DNA of 64,000 nt, taken from the NCBI GenBank assembly GCA_000237975.1, contig CP003179.1, positions 372,001 to 436,000 on the forward strand. Direction: 5' to 3'. The position numbers were made by a program, and so were the translations under genes. This stretch comes from Sulfobacillus acidophilus DSM 10332. Lineage in GTDB: Bacteria; Bacillota; Sulfobacillia; Sulfobacillales; Sulfobacillaceae. How positions within the stretch are numbered: the first letter of the stretch is position 1; the number at the start of each line of letters is the position of its first letter. Positions 1-64,000 of the stretch are shown in pieces. A model generated the notes under the pieces. That model saw only the letters and a program-made list of their open reading frames with translations. It was not told the origin of the DNA and did not search any database.

Positions 1-2
1 AG

Positions 3-323
3 TCGTTTGTGGGGACCGGGCGCATGCCGGGGTATTATAATTACGGACCGGCGGAAGACGCCGGCAGCAATACGTTCTACGTCAACTTTGAAGTGCCGGT
101 CAATTTTCAGGGGATTGCCCGGCAATTGGGTTATCCGCCTCAACCGGTCGCTTCGACCAGTGTTCCTACCGAAGACTATATTACCTTGAATCCGTTACCC
201 AATCAGGCGGGGGATCGTCTGTATTATGATCCGAACACGCGGATGGCCCCTTTTTCGTTTAAGCTACTCCCCAATGGGGCGGTCATTGATGAATCCTGGG
301 ATGCGGTCAGTGTGAATAGCTGA
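3..323 (+). CDS. C-terminal part of an unrecognised protein (5' end outside window)
   Basis: An open frame enters from the left edge and ends at a TGA codon at 321-323, giving at least 107 residues. The piece is rich in Gly, Pro, Tyr and Asn and has no predicted membrane segment or motif that I recognise. Its composition would suit an extracytoplasmic protein, but the N-terminus, where a signal peptide would be, is missing. The next gene begins 64 bases downstream with its own ribosome site, so co-transcription cannot be judged. Function unknown. Confidence 0.55.
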   Translation, partial: SFVGTGRMPGYYNYGPAEDAGSNTFYVNFEVPVNFQGIARQLGYPPQPVASTSVPTEDYITLNPLPNQAGDRLYYDPNTRMAPFSFKLLPNGAVIDESWDAVSVNS

Positions 324-387
324 TTGACGGCTTTCTTTTTCTTCCACTCCCTGGTTAAATGAAAATAACCACGGAAGGGGGAGAACC

Positions 388-1575
388 ATGACGCATCCCA
401 CCAACTTGACCGGATTTAATACGCGAGCCATTCACGTGGGGCAGTCCCCCGACCCGACCACCGGAGCGACCATCCCTCCGATATATGTGTCCAGCACCTA
501 TACCCAAGACGGATTGGGGCAACATCGCGGCTACGAATATGGGCGAGGGGATAATCCGACGCGTGAGGCGTTGGAAGCGGCACTGGCGTCTTTGGAAGAC
601 GGTGACTTTGCCGTTACGTTTGCCTCCGGGATGGCGGCCGGCGACAGTATTTTGCGGATGTTGAAGCCGGGCGACGAAGTCGTGGCCGGTCTGGATCTCT
701 ATGGCGGCGTCTACCGATTACTGGAGACCGTCTACCGTCCGCACCATCACACGCAGGTACGGTATATCGATTTGACGCGGATCGACGCGGTACCGGCCAG
801 CTTAAGCGAAAAAACCCGGATTTTATGGGTGGAGACCCCGTCCAATCCTCTTTTACAGGTGGCCGATATCCAGGCGTTAGCGACCGTCGCTCATGAGTCG
901 GGTGCGCTTCTGGTGGTGGATAACACGTTTGCTTCGCCCTACTTACAAAATCCGCTCCATTGGGGAGCGGATTTGGTTGTGCATTCGATGACCAAATATA
1001 TTGCGGGCCATTCCGATGCCATCGGCGGGGCGGTATTGGGACGGGATCCCTCCCTGGGCGAGCATTTGCGCTTTATCCGGAATGCGGCCGGAGCGACGTT
1101 GGGTCCGTTTGAAGCGTGGCTCATCCTGCGGGGACTCAAAACCTTAGGGGTGCGAATGGATCGGCATGTTGCCAATGCCGAACGTGTGGCCGACTTTTTG
1201 GCCCACCATCCGGCGGTCGCACGAGTCTATTACCCGGGACACTGGACGGAAGAGGCCGGTCGGATCGTGGCGCGCCAAATGCGTGCACCGGGTGGAATGG
1301 TGAGTTTTGAGGTCCACTCGGCTTTGGCACCGGATTTGGCCGCGATGGGGCGGCTTTTTACCCGGTTTCGGGTCTTCTCCTTGGCCGAAAGTCTGGGCGG
1401 GGTGGAATCGTTGGTGGGGCATCCGGCGACGATGACGCATGCGGCGTTGCCGGCTTTTGTGCGCTCCGAACGGGGGATTCGAGACCAGCTGATTCGCCTA
1501 TCGGTGGGGATTGAAGATTACGCCGATCTCGAGGCCGATCTCCGGTTGGCCCTCGATGCGCTGTTGGAGGCCTGA
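388..1575 (+). CDS. Cys/Met-metabolism PLP enzyme (cystathionine gamma-synthase / gamma-lyase family)
   Basis: A 395-residue fold-type I PLP enzyme of the Cys/Met metabolism family, at the family's usual length. The N-terminal part has the TRAIHVGQ and YEYGRGDNPTR signatures, and the PLP lysine is K203 in the HSMTKYIAGHSD motif. These enzymes act on cystathionine, O-acyl-homoserine, homocysteine or methionine in the cytosol. Motifs alone do not separate gamma-synthase, gamma-lyase and O-acetylhomoserine sulfhydrylase. The ATG follows a GGGGGAG ribosome site. The J-domain gene starts one base after the stop, so the two are probably co-transcribed. No SAM riboswitch or T-box is visible in the short leader. 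Confidence 0.9.
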   Translation: MTHPTNLTGFNTRAIHVGQSPDPTTGATIPPIYVSSTYTQDGLGQHRGYEYGRGDNPTREALEAALASLEDGDFAVTFASGMAAGDSILRMLKPGDEVVAGLDLYGGVYRLLETVYRPHHHTQVRYIDLTRIDAVPASLSEKTRILWVETPSNPLLQVADIQALATVAHESGALLVVDNTFASPYLQNPLHWGADLVVHSMTKYIAGHSDAIGGAVLGRDPSLGEHLRFIRNAAGATLGPFEAWLILRGLKTLGVRMDRHVANAERVADFLAHHPAVARVYYPGHWTEEAGRIVARQMRAPGGMVSFEVHSALAPDLAAMGRLFTRFRVFSLAESLGGVESLVGHPATMTHAALPAFVRSERGIRDQLIRLSVGIEDYADLEADLRLALDALLEA

Positions 1576-1576
1576 C

Positions 1577-1975
1577 ATGGCCACTCTACGCGATCCCTGG
1601 ACGATTCTCGGATTGGCTCCCGGTACCCCTTGGGATGCGGTACGTACGCGCTATGTGCAACTGATCCGTCAGCACCACCCGGATCGCTATGCCGATAATC
1701 CGGACGAGCAGCGGCGGCAAGAAGAGCTCACCAAAGACATTATCTGGGCCTATCACGAACTGGAGAAGCGACAGCTGAAATTCTCGGCCAGGCCGAGGCC
1801 GGCGGCCCGCCCGTCACCGCCGGCATGGACGCCGACGCGGATGACTTGTGCCCGTCATGGGCGTTGGGCGGTGATTTTTTGTACGGTGTGCGGGGAGCCG
1901 TTATGTACTCGATGTGACAGTGCGTTGACGGGATTTTGCCCCCGGCATCGATCCCAAAGACGAGGGGTTCATTAA
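1577..1975 (+). CDS. J-domain protein with C-terminal cysteine cluster
   Basis: About 132 residues. Residues 5-60 form a DnaJ-like J domain with the diagnostic HPD tripeptide (in QHHPDRYADNP), which in J proteins stimulates the ATPase of an Hsp70. The C-terminal third carries a CxxC...CxxC-type arrangement (CARHG, CTVCGEPLCTRCD, CPRH) that could bind zinc, resembling a B-box-like finger. There is no Gly/Phe region or canonical DnaJ substrate domain, so this is a small specialised J protein, not DnaJ itself. The ATG lies one base after the PLP-enzyme stop, suggesting translational coupling. The specific client is unknown. Confidence 0.75.
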   Translation: MATLRDPWTILGLAPGTPWDAVRTRYVQLIRQHHPDRYADNPDEQRRQEELTKDIIWAYHELEKRQLKFSARPRPAARPSPPAWTPTRMTCARHGRWAVIFCTVCGEPLCTRCDSALTGFCPRHRSQRRGVH

Positions 1976-2040
1976 GGCCGGGATGGCCGAAGGGGAAAAG
2001 GCAGAAAGACAGACAGGCAGAAAGGAAGGATTTCTCGACG

Positions 2041-3477
2041 ATGGCCAGTGTACGGGGTTCCTATATTAACGGACAAGAAGTGACGGCGGATCAGACATAT
2101 CCCGTGACCCATAAGTACACGGGGGCCGTCTTGGCGGACGTCACCGAAGCGACGCCCGCGTTGATGGACGAAGCGGTTCGGGGAGCGGAGGACGCCTTTC
2201 GTCATCCGTTGTCGGTGCCGCAGCGGGTAACGATTTTAGAGCGTGCGGCCGAAATTCTCGGTCGTGATCAGGAGCGCATCGCCCGCCTAATTGCCCAAGA
2301 GGCGGGCAAGCCCATTAAAGATGCGCGGGTGGAGGTTCAACGGGGGCAGCAAACTTTACGGTATTCGGCCGTCGCGGCGCGCACATTGAGAGGTCTGGAA
2401 ATTCCGGTCCGGGGGAACCCGGGTTCGGAGAATCGCCTGGCGTTCACCGTCCGCAAGCCTTACGGGGTGGTGCTGGCGATTACGCCCTTTAATTTTCCTT
2501 TGAATTTAGTCTTGCATAAAGTCGGACCGGCTCTGGCCGCCGGGAACACGGTGGTGTTAAAGCCGGCGCCCGCCACCCCGTTAACGGCCTTGGCTTTAGC
2601 GGGGGTCCTCGCGGAAGCGGGTTTGCCGCCCGGATATTTGCAAGTGGTAACGGGGGCGAGCCCGGAGGTGGGGGCCCGTTTGGTCGCCGATCCCCGGGTT
2701 CGATTGATTACCTTCACCGGGTCGGCGGCGGTGGGACAGACCATCCGGGCCCAGGCCGGCTTGCGGCCGGTATTATTGGAGTTAGGCAATAACTCGGCCA
2801 ATATTGTCCATGAGGATGCCGATTTGGACCGTGCGGCCAAGACCTTGGCGATCCGAGCGTTCGGATTTGCGGGCCAAGTCTGCATTTCGGTACAGCGGAT
2901 TTATGTGCATCGTGCCGTCTATCAACCGTTTTTGGATCGGTTAACCGAAGCCGTGTCGCAATTGGTTGTCGGGGATCCTGAAGATGAGGCCACGGATGTC
3001 GGACCGATGATTACGGAGGCGGCGGCCGAACGGGCTTTCGATTGGTACCAGGAATCGCTTCGGCAAGGCGCTCGCGCGGTCATACCGGGCATGCGAGAGG
3101 GATCGTTGGTGCACCCGGGGCTATTAGTCGACGTGGCGCCGTCAATGCGGGTGATGGCGGAAGAGGTCTTTGCCCCCATTGCCGGGGTTGTGCCCTACGA
3201 CGAATTTAAACAGGCGTTGGCTTGGGCCAATGAGAGTCGGTATGGTCTCCAGGCCGGAGTGTTTACCCACAATCTCGAGCTGGCCTGGCAAGCGGTGCAA
3301 ACCTTAGAGGTGGGTGGGGTGATTCTGAACGACTCCTCCTCTTATCGCGCCGATAACATGCCCTATGGCGGAGTCAAAGATTCGGGCATTGGTCGGGAAG
3401 GGCCGGAATTTGCGATTGAGGAAATGACCTATCCGACGGTGGCGGTGTTTAATTTGCCCGCCGGTCCCGCGCGATGA
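2041..3477 (+). CDS. NAD(P)-dependent aldehyde dehydrogenase
   Basis: A 478-residue member of the aldehyde dehydrogenase superfamily. It should oxidise an aldehyde to the acid (or acyl derivative) in the cytosol. The cofactor-binding segment (ITPFNFPLN, then VLKPAPATPLTAL, then FTGSAAVG) is followed by the general-base Glu247 (LELGNNSANIV) and the nucleophile Cys281 (GFAGQVCISVQRIYVH). The PYGGVKDSGIGREG signature near the C-terminus is also present. The start at ATG 2041 gives the normal family N-terminus. The closest subfamilies are lactaldehyde, succinate-semialdehyde or GAPN-like enzymes; substrate cannot be assigned. Its stop overlaps the next gene's start (ATGA). Confidence 0.9.
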   Translation: MASVRGSYINGQEVTADQTYPVTHKYTGAVLADVTEATPALMDEAVRGAEDAFRHPLSVPQRVTILERAAEILGRDQERIARLIAQEAGKPIKDARVEVQRGQQTLRYSAVAARTLRGLEIPVRGNPGSENRLAFTVRKPYGVVLAITPFNFPLNLVLHKVGPALAAGNTVVLKPAPATPLTALALAGVLAEAGLPPGYLQVVTGASPEVGARLVADPRVRLITFTGSAAVGQTIRAQAGLRPVLLELGNNSANIVHEDADLDRAAKTLAIRAFGFAGQVCISVQRIYVHRAVYQPFLDRLTEAVSQLVVGDPEDEATDVGPMITEAAAERAFDWYQESLRQGARAVIPGMREGSLVHPGLLVDVAPSMRVMAEEVFAPIAGVVPYDEFKQALAWANESRYGLQAGVFTHNLELAWQAVQTLEVGGVILNDSSSYRADNMPYGGVKDSGIGREGPEFAIEEMTYPTVAVFNLPAGPAR

Positions 3478-4271
3478 GCTTTTGGTTGGTCTTCGACATC
3501 GAAACCGTGCCGGATGCCGTCGCCGGGAGGCGTTGGTTGGGACTCGCTGCGGAGGTAGATGATCGCCAGGTACGCCGTCGCATGATCGAGCGTCGCCGGG
3601 AGGAAACCGGCCAGGCGTCCGATTTTCTGAAACCCGGCTTTCATCAAGTGGTGGCGATTGCGGCAGCGCTCGTCGACCAGTACGGCGTATTACGGAAAAT
3701 TAACGCCTTGGGTCGGGTTGGCGATAGCGAGGAGCAATTGATTCGCGACTTTTTTCAGGTCATTCATGATCTGCATCCGCGGCTGGTGGGCTGGAATACG
3801 TCAGGGTTTGATTTGCCGACGTTAATCTATCGGGCGATTCGCCACCAGATTCCCGCGGCGGGCTTTTATCAAGTGGGTGAGCCATATCACGGATATCGCA
3901 AGCGATATGATGAAGAATCTCATCTCGACCTCATGGATTTATTAAGCGGGTATGGAGCGTCCAGTCGGCTGACATTGGACGAAATGGCGGCGGTGTTGGG
4001 CGTTCCCGGCAAATTGGAGATCGACGGTGGTCAAGTCCTAGAGTTATACGAGGCGGGGGCCATCGACGCGATTCGCCACTATTGCCTTCACGATGTGCTG
4101 ACGACGACGCTCGTATTTGGAGCTTATGCGTTTCACCGAGGATGGTGGAAGCCGGAACAATATCGGGAGTTTCAGCAGAGTGTCCGTCGCTTTTTACGCG
4201 AAACGGACGAAGACCATTGGCGGCCGTTTCGGGAGGCTTGGGCTTTAGCCGCGGGGGAGGCCTGGGGGTGA
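3474..4271 (+). CDS. Predicted 3'-5' exonuclease (PolB-like, DnaQ fold)
   Basis: A 265-residue protein that opens with an exonuclease I motif, FDIETVPD, near residue 8. It has the exonuclease II-type VGWNTSGFDLPTL around residue 106 and a late Y-x3-D motif (HYCLHDVLTT). This matches the family described as related to the exonuclease domain of B-family polymerases. Such enzymes remove nucleotides from 3' ends of DNA or RNA. The ATG overlaps the aldehyde dehydrogenase stop by four bases and its own TGA overlaps the GTG of recQ, so it belongs to one transcript and probably works with the helicase in repair. Substrate unknown. Confidence 0.8.
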   Translation: MSFWLVFDIETVPDAVAGRRWLGLAAEVDDRQVRRRMIERRREETGQASDFLKPGFHQVVAIAAALVDQYGVLRKINALGRVGDSEEQLIRDFFQVIHDLHPRLVGWNTSGFDLPTLIYRAIRHQIPAAGFYQVGEPYHGYRKRYDEESHLDLMDLLSGYGASSRLTLDEMAAVLGVPGKLEIDGGQVLELYEAGAIDAIRHYCLHDVLTTTLVFGAYAFHRGWWKPEQYREFQQSVRRFLRETDEDHWRPFREAWALAAGEAWG

Positions 4272-6355
4272 GCCTGACCACGTTTGATGCTCGCCAATGG
4301 GCGCGTATCAACGGGGTTTTAACCCGTGTGTTTGGTTTAACGGCCTTACGGCCGGGGCAAGCCGACGTCATTGCGCGGGTCCTTCAAGGCCGTTCGGTGT
4401 TGGCGGTGATGCCGACAGGGGCCGGCAAATCGCTGACTTACCAACTTCCCAGCCTTTTGATGGCGCGGCCGGTCTTGGTCATTTCGCCGTTGGTTGCGCT
4501 CATGCAGGAGCAGGTCGCCAGCCTCCGAACGTTGGGGATTCTGGCCGAGGCCCTGACCGGTCCGCTCTCGGAGGAGACGTGGTCGACTATGAGCGAAAAG
4601 TGGCGAACGGGTCAAACCCGCTTATGGTTTGTTGCTCCCGAACGGCTTTTTCAAGCCCGTGTATTTCGGTTGCTACGGGCGTATCCTCCGAGTTTTATGG
4701 CGGTCGATGAAGCGCATTGCATTTCGCAGTGGGGCTATGATTTTCGACCGGAATACCGGCAAATCGGGAAGTTTCGGCATCAAATCGGTAATCCGCCGGT
4801 ATTGGCGTTGACGGCCACCGCGCCCCCGGTGGTCCAGCGGGAAATCGAATGGCACTTACGGGATAAGGGGGAGCCTTTCGATATTTTGACCCAGCCGGTT
4901 GACCGGCCGAATATTGCCTTGGATGTGCAGGAAGTGGGTACGGGGGCGGAAAAACTTCACCGGGTGGAACGTCTTCTGGCGGAGGAACCGGGAGCCGCCA
5001 TTCTCTATGCGTCGACCCGGCGGGCCACCGAATGGTGGGCCGATCGGCTGAGCGAACGGCTGACCGTGCCGGTGGTCGCCTATCACGCGGGGCTGCCCCG
5101 GGAGACGCGGGCCGCAGCGGAACAGGCCTTTCGACGTCGTCAAGTCAATCGGGTGGTGGCCACCAGTGCCTTCGGCATGGGCATTGATCGGGGGGATATC
5201 CGCCTAATTGTCCATGTTGATTTGCCGGAATCTCTCGACGCCTATTACCAAGCCGTAGGGCGGGCGGGTCGAGATGGGGAGGCGGCCCGGGCAGTGCTGG
5301 TCTATCGGTCCGCGGATCTGGTCCATCGGCGGCATCTGGCCGACAGGGGATTGGTTGATCGGGCTTCGTTGGAGACTTTATTGCAAGCGATTCAAAAACG
5401 GTCGGTGGTGACCGTGCCGGAAGATCCGGAGGGTACGGTTCCCTTAATCTTAGCCATGTTAGAGGATCTCGGCTGGATCTTTTGGCGGCCCGTATCGGGT
5501 GGCTGGCGGGTCATCCGCCGTCAATGGCCGACCGAGGATGCGGTGTCCGTGGTATGGGGGCGGATCGACGCCTTGCGCGCTTGGCGACAAGAGCAGGCCC
5601 GGCACATGATTCACTACGTGCAAGAATCCAATTGCCGGCGGGACACCCTACTCGCCTATTACCGATCACCCCGTATACCGGACTCCCGGTTTAGCTGTTG
5701 TGATCGCTGTCGAGGGGGGGATCGTCAACGGTCGTTTGAAACGGTGCGCGAACGTCTGGCCGCCTGGCGCCAGGCGGTGGGCCGACAACAGGGCGTTTCG
5801 CCATACGTCGTGATGCCGGAATCCTTAATGAACCAGTTGGTCCTCCGGCAACCGCGGACGCCGGCGCAATTGGCCGAGATTCCCGGCATGGGTCCTAAGC
5901 GGCTTCGGCAGTGGGGCGACGAGGTTCTCCGTCTGATTCGGGAGAGTAGCCCATCGGCTTCTAACTTCTCTTTGACCGATGCCGACGACGGCGAAAGCCA
6001 GGCCTTTTGGCTATTTGCCACCGGGTTGCCGCCGAACGAGGTGGCCGAACGGATTCACCGACGTCCGAGCACGGTGCGTCAATATTACGTCCGGTGGATA
6101 GCCGGCCGCCCGCCGGCGGAATGGCGCTGGACGCTTATTCACTGGTTTTCTCATGAAGAATACCGGCAGCTGAAAGCGTCTTTTGAGCGGTGGGGCGCCG
6201 ACCGTTTGCGACCGGTTTACGATGAATGGCAAGGGCGCTTCGATTGGGGTCAAATCGAGGTGGCCCGTGCCGTCTGGCAATATGAAACGACCCACGGCGA
6301 ATCGGTCTTCAGGGAGCCCGTCCCACCAACGAGACCAACCAGACCCCGACGCTAA
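4268..6355 (+). CDS. recQ: RecQ-family ATP-dependent DNA helicase
   Basis: A 695-residue superfamily 2 helicase that unwinds DNA in recombination and repair. It has motif 0 (LTALRPGQ), Walker A PTGAGKS, the RecQ-type DEAHC box, and motif VI-type YYQAVGRAGRDG. A zinc-binding cysteine set (CRRDTLLAYY...CCDRC) marks the RQC region. An HRDC domain follows (about residues 510-565), and the C-terminus has an HTH_40-like segment seen in Firmicute RecQ proteins. The GTG at 4268 was chosen because it overlaps the upstream stop (GTGA) and starts just before the helicase core. The last 47 bases overlap the convergent terpene-synthase gene. Confidence 0.9.
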   Translation: MSLTTFDARQWARINGVLTRVFGLTALRPGQADVIARVLQGRSVLAVMPTGAGKSLTYQLPSLLMARPVLVISPLVALMQEQVASLRTLGILAEALTGPLSEETWSTMSEKWRTGQTRLWFVAPERLFQARVFRLLRAYPPSFMAVDEAHCISQWGYDFRPEYRQIGKFRHQIGNPPVLALTATAPPVVQREIEWHLRDKGEPFDILTQPVDRPNIALDVQEVGTGAEKLHRVERLLAEEPGAAILYASTRRATEWWADRLSERLTVPVVAYHAGLPRETRAAAEQAFRRRQVNRVVATSAFGMGIDRGDIRLIVHVDLPESLDAYYQAVGRAGRDGEAARAVLVYRSADLVHRRHLADRGLVDRASLETLLQAIQKRSVVTVPEDPEGTVPLILAMLEDLGWIFWRPVSGGWRVIRRQWPTEDAVSVVWGRIDALRAWRQEQARHMIHYVQESNCRRDTLLAYYRSPRIPDSRFSCCDRCRGGDRQRSFETVRERLAAWRQAVGRQQGVSPYVVMPESLMNQLVLRQPRTPAQLAEIPGMGPKRLRQWGDEVLRLIRESSPSASNFSLTDADDGESQAFWLFATGLPPNEVAERIHRRPSTVRQYYVRWIAGRPPAEWRWTLIHWFSHEEYRQLKASFERWGADRLRPVYDEWQGRFDWGQIEVARAVWQYETTHGESVFREPVPPTRPTRPRR

Positions 6356-7358
6356 GCGGACCCCCTTGGACCAAGAGCCGACAGGATGGACTGCGTAACC
6401 CTTGCCGGGCCTTTTGGTCGGCGAGGTAAAAGCCTAATAAGCCGCGGGCAATATAGTGGTGGAAGGCGGCGTCCTCGAGAAGGGTGCTCGCGGCCAAGGC
6501 TTCGTCAAATATCCATTGAATCCTTTTGAGGGCTTCTTTTTGAGATGGGTAATAGGTGACGAAGTTGAGGTCGCCTCCCTGGGCATCTTCTTGCTGGTCG
6601 ATCCAGTAATCGAGCAAAATATGTAGTGCGCCCATCCAGGGGAAATAGAGTCGAGCCAGGCGGTCAATCCGGTCCGGAGACGGGGATGGGCCGGCTTGGG
6701 CCTCACTCGCCAAGGCGAAAAGTCCGAGGGTAGACCCGGTAGCGGCGGCGAACTCCCACCACTCCAGGGACCACCGCGGATCGGCATGTCGGTCGGCCCA
6801 AGCGGTTAACAGGGGGACGCGGGATTCGACCGGCCCGTGTTTATAGACTTGTAAATCGATGTAGAGGTTGACCCAGGTCCGGATATAGGGGGCGACGGCG
6901 GACCAGCCCGGCCAGGTCGCGACTTCCGTTTGACAACGGGTGACTAAACGGGTTAAATATCCGCCGTCGTCGCCGTCCGGATGGGACCGGAAATAGGCCT
7001 CCGGAGATTTTCCCGGGGTGACGGCGTCCAAAAGGGCTTGATGCAATTGACGCAGGTTGTCGGGCGCCTGGGACGGGCCGCGGTCCGTAATCGTATCCAA
7101 ATAGTCGCAGGCCGTCTGGTAGGCGACGATGAAGGGTAACAACCGTTGTTCCGGATCGCGGGAGGGCGAGCTAAAAATTCCGCCGCCTTCACAATGAAAT
7201 TGCTTAGTCGTAAGGGACGATAACGCTTGGGTCCGAAGAGCCGAATGTTCGATAGCCGTCGCCTGGGTTTGCCATTCGGCCAGGTAGCGAGCCACGGTGG
7301 GTCTGACGGCGGTTAGATATTCGCGTACCCAACGCCAGGATGTTGTCCAAGGGGCCAT
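6309..7358 (-). CDS. ytpB: DUF2600 protein, tetraprenyl-beta-curcumene synthase-like (YtpB)
   Basis: A 349-residue protein of the YtpB family. In Bacillus subtilis YtpB cyclises linear C35 prenyl diphosphate to tetraprenyl-beta-curcumene, a C35 sesquarterpene precursor. Visible family hallmarks are KQFHCEGG (about residue 52), the Asp-rich ACDYLDTITDRG, the second acidic cluster LLDYWIDQQEDAQGGDLNF, and YLADQKAR near the C-terminus. These acidic motifs bind Mg2+ and diphosphate. The ATG has an AGGAGG ribosome site. It is convergent with recQ and follows the tricorn-protease gene on the same strand, with a strong hairpin between them, so it probably has its own promoter. The actual product is not shown. 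Confidence 0.85.
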   Translation of the reverse strand: MAPWTTSWRWVREYLTAVRPTVARYLAEWQTQATAIEHSALRTQALSSLTTKQFHCEGGGIFSSPSRDPEQRLLPFIVAYQTACDYLDTITDRGPSQAPDNLRQLHQALLDAVTPGKSPEAYFRSHPDGDDGGYLTRLVTRCQTEVATWPGWSAVAPYIRTWVNLYIDLQVYKHGPVESRVPLLTAWADRHADPRWSLEWWEFAAATGSTLGLFALASEAQAGPSPSPDRIDRLARLYFPWMGALHILLDYWIDQQEDAQGGDLNFVTYYPSQKEALKRIQWIFDEALAASTLLEDAAFHHYIARGLLGFYLADQKARQGLRSPSCRLLVQGGPLSVGVWLVSLVGRAP

Positions 7359-7405
7359 CTCGGTTCCTCCTCTCTCGGTACCTTACGGGGACACCCGTGA
7401 AAACA

Positions 7406-7429
7406 GAACCGGGTGGATCCACCCGGTTC
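7406..7429 (-). terminator. Perfect 24-bp palindrome after the tricorn gene
   Basis: A self-complementary hairpin (GAACCGGGTGGA and its inverse) begins 11 bases after the tricorn-protease stop on the minus strand and is followed by TGTTTT. It is probably that gene's intrinsic terminator, although the T-run is short. Confidence 0.65.
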
Positions 7430-7440
7430 GTCAGTTACTC

Positions 7441-10400
7441 TTACAGGGGCGGAACCGATCGGCTGGGAACCGGTTGAAAGTGCGGCATCACCGGTTCATA
7501 CCGTTGCAGTAGTTCTAACACGACGTCGATCGCCTGCTCTAACTGCGGATCGACCCCCGCCATCGCATCTTGCGGTCGATAAGGGACTTCAATGTCGGGA
7601 TCCGTCCCGTAATTTTCGACTCCCCAACCGACGTCTTTAAACCAAAAGGCTTCCTCCGGCTGGGTGGTGATGGAGCCGTCCACCAAACTATAGCGGACGT
7701 TAATTCCAATCACGCCGCCCCAAGTGCGCGTGCCGACGAGCGGTCCCAGTCCCATCAGCTTAAAGGCATGGGAGAAAATATCCCCGTCCGACCCGGCATG
7801 TTCGTTGGTCAGTGCGACCATGGCGCCCCGCGGTGCCTGATAGGGGTAGGGTTCAACATGTCCATAGCGGGTGCGGGTAAACGCGATACGTTTCCGATTC
7901 AACATTTCTAACAGAAGCGGGGAGACGATGCCGCCGCCGTTAAAGCGCACGTCGATAATGAGGCCCTCCCGATCATATTCGGCCAGGTAGCCACGATGAA
8001 ATTCGGCAAACCCCTGCGAACCCATATTGGGAATGTGAATATAGCCCACGCGACCGTGGGTCCTTTCGTGAACCCGTTGGCGGTTGGTTTCCACCCATTC
8101 CCGGTAGCGGGCGGGGGTTTCTTTGGCTAAGGGGCGTACCCGAACGGTGCGGGGCTCCGAGTGGTTCGGCTGCAGCACGGTGATTGCGACTTCGCGACGG
8201 GCTTGGTCGATCAGTCTTTTGCCCGGCGGGAGATCGGGACCCAACGGTTGTCCGTTAATCGCCAGGATCACGTCACCCGGCGATATATTGAGTCCAGGGG
8301 CCAACAAGGGTGAATGGTGATCGGGATTCCAGCTGTCGCCGTGCACCAGATGCCGAATACGGTACCCCTGGGTCTCGGCATCCCACTGAAGGTCGGCGCC
8401 TAAAAATCCCATCCGGTGGTTGGGTTCCGACCGATATTCACCGCCCATTTCGTAGGCATGGGAGGTGCCGAGTTCCCCTTGCATTTCCCAGAGAAGATCG
8501 GATAATTCCCCCCGTGTCGCGATCCGCGGAAGGAGCCGGGCATATCGATGATAGATCTGATCCCAGTCGACATCGGCCATGTTCGCGGTCCAAAATAACT
8601 CGCGCATTAATCGCCAGGCTTCGCGAAGCATTTGGGCCCATTCCGCCGGGGGATCGACCACCACGCGTACCCGATTGAGATCAACAATTCCGCTGGTCCG
8701 GCCAGGCTTGTCCTCTTTGGTCTCGACTTTATCGGTGGCTTTTACGACGCGTAACGTGCGGCCGGCCCGAATGGCCAGCACTTTACGGTTGCCGGACAAT
8801 TGAAAGCTGGTCATGCGCTCCATGACCACCTCGGCTTTGAGTTCTTTCAGGTCATAGCGATACAGGGTGGCCCGCGCCGCCGGGGCCCCGATAAACCAAT
8901 CGTCGTCTTCCTGGCCGTCCGGCTCGACGGTCGTCCAAAAGACGTGTTGCGGTCCCGCCTGAAGATCCAGAAAGAGGCCTTCGGCCACGGGAAATCGCAG
9001 GACTCGTTCGTCAATCCCGTCAAAGTCAATCGTGACCGAAATCGGCTCCGATCCGGTCGAGGCGGGCTCGTTGTCGGTCATCGGACGGGGTTCGGGCATA
9101 AACGGCGAGGTCAAATCGCGGGTCAGGGTGATGAGGCACGGGATTTCTCCCTTGGGGAAGCCGAGGTCAAATTTCATGTTATCCCAAACGGGGGCATACA
9201 TGCGCCGGGAGAGAAAATAGAGATAACGGCCGTTCGGGTCGAACACCGGGCGCCGATCGGACAAGACCGGCCGGGTGACTTGCCGGGAGGTGTCACCGGC
9301 CACCTCGTAGATGAAGATGGCGGTTCGGGCGTTGGCGGTCGGGTCTTCCGGACCCGACACGATCGGTGCCGCATAGGCCAGCCATTGACTGTCGGGTGAC
9401 CAATCGATTCCCTGGATGCGGCCGTGCCGGGAATGAAAGACCTGCCGGGCTTCGAGAGACGAACGGTTTATGACCCAGAGTTCTTGGCGTTCGTTGGCGA
9501 GGGCAATCCATGCGCCGTCGGGGGATCCGATCATTTCGGTCACGATCCCGTAATCGCCGGGGATGCGGGTGACGTCTTCCCCAAACGAATGGGGCCGACG
9601 CATTTCAATCCCGTCTTCGCCGCCCTCGTCGGACAGGACCAGCAGTTCGCCGTCCGCAAAATATTGACCGAGTCGATATCGCACGCCTTGCGGTTGACCG
9701 ACGGGACGCACCGGGCCTTCGAACGGCGGGAATTGGAAAAGCTTTCCGCGGGTAGTCAGAAGCACCTGTTCGCCGTCGGGCGTCAGGTTGTATTCCGTCC
9801 AATATTCGGCGGCCTCGACGTGTTTGAGTTCCCGTTGGGTTTTTTGTCCCGGATAGTCGACCGGAATTTCGGCACCGGTCTCGGTTTCGGGATCCCAGCG
9901 GTACAGGCGTCCACCTGCATGATAGACAATCGTTCGGCCATCGGTCGCGGGGTTTCGGACATAATACTCCGTATGGTGAGTATGGCGCTTGAGGTCGGTT
10001 CCGTCCGGCCGAATCGAATAAAGGTTTCCGACCCCTTCGTGGTCCGCCACGAAGTAAATCCGATTATGGATCCATAACGGGTTAACGACACTACCTTCTA
10101 AGGCGAACCGTTCAAAGGCACCGGTTCCGCTTTCGTCAATCCAGAGTACCCCGCGAGTACCTCCGCGGTACCGTTTCCAATGGGAGGCTTCGGTGGTGGG
10201 GCGGCCCAATACGATCCCCCCTTGGGGGCCCCAAGAAATGGCCACGGCCGGCCCAAACGGCAGAGGCTCGGGTTCGCCGCCGCCGACCGCGATCCGGAAT
10301 AATGTCCGCCAAGATAAGAAGGGCTGTCCCTGGTAGGTCGAAAATACGATATACCCGTCGGGATCCCAGCCGACCACCTGCACCCCGGCTCCGAGATAGG

Positions 10401-10653
10401 TTAACCGGCGGAGGGGGCCGCCGTTCGCAGGCATCACATAAACTTCCGTATCGCCTTCTTCTTTACCGACGAAGGCAATCCATTGACCGTCGGGCGATAG
10501 GTGGGGACGACCGGCCGATCCCCATCCGGCCGTCACCCGGCGAGCGAGACCGCCGGTCAAGGGCACCTCCCATAAATCGTCTTCCGCAACAAATACGACA
10601 CGTTGGCCACGAACCGTGGGATACCGATAGTAGCCATGGGATTCCGTTTCCAT
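7441..10653 (-). CDS. Tricorn-type S41 protease
   Basis: About 1,070 residues, the length of Tricorn. The N-terminal two thirds consist of WD/PD40-like beta-propeller repeats (for example SPDGQWIAFVGKEEGDTEVY), followed by a helical C1 segment, a PDZ domain (around residues 760-840) and the S41 catalytic core. Ser731-His732 (in GELGTSHAYE) correspond to the Tricorn Ser-His pair, and Ser955-Asp956 (in NEHAGSDGD) to the nucleophile. In archaea Tricorn degrades peptides released by the proteasome; no signal peptide is visible, so a cytosolic peptidase is likely. ATG 10653 was chosen for homology and because it lies downstream of a good promoter. Transcribed alone. Confidence 0.9.
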   Translation of the reverse strand: METESHGYYRYPTVRGQRVVFVAEDDLWEVPLTGGLARRVTAGWGSAGRPHLSPDGQWIAFVGKEEGDTEVYVMPANGGPLRRLTYLGAGVQVVGWDPDGYIVFSTYQGQPFLSWRTLFRIAVGGGEPEPLPFGPAVAISWGPQGGIVLGRPTTEASHWKRYRGGTRGVLWIDESGTGAFERFALEGSVVNPLWIHNRIYFVADHEGVGNLYSIRPDGTDLKRHTHHTEYYVRNPATDGRTIVYHAGGRLYRWDPETETGAEIPVDYPGQKTQRELKHVEAAEYWTEYNLTPDGEQVLLTTRGKLFQFPPFEGPVRPVGQPQGVRYRLGQYFADGELLVLSDEGGEDGIEMRRPHSFGEDVTRIPGDYGIVTEMIGSPDGAWIALANERQELWVINRSSLEARQVFHSRHGRIQGIDWSPDSQWLAYAAPIVSGPEDPTANARTAIFIYEVAGDTSRQVTRPVLSDRRPVFDPNGRYLYFLSRRMYAPVWDNMKFDLGFPKGEIPCLITLTRDLTSPFMPEPRPMTDNEPASTGSEPISVTIDFDGIDERVLRFPVAEGLFLDLQAGPQHVFWTTVEPDGQEDDDWFIGAPAARATLYRYDLKELKAEVVMERMTSFQLSGNRKVLAIRAGRTLRVVKATDKVETKEDKPGRTSGIVDLNRVRVVVDPPAEWAQMLREAWRLMRELFWTANMADVDWDQIYHRYARLLPRIATRGELSDLLWEMQGELGTSHAYEMGGEYRSEPNHRMGFLGADLQWDAETQGYRIRHLVHGDSWNPDHHSPLLAPGLNISPGDVILAINGQPLGPDLPPGKRLIDQARREVAITVLQPNHSEPRTVRVRPLAKETPARYREWVETNRQRVHERTHGRVGYIHIPNMGSQGFAEFHRGYLAEYDREGLIIDVRFNGGGIVSPLLLEMLNRKRIAFTRTRYGHVEPYPYQAPRGAMVALTNEHAGSDGDIFSHAFKLMGLGPLVGTRTWGGVIGINVRYSLVDGSITTQPEEAFWFKDVGWGVENYGTDPDIEVPYRPQDAMAGVDPQLEQAIDVVLELLQRYEPVMPHFQPVPSRSVPPL

Positions 10654-10690
10654 AGAACGCTCCTGTACGCTGTGACATTTTGGCAATCTC

Positions 10691-10719
10691 AGTATAAAAA
10701 AGCGCCGCGGCTTACGCAA
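10691..10719 (-). promoter_or_regulatory. Sigma-A-type promoter for the tricorn protease
   Basis: On the minus strand, TTGCGT (10719-10714) and TATACT (10696-10691) are separated by exactly 17 bases and lie about 40 bases upstream of the tricorn start. It is divergent from the hemE promoter. Confidence 0.65.
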
Positions 10720-10750
10720 TTTACCGGTTTCCAATCGCCCCCAGCGACTG

Positions 10751-10759
10751 TGTTATAAT
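10751..10759 (+). promoter_or_regulatory. Extended -10 promoter of the haem operon
   Basis: TGTTATAAT at 10751-10759 fits the extended -10 pattern TGnTATAAT, 36 bases before the hemE ATG. The matching -35 region is poor, which is normal for extended -10 promoters. Confidence 0.65.
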
Positions 10760-10794
10760 TTGGGCGACTTAAGCGCCACGACAGGAGGAGCCCG

Positions 10795-11850
10795 ATGACC
10801 TCAAATCCGTTGACCAGCCGATTTATCCGGGCCTGCTGGCGCCAGCCGGTCGATCGCATACCGGTCTGGTTTATGCGTCAAGCAGGTCGCTATCAACCCT
10901 CCTATCGGGCCTTGCGCCGACAATATTCGTTGCTGGAGATTGCTCATCGGCCCGAATTAATTCAACAGGTTACGGTCACCGCCGTGGAAGACCTTCAGGT
11001 CGATGCGGCCATCTTGTTCTCGGACATCATGGTCCCGTTAGAGCCTATGGGGATAGGCTTCGACATTCAAGAAGCGGTCGGGCCGGTGGTGCATGAGCCG
11101 ATTCGGACCATTGGCCAGGTCGAACGGCTTAAACCCGTGAATCCGAGCCGGGATTTGGATTTTGTGCTGGAAGGGATCGAGCGGACGGTGGCGGCATTGG
11201 GGCAAGTTCCCCTCATCGGTTTTTCCGGCGGGCCTTTTACGTTGGCCAGTTATGTCATCGAAGGCGGACCTTCGCGGACCTATCAATGGACCAAATCCAT
11301 CATGTGGAATGCTCCCAATGTGTGGTCCGGGCTGATGGAACGGTTGGCGGCCATGGTTGTCACGTATCTGACGGCTCAGGTCGCGGCGGGAGCTAGCGCG
11401 GTACAAGTGTTTGACAGCTGGATTGGGGCCTTGTCGCGGCCGGACTATGAACGCTTTGTGGAGCCGTATATGACGACGATTTTTGCTCAATTAAAGGCTC
11501 TTCAGGTGCCGCTCATCTACTTCGGCGTGGGAACCGCTCACCTGTTGCCGGCCATGGCCAGAACCGGGGCGACGGTTTTGGGTGTTGATTGGCGGACCCC
11601 CTTGCGCCATGTCCGTCGTCTGTTGGGGGACGAATGGGCCCTCCAAGGCAATTTGGATCCGGTTCGGCTTCTGGCCGGTTGGCCTGCCGTTAAGGACGGC
11701 GCGGAGGATATTTTGCGTGACATGGGCAACCAACCCGGTTTTATTTTTAACTTGGGTCATGGAGTACCGAAAGAGACCGATCCGGTTACGCTTCGCCAAT
11801 TGGTCGATTGGATTCATCATTGGCCGGTAGAACCGGCCCCCATGAAATGA
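10795..11850 (+). CDS. hemE: Uroporphyrinogen decarboxylase
   Basis: A 351-residue cytosolic enzyme that removes four acetate carboxyls from uroporphyrinogen III to give coproporphyrinogen III. The N-terminal signature PVWFMRQAGRYQPSYR contains the substrate-binding arginines. LFSDIMVPLEPMG carries the conserved catalytic Asp region, and GFSGGPFTLASYVIEGG and FNLGHGVPKETDP are further family motifs. The ATG follows ACAGGAGGAG. It opens a hemE-hemH-hemY operon, the order also found in Bacillus, with only 12 bases to the next gene. Confidence 0.95.
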   Translation: MTSNPLTSRFIRACWRQPVDRIPVWFMRQAGRYQPSYRALRRQYSLLEIAHRPELIQQVTVTAVEDLQVDAAILFSDIMVPLEPMGIGFDIQEAVGPVVHEPIRTIGQVERLKPVNPSRDLDFVLEGIERTVAALGQVPLIGFSGGPFTLASYVIEGGPSRTYQWTKSIMWNAPNVWSGLMERLAAMVVTYLTAQVAAGASAVQVFDSWIGALSRPDYERFVEPYMTTIFAQLKALQVPLIYFGVGTAHLLPAMARTGATVLGVDWRTPLRHVRRLLGDEWALQGNLDPVRLLAGWPAVKDGAEDILRDMGNQPGFIFNLGHGVPKETDPVTLRQLVDWIHHWPVEPAPMK

Positions 11851-11862
11851 GGAGCTAGGGTT

Positions 11863-12792
11863 ATGACGCAGTGGGCCAACACGGCCGTTCTGTTAATGGC
11901 GTATGGGACACCGGCCCGTCGGGAGGACGTCGAAGCCTATTACACCCATATCCGGCATGGACGGCCGCCGTCGCAGGCTGAATTGGAAGATTTATTGTCA
12001 CGGTATGATGCGATTGGCGGGTTATCCCCGCTGTGGCAGATTACCCAACGGCAAGCCGCGGTATTGCAAGCGGAATTAAATCGGCGGCATGGGGTGGATG
12101 CGGTCAAAGTTTACTTGGGCATGAAACATGCCCATCCGTTTATTGCCGATGCGATCGAAGAGATTTTAGCCGACGGCCGGCAGCGGGTTGTCGGATTGGT
12201 GTTGGCGCCGCACTATTCGGCGATGAGTGTGGGGACCTATCTTGACGAGGCAAAGCGCGCATTAGCGGATCGGCGGCCGTTTTTCCCGGTCGAATCGTGG
12301 GCGACGCATCCGGGACTGATTACCCTTTTAGCCGAACGCATTCAAGAAATTCGAAGACAATTTTCGGACGCCGAACAACAGGACCTCCCGATCATTTTCA
12401 CGGCACATAGCCTGCCGCAACGCATTTTGGCGTTGAAGGATCCCTATCCGGACGAGCTGAAGCGTACCGGCGATCGGGTGGCGGAGGTGCTGGGGACGAC
12501 TCATTATACGTTTAGTTGGCAATCAGCCGGCCGTACGCGGGAACCGTGGATGGGGCCCGATATTTTGGAGAAGCTGACGCAAATGGCGGCCGACGGCTTT
12601 CGGCAGGCGATCATTTGTCCCGCGGGTTTTGTCGCGGATCATCTTGAGGTGCTCTACGATTTGGATATTCAAGCCCAGCAACACGCCCGTCAATTAGGCA
12701 TGCATATCGAACGGACCCGATCGTTGAACGATGATCCGGCATTAGGGCGAATTTTGGCCGACGTGGTGGAAGGAGCCCTTCAGCATGACTGA
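11863..12792 (+). CDS. hemH: Ferrochelatase (probably coproporphyrin ferrochelatase, CpfC type)
   Basis: A 309-residue class I chelatase that inserts Fe2+ into a porphyrin. The catalytic His182 lies in FTAHSLPQRI and Glu262 in FVADHLEVLYDLD, both invariant in the family. In Firmicutes the substrate is normally coproporphyrin III, not protoporphyrin IX. Assignment to that branch rests on the neighbouring hemY-type oxidase, not on a residue I can point to. There is no transmembrane anchor, as in the soluble Bacillus enzyme. Its last eight bases overlap the start of the next gene. Confidence 0.93.
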   Translation: MTQWANTAVLLMAYGTPARREDVEAYYTHIRHGRPPSQAELEDLLSRYDAIGGLSPLWQITQRQAAVLQAELNRRHGVDAVKVYLGMKHAHPFIADAIEEILADGRQRVVGLVLAPHYSAMSVGTYLDEAKRALADRRPFFPVESWATHPGLITLLAERIQEIRRQFSDAEQQDLPIIFTAHSLPQRILALKDPYPDELKRTGDRVAEVLGTTHYTFSWQSAGRTREPWMGPDILEKLTQMAADGFRQAIICPAGFVADHLEVLYDLDIQAQQHARQLGMHIERTRSLNDDPALGRILADVVEGALQHD

Positions 12793-14221
12793 AAGAATTC
12801 ACCGGACGGTCATCGTCGGCGGCGGGATTAGCGGGTTGACAGCAGCCTATCGTTTGGTGAAAGAGGGCGTAGGGCACCGCGAGGTTTGGCTTTTCGAAAA
12901 GGATACTCGCGTGGGCGGCGTGATCCAAAGTGATGTCCAGGACGGGGTTGTTTTGGAAGGGGGCCCGGACTCCCTTTTGTTGAGAAAACCGGAAGCGGTT
13001 GAATTGGTCAGGGAAGTTGGACTCGGGGACACGTTAATCGGTACCAATCCGAAGGTCAGGGGTTCTTATATTTTTCGGCGGGGGCGATTTCATGAAATCC
13101 CGGCCGGACTTCAAGTGGGAATCCCGACCGGGCTCGACACGATTTGGAAAAGTGATTTGTTAAGTTGGCAAGAAAAATCGCGGCTCTTATGGGACTTTAT
13201 CCTACCACGACAACCGATCGGCGAGGACATTGCCCTGGGTCGCCTGCTGCGTTATCGCTTCGGAAACGGCATCGTGGATACGTTGGTTGCCCCCATGTTG
13301 GCGGGGATTTACGCCGGAGATATTGACCAACTGAGCACGTGGATGACGGTGCCCCAACTTTTGGAATTTCAGGCGCGTGATCGGAGCTTAATCCGCGCCG
13401 CTTATCGCGCCTATAAAGCGCAGCCGAAACCTACGGCTTCCCCGTCGGCGTCGTCGGGGGGCATCCGGGGCATCTTTGCCACGGTATCCGACGGGTTAGA
13501 ACACTTGGCGCGGCAAGTGGCCGAGCGTATTACCCAGTACGGCGGGGTCATCCATACCGGTCAAGCGGTGGAAGCCGTTGAGGCGCACGGTCCGCATCAA
13601 TACGCGGTGATATTGGCCGACGGTCGGCACATTGACGCCGATCAGGTCTTGTTGGCGGTTCCCGCACATATCGCGGCGCGTTTGGTGCAATCCTGGAACC
13701 GGGATTTGGCGGAACCTCTCGAAGAAATCCCCTATGCCGATTTGGCGGTCATTGGCGCCGTCTATCGTCCGACCGCATTTAGTCGCCCCTTGGATAAAAC
13801 CGGTTTTTTAGTACCCAAAACCGAGGGCCTCGGAATGACGGCCGGCACCTGGGTGCGTAGTAAGTGGGATTATCCCGAAACGGTGGAGTGGGTCCCGATT
13901 CGGGCTTTTTATGGCCGGGCGGGGGATACCACCCTTTTGTCGCTGTCCGACGATGCACTCTTGGCCCGCTATCGGCAGGAACTGGCCTTTATCATGGGCG
14001 TCACCGACAGCCCGGAATATGCCCGGGTGTTCCGGATTCCCCGGGCTATGCCGCAATATGTTGTCGGGCATAAAAGCCGGGTTGACCGTCTTCGGAACCA
14101 GCTAACCCGATGGCCGGGCTTTTTCCTGACCGGCTCTTATTGGGATGGCGTGGGGATTCCGGATTGCATTCGATTGGCGACCTCGGTGGCCCATACGATG
14201 CGCCAGGAATGGTCCGATTAG
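12785..14221 (+). CDS. hemY: Copro-/protoporphyrinogen oxidase (HemY/CgoX type)
   Basis: A 478-residue FAD flavoenzyme that dehydrogenates coproporphyrinogen III (Gram-positive pathway) to the porphyrin. The dinucleotide-binding motif GGGISGLTAAYRL is at residues 12-25, followed by the family's EGGPDSLL segment. The C-terminal GSYWDGVGIPDCIRLATSVA is the second FAD-contacting motif. The start overlaps hemH by eight bases, so the genes are translationally coupled. Gene order and type together support the coproporphyrin-dependent haem route, in which a final HemQ decarboxylase is needed; no hemQ is seen in this window. Confidence 0.93.
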   Translation: MTERIHRTVIVGGGISGLTAAYRLVKEGVGHREVWLFEKDTRVGGVIQSDVQDGVVLEGGPDSLLLRKPEAVELVREVGLGDTLIGTNPKVRGSYIFRRGRFHEIPAGLQVGIPTGLDTIWKSDLLSWQEKSRLLWDFILPRQPIGEDIALGRLLRYRFGNGIVDTLVAPMLAGIYAGDIDQLSTWMTVPQLLEFQARDRSLIRAAYRAYKAQPKPTASPSASSGGIRGIFATVSDGLEHLARQVAERITQYGGVIHTGQAVEAVEAHGPHQYAVILADGRHIDADQVLLAVPAHIAARLVQSWNRDLAEPLEEIPYADLAVIGAVYRPTAFSRPLDKTGFLVPKTEGLGMTAGTWVRSKWDYPETVEWVPIRAFYGRAGDTTLLSLSDDALLARYRQELAFIMGVTDSPEYARVFRIPRAMPQYVVGHKSRVDRLRNQLTRWPGFFLTGSYWDGVGIPDCIRLATSVAHTMRQEWSD

Positions 14222-14496
14222 AGTTTACCCCAGATTAATAACAATCCCAGTGCGACAAACATGATGCCGGCCCCGAGATGGATATATTGGGTCGGCACCA
14301 GTTTTGTAATCGCCTCGCCAAAAATGACCCCCAGTAGGGCACTCACGGATAGGGCGACCGCGGCTCCGATAAATACCGAGAGGGCGGAGTCGCTCTGGGC
14401 CGACAAGGTCATCACCGTCAGTTGTGTTTTATCCCCCAGTTCGGCAAAAAAAATAAGGGCAAACGTTGAAAAAAACACTTTCCAATCCAATCTCAT
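14218..14496 (-). CDS. GDT1/TMEM165 (UPF0016) family cation transporter, half-length
   Basis: A 92-residue membrane protein with three probable transmembrane helices and the family's acidic signature ELGDKTQL (E-x-G-D-K-T) near residue 18. Family members export Mn2+ or Ca2+. Full-length proteins carry two such repeats; this one has a single repeat, so it presumably forms homodimers, as other single-repeat bacterial members are thought to. The ATG at 14496 has an AGGAGGAA site; longer starts would add an unconvincing soluble extension. It is convergent with hemY (four-base overlap). I could not recognise a yybP-ykoY Mn riboswitch in its leader. Confidence 0.8.
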   Translation of the reverse strand: MRLDWKVFFSTFALIFFAELGDKTQLTVMTLSAQSDSALSVFIGAAVALSVSALLGVIFGEAITKLVPTQYIHLGAGIMFVALGLLLIWGKL

Positions 14497-14557
14497 TCCT
14501 CCTATCGAGGCGGTCCTTTCATACCTATGACGCCTAAGGGACAGCCATAACCCTTCG

Positions 14558-14576
14558 TGATTTGTTTCACAAATCA
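14558..14576. promoter_or_regulatory. Inverted repeat in the GDT1/sor divergent intergenic region
   Basis: TGATTTGT and ACAAATCA flank the trinucleotide TTC, a nearly perfect dyad between the divergent GDT1-type and sor genes. It could be an operator or a small hairpin; no regulator is assigned. Confidence 0.4.
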
Positions 14577-14605
14577 AAAAAGATGAAATACACGAAGATT
14601 ACCTC

Positions 14606-14634
14606 TTGTTTTCTGAAATAAGAATTAGTATTCT
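14606..14634 (+). promoter_or_regulatory. Promoter of sor
   Basis: TTGTTT (14606-14611) and TATTCT (14629-14634) are spaced by 17 bases in a distinctly AT-rich leader, about 70 bases before the sor start. Confidence 0.6.
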
Positions 14635-14641
14635 AGAACTA

Positions 14642-14659
14642 GATACCATACCAGGTATC
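14642..14659 (+). promoter_or_regulatory. Inverted repeat in the sor leader
   Basis: GATACC (14642-14647) and GGTATC (14654-14659) are perfect inverted arms around a six-base centre. The dyad sits just downstream of the predicted -10 element, where a repressor could block transcription or an mRNA hairpin could form. Confidence 0.45.
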
Positions 14660-14703
14660 GTTTAATAAAAAACAATTCTTAATGACTGGAGATGAAGATA
14701 CCT

Positions 14704-15624
14704 ATGCCCGTACCGTACATTGCGGTCAACAAGGCGCGCGTGCTCAATGCCCCTTCTAGTTTTGAGACGTTTACCTCCGTAGGGCCGAAAGTGTGCATGG
14801 TGACAGCCAATCACGAGGGATTTGTGGGCTTTCAAAACCATGTGCAAGTCGGGGTGTTCCCTATGGGGGGCCGATATGGTGCCGCCAAAATGGACATGCA
14901 CGAAGAACTGAACCCCATCGGGATTGTGCAATATACCATGTGGCGTCACTGGGAAGACCATGAAGCCATGCACTACGAGAACTTCGACTCCATTTTCCGC
15001 CTTTGCAGCCAGTGCCTAAATATGGTGGTGGAAGGTCCGTGGGAGCCGCTTTATGAAATTGTGGCCCATGATTTGCCGGAGAACGTCAGCATGACGGATG
15101 TCCCGGCCGCGTTAGGAGCGGCGTGGATGGCGGGACAACCGGTACCGGCTGTATCTTTACCCTATGGTCAGCGTATTGTCGCGGCGTCGGATCACACGGT
15201 CATTCCCGGTCGCGAAAAAGATTTCGAGCAAGCGATTGTCGATGTCATGACCGCCTTTAAAAAAGCACCCGGGTTTCTTGGCTATATGGTCATGAAACAG
15301 ATTGGCGCATCCGCGATTGGTGCCATGCAATTAACACCGCAAGGGATTCACCAAGCGTTACAGACTCGGGGTGACAACCCTCCGCGCGACAAAGAAGGAA
15401 ACTTCCAACCGATGCAAGCGCATTCGAGCCCGCAGGAATATGTCGTGCATATGGAATGGGCCGACATGAACTCGGCGATGATGGGCATTTCTCGGGTGGT
15501 TGTCAACCACAAAATGCGCATGATTCATGACCGCGTATTAGAAACCGTCTTAAAAGGTCCTTATGTGACACTATGGAACCCCATTATGGAAGACACGTCG
15601 TGGCGAGAGTATTTGCACTCATAA
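14704..15624 (+). CDS. sor: Sulfur oxygenase reductase
   Basis: A 306-residue cytosolic enzyme that disproportionates elemental sulfur with O2 to sulfite, thiosulfate and sulfide without added cofactors. Counting from ATG 14704, Cys31 (VGPKVCMVTA), His86 and His90 (DHEAMH), Glu114 (GPWEPLYE), Cys101 and Cys104 fall at the numbers used for the Acidianus ambivalens enzyme, where Cys31 carries the sulfur chain and H86/H90/E114 bind the mononuclear iron. The homologous N-terminus MPVPYIAVN supports this start; the upstream ATG at 14692 sits directly on the GGAG site. The family assembles into 24-subunit hollow spheres. Monocistronic, with its own promoter and terminator. Confidence 0.95.
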   Translation: MPVPYIAVNKARVLNAPSSFETFTSVGPKVCMVTANHEGFVGFQNHVQVGVFPMGGRYGAAKMDMHEELNPIGIVQYTMWRHWEDHEAMHYENFDSIFRLCSQCLNMVVEGPWEPLYEIVAHDLPENVSMTDVPAALGAAWMAGQPVPAVSLPYGQRIVAASDHTVIPGREKDFEQAIVDVMTAFKKAPGFLGYMVMKQIGASAIGAMQLTPQGIHQALQTRGDNPPRDKEGNFQPMQAHSSPQEYVVHMEWADMNSAMMGISRVVVNHKMRMIHDRVLETVLKGPYVTLWNPIMEDTSWREYLHS

Positions 15625-15640
15625 CCGGTTAGCCTTGACC

Positions 15641-15696
15641 GGCCAACGGCCCTTCCACTGGACTTATAATCGCTATGAGGGGCTGTTGGCCTTTAT
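15641..15696 (+). terminator. Terminator of sor
   Basis: GGCCAACGGCC and GGCTGTTGGCC (one G-U pair) form an 11-bp stem with a long loop, followed by TTTATTATT, 16 bases after the sor stop. Confidence 0.6.
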
Positions 15697-15731
15697 TATT
15701 GAGGTGGTAGGCGATACCATCCCGGGTGATC

Positions 15732-15760
15732 TTGTTTCGTCCGTCGTAATATGCTATCAT
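15732..15760 (+). promoter_or_regulatory. Promoter of tRNA-Arg
   Basis: TTGTTT (15732-15737), a 17-base spacer and TATCAT (15755-15760) end ten bases before the tRNA 5' end. Confidence 0.65.
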
Positions 15761-15770
15761 ACTTCCTGTC

Positions 15771-15845
15771 GCGCCCGTGGTGAAGTGGATATCACGCAGG
15801 CCTCCGGAGCCTGAAGCAGGGGTTCGAGTCCCTTCGGGCGCACCA
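15771..15845 (+). tRNA. tRNA-Arg (anticodon CCG)
   Basis: A 75-nt cloverleaf with encoded CCA. The acceptor stem GCGCCCG pairs with CGGGCGC. The anticodon stem CAGGC/GCCTG encloses the loop CTCCGGA, whose anticodon CCG is at 15804-15806. The T arm is AGGGG-TTCGAGT-CCCTT. It reads CGG arginine codons, which are common in this genome. The 3' half from 15813 onward is part of the 59-bp direct repeat used as the insertion site of the mobile element. The gene stays complete on the left side of the insertion. Confidence 0.95.
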
Positions 15846-15871
15846 TTTTTATTTTGCGCCGAAAACCCGCA
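15813..15871 (+). repeat. attL: left copy of the 59-bp direct repeat
   Basis: Identical base for base to 44278-44336. It starts in the variable region of the tRNA, covers the T arm, acceptor 3' strand and CCA, and runs 26 bases beyond the tRNA into the first arm of the terminator hairpin (AACCCGCA...TGCGGGTT). Strand exchange must occur within it. Confidence 0.93.
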
Positions 15872-15897
15872 CAGCACCACGCTTTGCGGGTTTGTTG
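15863..15897 (+). terminator. Terminator-like hairpin after tRNA-Arg
   Basis: AACCCGCA and the later TGCGGGTT pair as a hairpin 20 bases after the tRNA end. A matching hairpin with a better T-run follows attR (44329-44362), so each junction keeps a terminator. Confidence 0.55.
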
Positions 15898-15923
15898 TTG
15901 CCACAAACTGGAATCCACGCGAC

Positions 15924-15950
15924 GGCGTCACCACGAGGCGTCACCACGAG
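15924..15950 (+). repeat. Tandem 13-bp repeat inside attL, candidate integrase/Xis arm sites
   Basis: GCGTCACCACGAG occurs twice head to tail (15925-15937, 15938-15950), 53 bases inside the left repeat. The same motif occurs as a tandem pair near the right end (44133-44156). This is the arrangement expected of arm-type integrase binding sites. Confidence 0.6.
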
Positions 15951-15972
15951 AGACCCCGCGTTAGGATGCATA

Positions 15973-16698
15973 TCAGTTCGACCGAAACTCCCGAGCCATA
16001 TCGACCAGGAGCCGCCGTTGCCCCGGCGAGAGATGCCGCCACATTTCCCGCAGGGCCAGCCAGTCGGCATCATTAGGTTCCTCTGGGGTTGGCGTGGCCG
16101 TGGACTTGGCTCCTTTTCGAAAGCGAATCCGCGCCGTCGTCGCTAGCGACTCAACGGCGATGTTAATGAGCGCATGTACGTTTTTGGTTAAAACGGCCGT
16201 ATCGACAGTATCCGGATCAGCCGACCACAAAGCCCACAGCCACACGGGCCGACTGGGTTCGAACTCCCCACCCGCTTTTGCGGGCGGTTTCCATGCGGGA
16301 ATCCCCAACACAAACCATAATTCCCGCAATGCCAGAAGAGAGGTGGTTCCGGCGATGGCATCCCATACGCGCGGAGCCCGCTCGACGATCAATGCCGACC
16401 CGGCTGTTACGGACATGATCCGCCTATTAATTTTGGGAGATTCCAGCTCATATTCGCGATCGGATAACCAGTAATCGGCCAATCCCAATAAAAGAGTCGC
16501 GTTTTCGTCGGCGGCTAACCACGGGCATCCATACGCATCGGGAGCCGACAGCCGCATTAACGTATCGCGCGACGGACGATTGACACCGCGCTCGATTTTG
16601 GAAATTTGGCTCTGGGATACACCCGCAGCGGCGGAAATATCGTACGTGCTTCGCCCCTTCAGCCGCCGAACCGACACCAGATATTTTGACAGCACCAC
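15973..16698 (-). CDS. XRE-family repressor of the element
   Basis: A 241-residue protein with an N-terminal Cro/C1-type helix-turn-helix at about residues 7-60 (TYDISAAAGVSQSQISKIERGVNRPS). The rest, residues 70-241, is Trp-rich and not recognised; it may be a ligand or multimerisation domain, and no Ser-Lys autoprotease motif of LexA/CI type is visible. The GTG at 16698 follows AGGAGGGG. It is transcribed away from the excisionase-like gene, a layout typical of lysogeny-type switches in integrative elements, and the inverted repeats in the shared intergenic region are its probable operators. Confidence 0.8.
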   Translation of the reverse strand: MVLSKYLVSVRRLKGRSTYDISAAAGVSQSQISKIERGVNRPSRDTLMRLSAPDAYGCPWLAADENATLLLGLADYWLSDREYELESPKINRRIMSVTAGSALIVERAPRVWDAIAGTTSLLALRELWFVLGIPAWKPPAKAGGEFEPSRPVWLWALWSADPDTVDTAVLTKNVHALINIAVESLATTARIRFRKGAKSTATPTPEEPNDADWLALREMWRHLSPGQRRLLVDMAREFRSN

Positions 16699-16747
16699 AT
16701 TCCCCTCCTAGACGCTCCGGCACATATGATACCACAAGTAATTCCTG

Positions 16748-16803
16748 ACTGATTCTTGACTCAAAAATTTCGCCGGTCTATACTGAGAACAGAAGGAATC
16801 AGT
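16748..16803 (+). promoter_or_regulatory. Promoter flanked by inverted operator-like repeats
   Basis: A near-consensus promoter, TTGACT (16756-16761), 17-base spacer, TATACT (16779-16784), drives the excisionase-primase direction. It is bracketed by ACTGATTC (16748-16755) and its exact complement GAATCAGT (16796-16803), a placement suited to repression by the divergent XRE protein. Confidence 0.65.
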
Positions 16804-16829
16804 TATAACTCAGGAGGGCGTTACAATCA

Positions 16830-17078
16830 ATGACTGACGAACAAATATGGGAGGCAATAGAGCGAGAAACCGGAACCAAGCGGCCAGCAGTAGTAACCGT
16901 GGAGGAATTCGGCGACATCTTTCGGCTGAGCCGGCCGACGGCATATCGCGAGGTGTCCCGGGGCAGTGTACGGAGCATCAGAACAGCCGGGACCATCCGC
17001 ATTCCCGTCAGCGAAGTGTTCCGTCGGTTTCGAGAGGCGGAGGCCTTGCCCGAAGTGCCCAAAGCCAAGGCTCAATGA
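16830..17078 (+). CDS. Excisionase-like small helix-turn-helix protein
   Basis: An 82-residue DNA-binding protein of the excisionase/MerR-like winged-helix type. The segment TVEEFGDIFRLSRPTAYREVSRGSVRSIRTAGTIR has the layout of a helix-turn-helix followed by a short wing. In integrative elements such proteins bend DNA at att sites and favour excision. It is the first gene rightwards from the repressed promoter, opposite the XRE gene. The start was taken at ATG 16830, nine bases after the GGAGGG site. A role as an activator of the following genes is also possible. Confidence 0.65.
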   Translation: MTDEQIWEAIERETGTKRPAVVTVEEFGDIFRLSRPTAYREVSRGSVRSIRTAGTIRIPVSEVFRRFREAEALPEVPKAKAQ

Positions 17079-17140
17079 CTTAATAAAGAGAGCGTCCGGT
17101 GACCGCCGGGCGCTCTTGGCTGATGGAAAGGAGTCATCAC

Positions 17141-18421
17141 TTGACACTCAACACTATACCACAACCTCAAACAGGCCTCACGACCCCGGAAGGATACGTA
17201 GAATTTCTTCATCCTCCCGCGGAAGAAGGACGCATAGCGATAGCGCATCGCGAGCCGGACGGTAAATGGAACGAACGCAGTGTGACGCTACGCCAGGCGG
17301 TAGAGACGGTATTAGCCTGGACAGGACGAGAGGATTGTTACGTTTCGATGAATCGTTTTAAGGGTCGGCGATCTCTAGCTAATCTTTGGTCACTTCGAGC
17401 GCTATGGGTAGATCTCGATTTCCACAAATTAAAAAAATGGCAACACTGGGCGGACGAAGGAGTTTGGGGGCTCGTGGTGCCGGAATATCTTACGGATGCC
17501 CGATTGCCCCAACCTAGCATGGCAATCGCCAGCGGGCGCGGACTGTACCTGCTTTGGCTGTTCAGGACAGTGCCGGCTGCGGCACTGTCGCGATGGACCG
17601 CATGCCAACAGCAAATTTTTGAGGCATTTAAAGGACTCGGAGCGGACCGACAAGCAATGGATGCGGCTCGGGTACTGCGCGTGGTCGGTACGATAAATTC
17701 TAAGTCCGGCCAGGTGGTCCATGTGCTCGGCGGTAGCGGGTATGTGTGGGATTTTGACGCGTTGGCCGACGAGATACTGCCGTTGAGGCGAACAGAACTG
17801 CAGGACCTCCAGATTCAGCGAGCCTTAAACTTAAAAAAGAGGAAAGCGATTCCACCACAGCACCAGAGCGTACGGAGCTTGTGGGCGGCACGGTTGACCG
17901 ACATCAATACACTGATCCAGCTTAGGTACTATGACGGGCAGATACCGTCCGGAGAGCGAGATGCATACATTTTTCTGGCGGCGATCTGCATGAGTTGGAT
18001 TGCCAGCGATCCCCAGGTGCTCGAACAAGAAATCGTCCGGTTTGCCCAAGATCACACTCCGTGGTCAGATCGCGAAGTTCGGAGTCGGGTGAGTGCGGTG
18101 ATCAAACGCATGGAGATGTTCAAGCGCGGGGAAACAGTCGAATGGTTAGGTCGCCAGGTGGATCCCCGATATCGACTCAGGACGCGCACGATTATAGAGT
18201 GGCTGGGCATTACGGACCAAGAGCAACGGCACCTGACGACGCTAATCGGGAGCAAAGAAAAGCGCCGCAGACGCGGTTTTCGGATGACTCGGCAAGCATA
18301 CCTAGCGCATTCTCGAGAGCGGGACAAACCGTGGAAGCAGCTAGGAATGAGCCGAGCGACCTGGTACGCCGTTGGCAAACCGTTACCCGAGCAATACCTC
18401 GATAATCCCGATAACCAGTGA
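17141..18421 (+). CDS. Replication protein with AEP-type primase domain
   Basis: About 426 residues. The N-terminal half has the archaeo-eukaryotic primase layout: the metal-binding ALWVDLDF (D-x-D), then SGRGLYLLWLF, then the D-x-x-R-V-L-R-V-V-G-T-x-N-S-K segment, as in plasmid and element primases. The C-terminal half is unassigned. TTG 17141 is preferred because GGAAAGGAG lies seven bases upstream; ATG 17123 is an alternative. It would prime replication of the excised circle. No helicase domain is fused to it. A GC-rich hairpin precedes the gene at about 17090-17115. Confidence 0.7.
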   Translation: MTLNTIPQPQTGLTTPEGYVEFLHPPAEEGRIAIAHREPDGKWNERSVTLRQAVETVLAWTGREDCYVSMNRFKGRRSLANLWSLRALWVDLDFHKLKKWQHWADEGVWGLVVPEYLTDARLPQPSMAIASGRGLYLLWLFRTVPAAALSRWTACQQQIFEAFKGLGADRQAMDAARVLRVVGTINSKSGQVVHVLGGSGYVWDFDALADEILPLRRTELQDLQIQRALNLKKRKAIPPQHQSVRSLWAARLTDINTLIQLRYYDGQIPSGERDAYIFLAAICMSWIASDPQVLEQEIVRFAQDHTPWSDREVRSRVSAVIKRMEMFKRGETVEWLGRQVDPRYRLRTRTIIEWLGITDQEQRHLTTLIGSKEKRRRRGFRMTRQAYLAHSRERDKPWKQLGMSRATWYAVGKPLPEQYLDNPDNQ

Positions 18422-18899
18422 ATTTTTTCTGGACAGGTCCGCTCTTGTATGGTGGCGAAGCCTAGGGGAGCCTGGCCGATGGGACTCCGTTGGCCGACCG
18501 CTTGTGTGCACTCCTGACTACACGGTCATTGCCGGGCATCATCGCCTGAAGGCCGCCCTGGAACTCGGGTTGGAGACCGTCCCCGTCGAAATCCATGATG
18601 TCGATCCGGCCGAAGCGGAAGACCGCCTCGTTGCAGACAATGTGCTACGGCGGCATCTGAATCCGATGGAGCCGGCGCGGTTGATTCGTCGGCTCAAAGA
18701 ACGGTACCACGTCAAGCCAAGGCGTAAAGGTCAGGGAACATCAAATTGGGTAAATTTTACCCAATTAGCGCAGGCGATCGGTCTTGAGCGAGAGTCCGCC
18801 AAGCAACCGGACCGGCTCAATAAACCGATTCCTTCGTTGCAGGACGGGGGACATCGCATGGTGTTGCCCTGGCCGAACGAGAATAAAGTCAGAAAATAA
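18372..18899 (+). CDS. ParB/Srx-like nuclease-fold protein
   Basis: A 175-residue frame that overlaps the primase gene by 50 bases. Residues 40-95 match a ParB N-terminal domain (PLVCTPDYTVIAGHHRLKAALELGLETVPVEIHD, with the GHHR box), followed by a helical stretch resembling the ParB linker. The first 35 residues fit the family poorly and no ribosome site stands out near ATG 18372, so the start is uncertain and the N-terminus may be degraded. ParB-fold proteins on elements serve in partition or as regulators; there is no ParA partner nearby. Confidence 0.55.
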   Translation: MANRYPSNTSIIPITSEFFLDRSALVWWRSLGEPGRWDSVGRPLVCTPDYTVIAGHHRLKAALELGLETVPVEIHDVDPAEAEDRLVADNVLRRHLNPMEPARLIRRLKERYHVKPRRKGQGTSNWVNFTQLAQAIGLERESAKQPDRLNKPIPSLQDGGHRMVLPWPNENKVRK

Positions 18900-19222
18900 A
18901 AACTTTATCTCATCTGTTTCAAGTGTATCAATGATTGTCACGGAATTCAACGTTATACCGTGAAAAATAGCGAATTATATTGATATAACGCGTAAAAATG
19001 GTTTAATATGATGATGTAAGGCGAATTTTGGACATTGACATTTTAGGGGCATTAGGAGTGGCGGAGCCCGAAATCCGCCGCAACTCCGGGAACAAAGATC
19101 CTTGCGTAAAACGACTGCGGATGCAGCGTGGCAAGTAAGTCCTACCGGCCGGCCGACAGGATGTCGTCGGGTCGCCGTCGGAGGCAAGCGGAGTGTACAT
19201 ATTTTGTGTGAATGGAGGGGGT
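18900..19222 (+). other. Intergenic stretch, possible replication origin
   Basis: No gene is seen. The first 120 bases are markedly AT-rich and contain the inverted pair CGTTATA (18951-18957) / TATAACG (18984-18990). A GC-rich hairpin GGCGGA/TCCGCC at 19060-19079 includes one copy of the TGGCGGA heptamer found in the array at 22.1-22.6 kb. Position behind the primase gene makes an origin plausible, but this is inference. Confidence 0.35.
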
Positions 19223-19585
19223 ATGGCCATGACCACACGGCAACTGCAAAAATGGGCGGATGAGTTTCGCATTGCGGACAACGTGCAGCGCGAATCGATT
19301 GTCCGAAAAGCGTGGGAGAGCTACGGCGCGGACGGCATCGAGGGACTAGCATACATGCTCCGGGTGGATCCGCTCCATCTGGCGTCCGCCTTCGGACTGC
19401 GACGAAAATATATCCGCCGGGTAATCCGGCGGGAGTATCGATCCAGGTACGGCCCTCGGGAAAGAAAAAATCCTGGCTACTCGTCCGAGGCCCGCGAACT
19501 CGCCCGGTCTGCGGGAGGCGGGCAGAGTTGGGTCGATTCAGTACCGCTCAAACGCTATTGGGAGCCGCTGTCACCCACTCGGTAG
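19223..19585 (+). CDS. Unrecognised basic protein of the element
   Basis: A 120-residue, Arg-rich protein starting at ATG 19223 after GGAGGGGGT. It is mostly helical by composition. Residues 30-70 (YGADGIEGLAYMLRVDPLHLASAFGLRRKYIRRVIRREY) resemble a helix-turn-helix, so DNA binding is possible. The C-terminus is rich in Arg, Ser and Gly. No family is recognised. A clear terminator follows, so it ends a transcript. Confidence 0.5.
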   Translation: MAMTTRQLQKWADEFRIADNVQRESIVRKAWESYGADGIEGLAYMLRVDPLHLASAFGLRRKYIRRVIRREYRSRYGPRERKNPGYSSEARELARSAGGGQSWVDSVPLKRYWEPLSPTR

Positions 19586-19589
19586 TCTT

Positions 19590-19620
19590 GCGCCCTGCCA
19601 AAAGGGCGCTTTTTTCTTTT
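19590..19620 (+). terminator. Rho-independent terminator
   Basis: GCGCCC (19590-19595) and GGGCGC (19604-19609) form a compact stem followed at once by TTTTTTCTTTTT. Confidence 0.85.
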
Positions 19621-19645
19621 TGCGAGCCAAAACCCAAAAAGGAGT

Positions 19646-19876
19646 GTGATCGATGTGTCGGAACCAGTTGGGGTGGTCATCGACGGGCAGATTCACCGCT
19701 TGCAGGATGCGGTGTTGTTGGCGGCTCGGGTAGGGTGTCGCTATTACCTGTTGCGTCGGGCGGCAGGCGACGTCATCGCCGTGATCGGGGCCCCCTATGA
19801 GGTGCGGGTGGTGTCGGTGCCCGAGGGGTTGCAAATGATCGAGGATGAGGGATTGACCCTGTTCGCGGTGCCGTAG
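19646..19876 (+). CDS. Small unrecognised element protein
   Basis: A 76-residue acidic protein read from GTG 19646, seven bases after an AAAAAGGAG site. It is predicted as a compact alpha/beta fold (VGVVIDGQIHRLQDAVLLAARVGCRYYLLRRA, then VIAVIGAPYEVRVVSVPEGLQ). No motif is recognised. It sits as a single-gene unit between two intrinsic terminators, so it must have its own promoter or rely on read-through. Confidence 0.55.
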   Translation: MIDVSEPVGVVIDGQIHRLQDAVLLAARVGCRYYLLRRAAGDVIAVIGAPYEVRVVSVPEGLQMIEDEGLTLFAVP

Positions 19877-19886
19877 TAGTCGGCTT

Positions 19887-19921
19887 CCCCCGGTCCATAA
19901 CGGGCCGGGGGCTTTCCTTTT
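19887..19921 (+). terminator. Rho-independent terminator
   Basis: CCCCCGG (19887-19893) and CCGGGGG (19905-19911) form the stem, followed by CTTTCCTTTT. Confidence 0.8.
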
Positions 19922-19970
19922 AGGGGCCGCGGCACCCGGCCCTACCAATTTTTGAAGGAGGGAGATCGAG

Positions 19971-20165
19971 ATGTCGGATTTGGAACTTTTGCCGCCACGC
20001 GAAGCGGCCCGCCGGTTGGGTGTTTCGGTGGAACGGGTCCGTCACATGTGCACCACCGGCGAGTTACCGGCCGCCCGCGTTGGGAGCCGCTGGCGCGTCG
20101 TCTGGCCGCTTGCATTAAGGAATATTATGGAAAAAGGAGGGGTCAACGATGCCGACGCTCGATGA
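19971..20165 (+). CDS. Excisionase-family helix-turn-helix protein
   Basis: A 64-residue protein with the HTH_17/excisionase signature LLPPREAARRLGVSVERVRHMCTTGELPAARVGSRWRV, including the C-terminal wing VGSRWR typical of the family. GGAGGGAG precedes the ATG. It overlaps the following membrane-protein gene by 17 bases. As the element already has an Xis-like gene next to its repressor, this one may instead regulate the replication/transfer operon that starts here. Confidence 0.75.
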   Translation: MSDLELLPPREAARRLGVSVERVRHMCTTGELPAARVGSRWRVVWPLALRNIMEKGGVNDADAR

Positions 20166-20637
20166 CGTGTTGCACGATCCAAAGATATATACCGTGCTGC
20201 GCCGAGAAGAATTGGTCTCGGAGTCCGCCGCGGGTCTTCCCCTTCCTGTCGGCATCCCCGGAACCGCCCGCCGGGTGCGAACCTTGGTTTCCATTTGGGT
20301 CGTCGGCTGGCGGTGGTTCCTTGCCCGCGGTCCGTGGTCGGGCCGGCCGACGGCGCTGCGGTGGGCCTGGTGGGTCGTCGTGCCGGTGTCGTTGGGAATT
20401 GTCTTCGGGTCCGGCGGCGGCATCCGAGGTGTCGGCGTCATGGCGGCTTCGGCGGCGTTTTGGTTGCCCATTATCGGCGGGATCGTGTTGCGGGCACGGC
20501 TCCGGGGGTATGCCCGCCGGCAGGTCGCGGTGAGCGAACGGCAGGCCCAAGAGGCCCTGATCGCCGAGGAGTTGTCCCGGTTGGGTCAATCGCCGTCATC
20601 GCCGTCGCGCATTGATCCCAATCGGCTGAGGGGGTAA
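20149..20637 (+). CDS. Membrane protein of the element's transfer/replication operon
   Basis: A 162-residue protein with two or three hydrophobic helices in the middle (about residues 45-60 and 73-120, ALRWAWWVVVPVSLGIVFGSGGG and MAASAAFWLPIIGGIVLRAR) and a charged helical C-terminus that is probably cytoplasmic. The ATG follows AAAAGGAGGGG. The AAA+ gene starts four bases after its stop, which suggests the two products work together at the membrane. No family recognised. Confidence 0.6.
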   Translation: MPTLDDVLHDPKIYTVLRREELVSESAAGLPLPVGIPGTARRVRTLVSIWVVGWRWFLARGPWSGRPTALRWAWWVVVPVSLGIVFGSGGGIRGVGVMAASAAFWLPIIGGIVLRARLRGYARRQVAVSERQAQEALIAEELSRLGQSPSSPSRIDPNRLRG

Positions 20638-20641
20638 CCGC

Positions 20642-22123
20642 ATGGACAAAGTCACCCAATCCGAATTGCCGGCCCGGTTGGAGCGGTTATATCGGTCCGG
20701 TCTGTCGATCGTCTTTGTCATCGCACGGGATCCGAGCGCCGTCATTCGAGCGGTGTTCGCGAGCCAAATCGAAACCCGGTGGACTTGGGGCCCCGGCCGA
20801 CCGTTTTCTGCTCGGGGCCCGTTGCCGCCGGGGTTTAACGGGTTATCGCAGTGGCAGGATTTGCCACACTTGGCTTCCCTACCGTGGGCCGGGCCGACTA
20901 TCGGGGTAATAACCGGGTTGCCTGGCGACGCCCCGGACGCGGGGTATTTTGCCGATTTGCTTGATGCAACATCGGAAGAGATCCGCGGACGTCAAGCCCC
21001 CTTACTCCTTGTGTTAGTCCTCTCCGGCGGTTTGCCGGAAAATTATCGTCACATCGGGCCGGTATTGCGGGTCATGCCGCCGGATCAGGCGGAACGAGCG
21101 GACATCGTACGAGGGTTGGCCGAAAAAAACCAGATCGCGGCGTCAGAGTCCGCAATCCAGGAGTCCGCGCAGGCACTATCCGGCCTGGAGGCTGGAGAAA
21201 TTCGGCAGATCGTCCTCAGTCAGTTAGCGGGTGCCGGGACCTTAGATCCCGAAGCCGCCGGGGCCGAGAAAGCCCGTCGGCTCGCGTCTGGTGGACTCCT
21301 AGAACCGATCAGGGTGCGTCCCGTCGCCGTCGGCGGGCTATCCGAGCTAAAACGGTGGCTCCAAACCCGCGCCCAAGCGGCCCAACGGGGATTGCCGATG
21401 CCCAAAGGGGTGGTTCTCGTCGGTCCCCCGGGTACCGGGAAATCGTTGAGCGCCCAGTTGGTCGCCGGCACATTTGAAGTGCCCATGGTTCGTTTGGATT
21501 TCGGCAGGCTCATGGGATCCTTCGTCGGCGAGAGCGAAAAAAACCTGCGAACGGCCCTCGCCCAAGCCGAAGCAATGTATCCGTCCATTCTTTGGGTCGA
21601 TGAAATTGAAAAGGGTTTGTCCGGGAGCGGGTCGAACGGTAGCGAAATCACGCGGCGACTGCTTCAGTATCTACTCGGATGGATGCAAGAGCAAACCGGG
21701 GTGTTCGTTTTCGCGACGGCGAATGACGTGTCCGCGTTGCCGCCGGAACTCCTCAGAAAAGGTCGATTCGACGAGCTGTTTTATGTGGATCTCCCTTCAC
21801 GTAGCGAGCGGGAGGAAATCTGGGTTGCGTCATTGGACCGGTGGCATATCGATCCGTCCTCGGTCGACGTGCCGGCTTTGGTGTCCGCTAGTGAGGGGTA
21901 CACCGGAGCCGAAATCGCGGCTGTGGTGTCAGACGCCGTGTACGAGTCTGAAGGGTCGCTCACCACCGCTACCCTGTTGTCCGCCGTCAAGTCCACTCGC
22001 CCGCTGTCCAACGTTTTTCCTGAGCAAATCCAATCAATCCGCGCCTGGGGTGCGGCCCACGCCCGTCCTGCAGGCGGGTCACCGGAGCCGGTTGGCGCTT
22101 CGGCAACCCGTTTCCGGAGCTGA
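20642..22123 (+). CDS. AAA+ ATPase related to Ycf46
   Basis: A 493-residue protein. Residues 1-220 hold a degenerate P-loop-like N-terminal domain, and residues 230-450 a classical AAA module: Walker A GPPGTGKS, Walker B ILWVDEIEKG, sensor 1 FATANDVSALPPELLRKGRFDE with the arginine finger, and the GYTGAEI sensor-2 helix. The order and the truncated N-terminal ATPase domain are those of Ycf46, a family of uncertain function found in cyanobacteria and plastids. FtsH-like protease residues are absent. In this element it follows a membrane protein and precedes the repeat array, so it may remodel a replication or relaxosome complex; that role is inference. Confidence 0.75.
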   Translation: MDKVTQSELPARLERLYRSGLSIVFVIARDPSAVIRAVFASQIETRWTWGPGRPFSARGPLPPGFNGLSQWQDLPHLASLPWAGPTIGVITGLPGDAPDAGYFADLLDATSEEIRGRQAPLLLVLVLSGGLPENYRHIGPVLRVMPPDQAERADIVRGLAEKNQIAASESAIQESAQALSGLEAGEIRQIVLSQLAGAGTLDPEAAGAEKARRLASGGLLEPIRVRPVAVGGLSELKRWLQTRAQAAQRGLPMPKGVVLVGPPGTGKSLSAQLVAGTFEVPMVRLDFGRLMGSFVGESEKNLRTALAQAEAMYPSILWVDEIEKGLSGSGSNGSEITRRLLQYLLGWMQEQTGVFVFATANDVSALPPELLRKGRFDELFYVDLPSRSEREEIWVASLDRWHIDPSSVDVPALVSASEGYTGAEIAAVVSDAVYESEGSLTTATLLSAVKSTRPLSNVFPEQIQSIRAWGAAHARPAGGSPEPVGASATRFRS

Positions 22124-22607
22124 TGGCGGATAAAACGGCGGAACCCGCCAGAACGCGTCCGGCTTGGGTTAACTGCTCGTTTTGGTGGTTCATTGGCGGA
22201 TATTCTGGCGGAAGAAATAGCGGAAACGCATCATAAACGGTGGGTTTTAGTCGCAAATCCGCCAAGCCTTCCGCCAAGGACGCCGCGAAGAGGCCCACAA
22301 AATCGCCCGAACCCCAGTCGAATGAATGGGTTCGGGGTTCCGCCAGAACTTCCGCCAAAGGTGCCGCGAACGGGTTTTTCGATAACGACCTCGGAATCGG
22401 TTCCGATTTCCGGGGGTCAAAAACGGGTCGCAAGGCTTGCGGGACGGGACTTCTAGCCTCCGGAATTGTCGTCGGAAATGGCGTCGATTCCAGTGGCGTC
22501 ATCGGGATTTTGGGGCGGCGGCGGCCCCCAATCGCCGGTTTGCCCCCAAAATTTCCGATAAACTTCTCGATTCCGATGGTAATTCCGGCGGTTTTTCCGA
22601 TGGCGGA
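22124..22607. repeat. Array of paired TCCGCCA heptamers, candidate oriT or oriV
   Basis: A 0.5-kb stretch without a convincing gene. It has eight exact copies of TGGCGGA/TCCGCCA. Three pairs have 12-bp centre spacing: 22194 and 22206 (TGGCGGA orientation), 22258 and 22270, and 22339 and 22351 (TCCGCCA orientation). Singles are at 22124 and 22601. Between the second and third pairs, CCCGAACCC (22306-22314) and GGGTTCGGG (22328-22336) form a perfect 9-bp stem with a 13-base loop. Repeated AATTCCGATGG-like tracts follow at 22568-22670. Paired iterons around a hairpin, upstream of a RHH gene and relaxase, are what an origin of transfer or replication looks like. Confidence 0.6.
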
Positions 22608-22700
22608 ACGTCAAGCAGGACAAGGTGCTGAGGCAGTTTCGGCGGGGTGAATTCCGATGGCGATTCCGATGCCGAAATCGAAAAAGGAGGGGATGACGCA

Positions 22701-23087
22701 TTGGGCAAGCTGGTCGGGGGTCTCGCGAGGGGGATATGGTGGGTTGGTCAGCGAGCGTGGGGCCATCCGGTGTTGCGATTGGTGCTCCTCGGGCTGGTGT
22801 CCGTTTGGCTACTGCCGGTGTGGGTTCATGCCGCTGGGGAGCGCCAGTCGTGGATTGTTGTCTCGCTGGTGGAAATCTGGTTTTTGTTGTCGGCTGATGC
22901 CATCCACCACCTCTGGCCGCCGGTCGGACAGCGGCTCTGGCCGGGGTACGTTCTTTTGGGGTGGCCGTGGTTGAGTACGATCGTCGGGTCCCGGTGGGTC
23001 GCTGCCGGGCTGGTTGCATTCATTGTCGCAGGGATATTGTTAGTGAAACGTTTCACAAACTCGAAAGGGGTTGGGTCGAATGCATGA
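22701..23087 (+). CDS. Membrane protein, unrecognised
   Basis: About 128 residues read from TTG 22701, downstream of AAAAAGGAGG; a longer version from GTG 22647 would add a polar, repeat-derived stretch. Three or four hydrophobic helices are visible (VLRLVLLGLVSVWLLPVWV, IVVSLVEIWFLLSADAI, YVLLGWPWLSTIVG, WVAAGLVAFIVAGILLV). The basic C-terminus follows the last helix. Located between the putative origin array and the RHH-relaxase genes, it may belong to the transfer apparatus. No family is recognised. Confidence 0.6.
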   Translation: MGKLVGGLARGIWWVGQRAWGHPVLRLVLLGLVSVWLLPVWVHAAGERQSWIVVSLVEIWFLLSADAIHHLWPPVGQRLWPGYVLLGWPWLSTIVGSRWVAAGLVAFIVAGILLVKRFTNSKGVGSNA

Positions 23088-23328
23088 TTTCGTAATGTGT
23101 GAGTCCCAGGTGCGGTCGGTCGGGAGTCTGACGCTGGTGGTCGAGCGGCCTTGGGCCGTGGAGGTTGAGGCTCCGACAATCGAGTTTTTCCGAGCGACGA
23201 TCTTTTCGCACGGCCTGCTAATCGCTCAGTGGATCGCGCCTTATGATTCGCCGGTGTGGGATCAAGTGGTCGCTAACTGGTCCATCCTGTCGTCGCTTGC
23301 CGCCGCCGCCGTCCCGCCTCCGGGTTAG
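23080..23328 (+). CDS. Small unrecognised protein
   Basis: An 82-residue frame from ATG 23080, overlapping the preceding membrane-protein gene by eight bases. It reads as a soluble beta-rich domain (LTLVVERPWAVEVEAPTIEFF) followed by a hydrophobic helix (IFSHGLLIAQWIAPY) and an Ala/Pro-rich tail. There is no motif to assign it. The overlap and shared strand suggest translation coupled to its neighbour. Confidence 0.45.
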   Translation: MHDFVMCESQVRSVGSLTLVVERPWAVEVEAPTIEFFRATIFSHGLLIAQWIAPYDSPVWDQVVANWSILSSLAAAAVPPPG

Positions 23329-23489
23329 GGCCTTCGGCCCGTGTAGTCTTGCGCACATTACGCACCTGCGGTGGGCCACCCGGCGGCCCGTCGACCACCC
23401 GCGAGCCGTTGAGCCGCCGGGACTTGCGCCGTGCTACACCGTGTGCTACGGCAATCGCGGGAACGTCAATATAAATGTAGGTTTTGGTT

Positions 23490-23530
23490 GTGCCACGGTC
23501 AGTTCTTATCGCCGTGGCACACCGTTTTTG
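23490..23530 (+). terminator. Hairpin before the relaxosome genes
   Basis: GTGCCACGG (23490-23498) pairs with CCGTGGCAC (23512-23520) and is followed by ACCGTTTTT. It could end the upstream transcript or act as an attenuator 30 bases before the RHH gene. Confidence 0.6.
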
Positions 23531-23552
23531 CGGATCCGAGGGGAGGAAATCG

Positions 23553-23867
23553 ATGGAAAGTGTCCACATTCGGCTGCCTGAGCTTCTGATTCGGCAAATC
23601 GATCGGGTAGCTCAGGAACGGAGCAAAGAACGGAGTGTGGTTGTCCGGGAGCTGCTGGCGACCGCTCTCGATCTGGAGGGGATCACCCACACGGTAGACC
23701 GAGCCGTCCGGGAATCGCTAGCCCGGCAGGATTGGTCACCGACCCGAAAACAGATAGCCGAGCTAGGGGCGAGTTTGACATATGCCGTGCTGTTGGGATT
23801 GGGCCGACCGTCCGACCAGATTGCGACGGTCGTGCGACAGGTTCGGTCGGCTTTGGAGGAGGGGTAA
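23553..23867 (+). CDS. Ribbon-helix-helix accessory protein (relaxosome type)
   Basis: A 104-residue protein whose first 45 residues form a MetJ/Arc (CopG-like) ribbon-helix-helix: strand MESVHIRLPELLIRQI, then the helices RQIDRVAQERSKERSVVVRELLATALDLEG. The C-terminal half is helical. Small RHH proteins next to relaxases (TraY, TrwA, MobC-like) bind oriT and regulate the transfer operon. GGGGAGGAAATCG precedes the ATG. It lies two bases before the next gene and 280 bases before the relaxase, so it is the likely oriT-binding partner. Confidence 0.75.
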   Translation: MESVHIRLPELLIRQIDRVAQERSKERSVVVRELLATALDLEGITHTVDRAVRESLARQDWSPTRKQIAELGASLTYAVLLGLGRPSDQIATVVRQVRSALEEG

Positions 23868-23869
23868 CG

Positions 23870-24046
23870 ATGTTCGCACGCATGATCGTTTGGGCGGTGA
23901 GCTATTTAGTTGGCGCGGCCTATCTGGTACATGGGTTGGGACTGCCGCTGGTGGACGTGTTTCATCCTGCCGCAATCCAATCGGGGTTGCAATACCAGTT
24001 GCAGTCCCAGTTGCAAGCGGCCTTGGCCCAGTTTCCTCAACTCTAG
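23870..24046 (+). CDS. 58-residue membrane peptide
   Basis: A very small gene read from ATG 23870 after GAGGAGGGG. The N-terminal half is one hydrophobic helix (MIVWAVSYLVGAAYLVHGLGLPL). The C-terminal half is Gln-rich and amphipathic (SGLQYQLQSQLQAALAQFP). It is tightly packed between the RHH and relaxase genes, which argues that it is real. Function unknown; a membrane tether for the relaxosome is a guess. Confidence 0.5.
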   Translation: MFARMIVWAVSYLVGAAYLVHGLGLPLVDVFHPAAIQSGLQYQLQSQLQAALAQFPQL

Positions 24047-24147
24047 CCTGTCGGGCCTGCCGGCGGCGGGGTCCCGGTCCGGTTGCGGAGCTAGCTGTCC
24101 TCACCGGAGCCGGGACCGTTGTGTTATCAGACAGGAGGTGATCGCAA

Positions 24148-26841
24148 ATGATGACCATATCGCCAATCACGAACGCGGGATCGGCCAGCAAGTATTTCGA
24201 GGGGGTGTCGGCTACCGACCGGGAGATTGATCCGTCAACGGGCGCGGTCCGCTATTTTGCCGAATCGGGTGAGCCGCCGGGCCGATGGAGAGGACATGCG
24301 GCGTCCTTGGGTCGGCCGGGTGGCGATATCGTCAAAGCGGGCGAACTCGAACGGTTGCTGAACGGCCAGCATCCAGAAAGTGGGGAATCACTGGTCCAGA
24401 CGCAGGCGGGTAAGTCGCACCGGCCGGGGTGGGACCTCACCTTTTCGAGCCCCAAATCCGTATCCGCGGTGTGGGCGGCAGCCGACCCGGAACTGCGAGC
24501 CGCTATCGAGAGAGCCCACGAGGCGGCGGTGCAAGCGGCGTTTGATTATTTGCAAGCGAATGCGGCCTACACCCGCCGCGGAAAAGGCGGGACGGAACTA
24601 GAACGGGTCCAGCTGATCGGCATCGAGTATCAGCACAGCACCAGCCGGGCGCAAGATCCGCACCTCCATTCGCACTTGTTGATCGCCAACGTTGCTCAAC
24701 GTTCCGACGGCACCTGGGGTACCTTGGAATCCCGACCGATGTTTCAGCATCGCATGGCGGCGGGAAGTTTGTACCAATCGGAACTTGCGGCGCGCCTTCG
24801 GGACATGGGGTTCGAGATCGTCAAAGGCCGGGGCGGAACGTTTGAGATCGACGGGGTACCCGGCGACCTCAAAAAGCTCTGGTCCGGGCGGCACGAGCAG
24901 ATGGAGGCTAACGGCGCCACCGGGCAATCGCGGGAAGCCGAGCGTGCATTCTTGGAGGGTCGGCCTGAAAAAGGGAAAATCCATCGTCCGTCCTTGTTTG
25001 CTAAGTGGGGGGCGGAAGCCGCCGCCCATGGGTTGGATCCCGTCAAAATCCGGACCGAACTGATGCGGGGACGGATCCAGTCGGCCGAACCGCTGGAATG
25101 GGCGCAAATCCGTGAACGGCTTACGGCCGACCGGAGTACGTTTCGGCGCGAGGACGTCATTCGGCAAGTCGCCACCGCGTCGTACGGCCAATATTCCGCG
25201 CAACAATTGCAGGCGCTTGTCGATGCCGCGTTGACGCAATCGGAAAGCGGCTTCGTCCGGTTGGGATCGGACGACCGAGGGGAGTTTTACACCACGGTCG
25301 AACATCTAGAACGTGAGAAACGGATGCTGTCGGCGATGGGCCGGCTGGCGGCGTCAACGACCCATGCGGCCGACGTTCGGGCTGTGGAACGAGCCATCAG
25401 CAAGGACCGTGGGGGCTGGAAGCTATCCGACGAACAAGCCCAAGCCGTACGGGCGCTGGCTGGTGGTAGCCGGATTGCTACCACCAGGGGGGCCGCCGGG
25501 ACCGGGAAAACCACGTCCATGATCGCGCTCAAAGAAGCGTATGAGTCGTCGGGGTACAAACTCCTCGGGGCAACGATTAGCAATCAAGCCGCGCAGGTGT
25601 TGGAAAAAGAATCGGGGATTACCTCGATGAGCGTCGCCAAGCTGTTGTACGAGCTAGCGTCGGCAGAAGAAAAATCCGAGACGATGGCCCGGATGCAATG
25701 GGCCGAGCAAGAGGAAGCGAAAGCCCGTCAAGCGGCCGACCGCGGTGAAGAGTACGAACCGAAACCGTTTCCTGGGATGGGGGTAGCCGACGCCGTGTTT
25801 GAGCGGGTGTTTCCGGCCAAAGCCAAAAAAGATGCCATTACGCTGGACGAGCGAACCATTGTCATTGTTGACGAGGCCGGGATGGTGGATACGCCGCAGC
25901 TCGCCCAATTGATCGAACACGTGGAGCGGAGCGGGGCAAAGATTGTCCTAATCGGCGATGAGCGACAGATCCAAGCTGTGGGGGCCGGGGGCGGATTCCA
26001 AGCCGCCCGGCAGATTACGCGACAGGTCGGAGGGGATGCAGAATTGACGGAGGTGAGGCGCCAAAAAGTGGCATGGCAACGAGAAGCCGCAGAACAAATC
26101 TCGTTGGGTCAAGCCCGCGAGGCCTTACAGATGTACGAGCGGGAGGGTCGCTTGCATACAGCCGACGGCCCCGAAGAAGCGGCGCGAGAGCTCGTGCAGG
26201 ATTGGATACGAGATCGGCTGCAAGACAAGGCGGCTAGTCAACTCATCATTGCGAGTTCGCACGCCCAAGGGGCCGTACTCAACCACCTAGCGCAGGAGAC
26301 TTTACGGTCTCACGGGATGCTCGGTCCGTTGGTCGCCGAGGGGCTCAGCACCGCCCGGCAAGGGAAGCACGATTTGTACGTCGGTGACGAAATTCGCTTC
26401 ATCAAAAACGCCAAAAAACAAGGCTGGATCAACGGGGATCGCGGCACGGTCATCGGCATGGGGCCAGCCGGGCAGATTCGGGTGCGGTTGGAGGAGTCCG
26501 GTCAAGTCGTGGAGTTCGATCCGCGTCAGTACCGGCATTGGCAGCTGGCGTACGCCAGCACGGCGCACAAAAGTCAGGGGTCCACGGTTGACCGGGCGTA
26601 CTATCTATTGTCGAGCGGCGACCACCGGGAGCTCGGGTACGTCGCTGCCAGCCGTCACAAACAGGATCTTCGGCTTTATGTCGATCAGAGCGTCTATGAG
26701 GCGAAGTCTGACAGGGACCAGCTCATCCAAGAGATCGCGCGGTCGTTGGCTAAGTCCGACCGAAAGGAAATCGCGCTGTCGTTGGCGGCCAAAGCCGGGT
26801 CAGATCGAGTCCAAGACCACGACACCGGCCACAGTCGATGA
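24148..26841 (+). CDS. MOBF-type relaxase-helicase (TrwC/TraI family)
   Basis: An 897-residue conjugative relaxase. The N-terminal domain (1-270) has the candidate catalytic tyrosine Tyr16 (SASKYFEG) and the histidine cluster H172-L-H174-S-H176 (QDPHLHSHLLIAN) that binds the metal. It should nick oriT and stay linked to the 5' end. The second half is a RecD/TraI-like helicase with Walker A GAAGTGKT (Lys454), VIVDEAGMVD and the C-terminal AYASTAHKSQGSTVDRAY. GGAGGTGATC precedes the ATG. The coupling-protein gene follows 31 bases later. The reading frame is intact and full length. Confidence 0.92.
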   Translation: MMTISPITNAGSASKYFEGVSATDREIDPSTGAVRYFAESGEPPGRWRGHAASLGRPGGDIVKAGELERLLNGQHPESGESLVQTQAGKSHRPGWDLTFSSPKSVSAVWAAADPELRAAIERAHEAAVQAAFDYLQANAAYTRRGKGGTELERVQLIGIEYQHSTSRAQDPHLHSHLLIANVAQRSDGTWGTLESRPMFQHRMAAGSLYQSELAARLRDMGFEIVKGRGGTFEIDGVPGDLKKLWSGRHEQMEANGATGQSREAERAFLEGRPEKGKIHRPSLFAKWGAEAAAHGLDPVKIRTELMRGRIQSAEPLEWAQIRERLTADRSTFRREDVIRQVATASYGQYSAQQLQALVDAALTQSESGFVRLGSDDRGEFYTTVEHLEREKRMLSAMGRLAASTTHAADVRAVERAISKDRGGWKLSDEQAQAVRALAGGSRIATTRGAAGTGKTTSMIALKEAYESSGYKLLGATISNQAAQVLEKESGITSMSVAKLLYELASAEEKSETMARMQWAEQEEAKARQAADRGEEYEPKPFPGMGVADAVFERVFPAKAKKDAITLDERTIVIVDEAGMVDTPQLAQLIEHVERSGAKIVLIGDERQIQAVGAGGGFQAARQITRQVGGDAELTEVRRQKVAWQREAAEQISLGQAREALQMYEREGRLHTADGPEEAARELVQDWIRDRLQDKAASQLIIASSHAQGAVLNHLAQETLRSHGMLGPLVAEGLSTARQGKHDLYVGDEIRFIKNAKKQGWINGDRGTVIGMGPAGQIRVRLEESGQVVEFDPRQYRHWQLAYASTAHKSQGSTVDRAYYLLSSGDHRELGYVAASRHKQDLRLYVDQSVYEAKSDRDQLIQEIARSLAKSDRKEIALSLAAKAGSDRVQDHDTGHSR

Positions 26842-26872
26842 CCTGTTGTGTTTACCCGAAGGAGGTGCCGAA

Positions 26873-27157
26873 ATGGCGCAAAGTGTCTCACATGGATCAG
26901 CCCGTCTCCTGCATTTTCCGTCGGGATCGGGCCTCGACTGGGGGCGGCGGTTACGCCGCACCCCGCATTGGGTGTTAGGTAGCAGTTGGTCGCAGCCGGT
27001 TGGTCTGTCCACCTGGCCGACCGGGCGAAACTGGCTCATCTTGGGGCCGCCTCGGAGCGGCAAGGGCGCGAGTTTCTTTGTTCCGTCGCTCTTGTCGGCC
27101 CCCGAGCAACCGGAGCCGCGGCCGTCGGTCATTGTGACGGATCCCAAAGGAGAGCTC
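26873..27157 (+). CDS. VirD4/TraG coupling protein, exon 1 (residues 1-95)
   Basis: First exon of the type IV coupling protein, which pumps the relaxase-DNA complex towards the mating channel. It contains Walker A GPPRSGKGAS (Lys64) and ends in the family's conserved VTDPKGEL. The reading frame is then broken by the group II intron. Joining GAGCTC at 27152-27157 to TATCGC at 29860 gives DPKGEL-YRYLAISR in frame, the expected family sequence. GGAGGTGCCGAA precedes the ATG. No long N-terminal membrane anchor is visible, unlike many VirD4 proteins. Without splicing only a 103-residue stub would be made. Confidence 0.88.
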
Positions 27158-27870
27158 GTGCGCGTTGTTCCTACACAGCGCTAAGGAGTAATCCTTAACT
27201 AAAAGTAGGCAGTGGAACCCCACTGAACTGTATCTCTGAACTGGCATCTGCAACGATGCCCTCGTGAGAGGATGCTCACGACGAAGCTCTCAAGGTGCGA
27301 CAGGCAAGATAGGGATGTGTGACAGCGATTCTTGTCTGAAGCTCGCTAACCAGCGCCATAAAGTCCCACCGGGATACTAAAGCGCCAGAGGCCATAAAAT
27401 TGCCATGCCGACTCACCAGAAACCTGCGTTCTAACAGCTCGTAACCTTTGCTAGCCAGCAATGGCTAGACCCTTCGGGGCTGAAAGACGGTGCAACTTTG
27501 GAGTTCGAGAAGCACTGGGGCACACCCGTAGCGGGTGCTCGCACGGTCTGCACCCATCATCCTAAAGACCAAGCTCTTTCACGGGCCAAAGCAGGCGGCT
27601 ACCGCAATATGCAAGGCAAGGAGATACGGTACAACGGAACCCGACGAGGTGAGCGGACATCACCGCAATGACCCGATAATCCGCAGGAAATGGCGGGTTT
27701 GAAACGTTGGGGGCAGCAGCCCGTAGTAGTCCGCGGCGGGGAAAGCCCGCCACACGGCGAAGGGGCATAGTCTAGGACATTGGACATTGACAGAAACAGC
27801 ACGACCGGGAAGCCGATGCGCAAACCTGACTAATCCATGTTCACTCAACCTACCGAAAGGGGGTGGTGCC

Positions 27871-29766
27871 ATGGCTCACGAATCGGTCAACCTCGTGACA
27901 TCAGAAGCCGCATTTCGACGCCTACAAGACCAACTGTATGCGACGACCCGGCAAGCTTTGGAACGGCATGACTTGCCGCGCTTCAAAGGCTTGCTGGAGA
28001 TTGCCCAAAGTGAGGCCGTGATTCTCACGGCCATCCATAAAATCAAAAGCAATCACGGACAGCATACAGCGGGTAGTGATGGGCAAGTCATGTCGGAGAT
28101 TCTTCAGCAACAGTATCCTGACATCATCCAACGGGTTCAGTCAGCCCTTCACCACTACGAACCGCAGCTTCTGCGGCGCGTATGGATTCCCAAACCGGGA
28201 AAGGCAGAAAAGCGCCCATTAGGTATACCCGCGATGATCGATCGCATTGTGCAAGAAATCCTGAGGAGCATCCTAGAACCCATCATGGAAGCTCAATTCT
28301 TTGAGCACTCCTACGGATTTCGCCCGATGCGCGACGCGCATCAAGCCTTGGCGCGCACGACGAACCTGGTGCACGACACCGGTTATCACTGGATTGTGGA
28401 AGGCGACATTAAAGGGTGTTTTGACAACATCCCGCACGGCAAGCTCCTCAAGCAACTGTGGCATATGGGGATACGAGATCGGCGCATTTTGATGATTATC
28501 AAACAGATGCTCAAGGCCGGAATCCTTCATGAAGCGCCACACGTTGACCAAGGCACCCCACAGGGCGGAATTCTCTCGCCCTTGCTCGCCAATGTCTACC
28601 TTCACAAGCTTGACCAGTGGGTAACCCGCGAATGGGAGGCCAAGCGCACGCGATTTCCATACAAGAAGCGGAGAATCCGCCTCGAAGCGCTTCAAGAGCG
28701 TTCGCGCCTCAAACCGGCATATTTCGTGCGATATGCCGATGACTGGATACTGATTACGGACTGCAAAGCTCATGCCGTGGCCTGGAAACAGCGCATCGCC
28801 CAATACTTGGACCAAAATCTGAGCCTGACCCTGAGTCAGGACAAAACCAAGATTACCAACGTGCGCCGTCAATCCATTCACTTTCTGGGCTTCCAGTTCA
28901 AGCTAAAATCCGGCAAGAGTCGGACCGGGTACGTCACCGTCACTCGGCCCGACGCCAAACGACTCCGAGACAAGGTCGTAGACATCCGACGAGAATTACG
29001 CCAGTTACGGCGGTATCAGGGCAAGGCTTTGTGCCATGCCATCAACGTCGTCAACAGCAAAATCGTCGGACTGAACAATTACTACCAAGTGGCCTCGATG
29101 GTAAATCCGGACTGCCGCCGCTATGCGGACTCGTTAGCCCGGACCGCGCACCGCGCATTGGTCCGGGCACTGGGAAACCGCAAAACCGCACGCAATCTCT
29201 GGACTCCGGCCCATACCGTGCATAATCTGACGGAGCGCCATGCGGACTTTACCAAAGCCATTCCGACCGTGGAATACGAGGGCTTGCGGTTGGGCGTCAC
29301 CAACCTCGCCTTTGTGCGGTGGACGGAACCCAAGCTCAAGCGCCCCGCCGAATGTCCCTACACGGTCAAAGGACGTAATCTCTACGACACACGCACGGGC
29401 CACAAGTTACAACAGGCGCGGGATGACCCCGGCATGAACCTGACCTTGTCAGCCATGATTGCCTTTGGGAAAACCCATCCTCGATACAACTTCGAGTACC
29501 TGTTGAATCGGGCCTACGCGTACAATCGCGACCAACGGATATGCCGTATTTGTGCACAGGTCGTCTTACCGGCCCACCTGCACATGCACCATATTGACCC
29601 CTCCAAACCACTGGACGAGGTCAACAAGGTGGCCAATCTGGCAACCATGCACCGCAATTGTCATCAACGAGTTCATGACGGCCAGCCTCATTCGGAACTG
29701 GGCGCGAAACCGTGGCGGAAAATGCGTCACTACAGGCAATTGCTGAATCTGTCAACGACAAACTAG
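27871..29766 (+). CDS. ltrA: Group II intron maturase / reverse transcriptase with HNH domain
   Basis: A 631-residue intron-encoded protein that promotes splicing and target-primed reverse transcription. RT motifs are complete, including the catalytic YADD box (VRYADDWILIT), GTPQGGILSPLLANVYL and FLGFQFKLKSGKSR. The maturase X region spans roughly residues 370-470. The C-terminal endonuclease is the CRIC...HMHHIDP...NLATMHRNCHQRVH HNH motif. ATG 27871 was chosen for its GAAAGGGGGTGG site; longer reading into the ribozyme region is unlikely. No frameshift or stop is seen, so the intron should be mobile. Confidence 0.93.
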   Translation: MAHESVNLVTSEAAFRRLQDQLYATTRQALERHDLPRFKGLLEIAQSEAVILTAIHKIKSNHGQHTAGSDGQVMSEILQQQYPDIIQRVQSALHHYEPQLLRRVWIPKPGKAEKRPLGIPAMIDRIVQEILRSILEPIMEAQFFEHSYGFRPMRDAHQALARTTNLVHDTGYHWIVEGDIKGCFDNIPHGKLLKQLWHMGIRDRRILMIIKQMLKAGILHEAPHVDQGTPQGGILSPLLANVYLHKLDQWVTREWEAKRTRFPYKKRRIRLEALQERSRLKPAYFVRYADDWILITDCKAHAVAWKQRIAQYLDQNLSLTLSQDKTKITNVRRQSIHFLGFQFKLKSGKSRTGYVTVTRPDAKRLRDKVVDIRRELRQLRRYQGKALCHAINVVNSKIVGLNNYYQVASMVNPDCRRYADSLARTAHRALVRALGNRKTARNLWTPAHTVHNLTERHADFTKAIPTVEYEGLRLGVTNLAFVRWTEPKLKRPAECPYTVKGRNLYDTRTGHKLQQARDDPGMNLTLSAMIAFGKTHPRYNFEYLLNRAYAYNRDQRICRICAQVVLPAHLHMHHIDPSKPLDEVNKVANLATMHRNCHQRVHDGQPHSELGAKPWRKMRHYRQLLNLSTTN

Positions 29767-29773
29767 ATGGAAC

Positions 29774-29803
29774 GCCGTGTGCGGTGAAAGCCGCACGCAC
29801 GGT
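29774..29803 (+). ncRNA. Group II intron domain V
   Basis: A CGC-started hairpin, GCCGTGTGCGG-TGAAAG-CCGCACGCACGGT, with the GNRA-like loop and a two-base bulge expected of domain V, eight bases after the maturase stop. Domain VI (GCGGGGGAAAAG...CTCCCGGGG) follows. Confidence 0.8.
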
Positions 29804-29859
29804 GTGAAGCGGGGGAAAAGAAGTAGTCCTCCCGGGGCAACCCGCGGACGAACCTTACC

Positions 29860-31218
29860 TATCGCTATCTGGCGATTAGTCGCAGTCGGCTAGAGGTGGC
29901 GGGCTATAAAATCCACGTGATTGCGTTCGATCGGCCGGACCTTTCCGATGGGTTCGGCCCGTTACCATGGCTTCAGTCGGATCAGTTCGGTGGCGTGGAC
30001 TATGGTGCCGCACAACATTTGTCCCTAACCGTGGTACCTGAAAACCCGAACGAGAAGGACCCTTTTTGGAGCAACGCGGCCCGGACGATTGTGGCGTCGG
30101 CGGCGGTCCTCGCGTATCGGGTTGGCGGCACGTTCGCTGACGCGTTGGGCTTGGCATATCAGTTGGCTCTCGAAGCCGACAGCGAATTACCCCAACGGAT
30201 TGCGGCGCTCAGAACGGTCGATCCTTGGGCCGCGGCCCAGTTGCAAGGCCTGGCACGCGCATTGGCGGGCGACCGTAAGCTAGCCGGCAACATCGGGGCG
30301 GATCTGATTGCCAGGTTTTCGAGCTGGACCACGCCAGCCATGTTGAGCATCTTTTCGCGACCCGGATTTGCCTTGCCGGACGTATTGGACGGGCCTGAGC
30401 CGCACGCGGTGTTTCTATTAGCCGCGTCCCACCACAGCGCCCAGCAGGCGGTCGTCATTGCGTCGGCGATTGCGTCCGCTCATCGGATCCAACGCCGGGC
30501 GAATCGCCTATCCCGTCCGCTGTGGTTCTTATTGGACGAATTTGGAAATGTTGGTCATTTGCCAAACATTCTGGACGCCTTGACGACGTTGCCGGGGGCG
30601 GGGGTCTCCGTTGCCATCGGTTTGCAGTCCGTTGCGCAAATGGAAGCCGTGTATGGCGAATCAGCGGCCACCGTGGCGCTGGAGGCGCTGCACGGGTTCA
30701 CGGCGTTTCCGGGATTGGGATACGATTCGGCCCAATGGGTGTCGGATCGGCTCGGGCAGTCCACGGTCACTACCTGGTCCCGGAGCACCGCCGCCGATAA
30801 CACGCGTCAATGGACGCGGGGCGAGCACCAACGGCCGGTGCTCATGTCCGATGAGGTCTCGCGAATCCGCATCGGGTCGGCCGTTGTCCAGCGTTCGGGG
30901 TATCCGGGGCTCATGATCCAAACGCGGCCGTACTACGCGAATCGCCGGTATGCCGCGGAAGCGGCCGTCGCCAATCCGTCCCACCCGCAAATTGCCGCTC
31001 AGCTTAACCAGATGCGCCATCCGGTCATCGAACCGCCGGGGGCCTGGGATTTGGGCGAAGCGTTGCTGGAGCGGTTGTTACCCGAAGAGGAACCGGCCGA
31101 AACGCCGACGCCACCAGAGTTGGCAACGCCACCGGAGCCACCGGCCGCTCAGTCGATGCCGGATGAGGTAGACGCCGCCGATCTCAAATTTTTGCTGAAA
31201 GGGGGTGAGTCCGAATGA
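29860..31218 (+). CDS. VirD4/TraG coupling protein, exon 2 (residues 96-547)
   Basis: Second exon, 452 residues; the joined protein is 547 residues, within the family range. The Walker B acidic pair D321-E322 lies in LWFLLDEFGNVGHLPNI. The all-alpha and ring-contact region follows (DALTTLPGAGVSVAIGLQSVAQMEAVYG, the conserved Q-S region). The C-terminus is Pro/Glu-rich and acidic, ending DLKFLLKGGESE, a possible relaxosome contact. The stop overlaps the next start (ATGA). The protein should form the hexameric inner-membrane motor, but no mating-channel genes accompany it. Confidence 0.88.
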   Translation, partial: YRYLAISRSRLEVAGYKIHVIAFDRPDLSDGFGPLPWLQSDQFGGVDYGAAQHLSLTVVPENPNEKDPFWSNAARTIVASAAVLAYRVGGTFADALGLAYQLALEADSELPQRIAALRTVDPWAAAQLQGLARALAGDRKLAGNIGADLIARFSSWTTPAMLSIFSRPGFALPDVLDGPEPHAVFLLAASHHSAQQAVVIASAIASAHRIQRRANRLSRPLWFLLDEFGNVGHLPNILDALTTLPGAGVSVAIGLQSVAQMEAVYGESAATVALEALHGFTAFPGLGYDSAQWVSDRLGQSTVTTWSRSTAADNTRQWTRGEHQRPVLMSDEVSRIRIGSAVVQRSGYPGLMIQTRPYYANRRYAAEAAVANPSHPQIAAQLNQMRHPVIEPPGAWDLGEALLERLLPEEEPAETPTPPELATPPEPPAAQSMPDEVDAADLKFLLKGGESE

Positions 31219-31421
31219 GTCTGGGATACTGGTCGAAAGTGGGTCTGTGGTTTGTGTTAGTGGTTCTACCGGGGTATACGTTAGGTCTCATCGCCGCCGC
31301 CCAAACCCATTCGTGGTGGATCGGGCTGCTTGTCTGTTGGATGGGCATCGAAGTCATTGGCCTACCGCTGTCGGATTGGATTTTACGCCGATGGCCGCAG
31401 TGGTACCCGTTTGCCCGGTAG
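31215..31421 (+). CDS. Two-helix membrane protein
   Basis: A 68-residue protein overlapping the coupling-protein stop by four bases (ATGA). Two hydrophobic helices are visible (VGLWFVLVVLPGYTLGLIAAA and SWWIGLLVCWMGIEVIGLPLS), ending in a basic tail. Translational coupling to the T4CP and lack of a membrane anchor in that protein suggest it might serve as a separate membrane partner. This is inference; no family is recognised. Confidence 0.6.
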   Translation: MSLGYWSKVGLWFVLVVLPGYTLGLIAAAQTHSWWIGLLVCWMGIEVIGLPLSDWILRRWPQWYPFAR

Positions 31422-31433
31422 GGTCCGTCTTAT

Positions 31434-31471
31434 CGCCCGGTCTCGTCGGAGGCCGGGCGGTTTTCTTTTTT
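31434..31471 (+). terminator. Terminator of the mobilisation operon
   Basis: CGCCCGG (31434-31440) and CCGGGCG (31453-31459) form the stem, followed by GTTTTCTTTTTT. Confidence 0.85.
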
Positions 31472-31516
31472 TGAGGGGCACTCGCCCATCAACTACCAAT
31501 TCAGGAGGGAACATCG

Positions 31517-32392
31517 ATGAAAATTTGGTCAAAGTCCGACACGGTCGCAGCGGTGATCGTCGGTGCCGCGGTCGGGATCGTCGGAGCCGGATATTACGCG
31601 TTCACGCAAACAGGGCATGCGGCGGTAGCCGCTCACCAGCCGTCTTCGGTCTCGCATCCGTTGGCGGAACCACATCCGGCCACTCCGGCCGAGATCCGCG
31701 CATTTGACGCCGTGGTTCGTCAAGCCGCCGGGCAAACCACGTTGCCCTACTTTGTGTTATCGGGAGCGGGGTCGTCGGCTCACGTCGAGGGGCCCTATCC
31801 GGGAGCGCAATTGGTGGTCCCGGCGATCTACCGCGTGCAGGTGAACGGAAACGCCGTCACGGAAACCGAGGCCCCGGGGAAGATAGGATACCAGGTGTCC
31901 CTTCCGGCCAGCCCGTCTAACACCTATGCTGAGTGGGCGCAGGTCGAAGTGGTGCCGCATCCGTTACATGCGAGTGGGTTTGCCGCGTATACGCCGTTGG
32001 ACGAGCCTGCGTTAATCGATATGAACGGCCAGCAAATTTCGTTGGCCTTGCCCGCGGTTGCCGGTCCACTCCACCCGGAGGCGGGCAGCGGGGGGAACGA
32101 GCCGTTGCCGGTGGCGGCCCAGGTGCGTGCCACCGCGCCGATTTTGTGGACGGGCGTCCCCGGTCAATTCAGCGAGTCGGTGTCTGTCGCGGCTGGTCAC
32201 ACGTACGGGGTCAGTTGGCCGGTCAGTCCGCAGGTGCCGATCTATGTCACTTACGTCACGTCCAGCCCGGCCGCGGCCCAAAAGCTCGCTGAGGCGCTCG
32301 CTTACCGTCCGGGCTATCTGGGGGCCTCGATGGCCTGGGAAACGGTCTCGGCCCAAGTGGCGCCGGCACCGGGAGGAGGGACCCGCGAATGA
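31517..32392 (+). CDS. Membrane-anchored exported protein, unrecognised
   Basis: A 291-residue protein with one N-terminal hydrophobic segment (TVAAVIVGAAVGIVGAGYYAF, residues 9-29) that acts as a signal anchor or signal peptide. The exported part is Ala/Pro/Val-rich and beta-prone, with no cysteines. Nothing resembles a VirB component or a known enzyme. GGAGGGAACATCG precedes the ATG. It overlaps the next gene by four bases. As part of a mobilisation element it may be a surface or exclusion protein; I cannot assign a role. Confidence 0.6.
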   Translation: MKIWSKSDTVAAVIVGAAVGIVGAGYYAFTQTGHAAVAAHQPSSVSHPLAEPHPATPAEIRAFDAVVRQAAGQTTLPYFVLSGAGSSAHVEGPYPGAQLVVPAIYRVQVNGNAVTETEAPGKIGYQVSLPASPSNTYAEWAQVEVVPHPLHASGFAAYTPLDEPALIDMNGQQISLALPAVAGPLHPEAGSGGNEPLPVAAQVRATAPILWTGVPGQFSESVSVAAGHTYGVSWPVSPQVPIYVTYVTSSPAAAQKLAEALAYRPGYLGASMAWETVSAQVAPAPGGGTRE

Positions 32393-33393
32393 TGCTGACC
32401 ATTTCGCCCGCCGTCGCCACGATGCCGCGGCCCCACCCGCTCACCGTCATGGTGAGCGGGCCACCGGGGATGCGGCTGATCCCTCATCTCGCCGCGGTCA
32501 CCGGGGCGCATTGGGAGGCTGTGTCCGCGGGCCGGATTACGCCGTCGGTGGTCCAGTTGAATCCAGAGGGGAGGGCGCGCGTGCGGTGGGTCCCACCGGC
32601 GTCCTTGCCGCCGGCCGAGTACGTGCTATCGTTCGTGCCCATCACAGGAGCGGCCAACCGGTTGCAGGTGTCCGCCGTACCTGGGGTGGCGATTTGGGTC
32701 GGCCATGCCGTGCCGCCAGCCGGTCGTCTGCGGGTGTCCGTGCCCTGGGTGGCCTGGTCGCCGGTGGTGTCCGCGCACGTGCGACTCATGGCGACCCGGC
32801 CTACATGGTGGGGGCCGACAGTTCGGGTGATGGGCCCTAGGGGCGGAACGGCGGTCGTTGAGGGCGAACGGAAGTTTATTTGCGAGGGGGCCGACTGGTC
32901 TATCTGGGCCGAGGTCGCCGGGTATCGGCTCACCCCGGCGGATGTTGCCACCATCTTAAGTGGAGGCGTTACCGAGCCGCGGGCGTTTGTGAGTCGGGCG
33001 GGCAAATCGTTTGCCGCCCGCCTTCGTCTGGATCCGGAACACGACGATCACGTGCAGTTGGTCTTTACGGAGCGACCGGTCGAGTACCTGCCCGATGCTA
33101 CGTGTCCCGTTGACGGGGCGCCGATTGTGATACGAGAGCGGGGGTATTCGTGCAGCCATCGGAACGCCGACGGCAGCTGGTGTCCGGTGGTGGTCTGGCG
33201 GGACATCATGGGGCATGAGGTCACGCCCGACGAAGCCCGGCAACTGCTGGCCGGCGAACCGGTCGGGCCGGTGGTGGGCCGCACCAAAAAAGGGGAGCCG
33301 GTGCGGGTTACGCTGCGGTTCGACCGGGATTCGGGCAAAGTGCGGGTCGCATACCCGGACAAAAATCGCCCAACCGCCGCAGACGCGTTTTGA
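32389..33393 (+). CDS. Protein with two topoisomerase-C-terminal-type repeats
   Basis: A 334-residue protein. Residues 1-150 are beta-rich and unrecognised. Residues 160-225 (KFICEGADWSIWAEVAGYRLTPADVATILSGG...GKSFAARLRL) and 235-325 (CPVDGAPIVIRERGYSCS...CPVVVWRDIMGHEVTPDEARQLLAGE...KKGEPVRVTLRF) resemble the repeat found at the C-terminus of topoisomerase III-like enzymes (Toprim_Crpt type). The second copy keeps three cysteines. No topoisomerase catalytic core is present. The repeat in isolation may bind DNA or a partner. Four-base overlap with the gene upstream suggests a shared transcript. Confidence 0.6.
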   Translation: MMLTISPAVATMPRPHPLTVMVSGPPGMRLIPHLAAVTGAHWEAVSAGRITPSVVQLNPEGRARVRWVPPASLPPAEYVLSFVPITGAANRLQVSAVPGVAIWVGHAVPPAGRLRVSVPWVAWSPVVSAHVRLMATRPTWWGPTVRVMGPRGGTAVVEGERKFICEGADWSIWAEVAGYRLTPADVATILSGGVTEPRAFVSRAGKSFAARLRLDPEHDDHVQLVFTERPVEYLPDATCPVDGAPIVIRERGYSCSHRNADGSWCPVVVWRDIMGHEVTPDEARQLLAGEPVGPVVGRTKKGEPVRVTLRFDRDSGKVRVAYPDKNRPTAADAF

Positions 33394-33507
33394 GGCCCTT
33401 TCTCGCGATTTGGGCGAGGGGGTCGGTAGGACAAGACCTGCCGGCCTCCCAAAGCCCGTTCTGGGGCCTCCCAATGCGTCGTTTTTTCTCACCAAGGAGG
33501 GAGTCGT

Positions 33508-33732
33508 ATGGAGGATGCCGAAACGCGGTATCGCCAGGCCGCCGCCGATTATCTAGGCCTGCCCCCGGACCATCCGGCGGTCATTGGGGCGGCCCGGCAG
33601 GCGGCGCAGGCGGCGGAGCTCGCCGTGTTTGATTACTTACGCCGATTGCGAAAGGAGACGGACGGATGCGTGTGGCCGTATATGCTCGCGTCAGTACCCG
33701 CGATAAAGAGCAAACCCCGGACACGCAGTTAA
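33508..33732 (+). CDS. Small helical protein overlapping the resolvase gene
   Basis: A 74-residue frame with a clear AAGGAGGGAG site before the ATG. The first 50 residues are helical and Ala-rich (AETRYRQAAADYLGLPPDHPAVIGAARQAAQAAEL). The final third overlaps the serine-recombinase gene by 67 bases in another frame and is less protein-like, so the functional part is probably the N-terminal helix bundle. No family recognised. Confidence 0.45.
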   Translation: MEDAETRYRQAAADYLGLPPDHPAVIGAARQAAQAAELAVFDYLRRLRKETDGCVWPYMLASVPAIKSKPRTRS

Positions 33733-34271
33733 TGCGGCTGCGGGACTACGCCCAATCGCGGGGATGGACGATTGTGCGGGAATACGTCGATATCGCGAGC
33801 GCGAACGACGCCGTTCACCGGACGGCGTGGCGACAGTTGAACGACGACGCCGTGAAGAAACGCTTCGACGCCGTGCTCGTGTTCAAGCTCGACCGGGCCT
33901 TTCGGTCGGTCAAACACATGCACGATACGCTGGCCGTCTGGGAGCTCCTAGGCGTCGGGTTTTTGTCGGCCCAGGAAGGATTCGACACGACCACGGCTTT
34001 AGGCCGTCTGCTGCTCAATTTGCTCGCGAGCCTTGCTGAATTCGAGTTGGAGCTGATTCGGGAACGGGTGACGGCCGGGATGGACCGAGCGCGCCGGCAG
34101 GGGAAGCATATTGGGCGCCCGCCGATTACGGCCGATCCCGTGAAAGCGCGGAAAGTGCGGCAAGCCGTGGACGCGGTCCGCACCGGCCGCCTGAGCTACC
34201 GGCAGGCGGCGAAACAAGCCGGCGTGGCCTTGTCCATGTTGCAAAAAGCCCTAAAGGAGGGGGTGTCGTGA
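33666..34271 (+). CDS. Serine recombinase (resolvase/invertase family)
   Basis: A 201-residue small serine recombinase. The catalytic Ser10 lies in VYARVSTRDKEQTPDTQL. The active-site arginines are in FKLDRAFRS, the E helix is in LLASLAEFELELIRERVTAGM, and a C-terminal helix-turn-helix (LSYRQAAKQAGVALSMLQKALK) binds DNA. On an element like this it would resolve multimers of the excised circle or flip a DNA segment. It is intact. The next small gene starts on its stop codon. Confidence 0.85.
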   Translation: MRVAVYARVSTRDKEQTPDTQLMRLRDYAQSRGWTIVREYVDIASANDAVHRTAWRQLNDDAVKKRFDAVLVFKLDRAFRSVKHMHDTLAVWELLGVGFLSAQEGFDTTTALGRLLLNLLASLAEFELELIRERVTAGMDRARRQGKHIGRPPITADPVKARKVRQAVDAVRTGRLSYRQAAKQAGVALSMLQKALKEGVS

Positions 34272-34408
34272 GTCTGTATCATCTCGTCTGGTTCGGGTAT
34301 GATCTCCACCGGCTGCTGACGGGCCGGGCCAGCCTGTGGACGCTGTTTTACCTGGGCATGGGCCTGTGGGGCCTGTGGCGAGCGATTCGCTGGGCGCGGC
34401 GGGGGTAG
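34268..34408 (+). CDS. 46-residue membrane peptide
   Basis: A short gene starting at GTG 34268 that overlaps the resolvase stop (GTGA) and follows AGGAGGGGG. It encodes one amphipathic and one hydrophobic helix (SLWTLFYLGMGLWGLWRAI) with a basic end. The overlap, ribosome site and terminator behind it support a real gene. Function unknown. Confidence 0.5.
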   Translation: MSLYHLVWFGYDLHRLLTGRASLWTLFYLGMGLWGLWRAIRWARRG

Positions 34409-34465
34409 GAGGATGGGTAAAATTTCCCGATCCTCGTCGCGTACCGAAAACGGGAATGGCATCGC

Positions 34466-34505
34466 AGAGGCCTGAACCCCTTGCGGGGCGGGCCTCTTTT
34501 TTTGT
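34466..34505 (+). terminator. Rho-independent terminator
   Basis: AGAGGCC (34466-34472) and GGCCTCT (34491-34497) enclose a second inner pair (CCCC/GGGG) and are followed by seven T residues. It separates the transfer-related genes from the restriction-modification cargo. Confidence 0.85.
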
Positions 34506-34547
34506 GCTATCCTATACCGGAAAGGAAGTCGTTTGAGGTATGATTAT

Positions 34548-35015
34548 TTAACTACATTGCATCGCGGCCACGACAGGGATATGTCTTCCACCAGCCACAT
34601 CTAGGTCCTTCGGAATAACGAGGACTGTTCCATTTTGACATAGAAAGCAGGCGGGATTGACGCATCGAAAGGTTGCAATGCGCACGCCAGAAAAGACCTC
34701 TTGGGCGTTACCTGGACCCAATGCGGACCGACATTGGGGGCAGCACCAAATCTTGTCAAGAAATTCGCCGCGCAATTCGTGTTCAGGTTGTTCCGTGAAT
34801 AGAAGATGGTCCCCGGTCTGCGACCAGATTTCCCATTGGTGATCGGGAAGCGTTTCTCTGACGATTCCGTAATCTTCGTCGCCGCGGGGATGGATAAAGC
34901 GGACGGTGCGACTATCCGGAGGATATAGTTCAGCCATGACATCCCCATGGACACTTGTTTGGGCGACCAAGTGACGACCGTTTTTATCTTTTTCCAGACG
35001 CAAAAAAGTGTTCAT
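34548..35015 (-). CDS. Zinc-ribbon-like protein, unrecognised
   Basis: A 155-residue protein read from ATG 35015, seven bases after GGAGGA; starts further upstream lack a ribosome site. The C-terminal half has CPQC (in WCCPQCRSALG) and CVNPACFLC, a four-cysteine zinc-ribbon pattern, while the N-terminal half is a charged beta-rich domain (MAELYPPDSRTVRFIHPRG). It is transcribed divergently from the MerR-type regulator. A regulatory or nucleic-acid-binding role is possible but not shown. Confidence 0.55.
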   Translation of the reverse strand: MNTFLRLEKDKNGRHLVAQTSVHGDVMAELYPPDSRTVRFIHPRGDEDYGIVRETLPDHQWEIWSQTGDHLLFTEQPEHELRGEFLDKIWCCPQCRSALGPGNAQEVFSGVRIATFRCVNPACFLCQNGTVLVIPKDLDVAGGRHIPVVAAMQCS

Positions 35016-35057
35016 GAATTTTTCCTCCATCGTACTTGCCAATCCTTAAACGGCCGG

Positions 35058-35086
35058 TTAAACTCTAATCGAGTTACTTCGATTAT
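35058..35086 (+). promoter_or_regulatory. MerR-type promoter with dyad in the spacer
   Basis: TTAAAC (35058-35063), 17-base spacer and GATTAT (35081-35086). The inverted repeat AACTC-TAATC-GAGTT (35061-35075) lies across the -35/spacer, as at promoters controlled by MerR-family proteins; the likely regulator is encoded 38 bases downstream. Confidence 0.45.
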
Positions 35087-35123
35087 AGGGAGTTGGCCCC
35101 AATAACACAAGGAGGTACGCGGT

Positions 35124-35558
35124 ATGTCGGAGGCTGAGGGATTCTCGGCCGCCCAAGTGGAGCGGCTAACCGGGATCAACGCCAAAACCTTGCATTTTTG
35201 GGATCGAAGCGGATTTTTGTCGCCGAGTCTCGTTCAGGCCCACGGAACAGGGAGTCGGCGGGTTTACAGTTTCCGGGATCTGGTGGCGTTGCGGGTGGCC
35301 GCGCAGTTACGGGATGCGGGCATTAGTCTTCAATCCTTACGGAAAGTCGTGGCGGTCTTGCGAGACATGCGCAGTCTTGAAAATCCGTTGGCGGAAACGT
35401 ATCTTATCACGAATGGGCACGACGTGTTTGAAAAACGGGGAGACGAGGTGATGTCGGTACTCCGCCAGCCCGGGCAATCGGTGTTTTCGTTTGTGATTGA
35501 CTTAACCCGCACCGTGGAGCAGTTGCAGGCCGACATTCGCCAAACGCACACCGCGTGA
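35124..35558 (+). CDS. MerR-family regulator of the restriction-modification module
   Basis: A 144-residue protein with an N-terminal MerR helix-turn-helix (FSAAQVERLTGINAKTLHFWDRSGFLSPS, then the wing GSRRVYSFRDLVALRVAAQL) and a coil (RDAGISLQSLRKVVAVLRDM). The C-terminal part (NPLAETYLITNGHDVFEKRGDEVMSVL...QSVFSFVIDLTRTVEQL) is a small alpha/beta domain seen on some MerR-like proteins, without metal-binding cysteines. ATG follows AAGGAGGTACGC. It lies 49 bases ahead of mod and probably controls expression of the module. Confidence 0.75.
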   Translation: MSEAEGFSAAQVERLTGINAKTLHFWDRSGFLSPSLVQAHGTGSRRVYSFRDLVALRVAAQLRDAGISLQSLRKVVAVLRDMRSLENPLAETYLITNGHDVFEKRGDEVMSVLRQPGQSVFSFVIDLTRTVEQLQADIRQTHTA

Positions 35559-35607
35559 ATCCGCGAAGACCGGGTTCTTCGGCCCCAGAATAAGGAGCGA
35601 CCAAATC

Positions 35608-37233
35608 GTGCCGACGTTGCAGTTTAAAGGCAAATCGTTTGTTCAAAACCACCATTTGACGGTGAAGTATCACGAATTAATTCCCGTGCCGGAGAAGAGC
35701 CTAACCAATGAGGTCAGTTTGAATGATAATCTCATCATTCATGGAGACAACCTGGTGGCTTTAAAGGCGTTGTTGCCGATATATGCGGGCCAGGTCAAGT
35801 GCATTTATATTGATCCGCCGTATAACACCGGGGAAGAAAAGTGGGTGTATAACGATAACGTCAATTCACCGATGATGCGGGATTGGCTTGGGAAGGTGGT
35901 GGATAAGGAGGATCTTACGCGGCATGACAAATGGTTGTGTATGATGATGCCGAGGTTAAAACTTCTTCACATGTTATTAAGTGAGGAGGGAGCGATATTC
36001 GTATCAATTGATGATAATGAGGTTCACCATCTTCGTCCATTACTGGACGATATATTTGGTGAGAATAATTTTATTGCGTCATTGGTTTGGCAGAAAAAGG
36101 TTTCGCCATCTAATGATGCTAAATGGTTTAGCAGCGATCATGAATATGTTGTTGTATATGCGAAAAAAAAGGACATTTGGCGTCCCAATCGTTTAGAAAG
36201 AACTGCTGCCCAACTGGATTTTTACCAAAACCCAGACAACGATCCTCGAGGTCCATGGAATTCCGTGGCATATACGTGTAACAAATCGAAAGAAGAGCGT
36301 CCTAATCTATTCTATCCAATAAGAAACCCAAATACGGGTCAGGTCATTTATCCCAAAGAAACAGCGGTATGGGCTTATTCCGAGACAGTCTATCGAAAAC
36401 ATGTTGCTGAGAATCGATTGTATTGGGGAAAAGACGGCACTTCATCGATGCCTAGATTAAAGCGATTTTTGTCGGAAGTAGGAAATGTTGTCCCGCGAAG
36501 CATTTTGCCTTATGCAGAGGTAGGACACACCCAAGAGGCCACGAGTAGATATAGGGAAATATTCCCAAATGGAGGATTTTCATATCCTAAGCCGCCGCGG
36601 TTAATCGAACGCATCTTGTCGATCGCAACTAATCCCGACGAGGAAGATATTGTGTTGGATTCCTTTGCAGGTTCTGGCACGACAGCTCATGCTGTTCTTG
36701 AAGCCAACTCCAAGGATGGGGGAAATCGTCGATTTATCTTGATAGAGATGGAAAACTATGCCGACACCATTACCGCCGAACGGGTGCGGCGGGTGATTCA
36801 AGGCGTTCCTGCGGCGAAAGACGCGGCTCTTCGGAACGGCTTAGGGGGAACCTTTTCGTATTTTGAACTCGGCCAAGCGATTGATCCCGAGGGCTTGCTG
36901 TCTGGCGACGCCTTGCCCCCCTATGCCGAACTGGCCCGATATGTCTTCTACACGGCAACGGGCGAACCTTTTCAGGCTGACCGCCTAGTTCAACGCCGAT
37001 GGTTTATCGGGGAAAGTCGGGAATATGAGGTCTACCTGCTCTATCGACCGGATCTGGAGGCGTTGAAGTCGTTGGCATTGACCTTGGAGTTCGCACAAGC
37101 GTTGGGACGGCCGACCACACCCAAAAAACGGTTGGTGTTTGCGCCAGCGAATTTTTTGCCCGAGGCGTATTTGGAGGAGTATCGCATCGAGTATGCACAA
37201 CTTCCTTACGACATTTACCGAAATCGGCGGTGA
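35608..37233 (+). CDS. mod: Type III restriction-modification methyltransferase (Mod)
   Basis: A 541-residue N6-adenine DNA methyltransferase of the beta class: the catalytic D69-PPYNTG comes before the AdoMet motif F353-AGSGTT. N-terminal FKGKSFVQNHHL and IIHGDNLVALKALLPIYAGQVK are typical of Mod subunits. The central segment, roughly residues 115-385, is distinctly AT-richer than both flanks and holds the target-recognition domain. Read from GTG 35608 after AAGGAGCG. Mod alone methylates; with Res it forms the ATP-dependent type III nuclease. The res gene starts six bases downstream. Confidence 0.92.
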   Translation: MPTLQFKGKSFVQNHHLTVKYHELIPVPEKSLTNEVSLNDNLIIHGDNLVALKALLPIYAGQVKCIYIDPPYNTGEEKWVYNDNVNSPMMRDWLGKVVDKEDLTRHDKWLCMMMPRLKLLHMLLSEEGAIFVSIDDNEVHHLRPLLDDIFGENNFIASLVWQKKVSPSNDAKWFSSDHEYVVVYAKKKDIWRPNRLERTAAQLDFYQNPDNDPRGPWNSVAYTCNKSKEERPNLFYPIRNPNTGQVIYPKETAVWAYSETVYRKHVAENRLYWGKDGTSSMPRLKRFLSEVGNVVPRSILPYAEVGHTQEATSRYREIFPNGGFSYPKPPRLIERILSIATNPDEEDIVLDSFAGSGTTAHAVLEANSKDGGNRRFILIEMENYADTITAERVRRVIQGVPAAKDAALRNGLGGTFSYFELGQAIDPEGLLSGDALPPYAELARYVFYTATGEPFQADRLVQRRWFIGESREYEVYLLYRPDLEALKSLALTLEFAQALGRPTTPKKRLVFAPANFLPEAYLEEYRIEYAQLPYDIYRNRR

Positions 37234-37239
37234 TGGCGG

Positions 37240-39762
37240 ATGATGCCACTGAAACATTACCAGCAGCGGGCCTTGACGGTGATTGATCAGTATTTGCAGG
37301 CCTTGAGGGACTGGCGGGACAAGGTGTCGGCGTTACCCGAAGACGTGCGGGGCGCGGTGGATTTTCCGGCGAAAGCCTGGGAAGCGGTGGGGGGCCGGCA
37401 ACCGTATCACGCCAAACAGACGGGGGCTGGAGAGCCGTTGCCCCATTTTTGTCTTAAGGTACCGACCGGCGGGGGCAAAACCTATTTGGCCGTTCAGACC
37501 ATTGATCGGATTCAGCAACACTACCTGCATCGGCTCACCGGCCTCGTGTTGTGGATTGTGCCGACCCAGCAAATTTATCGGCAAACCCTGGCCCATTTAC
37601 GGGATCGCCACCACCCCTACCGGCAGTTTTTGGACGTGGCGACGGGCGGACGGGTGATGGTCGTCGAAAAAACCGACCGGTTCACGCCGGATGATGTGGC
37701 CACGCGGCTGGTGATCGTGCTACTCATGTTGCCGTCGGCCAACCGGCGGGATAAAGAAACTTTGAAGCTCTTTCAAGATGCGAGCGGGTTTGAAGCCTTC
37801 TTTCCGCCCGAGGGGGATTACCCGGCTCACGAGCAGTGGCTGCAACGCTGGCCCAATCTGGATTATTTCGGCGACGAGGCGTCGTGGTTCGGCCGGCAGG
37901 TGAAAACGTCGTTAGGCAACGTGCTCCGGATTTTGTCGCCCGTCATTATTCTGGACGAAGGCCAAAAGGCCTACAGTGCCTCGGCCCAAGACACGATTCG
38001 CGGCTTTAACCCCGCGATCATTGTCGAATTGTCGGCGACTCCACCTCGGGGCAGCAACATTCTGGTGGATATTCGGGGCCGGGATCTGGACCAAGAAGAG
38101 ATGATTAAACTGGATTTGCATGTCACCAATCGGGCGAGTCCGCGATGGCAGGATACCCTCGCCGACAGTGTCGCCTGGCGGGAAGCGTTGGAAGAGAAAG
38201 CCGTCCAGTACGAAGCCCGCACCGGGGTCTATATTCGCCCGATTACCCTGATTCAAGTCGAACGGACCGGCAAAGACCAAGTGGACGCGGGGTATATTCA
38301 TGCGGAACATGTCAAACAGGCTTTAATGGATGTTCACGGGGTGCCCGAAGACCACATCGCCATTAAGTCCAGTGAGCAAGACGATATTGAAGGCATTGAC
38401 CTTCTGGCGAAGGATTGTCCCATTCGGTACATCATTACAAAGCAGGCGTTGCAAGAGGGATGGGATTGCCCCTTCGCATACGTCTTAACGGTGCTGACCA
38501 ACCCGTCCTCGCAAACGGCGCTCACCCAATTAGTCGGTCGCATTTTGCGCCAGCCCTATGCCAAGAAAACCGGGGTGCCCGCCCTGGATGAAAGCTACGT
38601 GTTTTGTTTCCAACGCCAAGCCTCGGAACTGGCCCAGTCGATTAAAGACGGGCTCGAAGACGAAGGGCTCGGGGATCTGGCCCATAGCGTCGCGCTATCC
38701 GATCGGGACAAGCCCTCCGACGGTCCACCGCGGACCGTGGGCATTCGGGAGCGTTTTCGGCGCTTTGAAGGCAAAGTGTATCTCCCGCGGTTTGTGATCA
38801 CCGAGGCGGGCCGGGAAGAGGACCTGCAATACGAGATGGACCTGGTGCGGAGGATTCGGTGGGAGGAACTGCGGCTGGATCGTCTGGATACGCTCGTCTT
38901 AGGCATCCCGTCATTGGTGGATTGGGAAGTGGCTTATGGCTATGGGGAAACCGCGGAGACGGTGGTGGAGCGTGAACGCCGGGAGTATGAGGCCGCCCAT
39001 CGCGCCATTAACGTGCTCTTTCTCACGCGCCGGTTAGAGGCTTTGGTGCCGAATCCGTGGGTCGCCCGCGACATTGTGAATCGGGCTATCGACCGGTTAC
39101 GAACCCGGTACGACGAGGCCGTGATTGCGGCGAACCAGGTGTTCCTCGCGCAGGAACTGGAAAAGCTCGTGGAGGCGGAGCGCGACCGCCTGACCGAGGC
39201 TATTTTTCGCGAGCTCATTCACCAGGGCAAATTGCGCCTCGTGTTGATGACCGGTCGTGCGTATCGCGTGCCGAGTCGGATCACCGTTCCCCGCACCGTC
39301 CAACAACCTTTGCTGCATTCCACCGGTCGCACGGTACAGATGAGTTTGTTCGATGATCCGGTGCCCGCCGACTGGTTTAATCCCGCCTTGGAAGCGCCGG
39401 TGGCCTTGTGTCTGGACTCGCAGAAAAAGTTGCTCTTTTGGTATCGCAACTTAGTGGGCCGGGATTACTTTTCGGTGCAAGGATGGCGCAAAAACCGGAT
39501 CTGGCCTGATTTCATTGCCGCCAAGCGTTCGGAGACCCATCCGGAGGACTACGACACGATTTACGTGCTCGAAACCAAAGGCGACCAATTGGCAGGTAAC
39601 CTTGATACGCATTATAAGCAGGAGGTGTTTGCTTTGTGCAACGAACTGGGCAAAAAGATCACGTGGTCGGACCTGGGCTTGGAATTTCCTAACCGGCAGG
39701 TGCAGTTTCAAGTGGTGATGGCCGATGAGTGGGAGCGAGTAATTCAGGAATTATTTGCGTGA
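37240..39762 (+). CDS. res: Type III restriction enzyme helicase-nuclease (Res)
   Basis: An 840-residue subunit. The SF2 helicase core has Walker A PTGGGKT (Lys80), motif II D239-E-G-Q in VIILDEGQKAY, motif III VELSATPP and motif VI TQLVGRILRQP. The C-terminal nuclease carries the PD-(D/E)XK residues Asp757 (WPDFIAA), Glu778 and Lys780 (VLETKGDQL). Together with Mod it scans DNA from unmethylated recognition sites and cleaves nearby when two complexes meet. The frame is intact and of normal length, so the system is probably active. Confidence 0.9.
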   Translation: MMPLKHYQQRALTVIDQYLQALRDWRDKVSALPEDVRGAVDFPAKAWEAVGGRQPYHAKQTGAGEPLPHFCLKVPTGGGKTYLAVQTIDRIQQHYLHRLTGLVLWIVPTQQIYRQTLAHLRDRHHPYRQFLDVATGGRVMVVEKTDRFTPDDVATRLVIVLLMLPSANRRDKETLKLFQDASGFEAFFPPEGDYPAHEQWLQRWPNLDYFGDEASWFGRQVKTSLGNVLRILSPVIILDEGQKAYSASAQDTIRGFNPAIIVELSATPPRGSNILVDIRGRDLDQEEMIKLDLHVTNRASPRWQDTLADSVAWREALEEKAVQYEARTGVYIRPITLIQVERTGKDQVDAGYIHAEHVKQALMDVHGVPEDHIAIKSSEQDDIEGIDLLAKDCPIRYIITKQALQEGWDCPFAYVLTVLTNPSSQTALTQLVGRILRQPYAKKTGVPALDESYVFCFQRQASELAQSIKDGLEDEGLGDLAHSVALSDRDKPSDGPPRTVGIRERFRRFEGKVYLPRFVITEAGREEDLQYEMDLVRRIRWEELRLDRLDTLVLGIPSLVDWEVAYGYGETAETVVERERREYEAAHRAINVLFLTRRLEALVPNPWVARDIVNRAIDRLRTRYDEAVIAANQVFLAQELEKLVEAERDRLTEAIFRELIHQGKLRLVLMTGRAYRVPSRITVPRTVQQPLLHSTGRTVQMSLFDDPVPADWFNPALEAPVALCLDSQKKLLFWYRNLVGRDYFSVQGWRKNRIWPDFIAAKRSETHPEDYDTIYVLETKGDQLAGNLDTHYKQEVFALCNELGKKITWSDLGLEFPNRQVQFQVVMADEWERVIQELFA

Positions 39763-40308
39763 ATTTGGGGAGTGGGTTGATAGGGGCGGCACACGGAGGA
39801 GGCTCAAGGCGTCGAGAGCCTCAATGGGAGGAATTCGTAGTGGCTGTGACGTGGCAACTGGGTTTCGTATTGCCCAACTTGCAGGCTCCGATTACAGTGA
39901 ACGACTTGGCCGGTTTCGTGGCTATCGCGAGTTATCATGATGACCGGGTGTTAGCCATTCAACAGAATCAACCGGGAGCCAATAAGTTTCTCAACGGATT
40001 TCGGGACATATACGGCCACCCGCAACAACCAGGCGCACTTATTTGGCGCGATGACATACGCCGAGATCGGTTTTCGCTTAAAATGTTCGTTGATTTTCGT
40101 AACGCTGTAGCCATCGCCGCGATATTGCCAGGATGGGCCGGACTTGATCCACGTCGACCCGTGACACCGAATAACCCGTTGTGGTCGGACGCATTTAACT
40201 TTCACCCGGGCCGATTAAATACCCAGGGAGCCATTGAAATTTATAATCCCGCGCAAAATGCTTTTTCTGATCCCAAGACTCCATTCGTAGGGATGCCTTA
40301 CCCGCATA

Positions 40309-41694
40309 AGTAGAGTCCGGTATTGTGTGTAAATGGGCTTTAAGGATTTAGGAGCCATTGGGATCCCTTGGTAGATTTGAAAGCGACAACCACAAATCCC
40401 AAGGAGGATCGCTCAATGGCTCACCATCAGATTACGCTGGAAGATCAAACAATCCAAGCCCTTATGGGTCAAAAGGACAATGCGCTAGCCTTGCTGGTGC
40501 AACAGGTGTTAAACCAGGTGCTCGAGGCCCAGGTGACCGAATATCTCCAGGCCAAACGGTATGAGCGGACCGAAGAGCGACGGGGGTATCGCAATGGCAC
40601 CCGGAGCCGACAGCTCACGACGCGGGTCGGGACGTTGACGCTGGAGGTCCCGCGGACGCGGGACGGCGAGTTCAGTCCCCCGCTCTTTGATCGCTATCAG
40701 CGGCACGAAAAAGCGCTCGTGTTAACGTTGATGGAAATGGTGGTGAATGGGGTGTCCACACGCAAAATCCGACGGGTCACGGAAGAGCTCTGTGGCACCG
40801 AATTTTCGAAGTCCACGGTGTCGGAACTGGCGAAAGGCTTAGATGCCGCCGTTCAGCAATGGCGGACACGGTCCCTCGCGGAGACGCGGTATCCCTTCCT
40901 CATTGTGGATGCCTTAGTCCTGAAAATCCGTGAAAACGGGGCCGTGCGGCCCCGGAGTGGGTGTGTGGTGACCGGCATCAACGAGACGGGCTACCGGGAA
41001 ATTCTCGGGTTCTGGCTCGGGGACAGTGAGTCGAAGCAGACGTGGACCGCGGTGTTTACGGAACTCAAAGATCGTGGCTTAACGGGTGTCGAGTTGGTGG
41101 TGTCGGATGACCACCGCGGGCTGCGGCACGCCATCGAACAGCAGTTCCAAGGCGCCCGTGGGCAGCGCTGCCAAACCCCCCGGACGCGGAATGTCCTCGA
41201 GGCGGCCCCCAAAGCGGTGCAAGCTGAGCTCCACGGTCGCCTCCGCACCCTCTTTGAGGCTCCCGATCGAGCGACCGTCGACCTCTTGTGGGACAAACTC
41301 CTCCGGGACTTTGCCGAGCGAGCTCCCCGAGCGCTGGCGATTCTCGAGGACGGGCTCGAGGATGCGTTGGCGGTATTGCAGCTCCCCGAGCCGCTACGCC
41401 AGCGGTTGCGCACGACGAATGGCGTCGAGCGGCTCAACGCCGAGATCCGGCGCCGGGAACGGGTGATTCGCATCTTCCCGAACCGGGATTCCGTCGTCCG
41501 CCTCTTGGGCGCGCTGTTGCTCGAGCAGCATGAGGCGTGGATCACCGGCAAGCGATACGTAAACCTCGAACCCTACTGGCAGGCAAAACGGTCTTCCGCG
41601 GCGGCGGACACGCCGCCGGATTCCGGAGCGGCATCCGTCGCGTAACCGCTCCCGGACCAAGGGACCAATTTTACACACAAACCAGGACTTGACC
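40309..41694 (+). mobile_element. IS256-family insertion sequence (1,386 bp)
   Basis: Exact ends are set by 8-bp direct target duplications CCCGCATA at 40301-40308 and 41695-41702, the size typical of IS256. The 25-bp terminal inverted repeats match at 19 positions, with the inner ten bases TTGTGTGTAAA-like in both. It carries a single transposase gene in the + direction and interrupts the HEPN gene in the same orientation. Confidence 0.93.
40416..41645 (+). CDS. IS256-family transposase
   Basis: A 409-residue Mutator-like DDE transposase at family length. Asp165 (LIVDALVL), Asp231 (VVSDDHRGL) and Glu338 (NGVERLNAEIRRR) form the catalytic triad, and the N-terminal RRGYRNGTRSR is the family's DNA-binding signature. 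The C/D(2)H element after the second Asp, normally C-x-x-H, reads C252-Q-T-P255, so the conserved His is missing and activity may be reduced. ATG 40416 follows AAGGAGG. Confidence 0.92.
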   Translation: MAHHQITLEDQTIQALMGQKDNALALLVQQVLNQVLEAQVTEYLQAKRYERTEERRGYRNGTRSRQLTTRVGTLTLEVPRTRDGEFSPPLFDRYQRHEKALVLTLMEMVVNGVSTRKIRRVTEELCGTEFSKSTVSELAKGLDAAVQQWRTRSLAETRYPFLIVDALVLKIRENGAVRPRSGCVVTGINETGYREILGFWLGDSESKQTWTAVFTELKDRGLTGVELVVSDDHRGLRHAIEQQFQGARGQRCQTPRTRNVLEAAPKAVQAELHGRLRTLFEAPDRATVDLLWDKLLRDFAERAPRALAILEDGLEDALAVLQLPEPLRQRLRTTNGVERLNAEIRRRERVIRIFPNRDSVVRLLGALLLEQHEAWITGKRYVNLEPYWQAKRSSAAADTPPDSGAASVA

Positions 41695-42379
41695 CCCGCA
41701 TATACCGGTTTATCAAAATCTGTTTGTGCCCGATTGGCCGCTTTTGGCCAAACTACTTCGGGCATGGGAACTTCGATACCTTCGAGCGCATACGAGTGTT
41801 AAAGAACATGAGCCATTATTTCGTTCGCTCGAAATGGCGTATCGAGCGTTGCAGGTGCCTATTCCGAACGAGGGAACGATACAGGACTTTGGAACCTCTT
41901 TGGGACTTTGGGTGAGTGCGTTCGAAATTTTGGCTCATCCAAGTCACAGGAAAGTTCAGCTGACTGATGTTCTTGATTTGTTAGCGCAGGCCAAGTGGGT
42001 CAAGCCCCGGCTACGTCACCGGCGTTTTATTGTAAAATACCGCAACCATCGACGATCAGCGACGTTGGCTGAGCGTGTATATGCGGCTGTATATTCTGCT
42101 CGGAACACGTTTCTGCACGGTAATCCAGTTCGCGTGAAGGACTGGAAATTTACACACAGCGCTATTGAGACGGCCGTTGGAAACCTAGCACCGTTGATAT
42201 ATCGTACGGCTCTTATGTGTTATTTAGGATGGGATATTGACCGTCGGTTGGCGCAACGCATGGCTGGCGTGGTATCGTATCACAATGGTTGGCACCCCGA
42301 ATTTCAATTAGTCGATTTTGTTATTGCTTGGGCGAACCAACAATATGAGGACGCTTTATTACGTTTGTACTCTGCCTGA

Positions 42380-42982
42380 AGGCGAGGAGGTCTACTCAAC
42401 AAAGTTAGCAACGTTGCGGTACGAGCTGAATGATGAAAGGAGCCTGGCATTCTTTGAAACGCCCTTGTAACCCCCTTCGTCTGGCCGCACCCGGACACGA
42501 AAAGTAAACGCTGGCAGGGTATCGAAGCGCGGCCGTCAGTAGGAATCTTCACCGATGAAGGAGAATCCATGAAGCAACGGACAGCGCGGAACGAATGAGG
42601 AGGAACCTAATGGACGTCGAACTTAATCATGAGTTGTTTGCAAAAACCGTTTAGTGTTGCGGCCCCCGTTTGGGTTCCGAGCGGCAAGGCTGAACGGCGG
42701 AATCCTGTCTTTGGTTGCAGAAAAGATTTGCGGGACGATACCTTGAGCCATCGCCCCGCCACCGTGAGTTGTCTTGCGGCTTCAGGCGCACGACTCACGA
42801 CTCCGCTTCCGGTCTTTATTGAGGCCCGCTCTCGCACCGGTGGCTTGGGGGCATCGCTAGCGGGCAGCGCCCCGAGCACCAACGATTTCAGAATACCATA
42901 ACGAGACGAATGGGCTTCGATGTGCTTGTAGAATGCTCTGCCAAGCGCGGCAGCTGTTGGCCCAAAGGAGAGACACGTAGAT
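42380..42982 (+). other. Gene-free stretch with a relic of an integrase 5' end
   Basis: No gene is supported. Positions 42483-42524 match 43017-43058, in the 5' part of the live integrase, at 37 of 42 bases, with weaker similarity just upstream; the relic frame is closed by stops. The 42640-42900 part has open frames on both strands but neither looks like a protein. The stretch seems to be debris of an older integrase gene left next to the present one. Confidence 0.5.
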
Positions 42983-44191
42983 ATGAACCGCCCCCGCAAC
43001 CCGACCGGCTTTGTCCGGCCGCATCCGGACACGAAAAGCAAACGCTGGCAAGGCGTCGTCAAATACCCGGATCCCGACAAACCCGGCCAGTGGAAAACCC
43101 GGTCGAAGACGTTCGAGCGGAAAGCGGAAGCCCAGAAATGGGTCGACGAAACCCTGGCCGAACACCGCCAAAACCCGACCTACAAGCCGCCGAGCGATGA
43201 GACGCTGCAAGAGTTTTTGTCCCGATGGCTGAATGAGTCCGTGCGCGGACGGCGGCGCACGTCCACCGTCGAACGATACCGGGTGGACATTGATCACGTC
43301 GTCCGGTACATCGGGGAGGTGCCCTTGGCCCGGTTGACCCCCCGGCTCATCCAGGGGCTCTACGGGCGGCTAGCCACGGACGACGGCTTGTCCCCCAGCA
43401 GCATTAAGCACGTGCACGTGGTGCTCCGGGCGGCGCTGACTGATGCGCTGACATGGGATCTCCTGGTCAAAGATCCCTTGCGGGGCGTGACGCCACCCCA
43501 ACCGCAGCCCAAAGAACTGATTATTCCGACCGTGGATCAAGCCCGTGCTTTTCTGCGGGTTGCGGAATCCCATCGGCTCTGGGCCTTGTGGGCCTTCTTG
43601 GCGCTCAGTGGGGCTCGTAAGGGCGAGGCGTTGGGATTGCAATGGAGTGACATCGATTGGGACGCGCGGACGGTCACGATTCAGCGCACCGTGGCCGGGT
43701 ATGCCTCCAAACGCACCGTGAACCCGCCAAAATCCCGCGCCGGGCGGCGGGTGATCGCTTTGTCGGAGTTTCTGTCGGAGACCTTGCGGCGTCATATGCA
43801 CCAGCAAAAGTTGGAACGGTTAGCGGCCGGATCGCGTTGGGAAGAGGGGCCGTGGGTGTTTACCACCCGTCACGGTCGATGGCTGGCTCCCGCCCATGTC
43901 CACGAGCAGTTCAAGCGTTTGCTGAGTCAGGCGGGCCTGCCGTCGACGATGCGGATCCACGACTTGCGGCATGCGATGGCCTCGTATTGGCTTGCCAACG
44001 GCGTCCCGGTGAAGGTCGTCAGTGAGCGGTTAGGGCATGGCAACATCGCCATCACGTTACAGGTCTATGGTCACTTGCTGCCTAACATGCAAGCGGAAGC
44101 GGCGGATAAGATGGACGCCTGGCTGCTGGATGGCGTCACCACGGCGTCACCACGAGCGGAGAAAAAAGAGGTCATGGATGATTCTTCCTGA
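42983..44191 (+). CDS. int: Tyrosine recombinase (element integrase)
   Basis: A 402-residue phage-type integrase. The N-terminal arm-binding region (1-60, TFERKAEAQKWVDETLAEH) and SAM-like core-binding domain precede the catalytic domain with Arg212 (LSGARKGEALG), His326-x-x-Arg329 (HDLRHAMASY), His352 (LGHGNIA) and the nucleophile Tyr362 (ITLQVYGHL). All five residues are present. The gene ends 86 bases from attR, as is usual for integrases of tRNA-inserted elements, and carries candidate arm-site repeats within its 3' end. It should catalyse insertion into and excision from the tRNA-Arg gene. Confidence 0.93.
   Translation: MNRPRNPTGFVRPHPDTKSKRWQGVVKYPDPDKPGQWKTRSKTFERKAEAQKWVDETLAEHRQNPTYKPPSDETLQEFLSRWLNESVRGRRRTSTVERYRVDIDHVVRYIGEVPLARLTPRLIQGLYGRLATDDGLSPSSIKHVHVVLRAALTDALTWDLLVKDPLRGVTPPQPQPKELIIPTVDQARAFLRVAESHRLWALWAFLALSGARKGEALGLQWSDIDWDARTVTIQRTVAGYASKRTVNPPKSRAGRRVIALSEFLSETLRRHMHQQKLERLAAGSRWEEGPWVFTTRHGRWLAPAHVHEQFKRLLSQAGLPSTMRIHDLRHAMASYWLANGVPVKVVSERLGHGNIAITLQVYGHLLPNMQAEAADKMDAWLLDGVTTASPRAEKKEVMDDSS
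44132..44156 (+). repeat. Tandem repeat at the right end, candidate arm sites
   Basis: GCGTCACCACG (44133-44143) and GCGTCACCACGAG (44144-44156) repeat the motif found twice at the left end. They lie within the last codons of int, about 120 bases inside attR. A single copy with one mismatch (44388-44401) lies outside the element. Confidence 0.55.
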
Positions 44192-44277
44192 AACATAGCG
44201 AACGCGGAAAATGGCTCAGGACAAGGTGTTTCGGCAACTCGTGATGACGGCTGAAACAATAGAAACACGGTCTGTCC

Positions 44278-44336
44278 GAAGCAGGGGTTCGAGTCCCTTC
44301 GGGCGCACCATTTTTATTTTGCGCCGAAAACCCGCA
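44278..44336 (+). repeat. attR: right copy of the 59-bp direct repeat
   Basis: Exact copy of 15813-15871 without the 5' part of the tRNA. It is followed by a terminator-like hairpin (AACCCGCA...TGCGGGTT, then TTTTTT). Confidence 0.93.
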
Positions 44337-44782
44337 AGCATACACTATGCGGGTTTGTTTTTTCTACTAAGATGGATTTGCGCTCGCGGCGTCACCGCGA
44401 GACACACGTACGATTCGGTCGCTGGACGGTTGAGCTCACGGGCGGCGGCAAGGACAAACCGCCCGCCCAATTGGCCAACGCGTCATCGACGGACGCCGCC
44501 GAGGCTAAAATAGCCGCAACCGCATCGTCAGATAGACGGATTAGCCCTTGTATTGTCCGCTTTGCATTCCCTAAAACGCCGGAGCCGGGATCGTCGGGTA
44601 TGGTGGTGAGACAATTGGGTATTCATAACAGAAACTCCTTGCCGATTAATTACCCATCAATTGTAACAAACTCCGTCGTGAAACATGGCGATGACTTCCT
44701 TCAAGTTTTCTCTAAAAGTGGTTATTATAGGAATATCATGATTGGCAATGAAAATTAAGGGTTTAAAGGGGAGGACGAATTA
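44337..44782 (+). other. Right flank of the element, no gene
   Basis: The first 65 bases resemble, imperfectly, the sequence that follows attL inside the element, including the hairpin and one copy of the GGCGTCACC motif at the same distance. The remainder has open frames without protein character or ribosome sites. It may be remains of an earlier related insertion. Confidence 0.4.
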
Positions 44783-45553
44783 ATGTCTATTTTTTCTACC
44801 TATAGCCAGCAGGAAAACCAGATTACCGCGACGCTGTTGGCGGTGTTGCAAGAGTTACGGTTTCCGGTGACCGAACATATTTTGCAGACCTTGGTGGAGG
44901 AATCGGAAGCCGATTTGGTTGTATTTGAAAATCAGCCTCAAGGAACGACGTCGAGACCGGATGCCAGAATTTCCGGCTCGTTTTCTTATTGGTTCGAAGT
45001 AAAAAGGGTACCGGGCGCTATTAACCTGAAACAAATCGAAACCCATTTGAAGGGGATTAATAAGCCTCCGACGGGGATGAACCGTCTGATTGTATTGACG
45101 CCCGATTTTGTCGAACCGCCCGGGTTAAACCAGTACTACGATAAAGGGGTAGTGTGGAATAACTTCAATGCGTTGTATGACATATGCCAAACCTTGCTCG
45201 AACCGGAAGAATCCGTATTTCGCTTAACGTCGAACGAGCGGTACCTGTTGGCGGAGTTTGCGGAGTTTTTGGTCGAATCGAATCTGGTCCAACACGCCGA
45301 GCCGACGGTGGTGGTGGTTCCGGCGCGGCTGGCTTGGGATGACTACAAGCAGTACCACGCCTATATTTGTCAACCGAACCGAACCTTTCGCAATGCAACG
45401 TATATGGGGTTTTACCGGCAAAAAGCGATAAAACGTTGGATTCCGCAGATTGTTGAACATCTGACCGCCGTGACCTTGGAAGAGGGGACGGTAGAGTCGA
45501 ATCGGTTTCGCTCTTTAATTGACGCCATACCGCCCGTGGTGACGTTCGATTAG
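44783..45553 (+). CDS. PD-(D/E)XK nuclease-like protein
   Basis: A 256-residue protein. Its first third contains ENQITATLLAVLQEL, then a putative nuclease core with the Asp of RPDARISG and Glu-x-Lys of WFEVKRVPG, the D-ExK pattern of the PD-(D/E)XK superfamily. This is followed by a strand (RLIVLTPDF) as in Holliday-junction-resolvase-like nucleases. The C-terminal half is unrecognised. ATG follows GGGGAGGACG. It lies 450 bases outside attR, with a 51-codon frame after it. Defence or repair roles are possible; neither is shown. Confidence 0.6.
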   Translation: MSIFSTYSQQENQITATLLAVLQELRFPVTEHILQTLVEESEADLVVFENQPQGTTSRPDARISGSFSYWFEVKRVPGAINLKQIETHLKGINKPPTGMNRLIVLTPDFVEPPGLNQYYDKGVVWNNFNALYDICQTLLEPEESVFRLTSNERYLLAEFAEFLVESNLVQHAEPTVVVVPARLAWDDYKQYHAYICQPNRTFRNATYMGFYRQKAIKRWIPQIVEHLTAVTLEEGTVESNRFRSLIDAIPPVVTFD

Positions 45554-45558
45554 GCCAA

Positions 45559-45714
45559 ATGCACGACGTGTATTTTCTCACCGGACCGAGCGATTCCCAA
45601 ACCGTTACCTTAATGCAGGATCTACCCCATAAAGGGGCGCCGTTCCAAAATCAACGGTACTTTCACTTGGCTCAATTTACGCGAACAGACCTTAAAGACA
45701 CTTCGGACCTATAA
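45559..45714 (+). CDS. Possible 51-residue protein downstream of the nuclease-like gene
   Basis: An open frame starting five bases after the preceding stop (MHDVYFLTGPSDSQTVTL...). It overlaps the convergent winged-helix gene by six bases. It has no motif and only a weak ribosome site (TTAGGCC), so it may be a small partner protein or the remnant of a longer gene. Confidence 0.35.
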   Translation: MHDVYFLTGPSDSQTVTLMQDLPHKGAPFQNQRYFHLAQFTRTDLKDTSDL

Positions 45715-46170
45715 GGAGTCAAGATGCCTGGGAAAGGACCCTAAACCGGGTTCCGTCGGCAACCCCAAGGTTTGTCGAACATGCTGCAGGCGGTCGTAGA
45801 CGCCTGGGATACAGGGGCATTCCCGGATGATTTCGGTTAGCCAAAATCCGGCTTCCGGCAATGCCCCTTCCCGAAGGGCCCGTTCCGCGCGGTTAAAATA
45901 AATGTGCACCGGGTGCACTTCAAATGATACCCGGGAGCGGTTGCCCCGTCCGGGTATCGGGTGCCAGATTAAAAGCCCCCAGGTGCTGAGACGACGAACC
46001 GTTTCTTGGGCGGACCGGATCGAACAATCCCACAGGGTGGCCAATTCGCTTACGGTCAACGATGCCGGGGGCGGGTTTTCGTCCGGCGGCCCGGTATGAA
46101 CGGCATGCGCGAGTTGCACATAGCGGTCAAGAAAGATGCCGGATTTTCCTGAGTGTGAATCGATCATCAT
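45709..46170 (-). CDS. Winged-helix protein resembling the SgrR N-terminal domain
   Basis: A 153-residue protein. Residues 40-95 (LTVSELATLWDCSIRSAQETVRRLSTWGLLIWHPIPGRGNRSRVSFEV) match the DNA-binding N-terminal domain of SgrR-type regulators, including the GRGNRS turn. The usual C-terminal solute-binding domain is replaced by about 50 residues (RALREGALPEAGFWLTEIIRECP). Its ATG overlaps the arsI stop, so the two genes are translated together. It might control the arsI operon, but it lacks the cysteine sensor of ArsR proteins. Confidence 0.6.
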   Translation of the reverse strand: MMIDSHSGKSGIFLDRYVQLAHAVHTGPPDENPPPASLTVSELATLWDCSIRSAQETVRRLSTWGLLIWHPIPGRGNRSRVSFEVHPVHIYFNRAERALREGALPEAGFWLTEIIRECPCIPGVYDRLQHVRQTLGLPTEPGLGSFPRHLDSL

Positions 46171-46541
46171 GAGAGTCCCTCCCGGGAACGGACCCAAAAG
46201 ATTTCCCAGCGATGGCCGTCCGGATCGCGAACCCAGAACTTTTCTTGCCGGGCGTGACAGCAGTTGACGTCCGGTTCAGGTTCCGGCATCAGCCCTGCGG
46301 CCGTTAACCGCTGAAGAGCGTCCTCGACCATGGTCGGATCGTCCACTTCTATTCCGAAATGGCCCCGGAAAATCTCGGAGACCGGATGTTCGGTCAGCGC
46401 CATATTAAGGGCCGGTTCGTCGGTGAGAAATTGGGCATAATCTCCTATTCGGCGAACGGGACGCGTTTCCAACAACTGTTCGTAAAAGGCAATGGACCGG
46501 TCCAGCTGCGAGACGTTTAAGGCAACGTGTAACCGACGCAT
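46167..46541 (-). CDS. arsI: ArsI-type C-As lyase (CadI/glyoxalase family)
   Basis: A 124-residue vicinal-oxygen-chelate dioxygenase. ArsI cleaves the carbon-arsenic bond of trivalent methylarsenite or aromatic arsenicals. The metal ligands His5 (RRLHVALNV), His61 (RGHFGIEV) and Glu113 (RWEIFWV) and the adjacent cysteines Cys94-Cys95 (DVNCCHARQ) that bind the arsenical are in the expected places. The start at ATG 46541 follows AAGGAGGGA and gives the family N-terminus. It heads a two-gene unit with the winged-helix gene. CadI-like proteins of unknown role share this sequence, so the substrate is inferred. Confidence 0.8.
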   Translation of the reverse strand: MRRLHVALNVSQLDRSIAFYEQLLETRPVRRIGDYAQFLTDEPALNMALTEHPVSEIFRGHFGIEVDDPTMVEDALQRLTAAGLMPEPEPDVNCCHARQEKFWVRDPDGHRWEIFWVRSREGLS

Positions 46542-46934
46542 AGGGTCCCTCCTTAATGGAAAACGGATTAGATTCAGCATATACCTGGGTGAGCGGGCGA
46601 AAAAGCGAAGGATGGGTGCCGATTCTGCACCCTAAGCGCAGGCGCTATTGGCGCCCTAACCGGGTTTCGATGGCCAAGGCTTCGGCCAGGACGATTCGGC
46701 TACCCGGGCGCCCAATGGCGTGGACGGTGTTCCACGCGCGAAGTATCGGGACCAACCGGGGGGAGACGAAGAGCCGTACCGCGTTTACCGTAGTCCACGC
46801 GATCCAGTCGCGATGGTCGGACCACTAAACCGTAAACCAGTCCACATGGGAAATCATCCCTGGACGATGCCAACGACTATGGGCCAATCCCCATCCGAGA
46901 GCGCCGGATGGTAGCTGCCACTCGTCAGGCTTGA
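46542..46934 (+). other. Gene-free stretch upstream of the tnpB remnant
   Basis: About 390 bases without a supported gene on either strand. Some frames are open but show no family resemblance or ribosome site. It may contain eroded 5' sequence of the adjacent IS200/IS605 element. Confidence 0.4.
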
Positions 46935-47666
46935 TGGCCCCCCAAACAACGCAAACGCTGGTAACGACGGGCGTCTCGCCGGAAGAAAGGATCCCAAAAC
47001 CAGAAGAAAGCCTATCGCCAAGCCGCGCGTTACCATCAATACGAAAAGAACGTGTGCCAGGAGTACGCCCATCAAACCAGTCATGCGTTGGTCGTCAACA
47101 GGGTTAATGACCTGTATGTCTTTGAGGATCTCTCCATCCACCAGATAACCCGACGCCCGAAGGCCCAGCGCGATGCTCAAGGCCGATTTCTGCCGAATGG
47201 CCGAACCGCGAAGGCCGAGCTAAATCGGGCGATTTTCACCGCGGTATGGGGGCAACTCGTGGCATTCACCCGCTATAAAGCGTTGCGGCGAGGCAAATTG
47301 GTCATCACGGTACCGCCCGCATATAGTTCGCAGGAATGTGCGGAATGCACGTTCACATCCCCGGACAACCGGCTCTCCCAAGCCGCATTTGTCTGTCAAC
47401 CCTGCGGACACACGGATAACGCGGACCACAATGCCGCGGTGGTGATCAAAAAACGCGGGATTCAGAAACTCCTGTCCGGAGAACCGCTCACGAAGCCGCA
47501 CCAGCGCACGCGGATTTTTCGGAGCCTAGGGCCGGAGCGGTCCGAAGTCACGCCTGGGGAGACTCGCCTAAAACGGGATCCGTCCAAGACGGGCACGCAG
47601 CGGTCGCCGAACCAGGAACTTCTGGGAGTGATCACAGAAACCCCCACTGCAACCCGTCAGGGTTAG
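46935..47666 (+). pseudogene. tnpB: 5'-truncated TnpB (IS200/IS605-type RNA-guided nuclease)
   Basis: The C-terminal two thirds of TnpB. Present are the helical RRASRRKKGSQNQKKAYRQAAR-type segment, the RuvC-II Glu (YVFEDLSI), the zinc finger (SQECAEC...CQPCG) and the RuvC-III Asp (NADHNAAV). A TAA at about 46957-46959 lies in frame where a Gln codon (CAA) would be expected. The N-terminal part with the first RuvC Asp is absent. It therefore cannot cut DNA. No TnpA gene is nearby. The 3' end reaches into the element's right-end structure, as is usual. Confidence 0.8.
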
Positions 47667-47682
47667 GTGGCGGGAGCGTTCA
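47642..47682 (+). ncRNA. IS200/IS605 right end, candidate omega-RNA 3' part
   Basis: A hairpin CCCCAC-tgc-AACC-cgtca-GGGTT-aggt-GGCGGG ends in GAGCGTTCA, the layout of IS605-group right ends, where the guide-scaffold RNA also terminates. The bases that follow belong to a LysR gene, so the guide region would read into that target. Confidence 0.6.
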
Positions 47683-47995
47683 TGCGTATCTGGCGCGAAA
47701 TGGAGTGGCAAAAGCCCCGATGATTGAATTGGGTGGTGTGGAATTCATTAAACAGTGCGTGATGGCGGGGTTGGGGTATGGCGTGCTTCCGGTGATGACG
47801 GTCGAACAGGAAGTCGCCCATGGCCTCCTCGTTGCCCGGCCATGGCCAGAATCGAGTGAATTCATGTCGTTGTGGTTGGTGCGGTATAAAGACCGATGGA
47901 TGGGCCCGGCTTTAGCGGCTTTTTGGGAAACGGCGATCGAATGGGCGGGGGCATTTTCCGAGGCGGATCGTCTTATAAGCAGACGAACCGTATAG
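47683..47995 (+). pseudogene. C-terminal stump of a LysR-family regulator
   Basis: The frame runs directly out of the IS605-type right end and reads as the second half of a LysR substrate-binding domain (YLARNGVAKAPMIELGGVEFIKQCV, AGLGYGVLPVMTVEQEV). The helix-turn-helix and first half of the effector domain are missing and are not found upstream of the tnpB remnant, so insertion was accompanied or followed by deletion. About 100 residues remain; it is not expected to be functional. Confidence 0.75.
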
Positions 47996-48053
47996 TTGTG
48001 GTGCGTCCGGGGGAATGGTAAAATGTGCACAGTTTTGTGCACGGAGGTGCCCG

Positions 48054-49145
48054 ATGCGGCGTTTTGCGTTTATCATTCATCCGTTACGGTTTGACGATTT
48101 TGCCCGGAAATATGGTTTTACTCGGTATTTACCGCCTAAGTTGGTGGAATGGGCGTTTAAACAGGTCGGTCCGGTCATGGCGGGGCATGTGACCGGCGTC
48201 CGTTCTCCGGCCGGCGAAGAACTCGAGGGGTGGCTTATCGGGTTGCCGTTAACCCCCGAGATTATTTTGTCGTCCCCTTACGACTGGGTTCTTCGCAAAT
48301 TAACCGCGGCAGGGGAATTGGCGGAACGGCTCGGGGCTGAAATTGTCGGATTAGGAGCTTTTACCAAAATCGCCGGTGATCGGGGTATTTCATTGGCGAA
48401 AAATCTCCATATTCCGGTGACCACGGGAAATTCCTATACGACGGCAACGGCCGTGGAAGGGACCTTGGCGGCGGCTCGGGAAATGGGCATATCCGTGAAA
48501 GATGCCGCCACGACGGTCATCGGGGCCACCGGTTCTATTGGGCGAGCCGCCAGCTTTGAATTGGCCGAACAGGTCAAACAACTGACGTTGGTGGCCCGAA
48601 CACCCGAGAAGTTAGAAGCGTTACGGCAAGACCTGTTAACGAGGCATCCGCACTTGGACGTTAAAGTGACGACCGATATTCCCGGTGCGGTACGCCCGGC
48701 CGACATCGTGATCGCGGTGTCCTCGGCCACCGGGGCGATAGTCGATCCGGACGACTTGAAACCGGGGGCGGTTATTACCGATGTTGCCCGGCCCCGGAAT
48801 TTATCGCGGGTAGTTACCGAACGACGGCCGGACGTCTTGGTATTAGACGGGGGCGTTATTCAAGTACCGGGCGAATCGGCGGACATGGGCTTTGATTTTG
48901 GTTTTCCCCCTAAAATGGTGGAGGCCTGTATGGCGGAAACCATGATTTTAGCGCTTGAGGGACGGTTGGAAAACTTCACCATCGGGCCGTCTATCGCCAC
49001 CGAGAAAGTTCGCGAAATCCATCGGCTCGGATCCAAGCACGGGTTTAAACTGGCCGGCTTCCGGCGGTTTGAACGGGCTATCGACAATCGGGAGCTGGAT
49101 CGGATTCGACAGGCCGCCGCGGAACGGTTGCGCATTACCGGCTAG
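48054..49145 (+). CDS. Acyl-ACP-reductase-like NAD(P)-dependent dehydrogenase
   Basis: A 363-residue protein with a Rossmann fold at about residues 155-165 (TTVIGATGSIGRAASFELA) and the N-terminal EIVGLGAFTKIAGDRGISLAKNLHIPVTTGNSYTTATA segment. The layout is that of long-chain acyl-ACP reductases (AAR) of cyanobacteria, which convert acyl-ACP to fatty aldehyde. The latter also resembles shikimate dehydrogenase-like proteins. A cysteine near the C-terminus (MVEACMAETMILAL) could be the acyl acceptor. The start is ATG 48054 after GGAGGTGCCCG. No aldehyde-deformylating oxygenase is seen nearby, so alkane synthesis is not implied. Confidence 0.7.
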   Translation: MRRFAFIIHPLRFDDFARKYGFTRYLPPKLVEWAFKQVGPVMAGHVTGVRSPAGEELEGWLIGLPLTPEIILSSPYDWVLRKLTAAGELAERLGAEIVGLGAFTKIAGDRGISLAKNLHIPVTTGNSYTTATAVEGTLAAAREMGISVKDAATTVIGATGSIGRAASFELAEQVKQLTLVARTPEKLEALRQDLLTRHPHLDVKVTTDIPGAVRPADIVIAVSSATGAIVDPDDLKPGAVITDVARPRNLSRVVTERRPDVLVLDGGVIQVPGESADMGFDFGFPPKMVEACMAETMILALEGRLENFTIGPSIATEKVREIHRLGSKHGFKLAGFRRFERAIDNRELDRIRQAAAERLRITG

Positions 49146-49153
49146 ACGACAAA

Positions 49154-49181
49154 AGGGCTGTCCTCCTTGTGGGACAGCCCT
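49154..49181. terminator. Bidirectional terminator
   Basis: AGGGCTGTCC (49154-49163) and GGACAGCCCT (49172-49181) form a perfect stem between two convergent genes, with A-rich and T-rich sides. Confidence 0.85.
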
Positions 49182-49190
49182 CCTTTAATT

Positions 49191-49673
49191 TTATCCGGCG
49201 TAAAACCATCCTGTATTCCACATGTCCAAGGCCTTGGCTTCTTCGTCGCGGACACCCGCTTCGATGACTTCGGCGACAAATACGGTGTGGTCTCCGCGTT
49301 TAACCGTATCGGTGACCTGGCATTCCACCCAAGCCGGTAATTCGGTCAATAAGGGGGCGCCTGTCGCCGGGCCCTCTTCAAACGGGTGGCCGTTAAGCGT
49401 CTGGCCGGAAACCTGGGTGGGCCGGAAAAAGTCTTGGGCGATGGATTGCTGCTCGGCACTGAGGACATTTAAGGCAAATCGGCCGGACCGTTCAATAACG
49501 GTGTGGAGGTGGCTGTCCGCTTTTACCGCGACCATCACCAAGGGGGGATTGAATGACGCTTGAGAGACCCAGTTAACGGTTCCGGCCGCCAATTCTCCCT
49601 CGTGGCGGGCGGTTTGAACGTAGAGTCCGTATGTAAATAGTCTGAGCGCTTTTTTCTTGACGGCTTGATCCAT
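49191..49673 (-). CDS. Flavin reductase-like FMN-binding split-barrel protein
   Basis: A 160-residue protein of the flavin reductase-like domain family. FTYGLYVQTARHEGELAAGTVNWVSQASFNPPLVMVAV is the FMN-binding half, and GRFALNVLSAEQQSIAQDFF and GDHTVFVAEVIEAGV complete the split-barrel. Such proteins reduce free flavin with NAD(P)H, usually to feed a monooxygenase, or bind FMN as electron carriers. The ATG follows AAGGAGCG. It shares a bidirectional terminator with the convergent reductase gene. No partner oxygenase is visible here. Confidence 0.85.
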   Translation of the reverse strand: MDQAVKKKALRLFTYGLYVQTARHEGELAAGTVNWVSQASFNPPLVMVAVKADSHLHTVIERSGRFALNVLSAEQQSIAQDFFRPTQVSGQTLNGHPFEEGPATGAPLLTELPAWVECQVTDTVKRGDHTVFVAEVIEAGVRDEEAKALDMWNTGWFYAG

Positions 49674-50306
49674 GAGTTTCGCTCCTTATCGTAACGGTTT
49701 TGATTACAAGACTACACGGAAGTCGGGTGACAGGCAACCGGATTCGTAAATCCGAATTCCTAGTGCGTGGTGATGCATCCACGAAATCCTAGCATCAACC
49801 CGGTCGGCCTTTAGTATACGAATACGCCGACAGGGACAACCGAGGGTACCGTCAAATCGGGCACCAAGGTACCAAACCAGAATGTGGTAATTTCGGAAGA
49901 CCAATCGGCGACCATTTTTCCACTTTATTAAGCCAAAATATTTACCACGGCTAAATGAGTCGGGTACCTACTGTGGGGAACGGTTTCGACATCTGAGCTG
50001 GCCTCGACCGGTTTGTCCTAACGTAATACGAGCCGGGTAGACCCGGCTGCCATAAACGTGATGTATTATCTCCCAATATTCGTGGGGACGACATTCGGCT
50101 GGAGGCCGACGAGATCCCGACGGCCGCTCGTGCCGATTTCCAGGGGGTCAACCATCAGGGCGCCTTTCGGGAGTTATGGCCGGCATTGTATCAAAGGTTT
50201 GAATCGTGGGGAAGCGATTAGAGAGCCGTGCGAAATATCCAAAGGCCATGGTCTGTTCCGAGGGACTTTTTCGTTATATCGTAGTTACAAGCGATTTTGG
50301 AACATG
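49674..50306. other. Gene-free stretch with a coding-like remnant
   Basis: No intact gene. A short + strand frame at about 50075-50221 (NIRGDDIRLEADEIPTAAR...ELWPALYQRFESWGSD) has the look of a protein C-terminus but no start or upstream continuation. It could be the end of a decayed gene. The rest of the stretch shows nothing. Confidence 0.35.
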
Positions 50307-51278
50307 CTATCGCAAGGCTTGGCCATACCCCTGTTCTAGCGCCCCTTGAAAAACCTGCCATGCGGCGACCAAATCTTGAAAGGGCAGCCCTACGGCGCCA
50401 AAAACGGTATGCTGGTCCAGGTTGATTCGGCCCGGGACCTCGTTTTGGAGTACGGCCGTTAGAGAGACGGCCGGGAGAGGGTGATCCCGCCAGAAATACA
50501 AACAGCCCATGGTACGGGCCAACACGAGGTCATCACAAACGACCCGGGCCTGTTCCAATAGATCGATGTCGACTTCGGCTTTTCCGGGAGAGTCTGGACC
50601 GAGTGTCGTGACATGTGCACCGGGGGATACCATGGAGGCCGTCAAAAAAGGAGTGCGTGCCCAGGTTGCACTGATAATGATGTCGGCGCTCCGAACCGCC
50701 GCTGCCGCCGTTGACACCGCTTTACACCAATACCCCTCGGATTGCCGACGTTCCGCGTAGGCTTGGGCGTTTCGGGGATCGAGATCATAGACCCAGACAC
50801 GTTCGATCGATCGTACATGGGTTAAATATTTAAATTGCCATTCACCTTGAACACCGGCTCCAATAATCGCCACCGAACGGGCATCCGGTCGCGCCAGGAC
50901 ATCGGCTGCCACTGCACCGGCGGCTGCGGTCCGGTGGGCCGTCAATTGTGGAGAATCAATTAAAGCCAGTAATTTACCTGTCGCGGCGTCGATTAGGTGG
51001 ATCACGCCTTGGATTCCAGGGAGCCCTCGGGTTGCATTGCTCGGGTATTTGGCGTGAACTTTCACTGTAAAAGCCGGGAGAGACGGCAAGGCACCGGGCG
51101 CGAGAATCATGACTTCCGCTAGATCCGTGATTTGGGGAATTCCCGCCAATGCCGAATGAAAGCGTTGAGGAGTCGGTAGGGTGTCGTTTAATTCACGAAA
51201 CCCTGCCCGAATCCCTTGGATGAGAGCTTCCTCATCCAGAAGCTTCTCCACGTCATGTGGCCCAATCCATAAAGGCAT
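50307..51278 (-). CDS. Ornithine cyclodeaminase / mu-crystallin family dehydrogenase
   Basis: A 323-residue NAD(P)-dependent enzyme of the OCD/mu-crystallin family. Residues 65-85 (FTVKVHAKYPSNATRGLPGIQG) hold the substrate-binding Lys. The Rossmann motif is VAIIGAGVQGEWQFKYL, and ADIIISATWARTPFL and GAHVTTLGPDSPGKAEVD are further family signatures. Members act as ornithine cyclodeaminase, alanine dehydrogenase, ketimine reductase or amino-acid synthases; no substrate can be assigned. There is no clear ribosome site at ATG 51278, although CCCTATGCC context suits. Stands alone. Confidence 0.85.
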   Translation of the reverse strand: MPLWIGPHDVEKLLDEEALIQGIRAGFRELNDTLPTPQRFHSALAGIPQITDLAEVMILAPGALPSLPAFTVKVHAKYPSNATRGLPGIQGVIHLIDAATGKLLALIDSPQLTAHRTAAAGAVAADVLARPDARSVAIIGAGVQGEWQFKYLTHVRSIERVWVYDLDPRNAQAYAERRQSEGYWCKAVSTAAAAVRSADIIISATWARTPFLTASMVSPGAHVTTLGPDSPGKAEVDIDLLEQARVVCDDLVLARTMGCLYFWRDHPLPAVSLTAVLQNEVPGRINLDQHTVFGAVGLPFQDLVAAWQVFQGALEQGYGQALR

Positions 51279-51584
51279 AGGGTCAATCCCCTCTCGCTTA
51301 AGGGATGCTACATTGATTGCCGGACCATAGATTAAATTTTACCATGGTTCCTTTTGGAACGAGTCATTGGATATCGTCAGGGAATGGCTATAAGTCCCTT
51401 TCGTTCCGTGCGATAAATGCGAACCCGATAGCGGTAACGGCATGTCCATTGCCTCAAGGCGACCCCCGGTGCCCATCGGGCTGACGGGTCCGAACCCATG
51501 GCGATCCGTCTATTCGCGGGTAGGGACCACTCCTTGTGAAGACACCCTATGCTATCTGCAACCACTTCGAGACGGTGCCGCGGC
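51279..51584. other. Intergenic stretch
   Basis: About 300 bases between two minus-strand genes. A short hairpin GTTCC-TTTT-GGAAC occurs at about 51345-51358. No gene, promoter or other clear signal is seen. Confidence 0.4.
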
Positions 51585-53305
51585 TCAATTATGGGTGTAA
51601 TACCAATAGTTAGGCATATAAAGATCTTCGACCGGATTAAAGCTCGAAGCTACACCCTTGAGGTTGGAGGCCGACTCATTCAGGGTCGCGATCCAGGGAA
51701 GCCAAAGGTATGGTACATCCTTGACCGCATACGCCTCATAGTGGAACAGGGCCTGCATGTTTTGCGACACGGTGCCTGGCAGATAGGACTTCTCAATGAG
51801 TTGGTTCATGGTCGGACTGCTATACCCACCCGCATTGGCTGCCGCGCCGGTCATGAAGAGTTCGCCGCCGGTGGGATAGAAGTCCGGCTGATAGGTCCAG
51901 CCGGCACCCCAATAGGCGGCATCCCAGTGGGCGGGGTTCCCGTGATCCGTGGCCACTAAGCTACTAAAGGGCATGGCTTGGAGCGTAATCTTGACGCCCT
52001 CTTGGGCCCAGTCTTGCTGGATGAGCTGGACCGTATCGGCAATGGATTGATCACCCGAGGCGTAAATCAAGGGAAACTGGAGTTTGACGCCATGCTTGGT
52101 CATGACACCGTTTACCTCGGTCCAACCATGTTCCTCGAGTAGCTTCTTGCCCGCAGCCGGATTATACGGGTAGGGCGGTTTCGAGAGGGACGGGTCGTAA
52201 TAGACGGTGCGTGGCTTTGAGGGGACGGGACCATCTTCAATCACCCCGTTTCCGTGGTAGATGCCGTTGATAATCTGTTGTTGGTTAATTCCCATCTCGA
52301 GTGCTTGCCGTACGTAGGCCTGAGCAAAGAACGGGCCCAGACCATTTTGAGCAGTGGGTTTTCGTCTAGCCGCATCATATTGAAGCCCCACAGGAAGCCG
52401 GGCCAAAACTTATCCAATGTGAGGGCATGGCGGCTGTCCCACATCGTGGCCGGTAAGTATCCCACTTGGACTGTGCCCGTTTTAAGCGCCAGGAATTCGG
52501 AGGCGGCAGACGTTTGGTATTGGAAGACAATTTTCTTAATTCTACCCTTATGGCCGTCGAACTGCGGATTCGCAACAAAGGACCATTGTTGGTTGGGGGT
52601 CCAGCTCTGGAAGGCATAAGGTCCGTCAACGACGGAATAGGCCTTGTTGGTGGGGGTGTTGGCGATGCTTTTAATCCACGTCAACTCCTGAATCATATTG
52701 TTCGGATATTTGTTCCAAACGGCTTTGGGTACCACTACAATTTGGCCGAGGCCATTGTGAATGAACCATGTTTGATTGGACGGAGTGGTGAGTGTTATTT
52801 GCACTGTGTGGCTATTCAAAGCCGTCACCGACTTGAAGTCCTCGGGAATTCCACCTGCTCCGGCCCCTCCATATTGCCATGGTAAGTTGCCGGCAGAACC
52901 GCTAGCCGCCTTCATGATATTCCAGGTGAAGAGCACGTCTTGGGCGGTTACCGGTTGACCGTTCGACCATTTCCATTTGGGATTGAGGTAGACCGTATAT
53001 ACGGTTCCGGTCTGGTTGACATCGATCTTTTCGGCTAACGATTGCGAGTAGTCGACCGCGTCTTGGCTATTGAAGAACACCAACGGAAGATACATGAGCG
53101 AGTACATTTGGGTGTTGGTATCATAGTATGCCGAAGATGCCAGAACCGGGAAAAACCAGTCTGGTGCAGTCTGCAAGGGCAAAGCCACGACGGCTGTGGT
53201 GGGAAGACTCGTTGCGGTACTCGTAGACGTCCCGTTTCCACAAGCTGCCACCAAGGGGACAATAAGACAAGCGGCCCCGGCAAGTGCTAAATGACGTCGT
53301 GTCAT
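51585..53305 (-). pseudogene. Family 5 peptide-type ABC solute-binding lipoprotein, frameshifted
   Basis: The N-terminal half starts with a lipoprotein signal (ALAGAACLIVPLVAACGNG, Cys at the lipobox) and continues as a DppA/OppA-like binding protein (WKWSNGQPVTAQDVLFTWN). The frame changes at about 52356-52358: adding one base to the GGG run there (CCC on the coding strand) joins DENP to TAQNGLGPFFAQAYVRQALEMG and restores about 574 residues. The second half is otherwise intact (IYHGNGVIEDGPVP...NYWYYTHN). No permease or ATPase genes adjoin it. It is either a true frameshift mutant or a base-call error. Confidence 0.8.
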
Positions 53306-53484
53306 CAAATGGCCTCCTCAAATTCTAAGATTCTTTGACCCCGTCCCGAATGGCGAGAGGCATGGTATAAGGTGCGATCGGTCTGACGGCCCGTCTGTTA
53401 TCCATGGTGGATGTTAGTCTAATTTGTGGACACCTCGAATTGAGACACGATGGTACAATGTTGCTCAATTGAGGTGAATATCCG

Positions 53485-53772
53485 ATGGCCAATCATTATG
53501 ATCGGGAATTTAAAGCCCAGGCGGTTCAGCTGGTCTTGACCCAACAAAAAACCGGTGCCCAAGTGGCCCGTGAGCTGGGCATTCCGAGTAAGACGTTATA
53601 TGCGTGGGTGGCTGCCTATAAGGCCGACCCGGTAGAACCCTTTGTCGGCAGCGGGCATCTGAAAGCGGAAGACCAAGCCCTGCGCGATTTGCAGAGACGC
53701 ATTCGAGATCTCGAAGAGGAGAATGCGATCCTAAAAAAAGCGATGCGCATCTTCACCAACGATCGGAAGTAA
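53485..53772 (+). CDS. IS3-family OrfA
   Basis: A 95-residue protein with the OrfA helix-turn-helix (FKAQAVQLVLTQQKTGAQVARELGIPSKTLYAWV) and a leucine-zipper-like coil (LRDLQRRIRDLEEENAILKKAMRIF) that mediates dimerisation. A slippery run A-AAA-AAG at 53733-53740 lies near its end, where -1 frameshifting would yield the OrfAB transposase. Confidence 0.9.
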   Translation: MANHYDREFKAQAVQLVLTQQKTGAQVARELGIPSKTLYAWVAAYKADPVEPFVGSGHLKAEDQALRDLQRRIRDLEEENAILKKAMRIFTNDRK

Positions 53773-53819
53773 TCTTTCGGTTCATTCATGAACACCGCTT
53801 CACCTTCTCGATCACGAAG

Positions 53820-54638
53820 ATGTGCCAGATCCTCGACGTCTCGCGAAGCGGATATTATGCCTGGTGCCATCGTCCACCCAGTACCCGGGCGCAAGCCCGG
53901 GCCCGGCGGGTCGAACGGATTCGAGCGGTGTTTACGACATCGGGCGAACGGTATGGTAGCCCCAAAATCACCGCCGTGTTACGGCGGGAAGGCGAGCGCA
54001 TCAGTCAAAAAACGGTGGCGCGGTTGATGCACGACCATCGGTTGCGCTCCCGCGTGACACGGAAATATAAAGCCACCACGAATTCGCGGCACACGTGGCC
54101 GGTGCACGAGAACGTCTTGAATCGAACGTTTAGCGCGGATCGCCCACATGCTGTGTGGATGGCGGATATTACCTACATCCCCACAGAGGAAGGATGGCTC
54201 TATTTAGCGAGCCTTCAGGACTTGTACACCCGAAAAATTGTGGGATGGGCGGTGGATCGGCGCATGACGCAAGATTTGGTCATCCGGGCCTTAGACCGTG
54301 CGGTGATCCACAGCCGGCCGCCGGCCGGCGTGCTGCATCACTCGGATCGCGGCAGCCAATATGCCGCCGCGGCGTACCAGGAACGCCTTCAGCAGTACGG
54401 CATGACCGCGAGCATGAGTCGCAAAGGAAATTGTTACGATAACGCCATGATTGAATCCTGGCACAGTCTCCTCAAGAAGGAGCTGATTTACCTGACGAAA
54501 TTTCGAACACGGGCGGAAGCGGAAGTCGCGATCTTTGCCTATATCGAGATTTTCTATAATCGGCAGCGGATCCATAGTGCCCTGGATTATCAGACTCCGG
54601 CCGAGGCCGATGCAGCGTATCATGCGCGATACGGCTAA
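53820..54638 (+). CDS. IS3-family OrfB (catalytic part of transposase)
   Basis: A 272-residue frame with an intact DDE core: Asp in VWMADITYI, Asp in HHSDRGSQYA and Glu in DNAMIESWHSLLKKE. The N-terminal HTH_21-like region (RVERIRAVFTTSGERYGSPKITAVL) is also complete. The coding frame is open upstream of ATG 53820 as far as the slippery site, so the functional product is probably the OrfAB fusion. Nothing suggests inactivation. Confidence 0.92.
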   Translation: MCQILDVSRSGYYAWCHRPPSTRAQARARRVERIRAVFTTSGERYGSPKITAVLRREGERISQKTVARLMHDHRLRSRVTRKYKATTNSRHTWPVHENVLNRTFSADRPHAVWMADITYIPTEEGWLYLASLQDLYTRKIVGWAVDRRMTQDLVIRALDRAVIHSRPPAGVLHHSDRGSQYAAAAYQERLQQYGMTASMSRKGNCYDNAMIESWHSLLKKELIYLTKFRTRAEAEVAIFAYIEIFYNRQRIHSALDYQTPAEADAAYHARYG

Positions 54639-54659
54639 TGTCTCAATTTCGGGTGTCCA

Positions 54660-55187
54660 TTTTATTGACATAGGTCCATGGGTCTAGCCATCTTGTCTGA
54701 TGAATCCAGGGCCCAGGAGCCCCTTATGTATGGCGCCTACTTTCCGGTCCGCATTCCGGACCCGGCGACCCGTGTGCGAGGACAGCCCGGTAATTCGGGA
54801 TTTGAGGCGGGGTAGTCCCTTCTGCGAACGGTGTGGTGTTGAACGAAAGCGAGAACTACCATTACGTTCCATTATAACGAGGGGGTTGCATGAAGGCGAT
54901 GGGGGATTGGCCCGATAAAAGACTATAGACTATCGTATGGGTAAAATCGTCATCGGAAACAGCCTAACGGGAGCGTTAGCAATCATTGAAGTTGAAGGTA
55001 TTGAAAGGTCGAAATGGAGTAGCCATGTAGCCACCAAAAAAGGGGTATCGAGAGACGGCAAAAAAGGACCGCATTAATTTTCAGGAGTATTGGGGTGCCT
55101 ATTAATCGTTTTGGGGTGAACCCTTCGGGCCATGCCGCTCGGGGAATCGACCGTCGGCCCCCGAGCGGTGGCTGCTGATGTCAATGA
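54660..55187. other. Intergenic stretch between IS3 and the chemoreceptor
   Basis: No gene seen in about 530 bases. A perfect 10-bp stem, CCGCTCGGGG (55135-55144) / CCCCGAGCGG (55159-55168), lies just after the chemoreceptor stop on the minus strand. It may be its terminator, although a T-run is missing. Confidence 0.45.
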
Positions 55188-57125
55188 TTAGACTCGAAAT
55201 TGCGTAATACTGCGTTGAAGTTCCTGACCCATTTGGGCGAGGCCATGGGCCGATTCGGCGAATTGTTGAATTGATGCCGTAAGTTGTTCGGTCGCCGCCG
55301 AGACTTCCTCTGCACTGGCCGCGTTTTCCTGTCCCACCGCAGCCAATTGGTTTAGGTTATCGGTCACGTTAGCTCCGTTAGCGGTCATTTGGTGAGCCAT
55401 GGCGGCATTTTCTTCGGTAACGCTGGATACGCTGTCCATTAAGGGCAGCAAGGCAATCGTATGATGTTTGGTCGCGTTCATCGCGTCCTCGATGCGTGTG
55501 ATGGCCTCCACGGTTTGGGTCACTTCCTGTGTAATGCTTTCCAATGCTTGACCCGCTTCCTCCGCCAATTGTTGTCCCTGTTCGCCGGATGCCGTGGCCT
55601 GATGCATGGCGGTCACGGCCGCTGCGATGCCTTGGCGGATGTTATCCACCAATTGAACGACTTCCTGACTGGCCTGGCGGGAGCGTTCGGCCAGTTGACG
55701 GACTTCATCCGCGACGACCGCAAAGCCTTTACCGGCTTCTCCGGCGCGGGCCGCTTCAATATTGGCATTTAACGACAACAAGTTGGTTTGGTCGGCAATT
55801 TCCCGGATGGCCTGCACCATCCCGTGAATTTGGCTCGATTGGGCTTCAAGGGATTCAATCGCTCCCGCCGTATCTAAAATCGTCCGGTGAACCTGCACGA
55901 TGCCCTGTACGGTGCCGGCCACCTTCTCGCGGCCGGCGGCGGCCGCGGCTTTCATTCGCGCGGCGGCATCTGCCACCGTCCCGACGACCATTTGCATCGT
56001 CTCAACCGCTTGGGTGGCGGTGGTCACGGCTTGGGCCGCCTGATTGACCTGATCGGCTTGGGTTTGGGCTCCGGTCGCGACTTGGTCTATCGCTTGCCGT
56101 AATTCGGTCATGGCCCGGGAAATGCTGCTGACGCCTTCCGTATGACTAATCGTGCCCTGCGTAATTTCGCCGACGGCGGTTGCCACTTGATTGGTGGCTT
56201 GCGACGCTTCTTCGGCCATGGCCGACAATTCTTCGCTATGGGCGGCGACTGTTTGGGCCGATTCGTTGACGGTGCGGATTAAGGTGCGGAGATTATCCAC
56301 CATGGTGGCAAAACTCCGCGCCAAGTTTTCAATTTCGTCTCCGGTGGGCATTACGTCCACGGATTGGGAGAAATCGCCGGAACCCACTCGCGTAGCGGTC
56401 TGATTCAAAAGACCGACCGGGACCGTAATGGACCGCGTCAGGCGGCGAGCCGTCACAAATCCGGCAACCAACGCGATAAGGCCGATCCCTGAGACGATCC
56501 ACATCAGGCGTTGACGGGTATGGCGGTCGGCGGTTTGCCGGGCGAAGGCGCGTGCCCGGAGTTGGGAGCCGAGGGCCACCAGTTGCGATTCACCCTTATG
56601 GCCTAAGGATGCGTTGGTGTGTTCAAACGCCCGTATGGCGATCTGGGAGTTATTAAGGTTGATGTCTGACGACAACGAAGCGAACAATTGTCGGTTCAGG
56701 GCGTCAAACCGGCGTAATTGGGTCAGGTCACTTCCGGACAGCTCTAGAGCCAACAGGCCCGATTGACGGGTGATGGTGGCTTCGGTGTTCGCCACCACCG
56801 CCCGGTCGTGGGCGGTGTTCTGCCCCGTCCGCCGATCAATCAGGACTTGAAGTCCGTCCGCTCGCAACCGATTCCAGTTCGCCTGAATTTGGCCGAGGCG
56901 GTAAATCCGATCAAGATTTTGCGACAACAAATGTTCCCCGTTACTCAACTGTCCCAAGCCGATGAGCGCCACCCCCGCAACCACTAAGAGAGAAACCAGG
57001 AGTACGCCGAAGCCGGCTGCCAATTTAGCCCCGATACTGCGTAAACGCAAGCGTGAGGCGCCCGATGTTATCGTAATCGACGGCGAATGCGGCATGGTGG
57101 AAGAAGATAACGTCGTTGAACTCAC
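55188..57125 (-). CDS. Methyl-accepting chemotaxis protein
   Basis: A 645-residue membrane chemoreceptor. The first transmembrane helix is at about residues 32-54 ([23 protein letters not shown]), followed by a helical four-bundle-type sensor domain and a second membrane helix ([20 protein letters not shown], about 208-228). A HAMP linker follows, then a long coiled-coil signalling domain with the hairpin tip [41 protein letters not shown]. It signals to CheA/CheW. No CheR-docking pentapeptide is seen at the C-terminus. Read from GTG 57125 after AAGAAGGACC. No che genes in the window. Confidence 0.93.
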
Positions 57126-57548
57126 GTGTTATGGTCCTTCTTTCTTGGCAGATTATGTCGAATAGTGTCCATGAATTCAATTCGTAACCCACAAATGAAG
57201 TCCTTTTTTTATCGAGAACTTTTTGATGAGGTCTCCCATCGGGCCGGACACTGCGGATATAGCCAAGATCATCATGACCAACAGGGGTTATTGAAAGTCC
57301 CGCGGAGAGGGTAACCAGTGATTGGTCTTCAGCGTGATGCCAAAAACGATGGATTGGAACCCGTGGGTGAGAGTCGATGGGAGTAGTGGTCTATCGTAAG
57401 AGCCGGCAATCTAGGTTGCTTATCCTAGTCTCCCACGGTTAACGGCACACGTGAACATCGCTCCATTTGGTCGAGAGAAGGGGAGGGACCCACGAAGGCC
57501 CCTTCGCCGCCTTGGTCATCGAACGATTGAAGGATATGAATTGGTGGG
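57126..57548. other. Intergenic stretch
   Basis: About 420 bases of lower protein-like character, partly AT-rich near 57170-57230. No gene, repeat or strong promoter is recognised. Confidence 0.4.
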
Positions 57549-58588
57549 TTACAATTCTTGCCATGGTCCGAAAAATTCGTAATGTTGTCGGCGGTCGGTA
57601 ATGCCTAACGCGTATAACGCCCGTTGAATTGTCTGCATAAAGGCATATGGACCACAATAATAGACGTCGGGATCGCGGGCGGGTAGAATTTCCCGGAGCC
57701 ACGCCTCATCAATATATCCGGATTTATGATATCCTTGGTCCTTTGGATCCGGCGTTTCGTAACACACATAGTTCAGGAATCCATAACGGTCCGACAGCTG
57801 TGCCATGGCATCCTTAAAGGCATGAACCCGTTCGTTACGCGCCGCGTGCACATAAGTCAACGGGCGCTTGTCGGGCGTATCAATCCACCCTTCGCCGGCG
57901 GTGTAATATCGGATCCGTCGTCCCGGCGGACACTAATACGATATGATTCTGCTCGTGGCGCGCTAGACAGGCTATATTGCCGAATGGCGGTCCAACCTGG
58001 CGTCGCGATGCGGAGACTGACATATTGGCCGGGCAAGAAGGCGGGAAGCGGAAATGCGGTCGTCGGTTGAAGGTAAAAAGACGTAATGACGGAACTCTCG
58101 GGCACTTTTCGGATGACCGTAAACGGCTGAAATCCTGGCCAGCCGCCGGTCTCTTGACTGGCTCGATAAAGGGCCGATTCGGCTTGGATAAATACATCGG
58201 CAATGAACTCATAAGCGGTAGCCCAAGCCGTTATCGTGTCCGGCGTGGCAGCGGGACCTAGCGATTCGGCCAAGGTTTGAAGGAGGACACGGCCCACAAT
58301 CGGGTAATGATCCGGTTTGACTTCCAAACTCCGGTGCTTATGGGCAATGGTTTGGATCGCGTCCCGGAGATAAGTCGCGTTATCCAAGTTCTCGGCCGCC
58401 CCAAGGACCGATTCCGCCAAGGCCCGCGGTTGCTTCAGGGTCGCTTGATGGGCGTGATTAAAAACGTTTTGTAGTTCGGGATACTCGGCAAATAAATGAC
58501 GGTAAAACCGTGTGCCCAATTCCTCCGCCCGGCCCTTAAGCAGGGGGACGGTGGCTTTGACTTTATCGATCGTATTTTGATCCGGCAT
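57549..58588 (-). pseudogene. hmp: Flavohaemoglobin with internal deletion and frame change
   Basis: From ATG 58588 the globin domain is complete (NTIDKVKATVPLLKGRAEELGTRFYRHLF, proximal His region LEVKPDHYPIVGRVLLQTL). The FAD-binding RQYS motif (AIRQYSLSSAP) follows. After YRISVRRDD the frame runs to a stop. The second frame resumes with TPDKRPLTYVHAARNERV and ends in the C-terminal DVYYCGPYAFMQTIQRAL...YEFFGPW. Compared with Hmp, about 50-60 residues carrying the NAD-binding GGVG segment are missing at about 57870-57905. The protein cannot complete NO dioxygenase electron transfer. It is divergent from a CRP/FNR-type gene that is also broken. Confidence 0.8.
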
Positions 58589-58699
58589 ATCTCTGACTCC
58601 TTTCAAGGGATTCGATTGCCAGCATAATCGGATGCGGGCAGAAAGAATATGAAACATGTCGCATTTCCGAACTAATACTTTCAAATAGGGTGAGTGCTG

Positions 58700-59351
58700 A
58701 TGCCGGAGGTATGGTGTGAGATTTTCGCAGGTGTGCCCATGCCGATCGTCCAGACCCATTTGATCGAACGGACATATCGGACGAACGAAGTGGTTTTTCG
58801 GCAGGGCGAAACGACGACCGTTATGGGTCATACAAGAAGGTCGAGTGTTCATCGTGCATGGCCAATGGGACGGAACCCCCGTTTTATTAGGCGTGTGGGG
58901 CCCCGGGGACGTGATAGGGGCTGTCGGATTATACGATGGCCGGCCCTATCCGGCCAACGCCGTCGCCCGGGAAACGCCCACCCGTCTGGGCTGGATTGCT
59001 CGCACCGAGGTACTCCATTGGGTCCGCCAATATCTCGAATTTGCGTGGAATCTCGGCTGTCGGCTTTCCGAACGACTTCGTCATGTCCAAAGGGTTCGGA
59101 TTTGCGAACACGGGCAAACCAACGGGGACCGTATTCGGCAAAAATTGCTCGAGATGGCCGAGCGTGATGGATCGCCGGTCCATGTCACCCAAGAAACGCT
59201 TGCGCACATGGTCGGAACAACCCGCGAAACCGTTAGCCGGATATTGCATGAGATGGCTCGTAAGGAATGGGTGCGGGTAAGATATGGAAAAATCGAGATT
59301 CTCAATGAAACGGCGTTACGAAACGATCAGGATACGCCCGAGACCATATGA
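58700..59351 (+). pseudogene. CRP/FNR-family regulator, frameshifted
   Basis: The cyclic-nucleotide-binding-fold start (IVQTHLIERTYRTNEVVFRQGETTTV) is in one frame and the rest (VIQEGRVFIVHGQWDGTPVLLGVWGPGDVIG...) in another. One base lost at about 58823-58826 accounts for this. The C-terminal crp-type helix-turn-helix (VTQETLAHMVGTTRETVSRILHEMARK) is intact, and translation could restart at 58845, but a truncated effector domain would result. Its divergent neighbour is flavohaemoglobin, so it was probably a nitrosative or oxygen-stress regulator. No N-terminal FeS cysteine cluster of FNR is present. Confidence 0.8.
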
Positions 59352-59484
59352 TCCTGGCGAATTTTACGGGGCAAACTCCCTCGGTCATGTCCCGTCGTGC
59401 TTGGTGTCCCGGTCGATGATTCCCAGTACGACAAGTTCCGAGTAAACTGATAACTAAAGAGCTGAAACTGAGGATGCGGATGTC

Positions 59485-60954
59485 ATGAGCCCGTCGATTA
59501 CGATCCAGCAATTAATTGAGGCGACGGCATCTTGGGTGGATGTGGCTTATCTTGGTGACACCGCCGAACGTCGGTTCAGCCGAATCGACACGCTTCTCTC
59601 CGCCTCGGTGCCCCGTTCGGCTTCCGACACTTTGTGGATATACCTCGCGGCCGATCGGTCGACGATTTCGATTGAGCTTGATCGATTAATTTTGGAATTG
59701 GCTCAACACGGTGCCCCTGGGGTGGCGGTGGTTTCTCGCCGCCTGCCTCAGGCGACTTGTCTATTGGCGGAGCGACTTCAGTTACCTCTTATGCAGATGA
59801 ACCCGGAGGCGATCGGTCCATTTTTAGCGACGGCCTATCGTCTGCTCACCGGGGCGGAAAGCCAGGCATTACACCGAGAACTGGAGCTATTAGATCGCAT
59901 TTATACAACTTGGCATAATAATTTCACCCTTCGAGGCTTTTTGGACGAATTAGCCCATGAGGGTCTCAGTGTTCACTGGCCGTCCCGTTCGGGCGACGCG
60001 ATCTATCCGGTGGAATGGGGCCGGGGGCAAGGCAGTTCGTTCGGAATTTCGTCGCCAATCGTTTCGCCTCGGATCATCCAGGTATTGCAACTGGCGGTCG
60101 GGGTTTTTCTAGACATGGAGGCGGCTGAAATCGAGTCGACATTGCGGCATCGCTCCGAATTTTTATTAGAACTGTTGGTGGATCCCAATGTGCCCTCCGG
60201 GTCGGTGATTCGCGCAGCCGAACGGTTTAATCTCGACTTAGGCCGGATTCATACAGCGTTTATATGGGATCTCGATAACTTTTCACGATATGTCGGCCGG
60301 ACGTCCGAAGAGACGGTACTGAGGGTCAAGGCCGCGGTATTGACGCATTTAGAGAACGCATCGCGCCGTGTCTTTGGACATGGGATGGTATTGCCGCATT
60401 CCGATGAATTTGTGTTAATTGTCGAAAGCCGGGAACGCTTATCGCCGGATTATGCGTTAGCCGGAGCACGTGAAATTCGACACGAGCTATTGCCGCTATT
60501 AAATCGCTATGGGCTCTCTGGCCTGACTGGAGGCATTGGGTTTCCGTATGACGGACCGGAGGGTCTTCGTAAAAGTTTCGAAGAAGCCCATGAGGCGTTG
60601 ACGGTTGGTCGAGCCCGTTATGGGTTCGGCACGGTGGCTCATTTTAAAGATCTTGGACTAGAACGCTTTTTATATGGCTGGTTGGATTCTCCCCGATCGC
60701 GTGAGTTATCGAACGGGTTGTTACGGCCGATTGTTGAAGATCCTAACCGAGAGGAACTTTTGGAGACTTTGCGGGTATACTTGGCCGCTATGGGACGTCC
60801 GGCACAGGCTGCCCAAAAACTGCATATTCATCGCAATACTTTGCGCTATCGCATTGAACGAATTGAATCGCTATTAAAAGTGGATTTGCACGATGCGGCG
60901 ACGCAGTTGGTGTTACAATTGGCCCTTCGTGCGTACGAATTGCACCAAAATTAA
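59485..60954 (+). CDS. PucR-family transcriptional regulator
   Basis: A 489-residue regulator. The N-terminal part (1-130) is a PucR-type sensing domain (SITIQQLIEATASWVDVAYLGDT). The middle is GGDEF-like/CdaR-like, and the C-terminal 60 residues hold the PucR helix-turn-helix (LLETLRVYLAAMGRPAQAAQKLHIHRNTLRYRIERIESLL). PucR controls purine/ureide catabolism in Bacillus. It lies 90 bases ahead of a permease-DUF917-hydantoinase cluster on the same strand and probably activates it in response to the substrate. Complete reading frame. Confidence 0.88.
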   Translation: MSPSITIQQLIEATASWVDVAYLGDTAERRFSRIDTLLSASVPRSASDTLWIYLAADRSTISIELDRLILELAQHGAPGVAVVSRRLPQATCLLAERLQLPLMQMNPEAIGPFLATAYRLLTGAESQALHRELELLDRIYTTWHNNFTLRGFLDELAHEGLSVHWPSRSGDAIYPVEWGRGQGSSFGISSPIVSPRIIQVLQLAVGVFLDMEAAEIESTLRHRSEFLLELLVDPNVPSGSVIRAAERFNLDLGRIHTAFIWDLDNFSRYVGRTSEETVLRVKAAVLTHLENASRRVFGHGMVLPHSDEFVLIVESRERLSPDYALAGAREIRHELLPLLNRYGLSGLTGGIGFPYDGPEGLRKSFEEAHEALTVGRARYGFGTVAHFKDLGLERFLYGWLDSPRSRELSNGLLRPIVEDPNREELLETLRVYLAAMGRPAQAAQKLHIHRNTLRYRIERIESLLKVDLHDAATQLVLQLALRAYELHQN

Positions 60955-61043
60955 GGGTGTAGATTCGTGCATTTGGCCGAATGATCCCGGCCGCGGCCTG
61001 GCGAACCTCTCTTGTGCATTGCGTTAGACAAGGGGGGTAGGGC

Positions 61044-62345
61044 ATGCAAATCGGGGAAGATTTTCCATTAAGCCGAGTACCGGAAGATTCTCGCTATGGA
61101 TGGTTTTCCGTAGCTGTCCAACGATTTGGCCAACTGTCGGCGTTGTCCCAATTTTTGCTGGGGGCAACATTGGGTTATGGTATGACGTTTTGGGCGGCGT
61201 TTGGGGCCCTTACGCTCGGGGCGGTCATTCTTGAAGGGGTGTCTATCATTGTCGGCATTGCCGGTCAACGGGAAGGGTTATCGACTTCGCTGTTGGCCCG
61301 TTGGTCGGGATTTGGGCGCTATGGCTCGGCCCTCATCGGGCTGGTCATCGCGATCGGTCTCGTCGGTTGGTTTGGAATCCAAAACGCGGTATTTGCTCAA
61401 GGGCTGGCGCAGTTAATCGGCGGATTGCCGCTCTGGCTGTGGTCGATTATTTCCGGGGTCGCCGTAATTGCCATTGTCACCTACGGGTTTTTGTCGATGG
61501 GGTGGACGGCCTATATCGCGGTCCCGCTTTTCCTGATTTTATCCGGATGGGCCATTGTTAATGGACTCAGTCATCATGCCCTTCATCAGTTGATCACGAT
61601 GGCGCCACCGGGTCCGCGATTAACGTTGGGGCAGGGAACCACCCTGGTTGCAGGCGGATTTATTATCGGAGCCGTGATTACCCCGGATATGACGCGATTT
61701 AACCGGCGGGCAGCCGACGTGGTCAAGCAAACCGTTATCGGAGTCACTTTAGGGGAATATGTCATCGGGTTAGTGGGCGTTCTCTTGGCGCATGCGGTCA
61801 AAAGTGCCAACGTGGTCTCCATTGTCTATTCCACGTCCGGTATCGTGGGGACAGTGATATTGATTATGGCCACCTTGAAAATCAACGATTGGAACCTCTA
61901 TTCGTCCACCTTGGGGATAGTGAACGCATTGGACACGCTTTTAGGCAAGAAGGTGTCCCGGATCAAAACCACGTGGATCATCGGAGGGGTGGGCACGGTG
62001 TTGGCGGCATTGGGGATTCTTCAACATTTCGAGGGGTTTCTGATCGTCTTGGGAGTCGCGATCCCGCCGATAGCCGGGATCATGCTCACCGATTACTGGC
62101 TTTTGCGTCGACACCGGGCGCTTCTGGATCACTCCCGAATGTTAGGAACCCTGCCGGCGACAATGGAGCCCGTCAATTGGCCCATGGTCATTACATGGGT
62201 GGCTTCGTCACTCATCGGTTACTTCGTTCATTGGGGGATCCAGTCGATTAATTCATTGGTGGCCGCGGTAGTGATCTACTGGCTACTAGGCAGTTTTGGC
62301 ACCAAAACAGTAGACCAGATTCATACCGCGGGGGAAAGCGCATGA
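61044..62345 (+). CDS. NCS1-family nucleobase/hydantoin permease
   Basis: A 433-residue membrane transporter of the cytosine permease (CodB) branch of NCS1, which brings cytosine, purines or hydantoins into the cell with H+ or Na+. About twelve hydrophobic helices are visible. Family segments include LLGATLGYGMTFWAAFGALTLGAVILEG, the TPDMTRFNR loop and the C-terminal ILLTDYWLLRR-like IMLTDYWLLRRHR. ATG follows AGGGGGGTAGGGC. It overlaps the next gene by four bases (ATGA), which ties substrate uptake to the downstream enzymes. Confidence 0.88.
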   Translation: MQIGEDFPLSRVPEDSRYGWFSVAVQRFGQLSALSQFLLGATLGYGMTFWAAFGALTLGAVILEGVSIIVGIAGQREGLSTSLLARWSGFGRYGSALIGLVIAIGLVGWFGIQNAVFAQGLAQLIGGLPLWLWSIISGVAVIAIVTYGFLSMGWTAYIAVPLFLILSGWAIVNGLSHHALHQLITMAPPGPRLTLGQGTTLVAGGFIIGAVITPDMTRFNRRAADVVKQTVIGVTLGEYVIGLVGVLLAHAVKSANVVSIVYSTSGIVGTVILIMATLKINDWNLYSSTLGIVNALDTLLGKKVSRIKTTWIIGGVGTVLAALGILQHFEGFLIVLGVAIPPIAGIMLTDYWLLRRHRALLDHSRMLGTLPATMEPVNWPMVITWVASSLIGYFVHWGIQSINSLVAAVVIYWLLGSFGTKTVDQIHTAGESA

Positions 62346-63463
62346 AACAGATTGACTTGGAGAATTTGCCGGATCTGGCGGTGGGAGCGACCTTTTTAGG
62401 GACCGGAGGCGGAGGCGATCCCTATATTGGCCGATTGATGGCCGAAGCCGCTATTGCGCGGTTTGGGCCCGTACGGTTAATGGATGTGGACGATGTGCCG
62501 GATGACGGTCTGGTCGTGCCGGCGGCCATGATGGGGGCTCCGACCATTATGGTTGAGAAAATCCCCAACGGGCGGGAGATGCAAATTGCCGTTTCGTCGC
62601 TGCAACAGCTTTTGCAAAAACCCGTGGTGTCCTTAATGACGATCGAAGCCGGGGGCATTAATTCCATGATTCCTTTGGCGGTGGCGGCCGAAATGGGACT
62701 GCCCGTGATTGACGGGGACAGCATGGGTCGAGCGTTTCCGGAATTACAAATGACGTCTTTGCACTTAGCCGGCATTCGCGCCACTCCCATGGTTTTAGTC
62801 GATGAAAAGGGTAATACGGTGATGATTGACGCGATCGACAATTTATGGACGGAACGGCTTGCGCGGACGACGACGGTCGCGGTGGGCGGCGCATCGATTA
62901 TCGCGTTATATCCCATGACCGGGCGCGATGCGAAACGCGCCATGGTTCGTGGCACCATCACCAAAGCATTGGAACTGGGCCGACTCTTACGCGCCGACCA
63001 CTTGTCGGTTGCCGAAAAGGATCGGCGGTTACAAGCCGAGCACGGCGCCCTCAAACTGTTTAACGGCAAAGTGGTGGACGTGGAACGGCGTTCCGGTGAC
63101 GGGTTCGTTCGAGGCACCGTATCGTGTGTCGGGCTGGGAGACGACCAGGATCATGTATTCCGGATCGAATTCCAAAACGAGAATCTCCTCGCGATGCGGG
63201 ATGGGCAGGTCGTGGCGACGGTGCCGGATTTGATTAGTGTATTGGACCAAGAAACATTGATGCCCATTACGACCGAAGGACTGTGCTACGGGCAGCGGGT
63301 TACCGTTTACGCCATGCCTTGTGATCCGGTTTGGCGCAGCGTCGAAGGACTGAATACGGTGGGGCCCGGCTACTTCGGATATGACCTTACGTATGTCCCG
63401 TTACCTGGAACAGGAAGCAACGAGTCAAGGAGGACAACACATGAAGTATCGCATGGGGATTGA
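62342..63463 (+). CDS. DUF917 family protein (S-methyl thiohydantoin desulfurase-type)
   Basis: A 373-residue cytosolic protein of the DUF917 family. The N-terminal GATFLGTGGGGDPYIGRLMAEAA and MTIEAGGINSMIPLAVAAEMGLPVIDGDSMGRAFPELQM are family signatures. Members are regularly encoded with hydantoinases/oxoprolinases and nucleobase permeases; one group is annotated as S-methyl thiohydantoin desulfurases. Start overlaps the permease stop, and it overlaps the hydantoinase start by 23 bases. The exact reaction here is not shown. Confidence 0.85.
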   Translation: MKQIDLENLPDLAVGATFLGTGGGGDPYIGRLMAEAAIARFGPVRLMDVDDVPDDGLVVPAAMMGAPTIMVEKIPNGREMQIAVSSLQQLLQKPVVSLMTIEAGGINSMIPLAVAAEMGLPVIDGDSMGRAFPELQMTSLHLAGIRATPMVLVDEKGNTVMIDAIDNLWTERLARTTTVAVGGASIIALYPMTGRDAKRAMVRGTITKALELGRLLRADHLSVAEKDRRLQAEHGALKLFNGKVVDVERRSGDGFVRGTVSCVGLGDDQDHVFRIEFQNENLLAMRDGQVVATVPDLISVLDQETLMPITTEGLCYGQRVTVYAMPCDPVWRSVEGLNTVGPGYFGYDLTYVPLPGTGSNESRRTTHEVSHGD

Positions 63464-64000
63464 TGTTGGAGGAACTAATACGGATGCCGTGATTCTGACG
63501 CCGGACAACCGGGTCGTCGCTAAGGTGAAAAATCCTGTGACCCAGGACATTATGACATCTATCCGGGTTGCCGCCCGCCAGGTGCTGGAAACATCCCGTC
63601 TTGGGCCCGACGCCATTTCGCACGCCATGTTAGGTACCACCCAAGTCACCAACGCGATTATTGAACGGCAACGTCTGAACCGTGTCGGATTGATTCGGAT
63701 TGGCGCACCGGCGACGTTGGCGGTTCCGCCGCTGACCGGGTGGCCAACCCGTTTAAAAGAGGTTGTGGAGCATGGCCAGTTAATGGTGCAGGGCGGGCAC
63801 GAGTTTGATGGTCGACCCATGGCGCCGTTGAACCGGGACGAGATTCGACGGTTTTTGGATCAACATGCCCGACAGATTTCGGCGGTTGCGGTTACCGCGG
63901 TATTCTCCCCGGTTAATGCCGAGCATGAGCTCAGTGTCCGCGAATTGATTGAAGAGGAATACCCCCACTTGGCGGTCTCGTTGTCCCACGAAATTGGATC
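63441..64000 (+). CDS. Hydantoinase/oxoprolinase family protein, N-terminal part (runs off window)
   Basis: The first about 186 residues of a hydantoinase A/oxoprolinase-type protein. The start has the actin-like phosphate-binding motif RMGIDVGGTNTDAVIL, and HAMLGTTQVTNAIIERQ is the next family motif. Such proteins use ATP to open hydantoin or 5-oxoproline rings. The ATG follows CAAGGAGGACAAC and overlaps the DUF917 gene by 23 bases. The frame is open to the right edge. Confidence 0.88.
   Translation, partial: MKYRMGIDVGGTNTDAVILTPDNRVVAKVKNPVTQDIMTSIRVAARQVLETSRLGPDAISHAMLGTTQVTNAIIERQRLNRVGLIRIGAPATLAVPPLTGWPTRLKEVVEHGQLMVQGGHEFDGRPMAPLNRDEIRRFLDQHARQISAVAVTAVFSPVNAEHELSVRELIEEEYPHLAVSLSHEIG

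Follow-up and report, generated by a model that had tools for sequence, protein, structure and literature searches.

The gap of about 560 bases that separates an AAA+ ATPase gene from the next gene on an integrated mobilizable element of Sulfobacillus acidophilus DSM 10332 is filled by nineteen 12-bp units in seven groups, A to G, which share the core TCCG and alternate in orientation. We give about an even chance to the reading that this array acts in cis as a multi-operator, or as a site of nucleoprotein assembly, with an oligomeric DNA-binding protein of the element as its ligand.

The host element

The 28.5-kb element lies within the 64,000-nucleotide stretch analysed here (the window, C1:372001-436000; positions are those of the window unless given with C1 or C2), and genome-wide counts cover both contigs, 3,557,831 bases in total, of which the first contig makes up 3,472,898. 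It has the att repeats at a tRNA gene, the integrase, the relaxase and the coupling protein of an integrative mobilizable element. A 59-bp direct repeat has its first copy (attL, 15813-15871) over the 3' end of a tRNA-Arg(CCG) gene (15771-15845) and its second (attR, 44278-44336) just behind the gene of a tyrosine integrase (42983-44191, PF00589). Also encoded are a plasmid-type, primase-like replication protein (Rep, 17099-18421), a ParB-like protein (18372-18899), an XRE regulator, a MobF/TrwC relaxase (24148-26841, plus strand; 237 bits with the MobF profile against a cut-off of 100), a coupling protein (T4CP) matching PF02534, a resolvase and a type III restriction system. We term the element mobilizable and not self-transmissible because the search for a VirB4-type ATPase (PF19044) gave two partial matches in the genome and none within the element.

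Other features of the element were seen alongside. The coupling-protein gene is split (27032-27175 and 29884-30975) between positions 88 and 89 of the PF02534 profile, so that its function would depend on splicing; the insertion holds a reverse-transcriptase/maturase-like open reading frame (ORF, 27787-29766) and, judged by eye, is a group II intron. Repeats of GGCGTCACCACGAG near both element ends (15922-15950 and 44132-44156) are possibly arm-type sites of the integrase, and the type III restriction-modification pair (35608-39762) is cargo. A small protein encoded at 19193-19585 has no family or fold match and a counterpart of 38-40% identity in a related element in the genome G109; its model is a confident helical bundle over about the first 75 residues. 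Elsewhere in the genome, identical copies of TTCCGACCAAAATTCCG at C1:3037663, C1:3067979 and C2:68493, on chromosome and plasmid, are perhaps copies of an insertion sequence.

Two levels of spacing in a non-coding array

A preliminary description of the locus had drawn attention to eight exact TCCGCCA heptamers in less than 500 bp, and all were recovered, at 22124(-), 22194(-), 22206(-), 22258(+), 22270(+), 22339(+), 22351(+) and 22601(-). The three exact TCCGCCA-N5-TCCGCCA pairs that it reported were likewise present (22194(-), 22258(+) and 22339(+), the first inverted relative to the other two), as was the perfect 9-bp stem between pairs two and three, formed by CCCGAACCC (22306-22314) and GGGTTCGGG (22328-22336) around a 13-nt loop (22306-22336, no strand; inverted-arm scan and DNA fold). 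Among 200 sequences simulated by a first-order Markov model with the composition of the window, the densest 500-bp cluster held 4 heptamers compared to the 8 observed, and one exact pair occurred in the whole set compared to three at the array. The stem is not exceptional, since 9-bp arms with short loops have 25 start positions across the window; the DNA fold z-score is -2.25. Confinement of the heptamer to this locus, which would have counted in favour of the original reading, was not seen: the window holds 34 copies against 15.6 expected. The 12-bp spacing behaves differently, with three of the six exact heptamer pairs at this distance in the whole genome lying at the array, together with 6 of 44 genomic TTCCG-N7-TTCCG sites, which cluster nowhere else in the genome. 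The local feature is thus the 12-bp spacing and not the heptamer itself.

The array is larger than first noted, its constant part being TCCG in exact 12-bp steps. With this core, which was picked after the data had been seen, 10 of the 24 same-strand TCCG/CGGA pairs at 12 bp in the 64-kb window fall in 22095-22710 (616 bp), where other lags from 4 to 43 give at most 3 TCCG pairs. Across all 4-mers and lags of 8-40, no signal in the window exceeds that of TCCG at 12 bp (10, against 4 for the best unrelated one). The same scan gave top values of 3-5 in six second-order Markov runs, and 1000 first-order runs of the region reached a maximum of 3 TCCG pairs over lags 8-40, all null models being Markov simulations, not exact shuffles, of first order apart from those six runs.

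Group A (22108-22143, minus strand) consists of three TCCG units at 22115, 22127 and 22139, the first overlapping the AAA+ stop codon, and group B (22190-22225, minus), 82 bp from A, of three more at 22197, 22209 and 22221. On the plus strand, group C (22257-22292) has TCCG units at 22258 and 22270 and a degenerate GCCG unit at 22282, and group D (22338-22373), 81 bp from C and 81% identical to it over 32 nt, repeats this with TCCG at 22339 and 22351 and the second of the array's two GCCG units at 22363. A single unit E' (22385-22396, minus; unit 22392) is followed after 69 bp (81 minus 12) by group E (22454-22477, minus; 22461 and 22473). Group F (22571-22606, plus) comprises three TTCCG units at 22572, 22584 and 22596 in the variant TTCCGATGG, and group G (22652-22675, plus; 22653 and 22665), 81 bp from F, ends just before AAAAAGGAGGGG. 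Groups F and G had been overlooked because they carry TTCCGATGG and its relatives and not TTCCGCCA. The array is known in one copy only.

Same-strand group starts are separated by 82 bp (A-B), 81 bp (C-D) and 81 bp (F-G), and under random ordered placement of groups three spacings within 1 bp have a chance of 0.001 when counted strictly or 0.012 when one-unit slips are allowed, in a test devised after the data were seen. Because bases outside the units agree little at lag 81 (0.305 against a background of ~0.255), a recent tandem duplication is not evident. The 81-82 bp spacing with weakly conserved sequence between groups appears to fit a spatial constraint better than such an event, and an old duplication could also have given rise to it. 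With the strand alternating between modules, AB and CD form one imperfect inverted repeat and E'E and FG another: AB scored 56.5 against the reverse complement of CD (null maximum 52.5), and E'E scored 55 against that of FG (null maximum 45.5), with 300 Markov simulations each.

The array stretch is non-coding, as had been proposed: codon-position GC is flat in the plus-strand ORF at 22240-22650 (0.59/0.58/0.58) and patterned in the neighbouring genes (~0.65/0.48/0.68). It occupies the whole gap from the AAA+ stop codon (22123) to just short of AAAAAGGAGGGG, which looks like the Shine-Dalgarno site of the downstream gene; the likely start of that gene is TTG at 22701 and not GTG at 22647. No sigma-70-like promoter was found within the array, which weighs against the preferred reading below. 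The location given originally, between an AAA+ gene and the genes of a ribbon-helix-helix (RHH) protein and a relaxase, is also correct; the relaxase is of the MobF type, and the locus lies on a mobile element. Directly upstream is the AAA+ ATPase gene (20642-22123, plus strand, PF00004), of the classical Cdc48/FtsH type and not FtsK-like; downstream, a gene for a hydrophobic protein (22701-23087, plus) that has no family match opens onto the gene run leading to the RHH, relaxase and coupling proteins.

Relatives of the AAA+ protein occupy other gene contexts. None of the nine loci found in viral contigs showed a counterpart of the array, a related relaxase or a related RHH protein; at some of them, AAAA/AATT and other runs had high scores. 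A peptide-pattern search of the viral contigs with the hydrophobic protein of the 22647 ORF gave no close relatives. One AAA+ relative (44% identity; genome G116, locus L085, 10938-17399) shares, judged by eye, an operon-like series of genes with MoxR-like and VWA-like members, and no relaxase match was found in the 20 kb examined around it.

A separate candidate origin of transfer

The preliminary description saw in the array a strong candidate for an origin of transfer or replication, and named as contrary evidence related elements that keep the relaxase and lack the array. The class was covered by 154 genomes; apart from the source, three of them have relaxases that are clearly related (E below 1e-90), with identities of 50% (G109), 49% (G055) and 43% (G041); in G109 the RHH protein is 36-38% identical, and the RHH and TrwC genes follow in the same order as in the source element. 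In the DNA examined, all three keep the relaxase without a comparable array (the G041 contig reaching only 1.6 kb upstream), and none holds a counterpart in which the spacing could be conserved. Comparison of the array with the G109 upstream region scored 119, the null mean being 114.

A stretch of about 200 bp directly before the RHH gene (23345-23549, plus strand) resembles its G109 counterpart. The alignment of the whole stretch scored 64.5, compared to a null mean of 38.8, with 3 of 1000 Markov simulations reaching the score; by eye, blocks at 23351-23373 (GCGCACATTACGCACCTGCGGTG-like), 23423-23431 (CTTGCGCCG) and 23478-23486 (TAGGTTTTG) occur in the same order in G109, while the optimal alignment pairs the middle block differently. 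A hairpin (23490-23498 / 23512-23520) follows within the stretch. Conservation of this stretch rests on G109 as the one relative, and the scores for the upstream regions of G055 and G041 did not rise above simulations (reached by 53 and 193 of 200, respectively). Words of 11-12 nucleotides common to the upstream regions were near chance level, and GATCCGA, found near the RHH start in both the source and G109 elements, occurs at chance frequency and was set aside.

That the array is itself the origin of transfer is very doubtful. It does lie upstream of the RHH and MobF relaxase genes, and CGCAAGGCTTGC at 22429 recurs in the G109 upstream region, where chance alone would give ~1.5 shared 11-mers. 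However, because the related relaxase loci lack the array in the DNA examined and the RHH gene is immediately preceded by a separate candidate that G109 shares, the array is probably not the origin of transfer, and 23345-23549 appears to be the better candidate. What stands of the original interpretation is a non-random, non-coding and probably cis-acting site on a mobile element, whereas the prediction of an origin of transfer has moved to a different, testable 200-bp stretch.

Possible working of the array and competing roles

An oligomeric-protein site is proposed because exact 12-bp units come in twos and threes, the groups keep a constant wider spacing, and orientation alternates; that a protein binds, that it does so cooperatively and what this brings about we infer. 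An oligomeric protein encoded by the element would bind each TCCG-centred 12-bp unit, adjacent subunits would occupy two or three neighbouring units within a group, and the groups 81 bp apart, together with the inverted modules, could be gathered into one nucleoprotein complex. The array would then fill the regulatory stretch that separates the AAA+ gene from the operon-like series extending to the origin-of-transfer candidate and the RHH, relaxase and coupling proteins, and would not be the nick region. Its likely output would be control of the mobilization genes, by repression or copy sensing, and perhaps it may have an accessory relaxosome or maintenance role.

As a tentative first guess, the ligand could be the RHH protein, a CopG-like protein of 104 aa (profile matches with E 5e-5) encoded at 23553-23867 (plus strand), 0.9 kb downstream of the array. 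In its AlphaFold model (pLDDT 74), helices 10-22 and 27-38 are in RHH positions and the C-terminal part is helical, with the N-terminal strand not assigned; fold searches with this model and that of the 19193 protein, each moderately confident, had no hit at E 0.001. The array offers the several short cores at fixed spacing expected of an RHH multi-operator, with an RHH gene on the same element. RHH relaxosome factors are described as binding several sites, often cooperatively (PMC8136818), and RHH proteins as acting both at the origin of transfer and as autoregulators (PMC4175270, PMC8136818); MobC of RA3, an RHH protein, autoregulates its own operon and stimulates transfer (PMC4175270). Against this ligand, the RHH proteins of the relatives are retained without the array. 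The predicted DNA-contacting strand residues, read by eye, differ among the source, G109 and G055 proteins (S-H-R, Q-T-R and I-K-R, respectively), which could allow different sites in the relatives but would equally fit another ligand; the alternatives are the ParB-like protein, the XRE regulator and the 19193 protein. Peptide-pattern searches gave no close relatives of the RHH protein in the viral contigs, and none of the relaxase in the genome or viral contigs.

A maintenance role is taken as a serious alternative because G109 carries an actin cassette in the slot of the array. There, the region upstream of the origin-of-transfer candidate encodes a segregation-type actin, matching ALP_N and MreB-like_C above cut-off, and several small proteins, one weakly RHH-like. 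A centromere-like stability site, with an RHH or ParB-like adaptor on the array served by the AAA+ ATPase and membrane partners, is nevertheless unlikely. The element encodes a ParB-like protein, the array has the direct repeats of a parC-type site, and centromeres of actin-type systems are described as direct-repeat arrays bound by the RHH protein ParR (PMC9426499); but neither a ParA nor a ParM gene could be recognised next to the array, where the neighbours are the hydrophobic protein and an AAA+ protein (PF00004) of the classical Cdc48/FtsH type. G055 shows a similar order of small-protein, AAA+ and membrane genes, but with only ~78 bp between the last two and with an AAA+ protein that does not align with that of the source at E 1e-3. 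Decidedly less probable is an undescribed maintenance or tethering system that would replace the G109 actin cassette, in which the Cdc48/FtsH-type AAA+ and small membrane proteins would act on a 12-bp/81-bp scaffold bound by an RHH- or ParB-like protein.

Iterons with a stem-loop are a common layout of vegetative replication origins (oriV). Use of the repeats and hairpin in this way by the primase-like Rep after excision would suit the plasmid-type replication gene at 17099-18421, but we consider it improbable, as the array is 3.7 kb from rep, no marked change of GC skew occurs at it, and two plasmids with a related Rep show no such non-coding array in the parts scanned (27.1 of 27.8 kb in L103 and 14.9 of 31.1 kb in L104). 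A structured RNA or leader formed by the inverted modules would agree with a folding energy z-score of -3.0 over 22124-22650, but such folds come automatically from inverted DNA repeats, no Rfam match was found at E 1, and exact 12-bp steps in both orientations suit protein binding better, making this reading highly improbable. Hardly any weight is left for chance or for repeats of a decayed coding sequence: as 12 is divisible by three, the repeats could encode a 4-residue motif, but they lie on both strands of a stretch with flat codon-position GC, and the 12-bp TCCG count exceeds all simulations.

The array has likenesses in several known systems. In Streptomyces conjugative plasmids, the short clt/TRS repeats are linked to transfer and are bound by the FtsK-type TraB; the array is similar in being short repeats linked to transfer, but the AAA+ protein beside it is not FtsK-like and a MobF relaxase is present. 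With iteron-type replication origins it shares tandem short repeats, a stem-loop and a plasmid Rep on the same element, but differs in its distance from rep, its alternating orientation and its groups of 2-3 units. The relaxosome RHH sites of F (TraM sbm), pWBG749 (SmpO) and R388 (TrwA) are also short cores in multiple sites with the RHH gene beside the relaxase gene, and TraM is described as binding four GANTC motifs cooperatively (PMC8136818). Those sites are within or near the nick region, whereas the array is ~0.7-1.2 kb from the origin-of-transfer candidate, separated from it by two reading frames, and has many more units. The parC centromeres bound by the RHH protein ParR are likewise arrays of short direct repeats, with described units of 10, 11, 17 or 20 bp (PMC9426499); parC adjoins parM, whereas the array has no adjacent actin or ParA gene, 12-bp units and alternating orientation.

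Should a nucleoprotein complex form on the array, this would reveal a means by which MobF elements in thermoacidophilic Bacillota govern their mobilization or persistence, on which little was found described. The 12-bp and 81-bp geometry with alternating orientation leads to a structural prediction, namely neighbouring subunits within a group and synapsis between groups. A literature search found no description of the array site, and the genome paper mentions the plasmid and a strain comparison and contains no word beginning with conjugat (PMC3558970). The exact C/D consensus had 0 matches in the viral and genome contigs (the window's own record possibly being left out), and blastn against plasmids gave one 28-bp match (E 0.7). 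As a general type, such binding arrays are known; the two-level geometry appears unmatched in this narrow search of sequence collections. A class-wide pattern built on the 12-bp register matched at least 126 of 154 genomes and was rejected as too weak to be specific; in the source genome it had 9 matches compared to 2 for the reversed control, and an off-register (11-bp) control pattern had 0.
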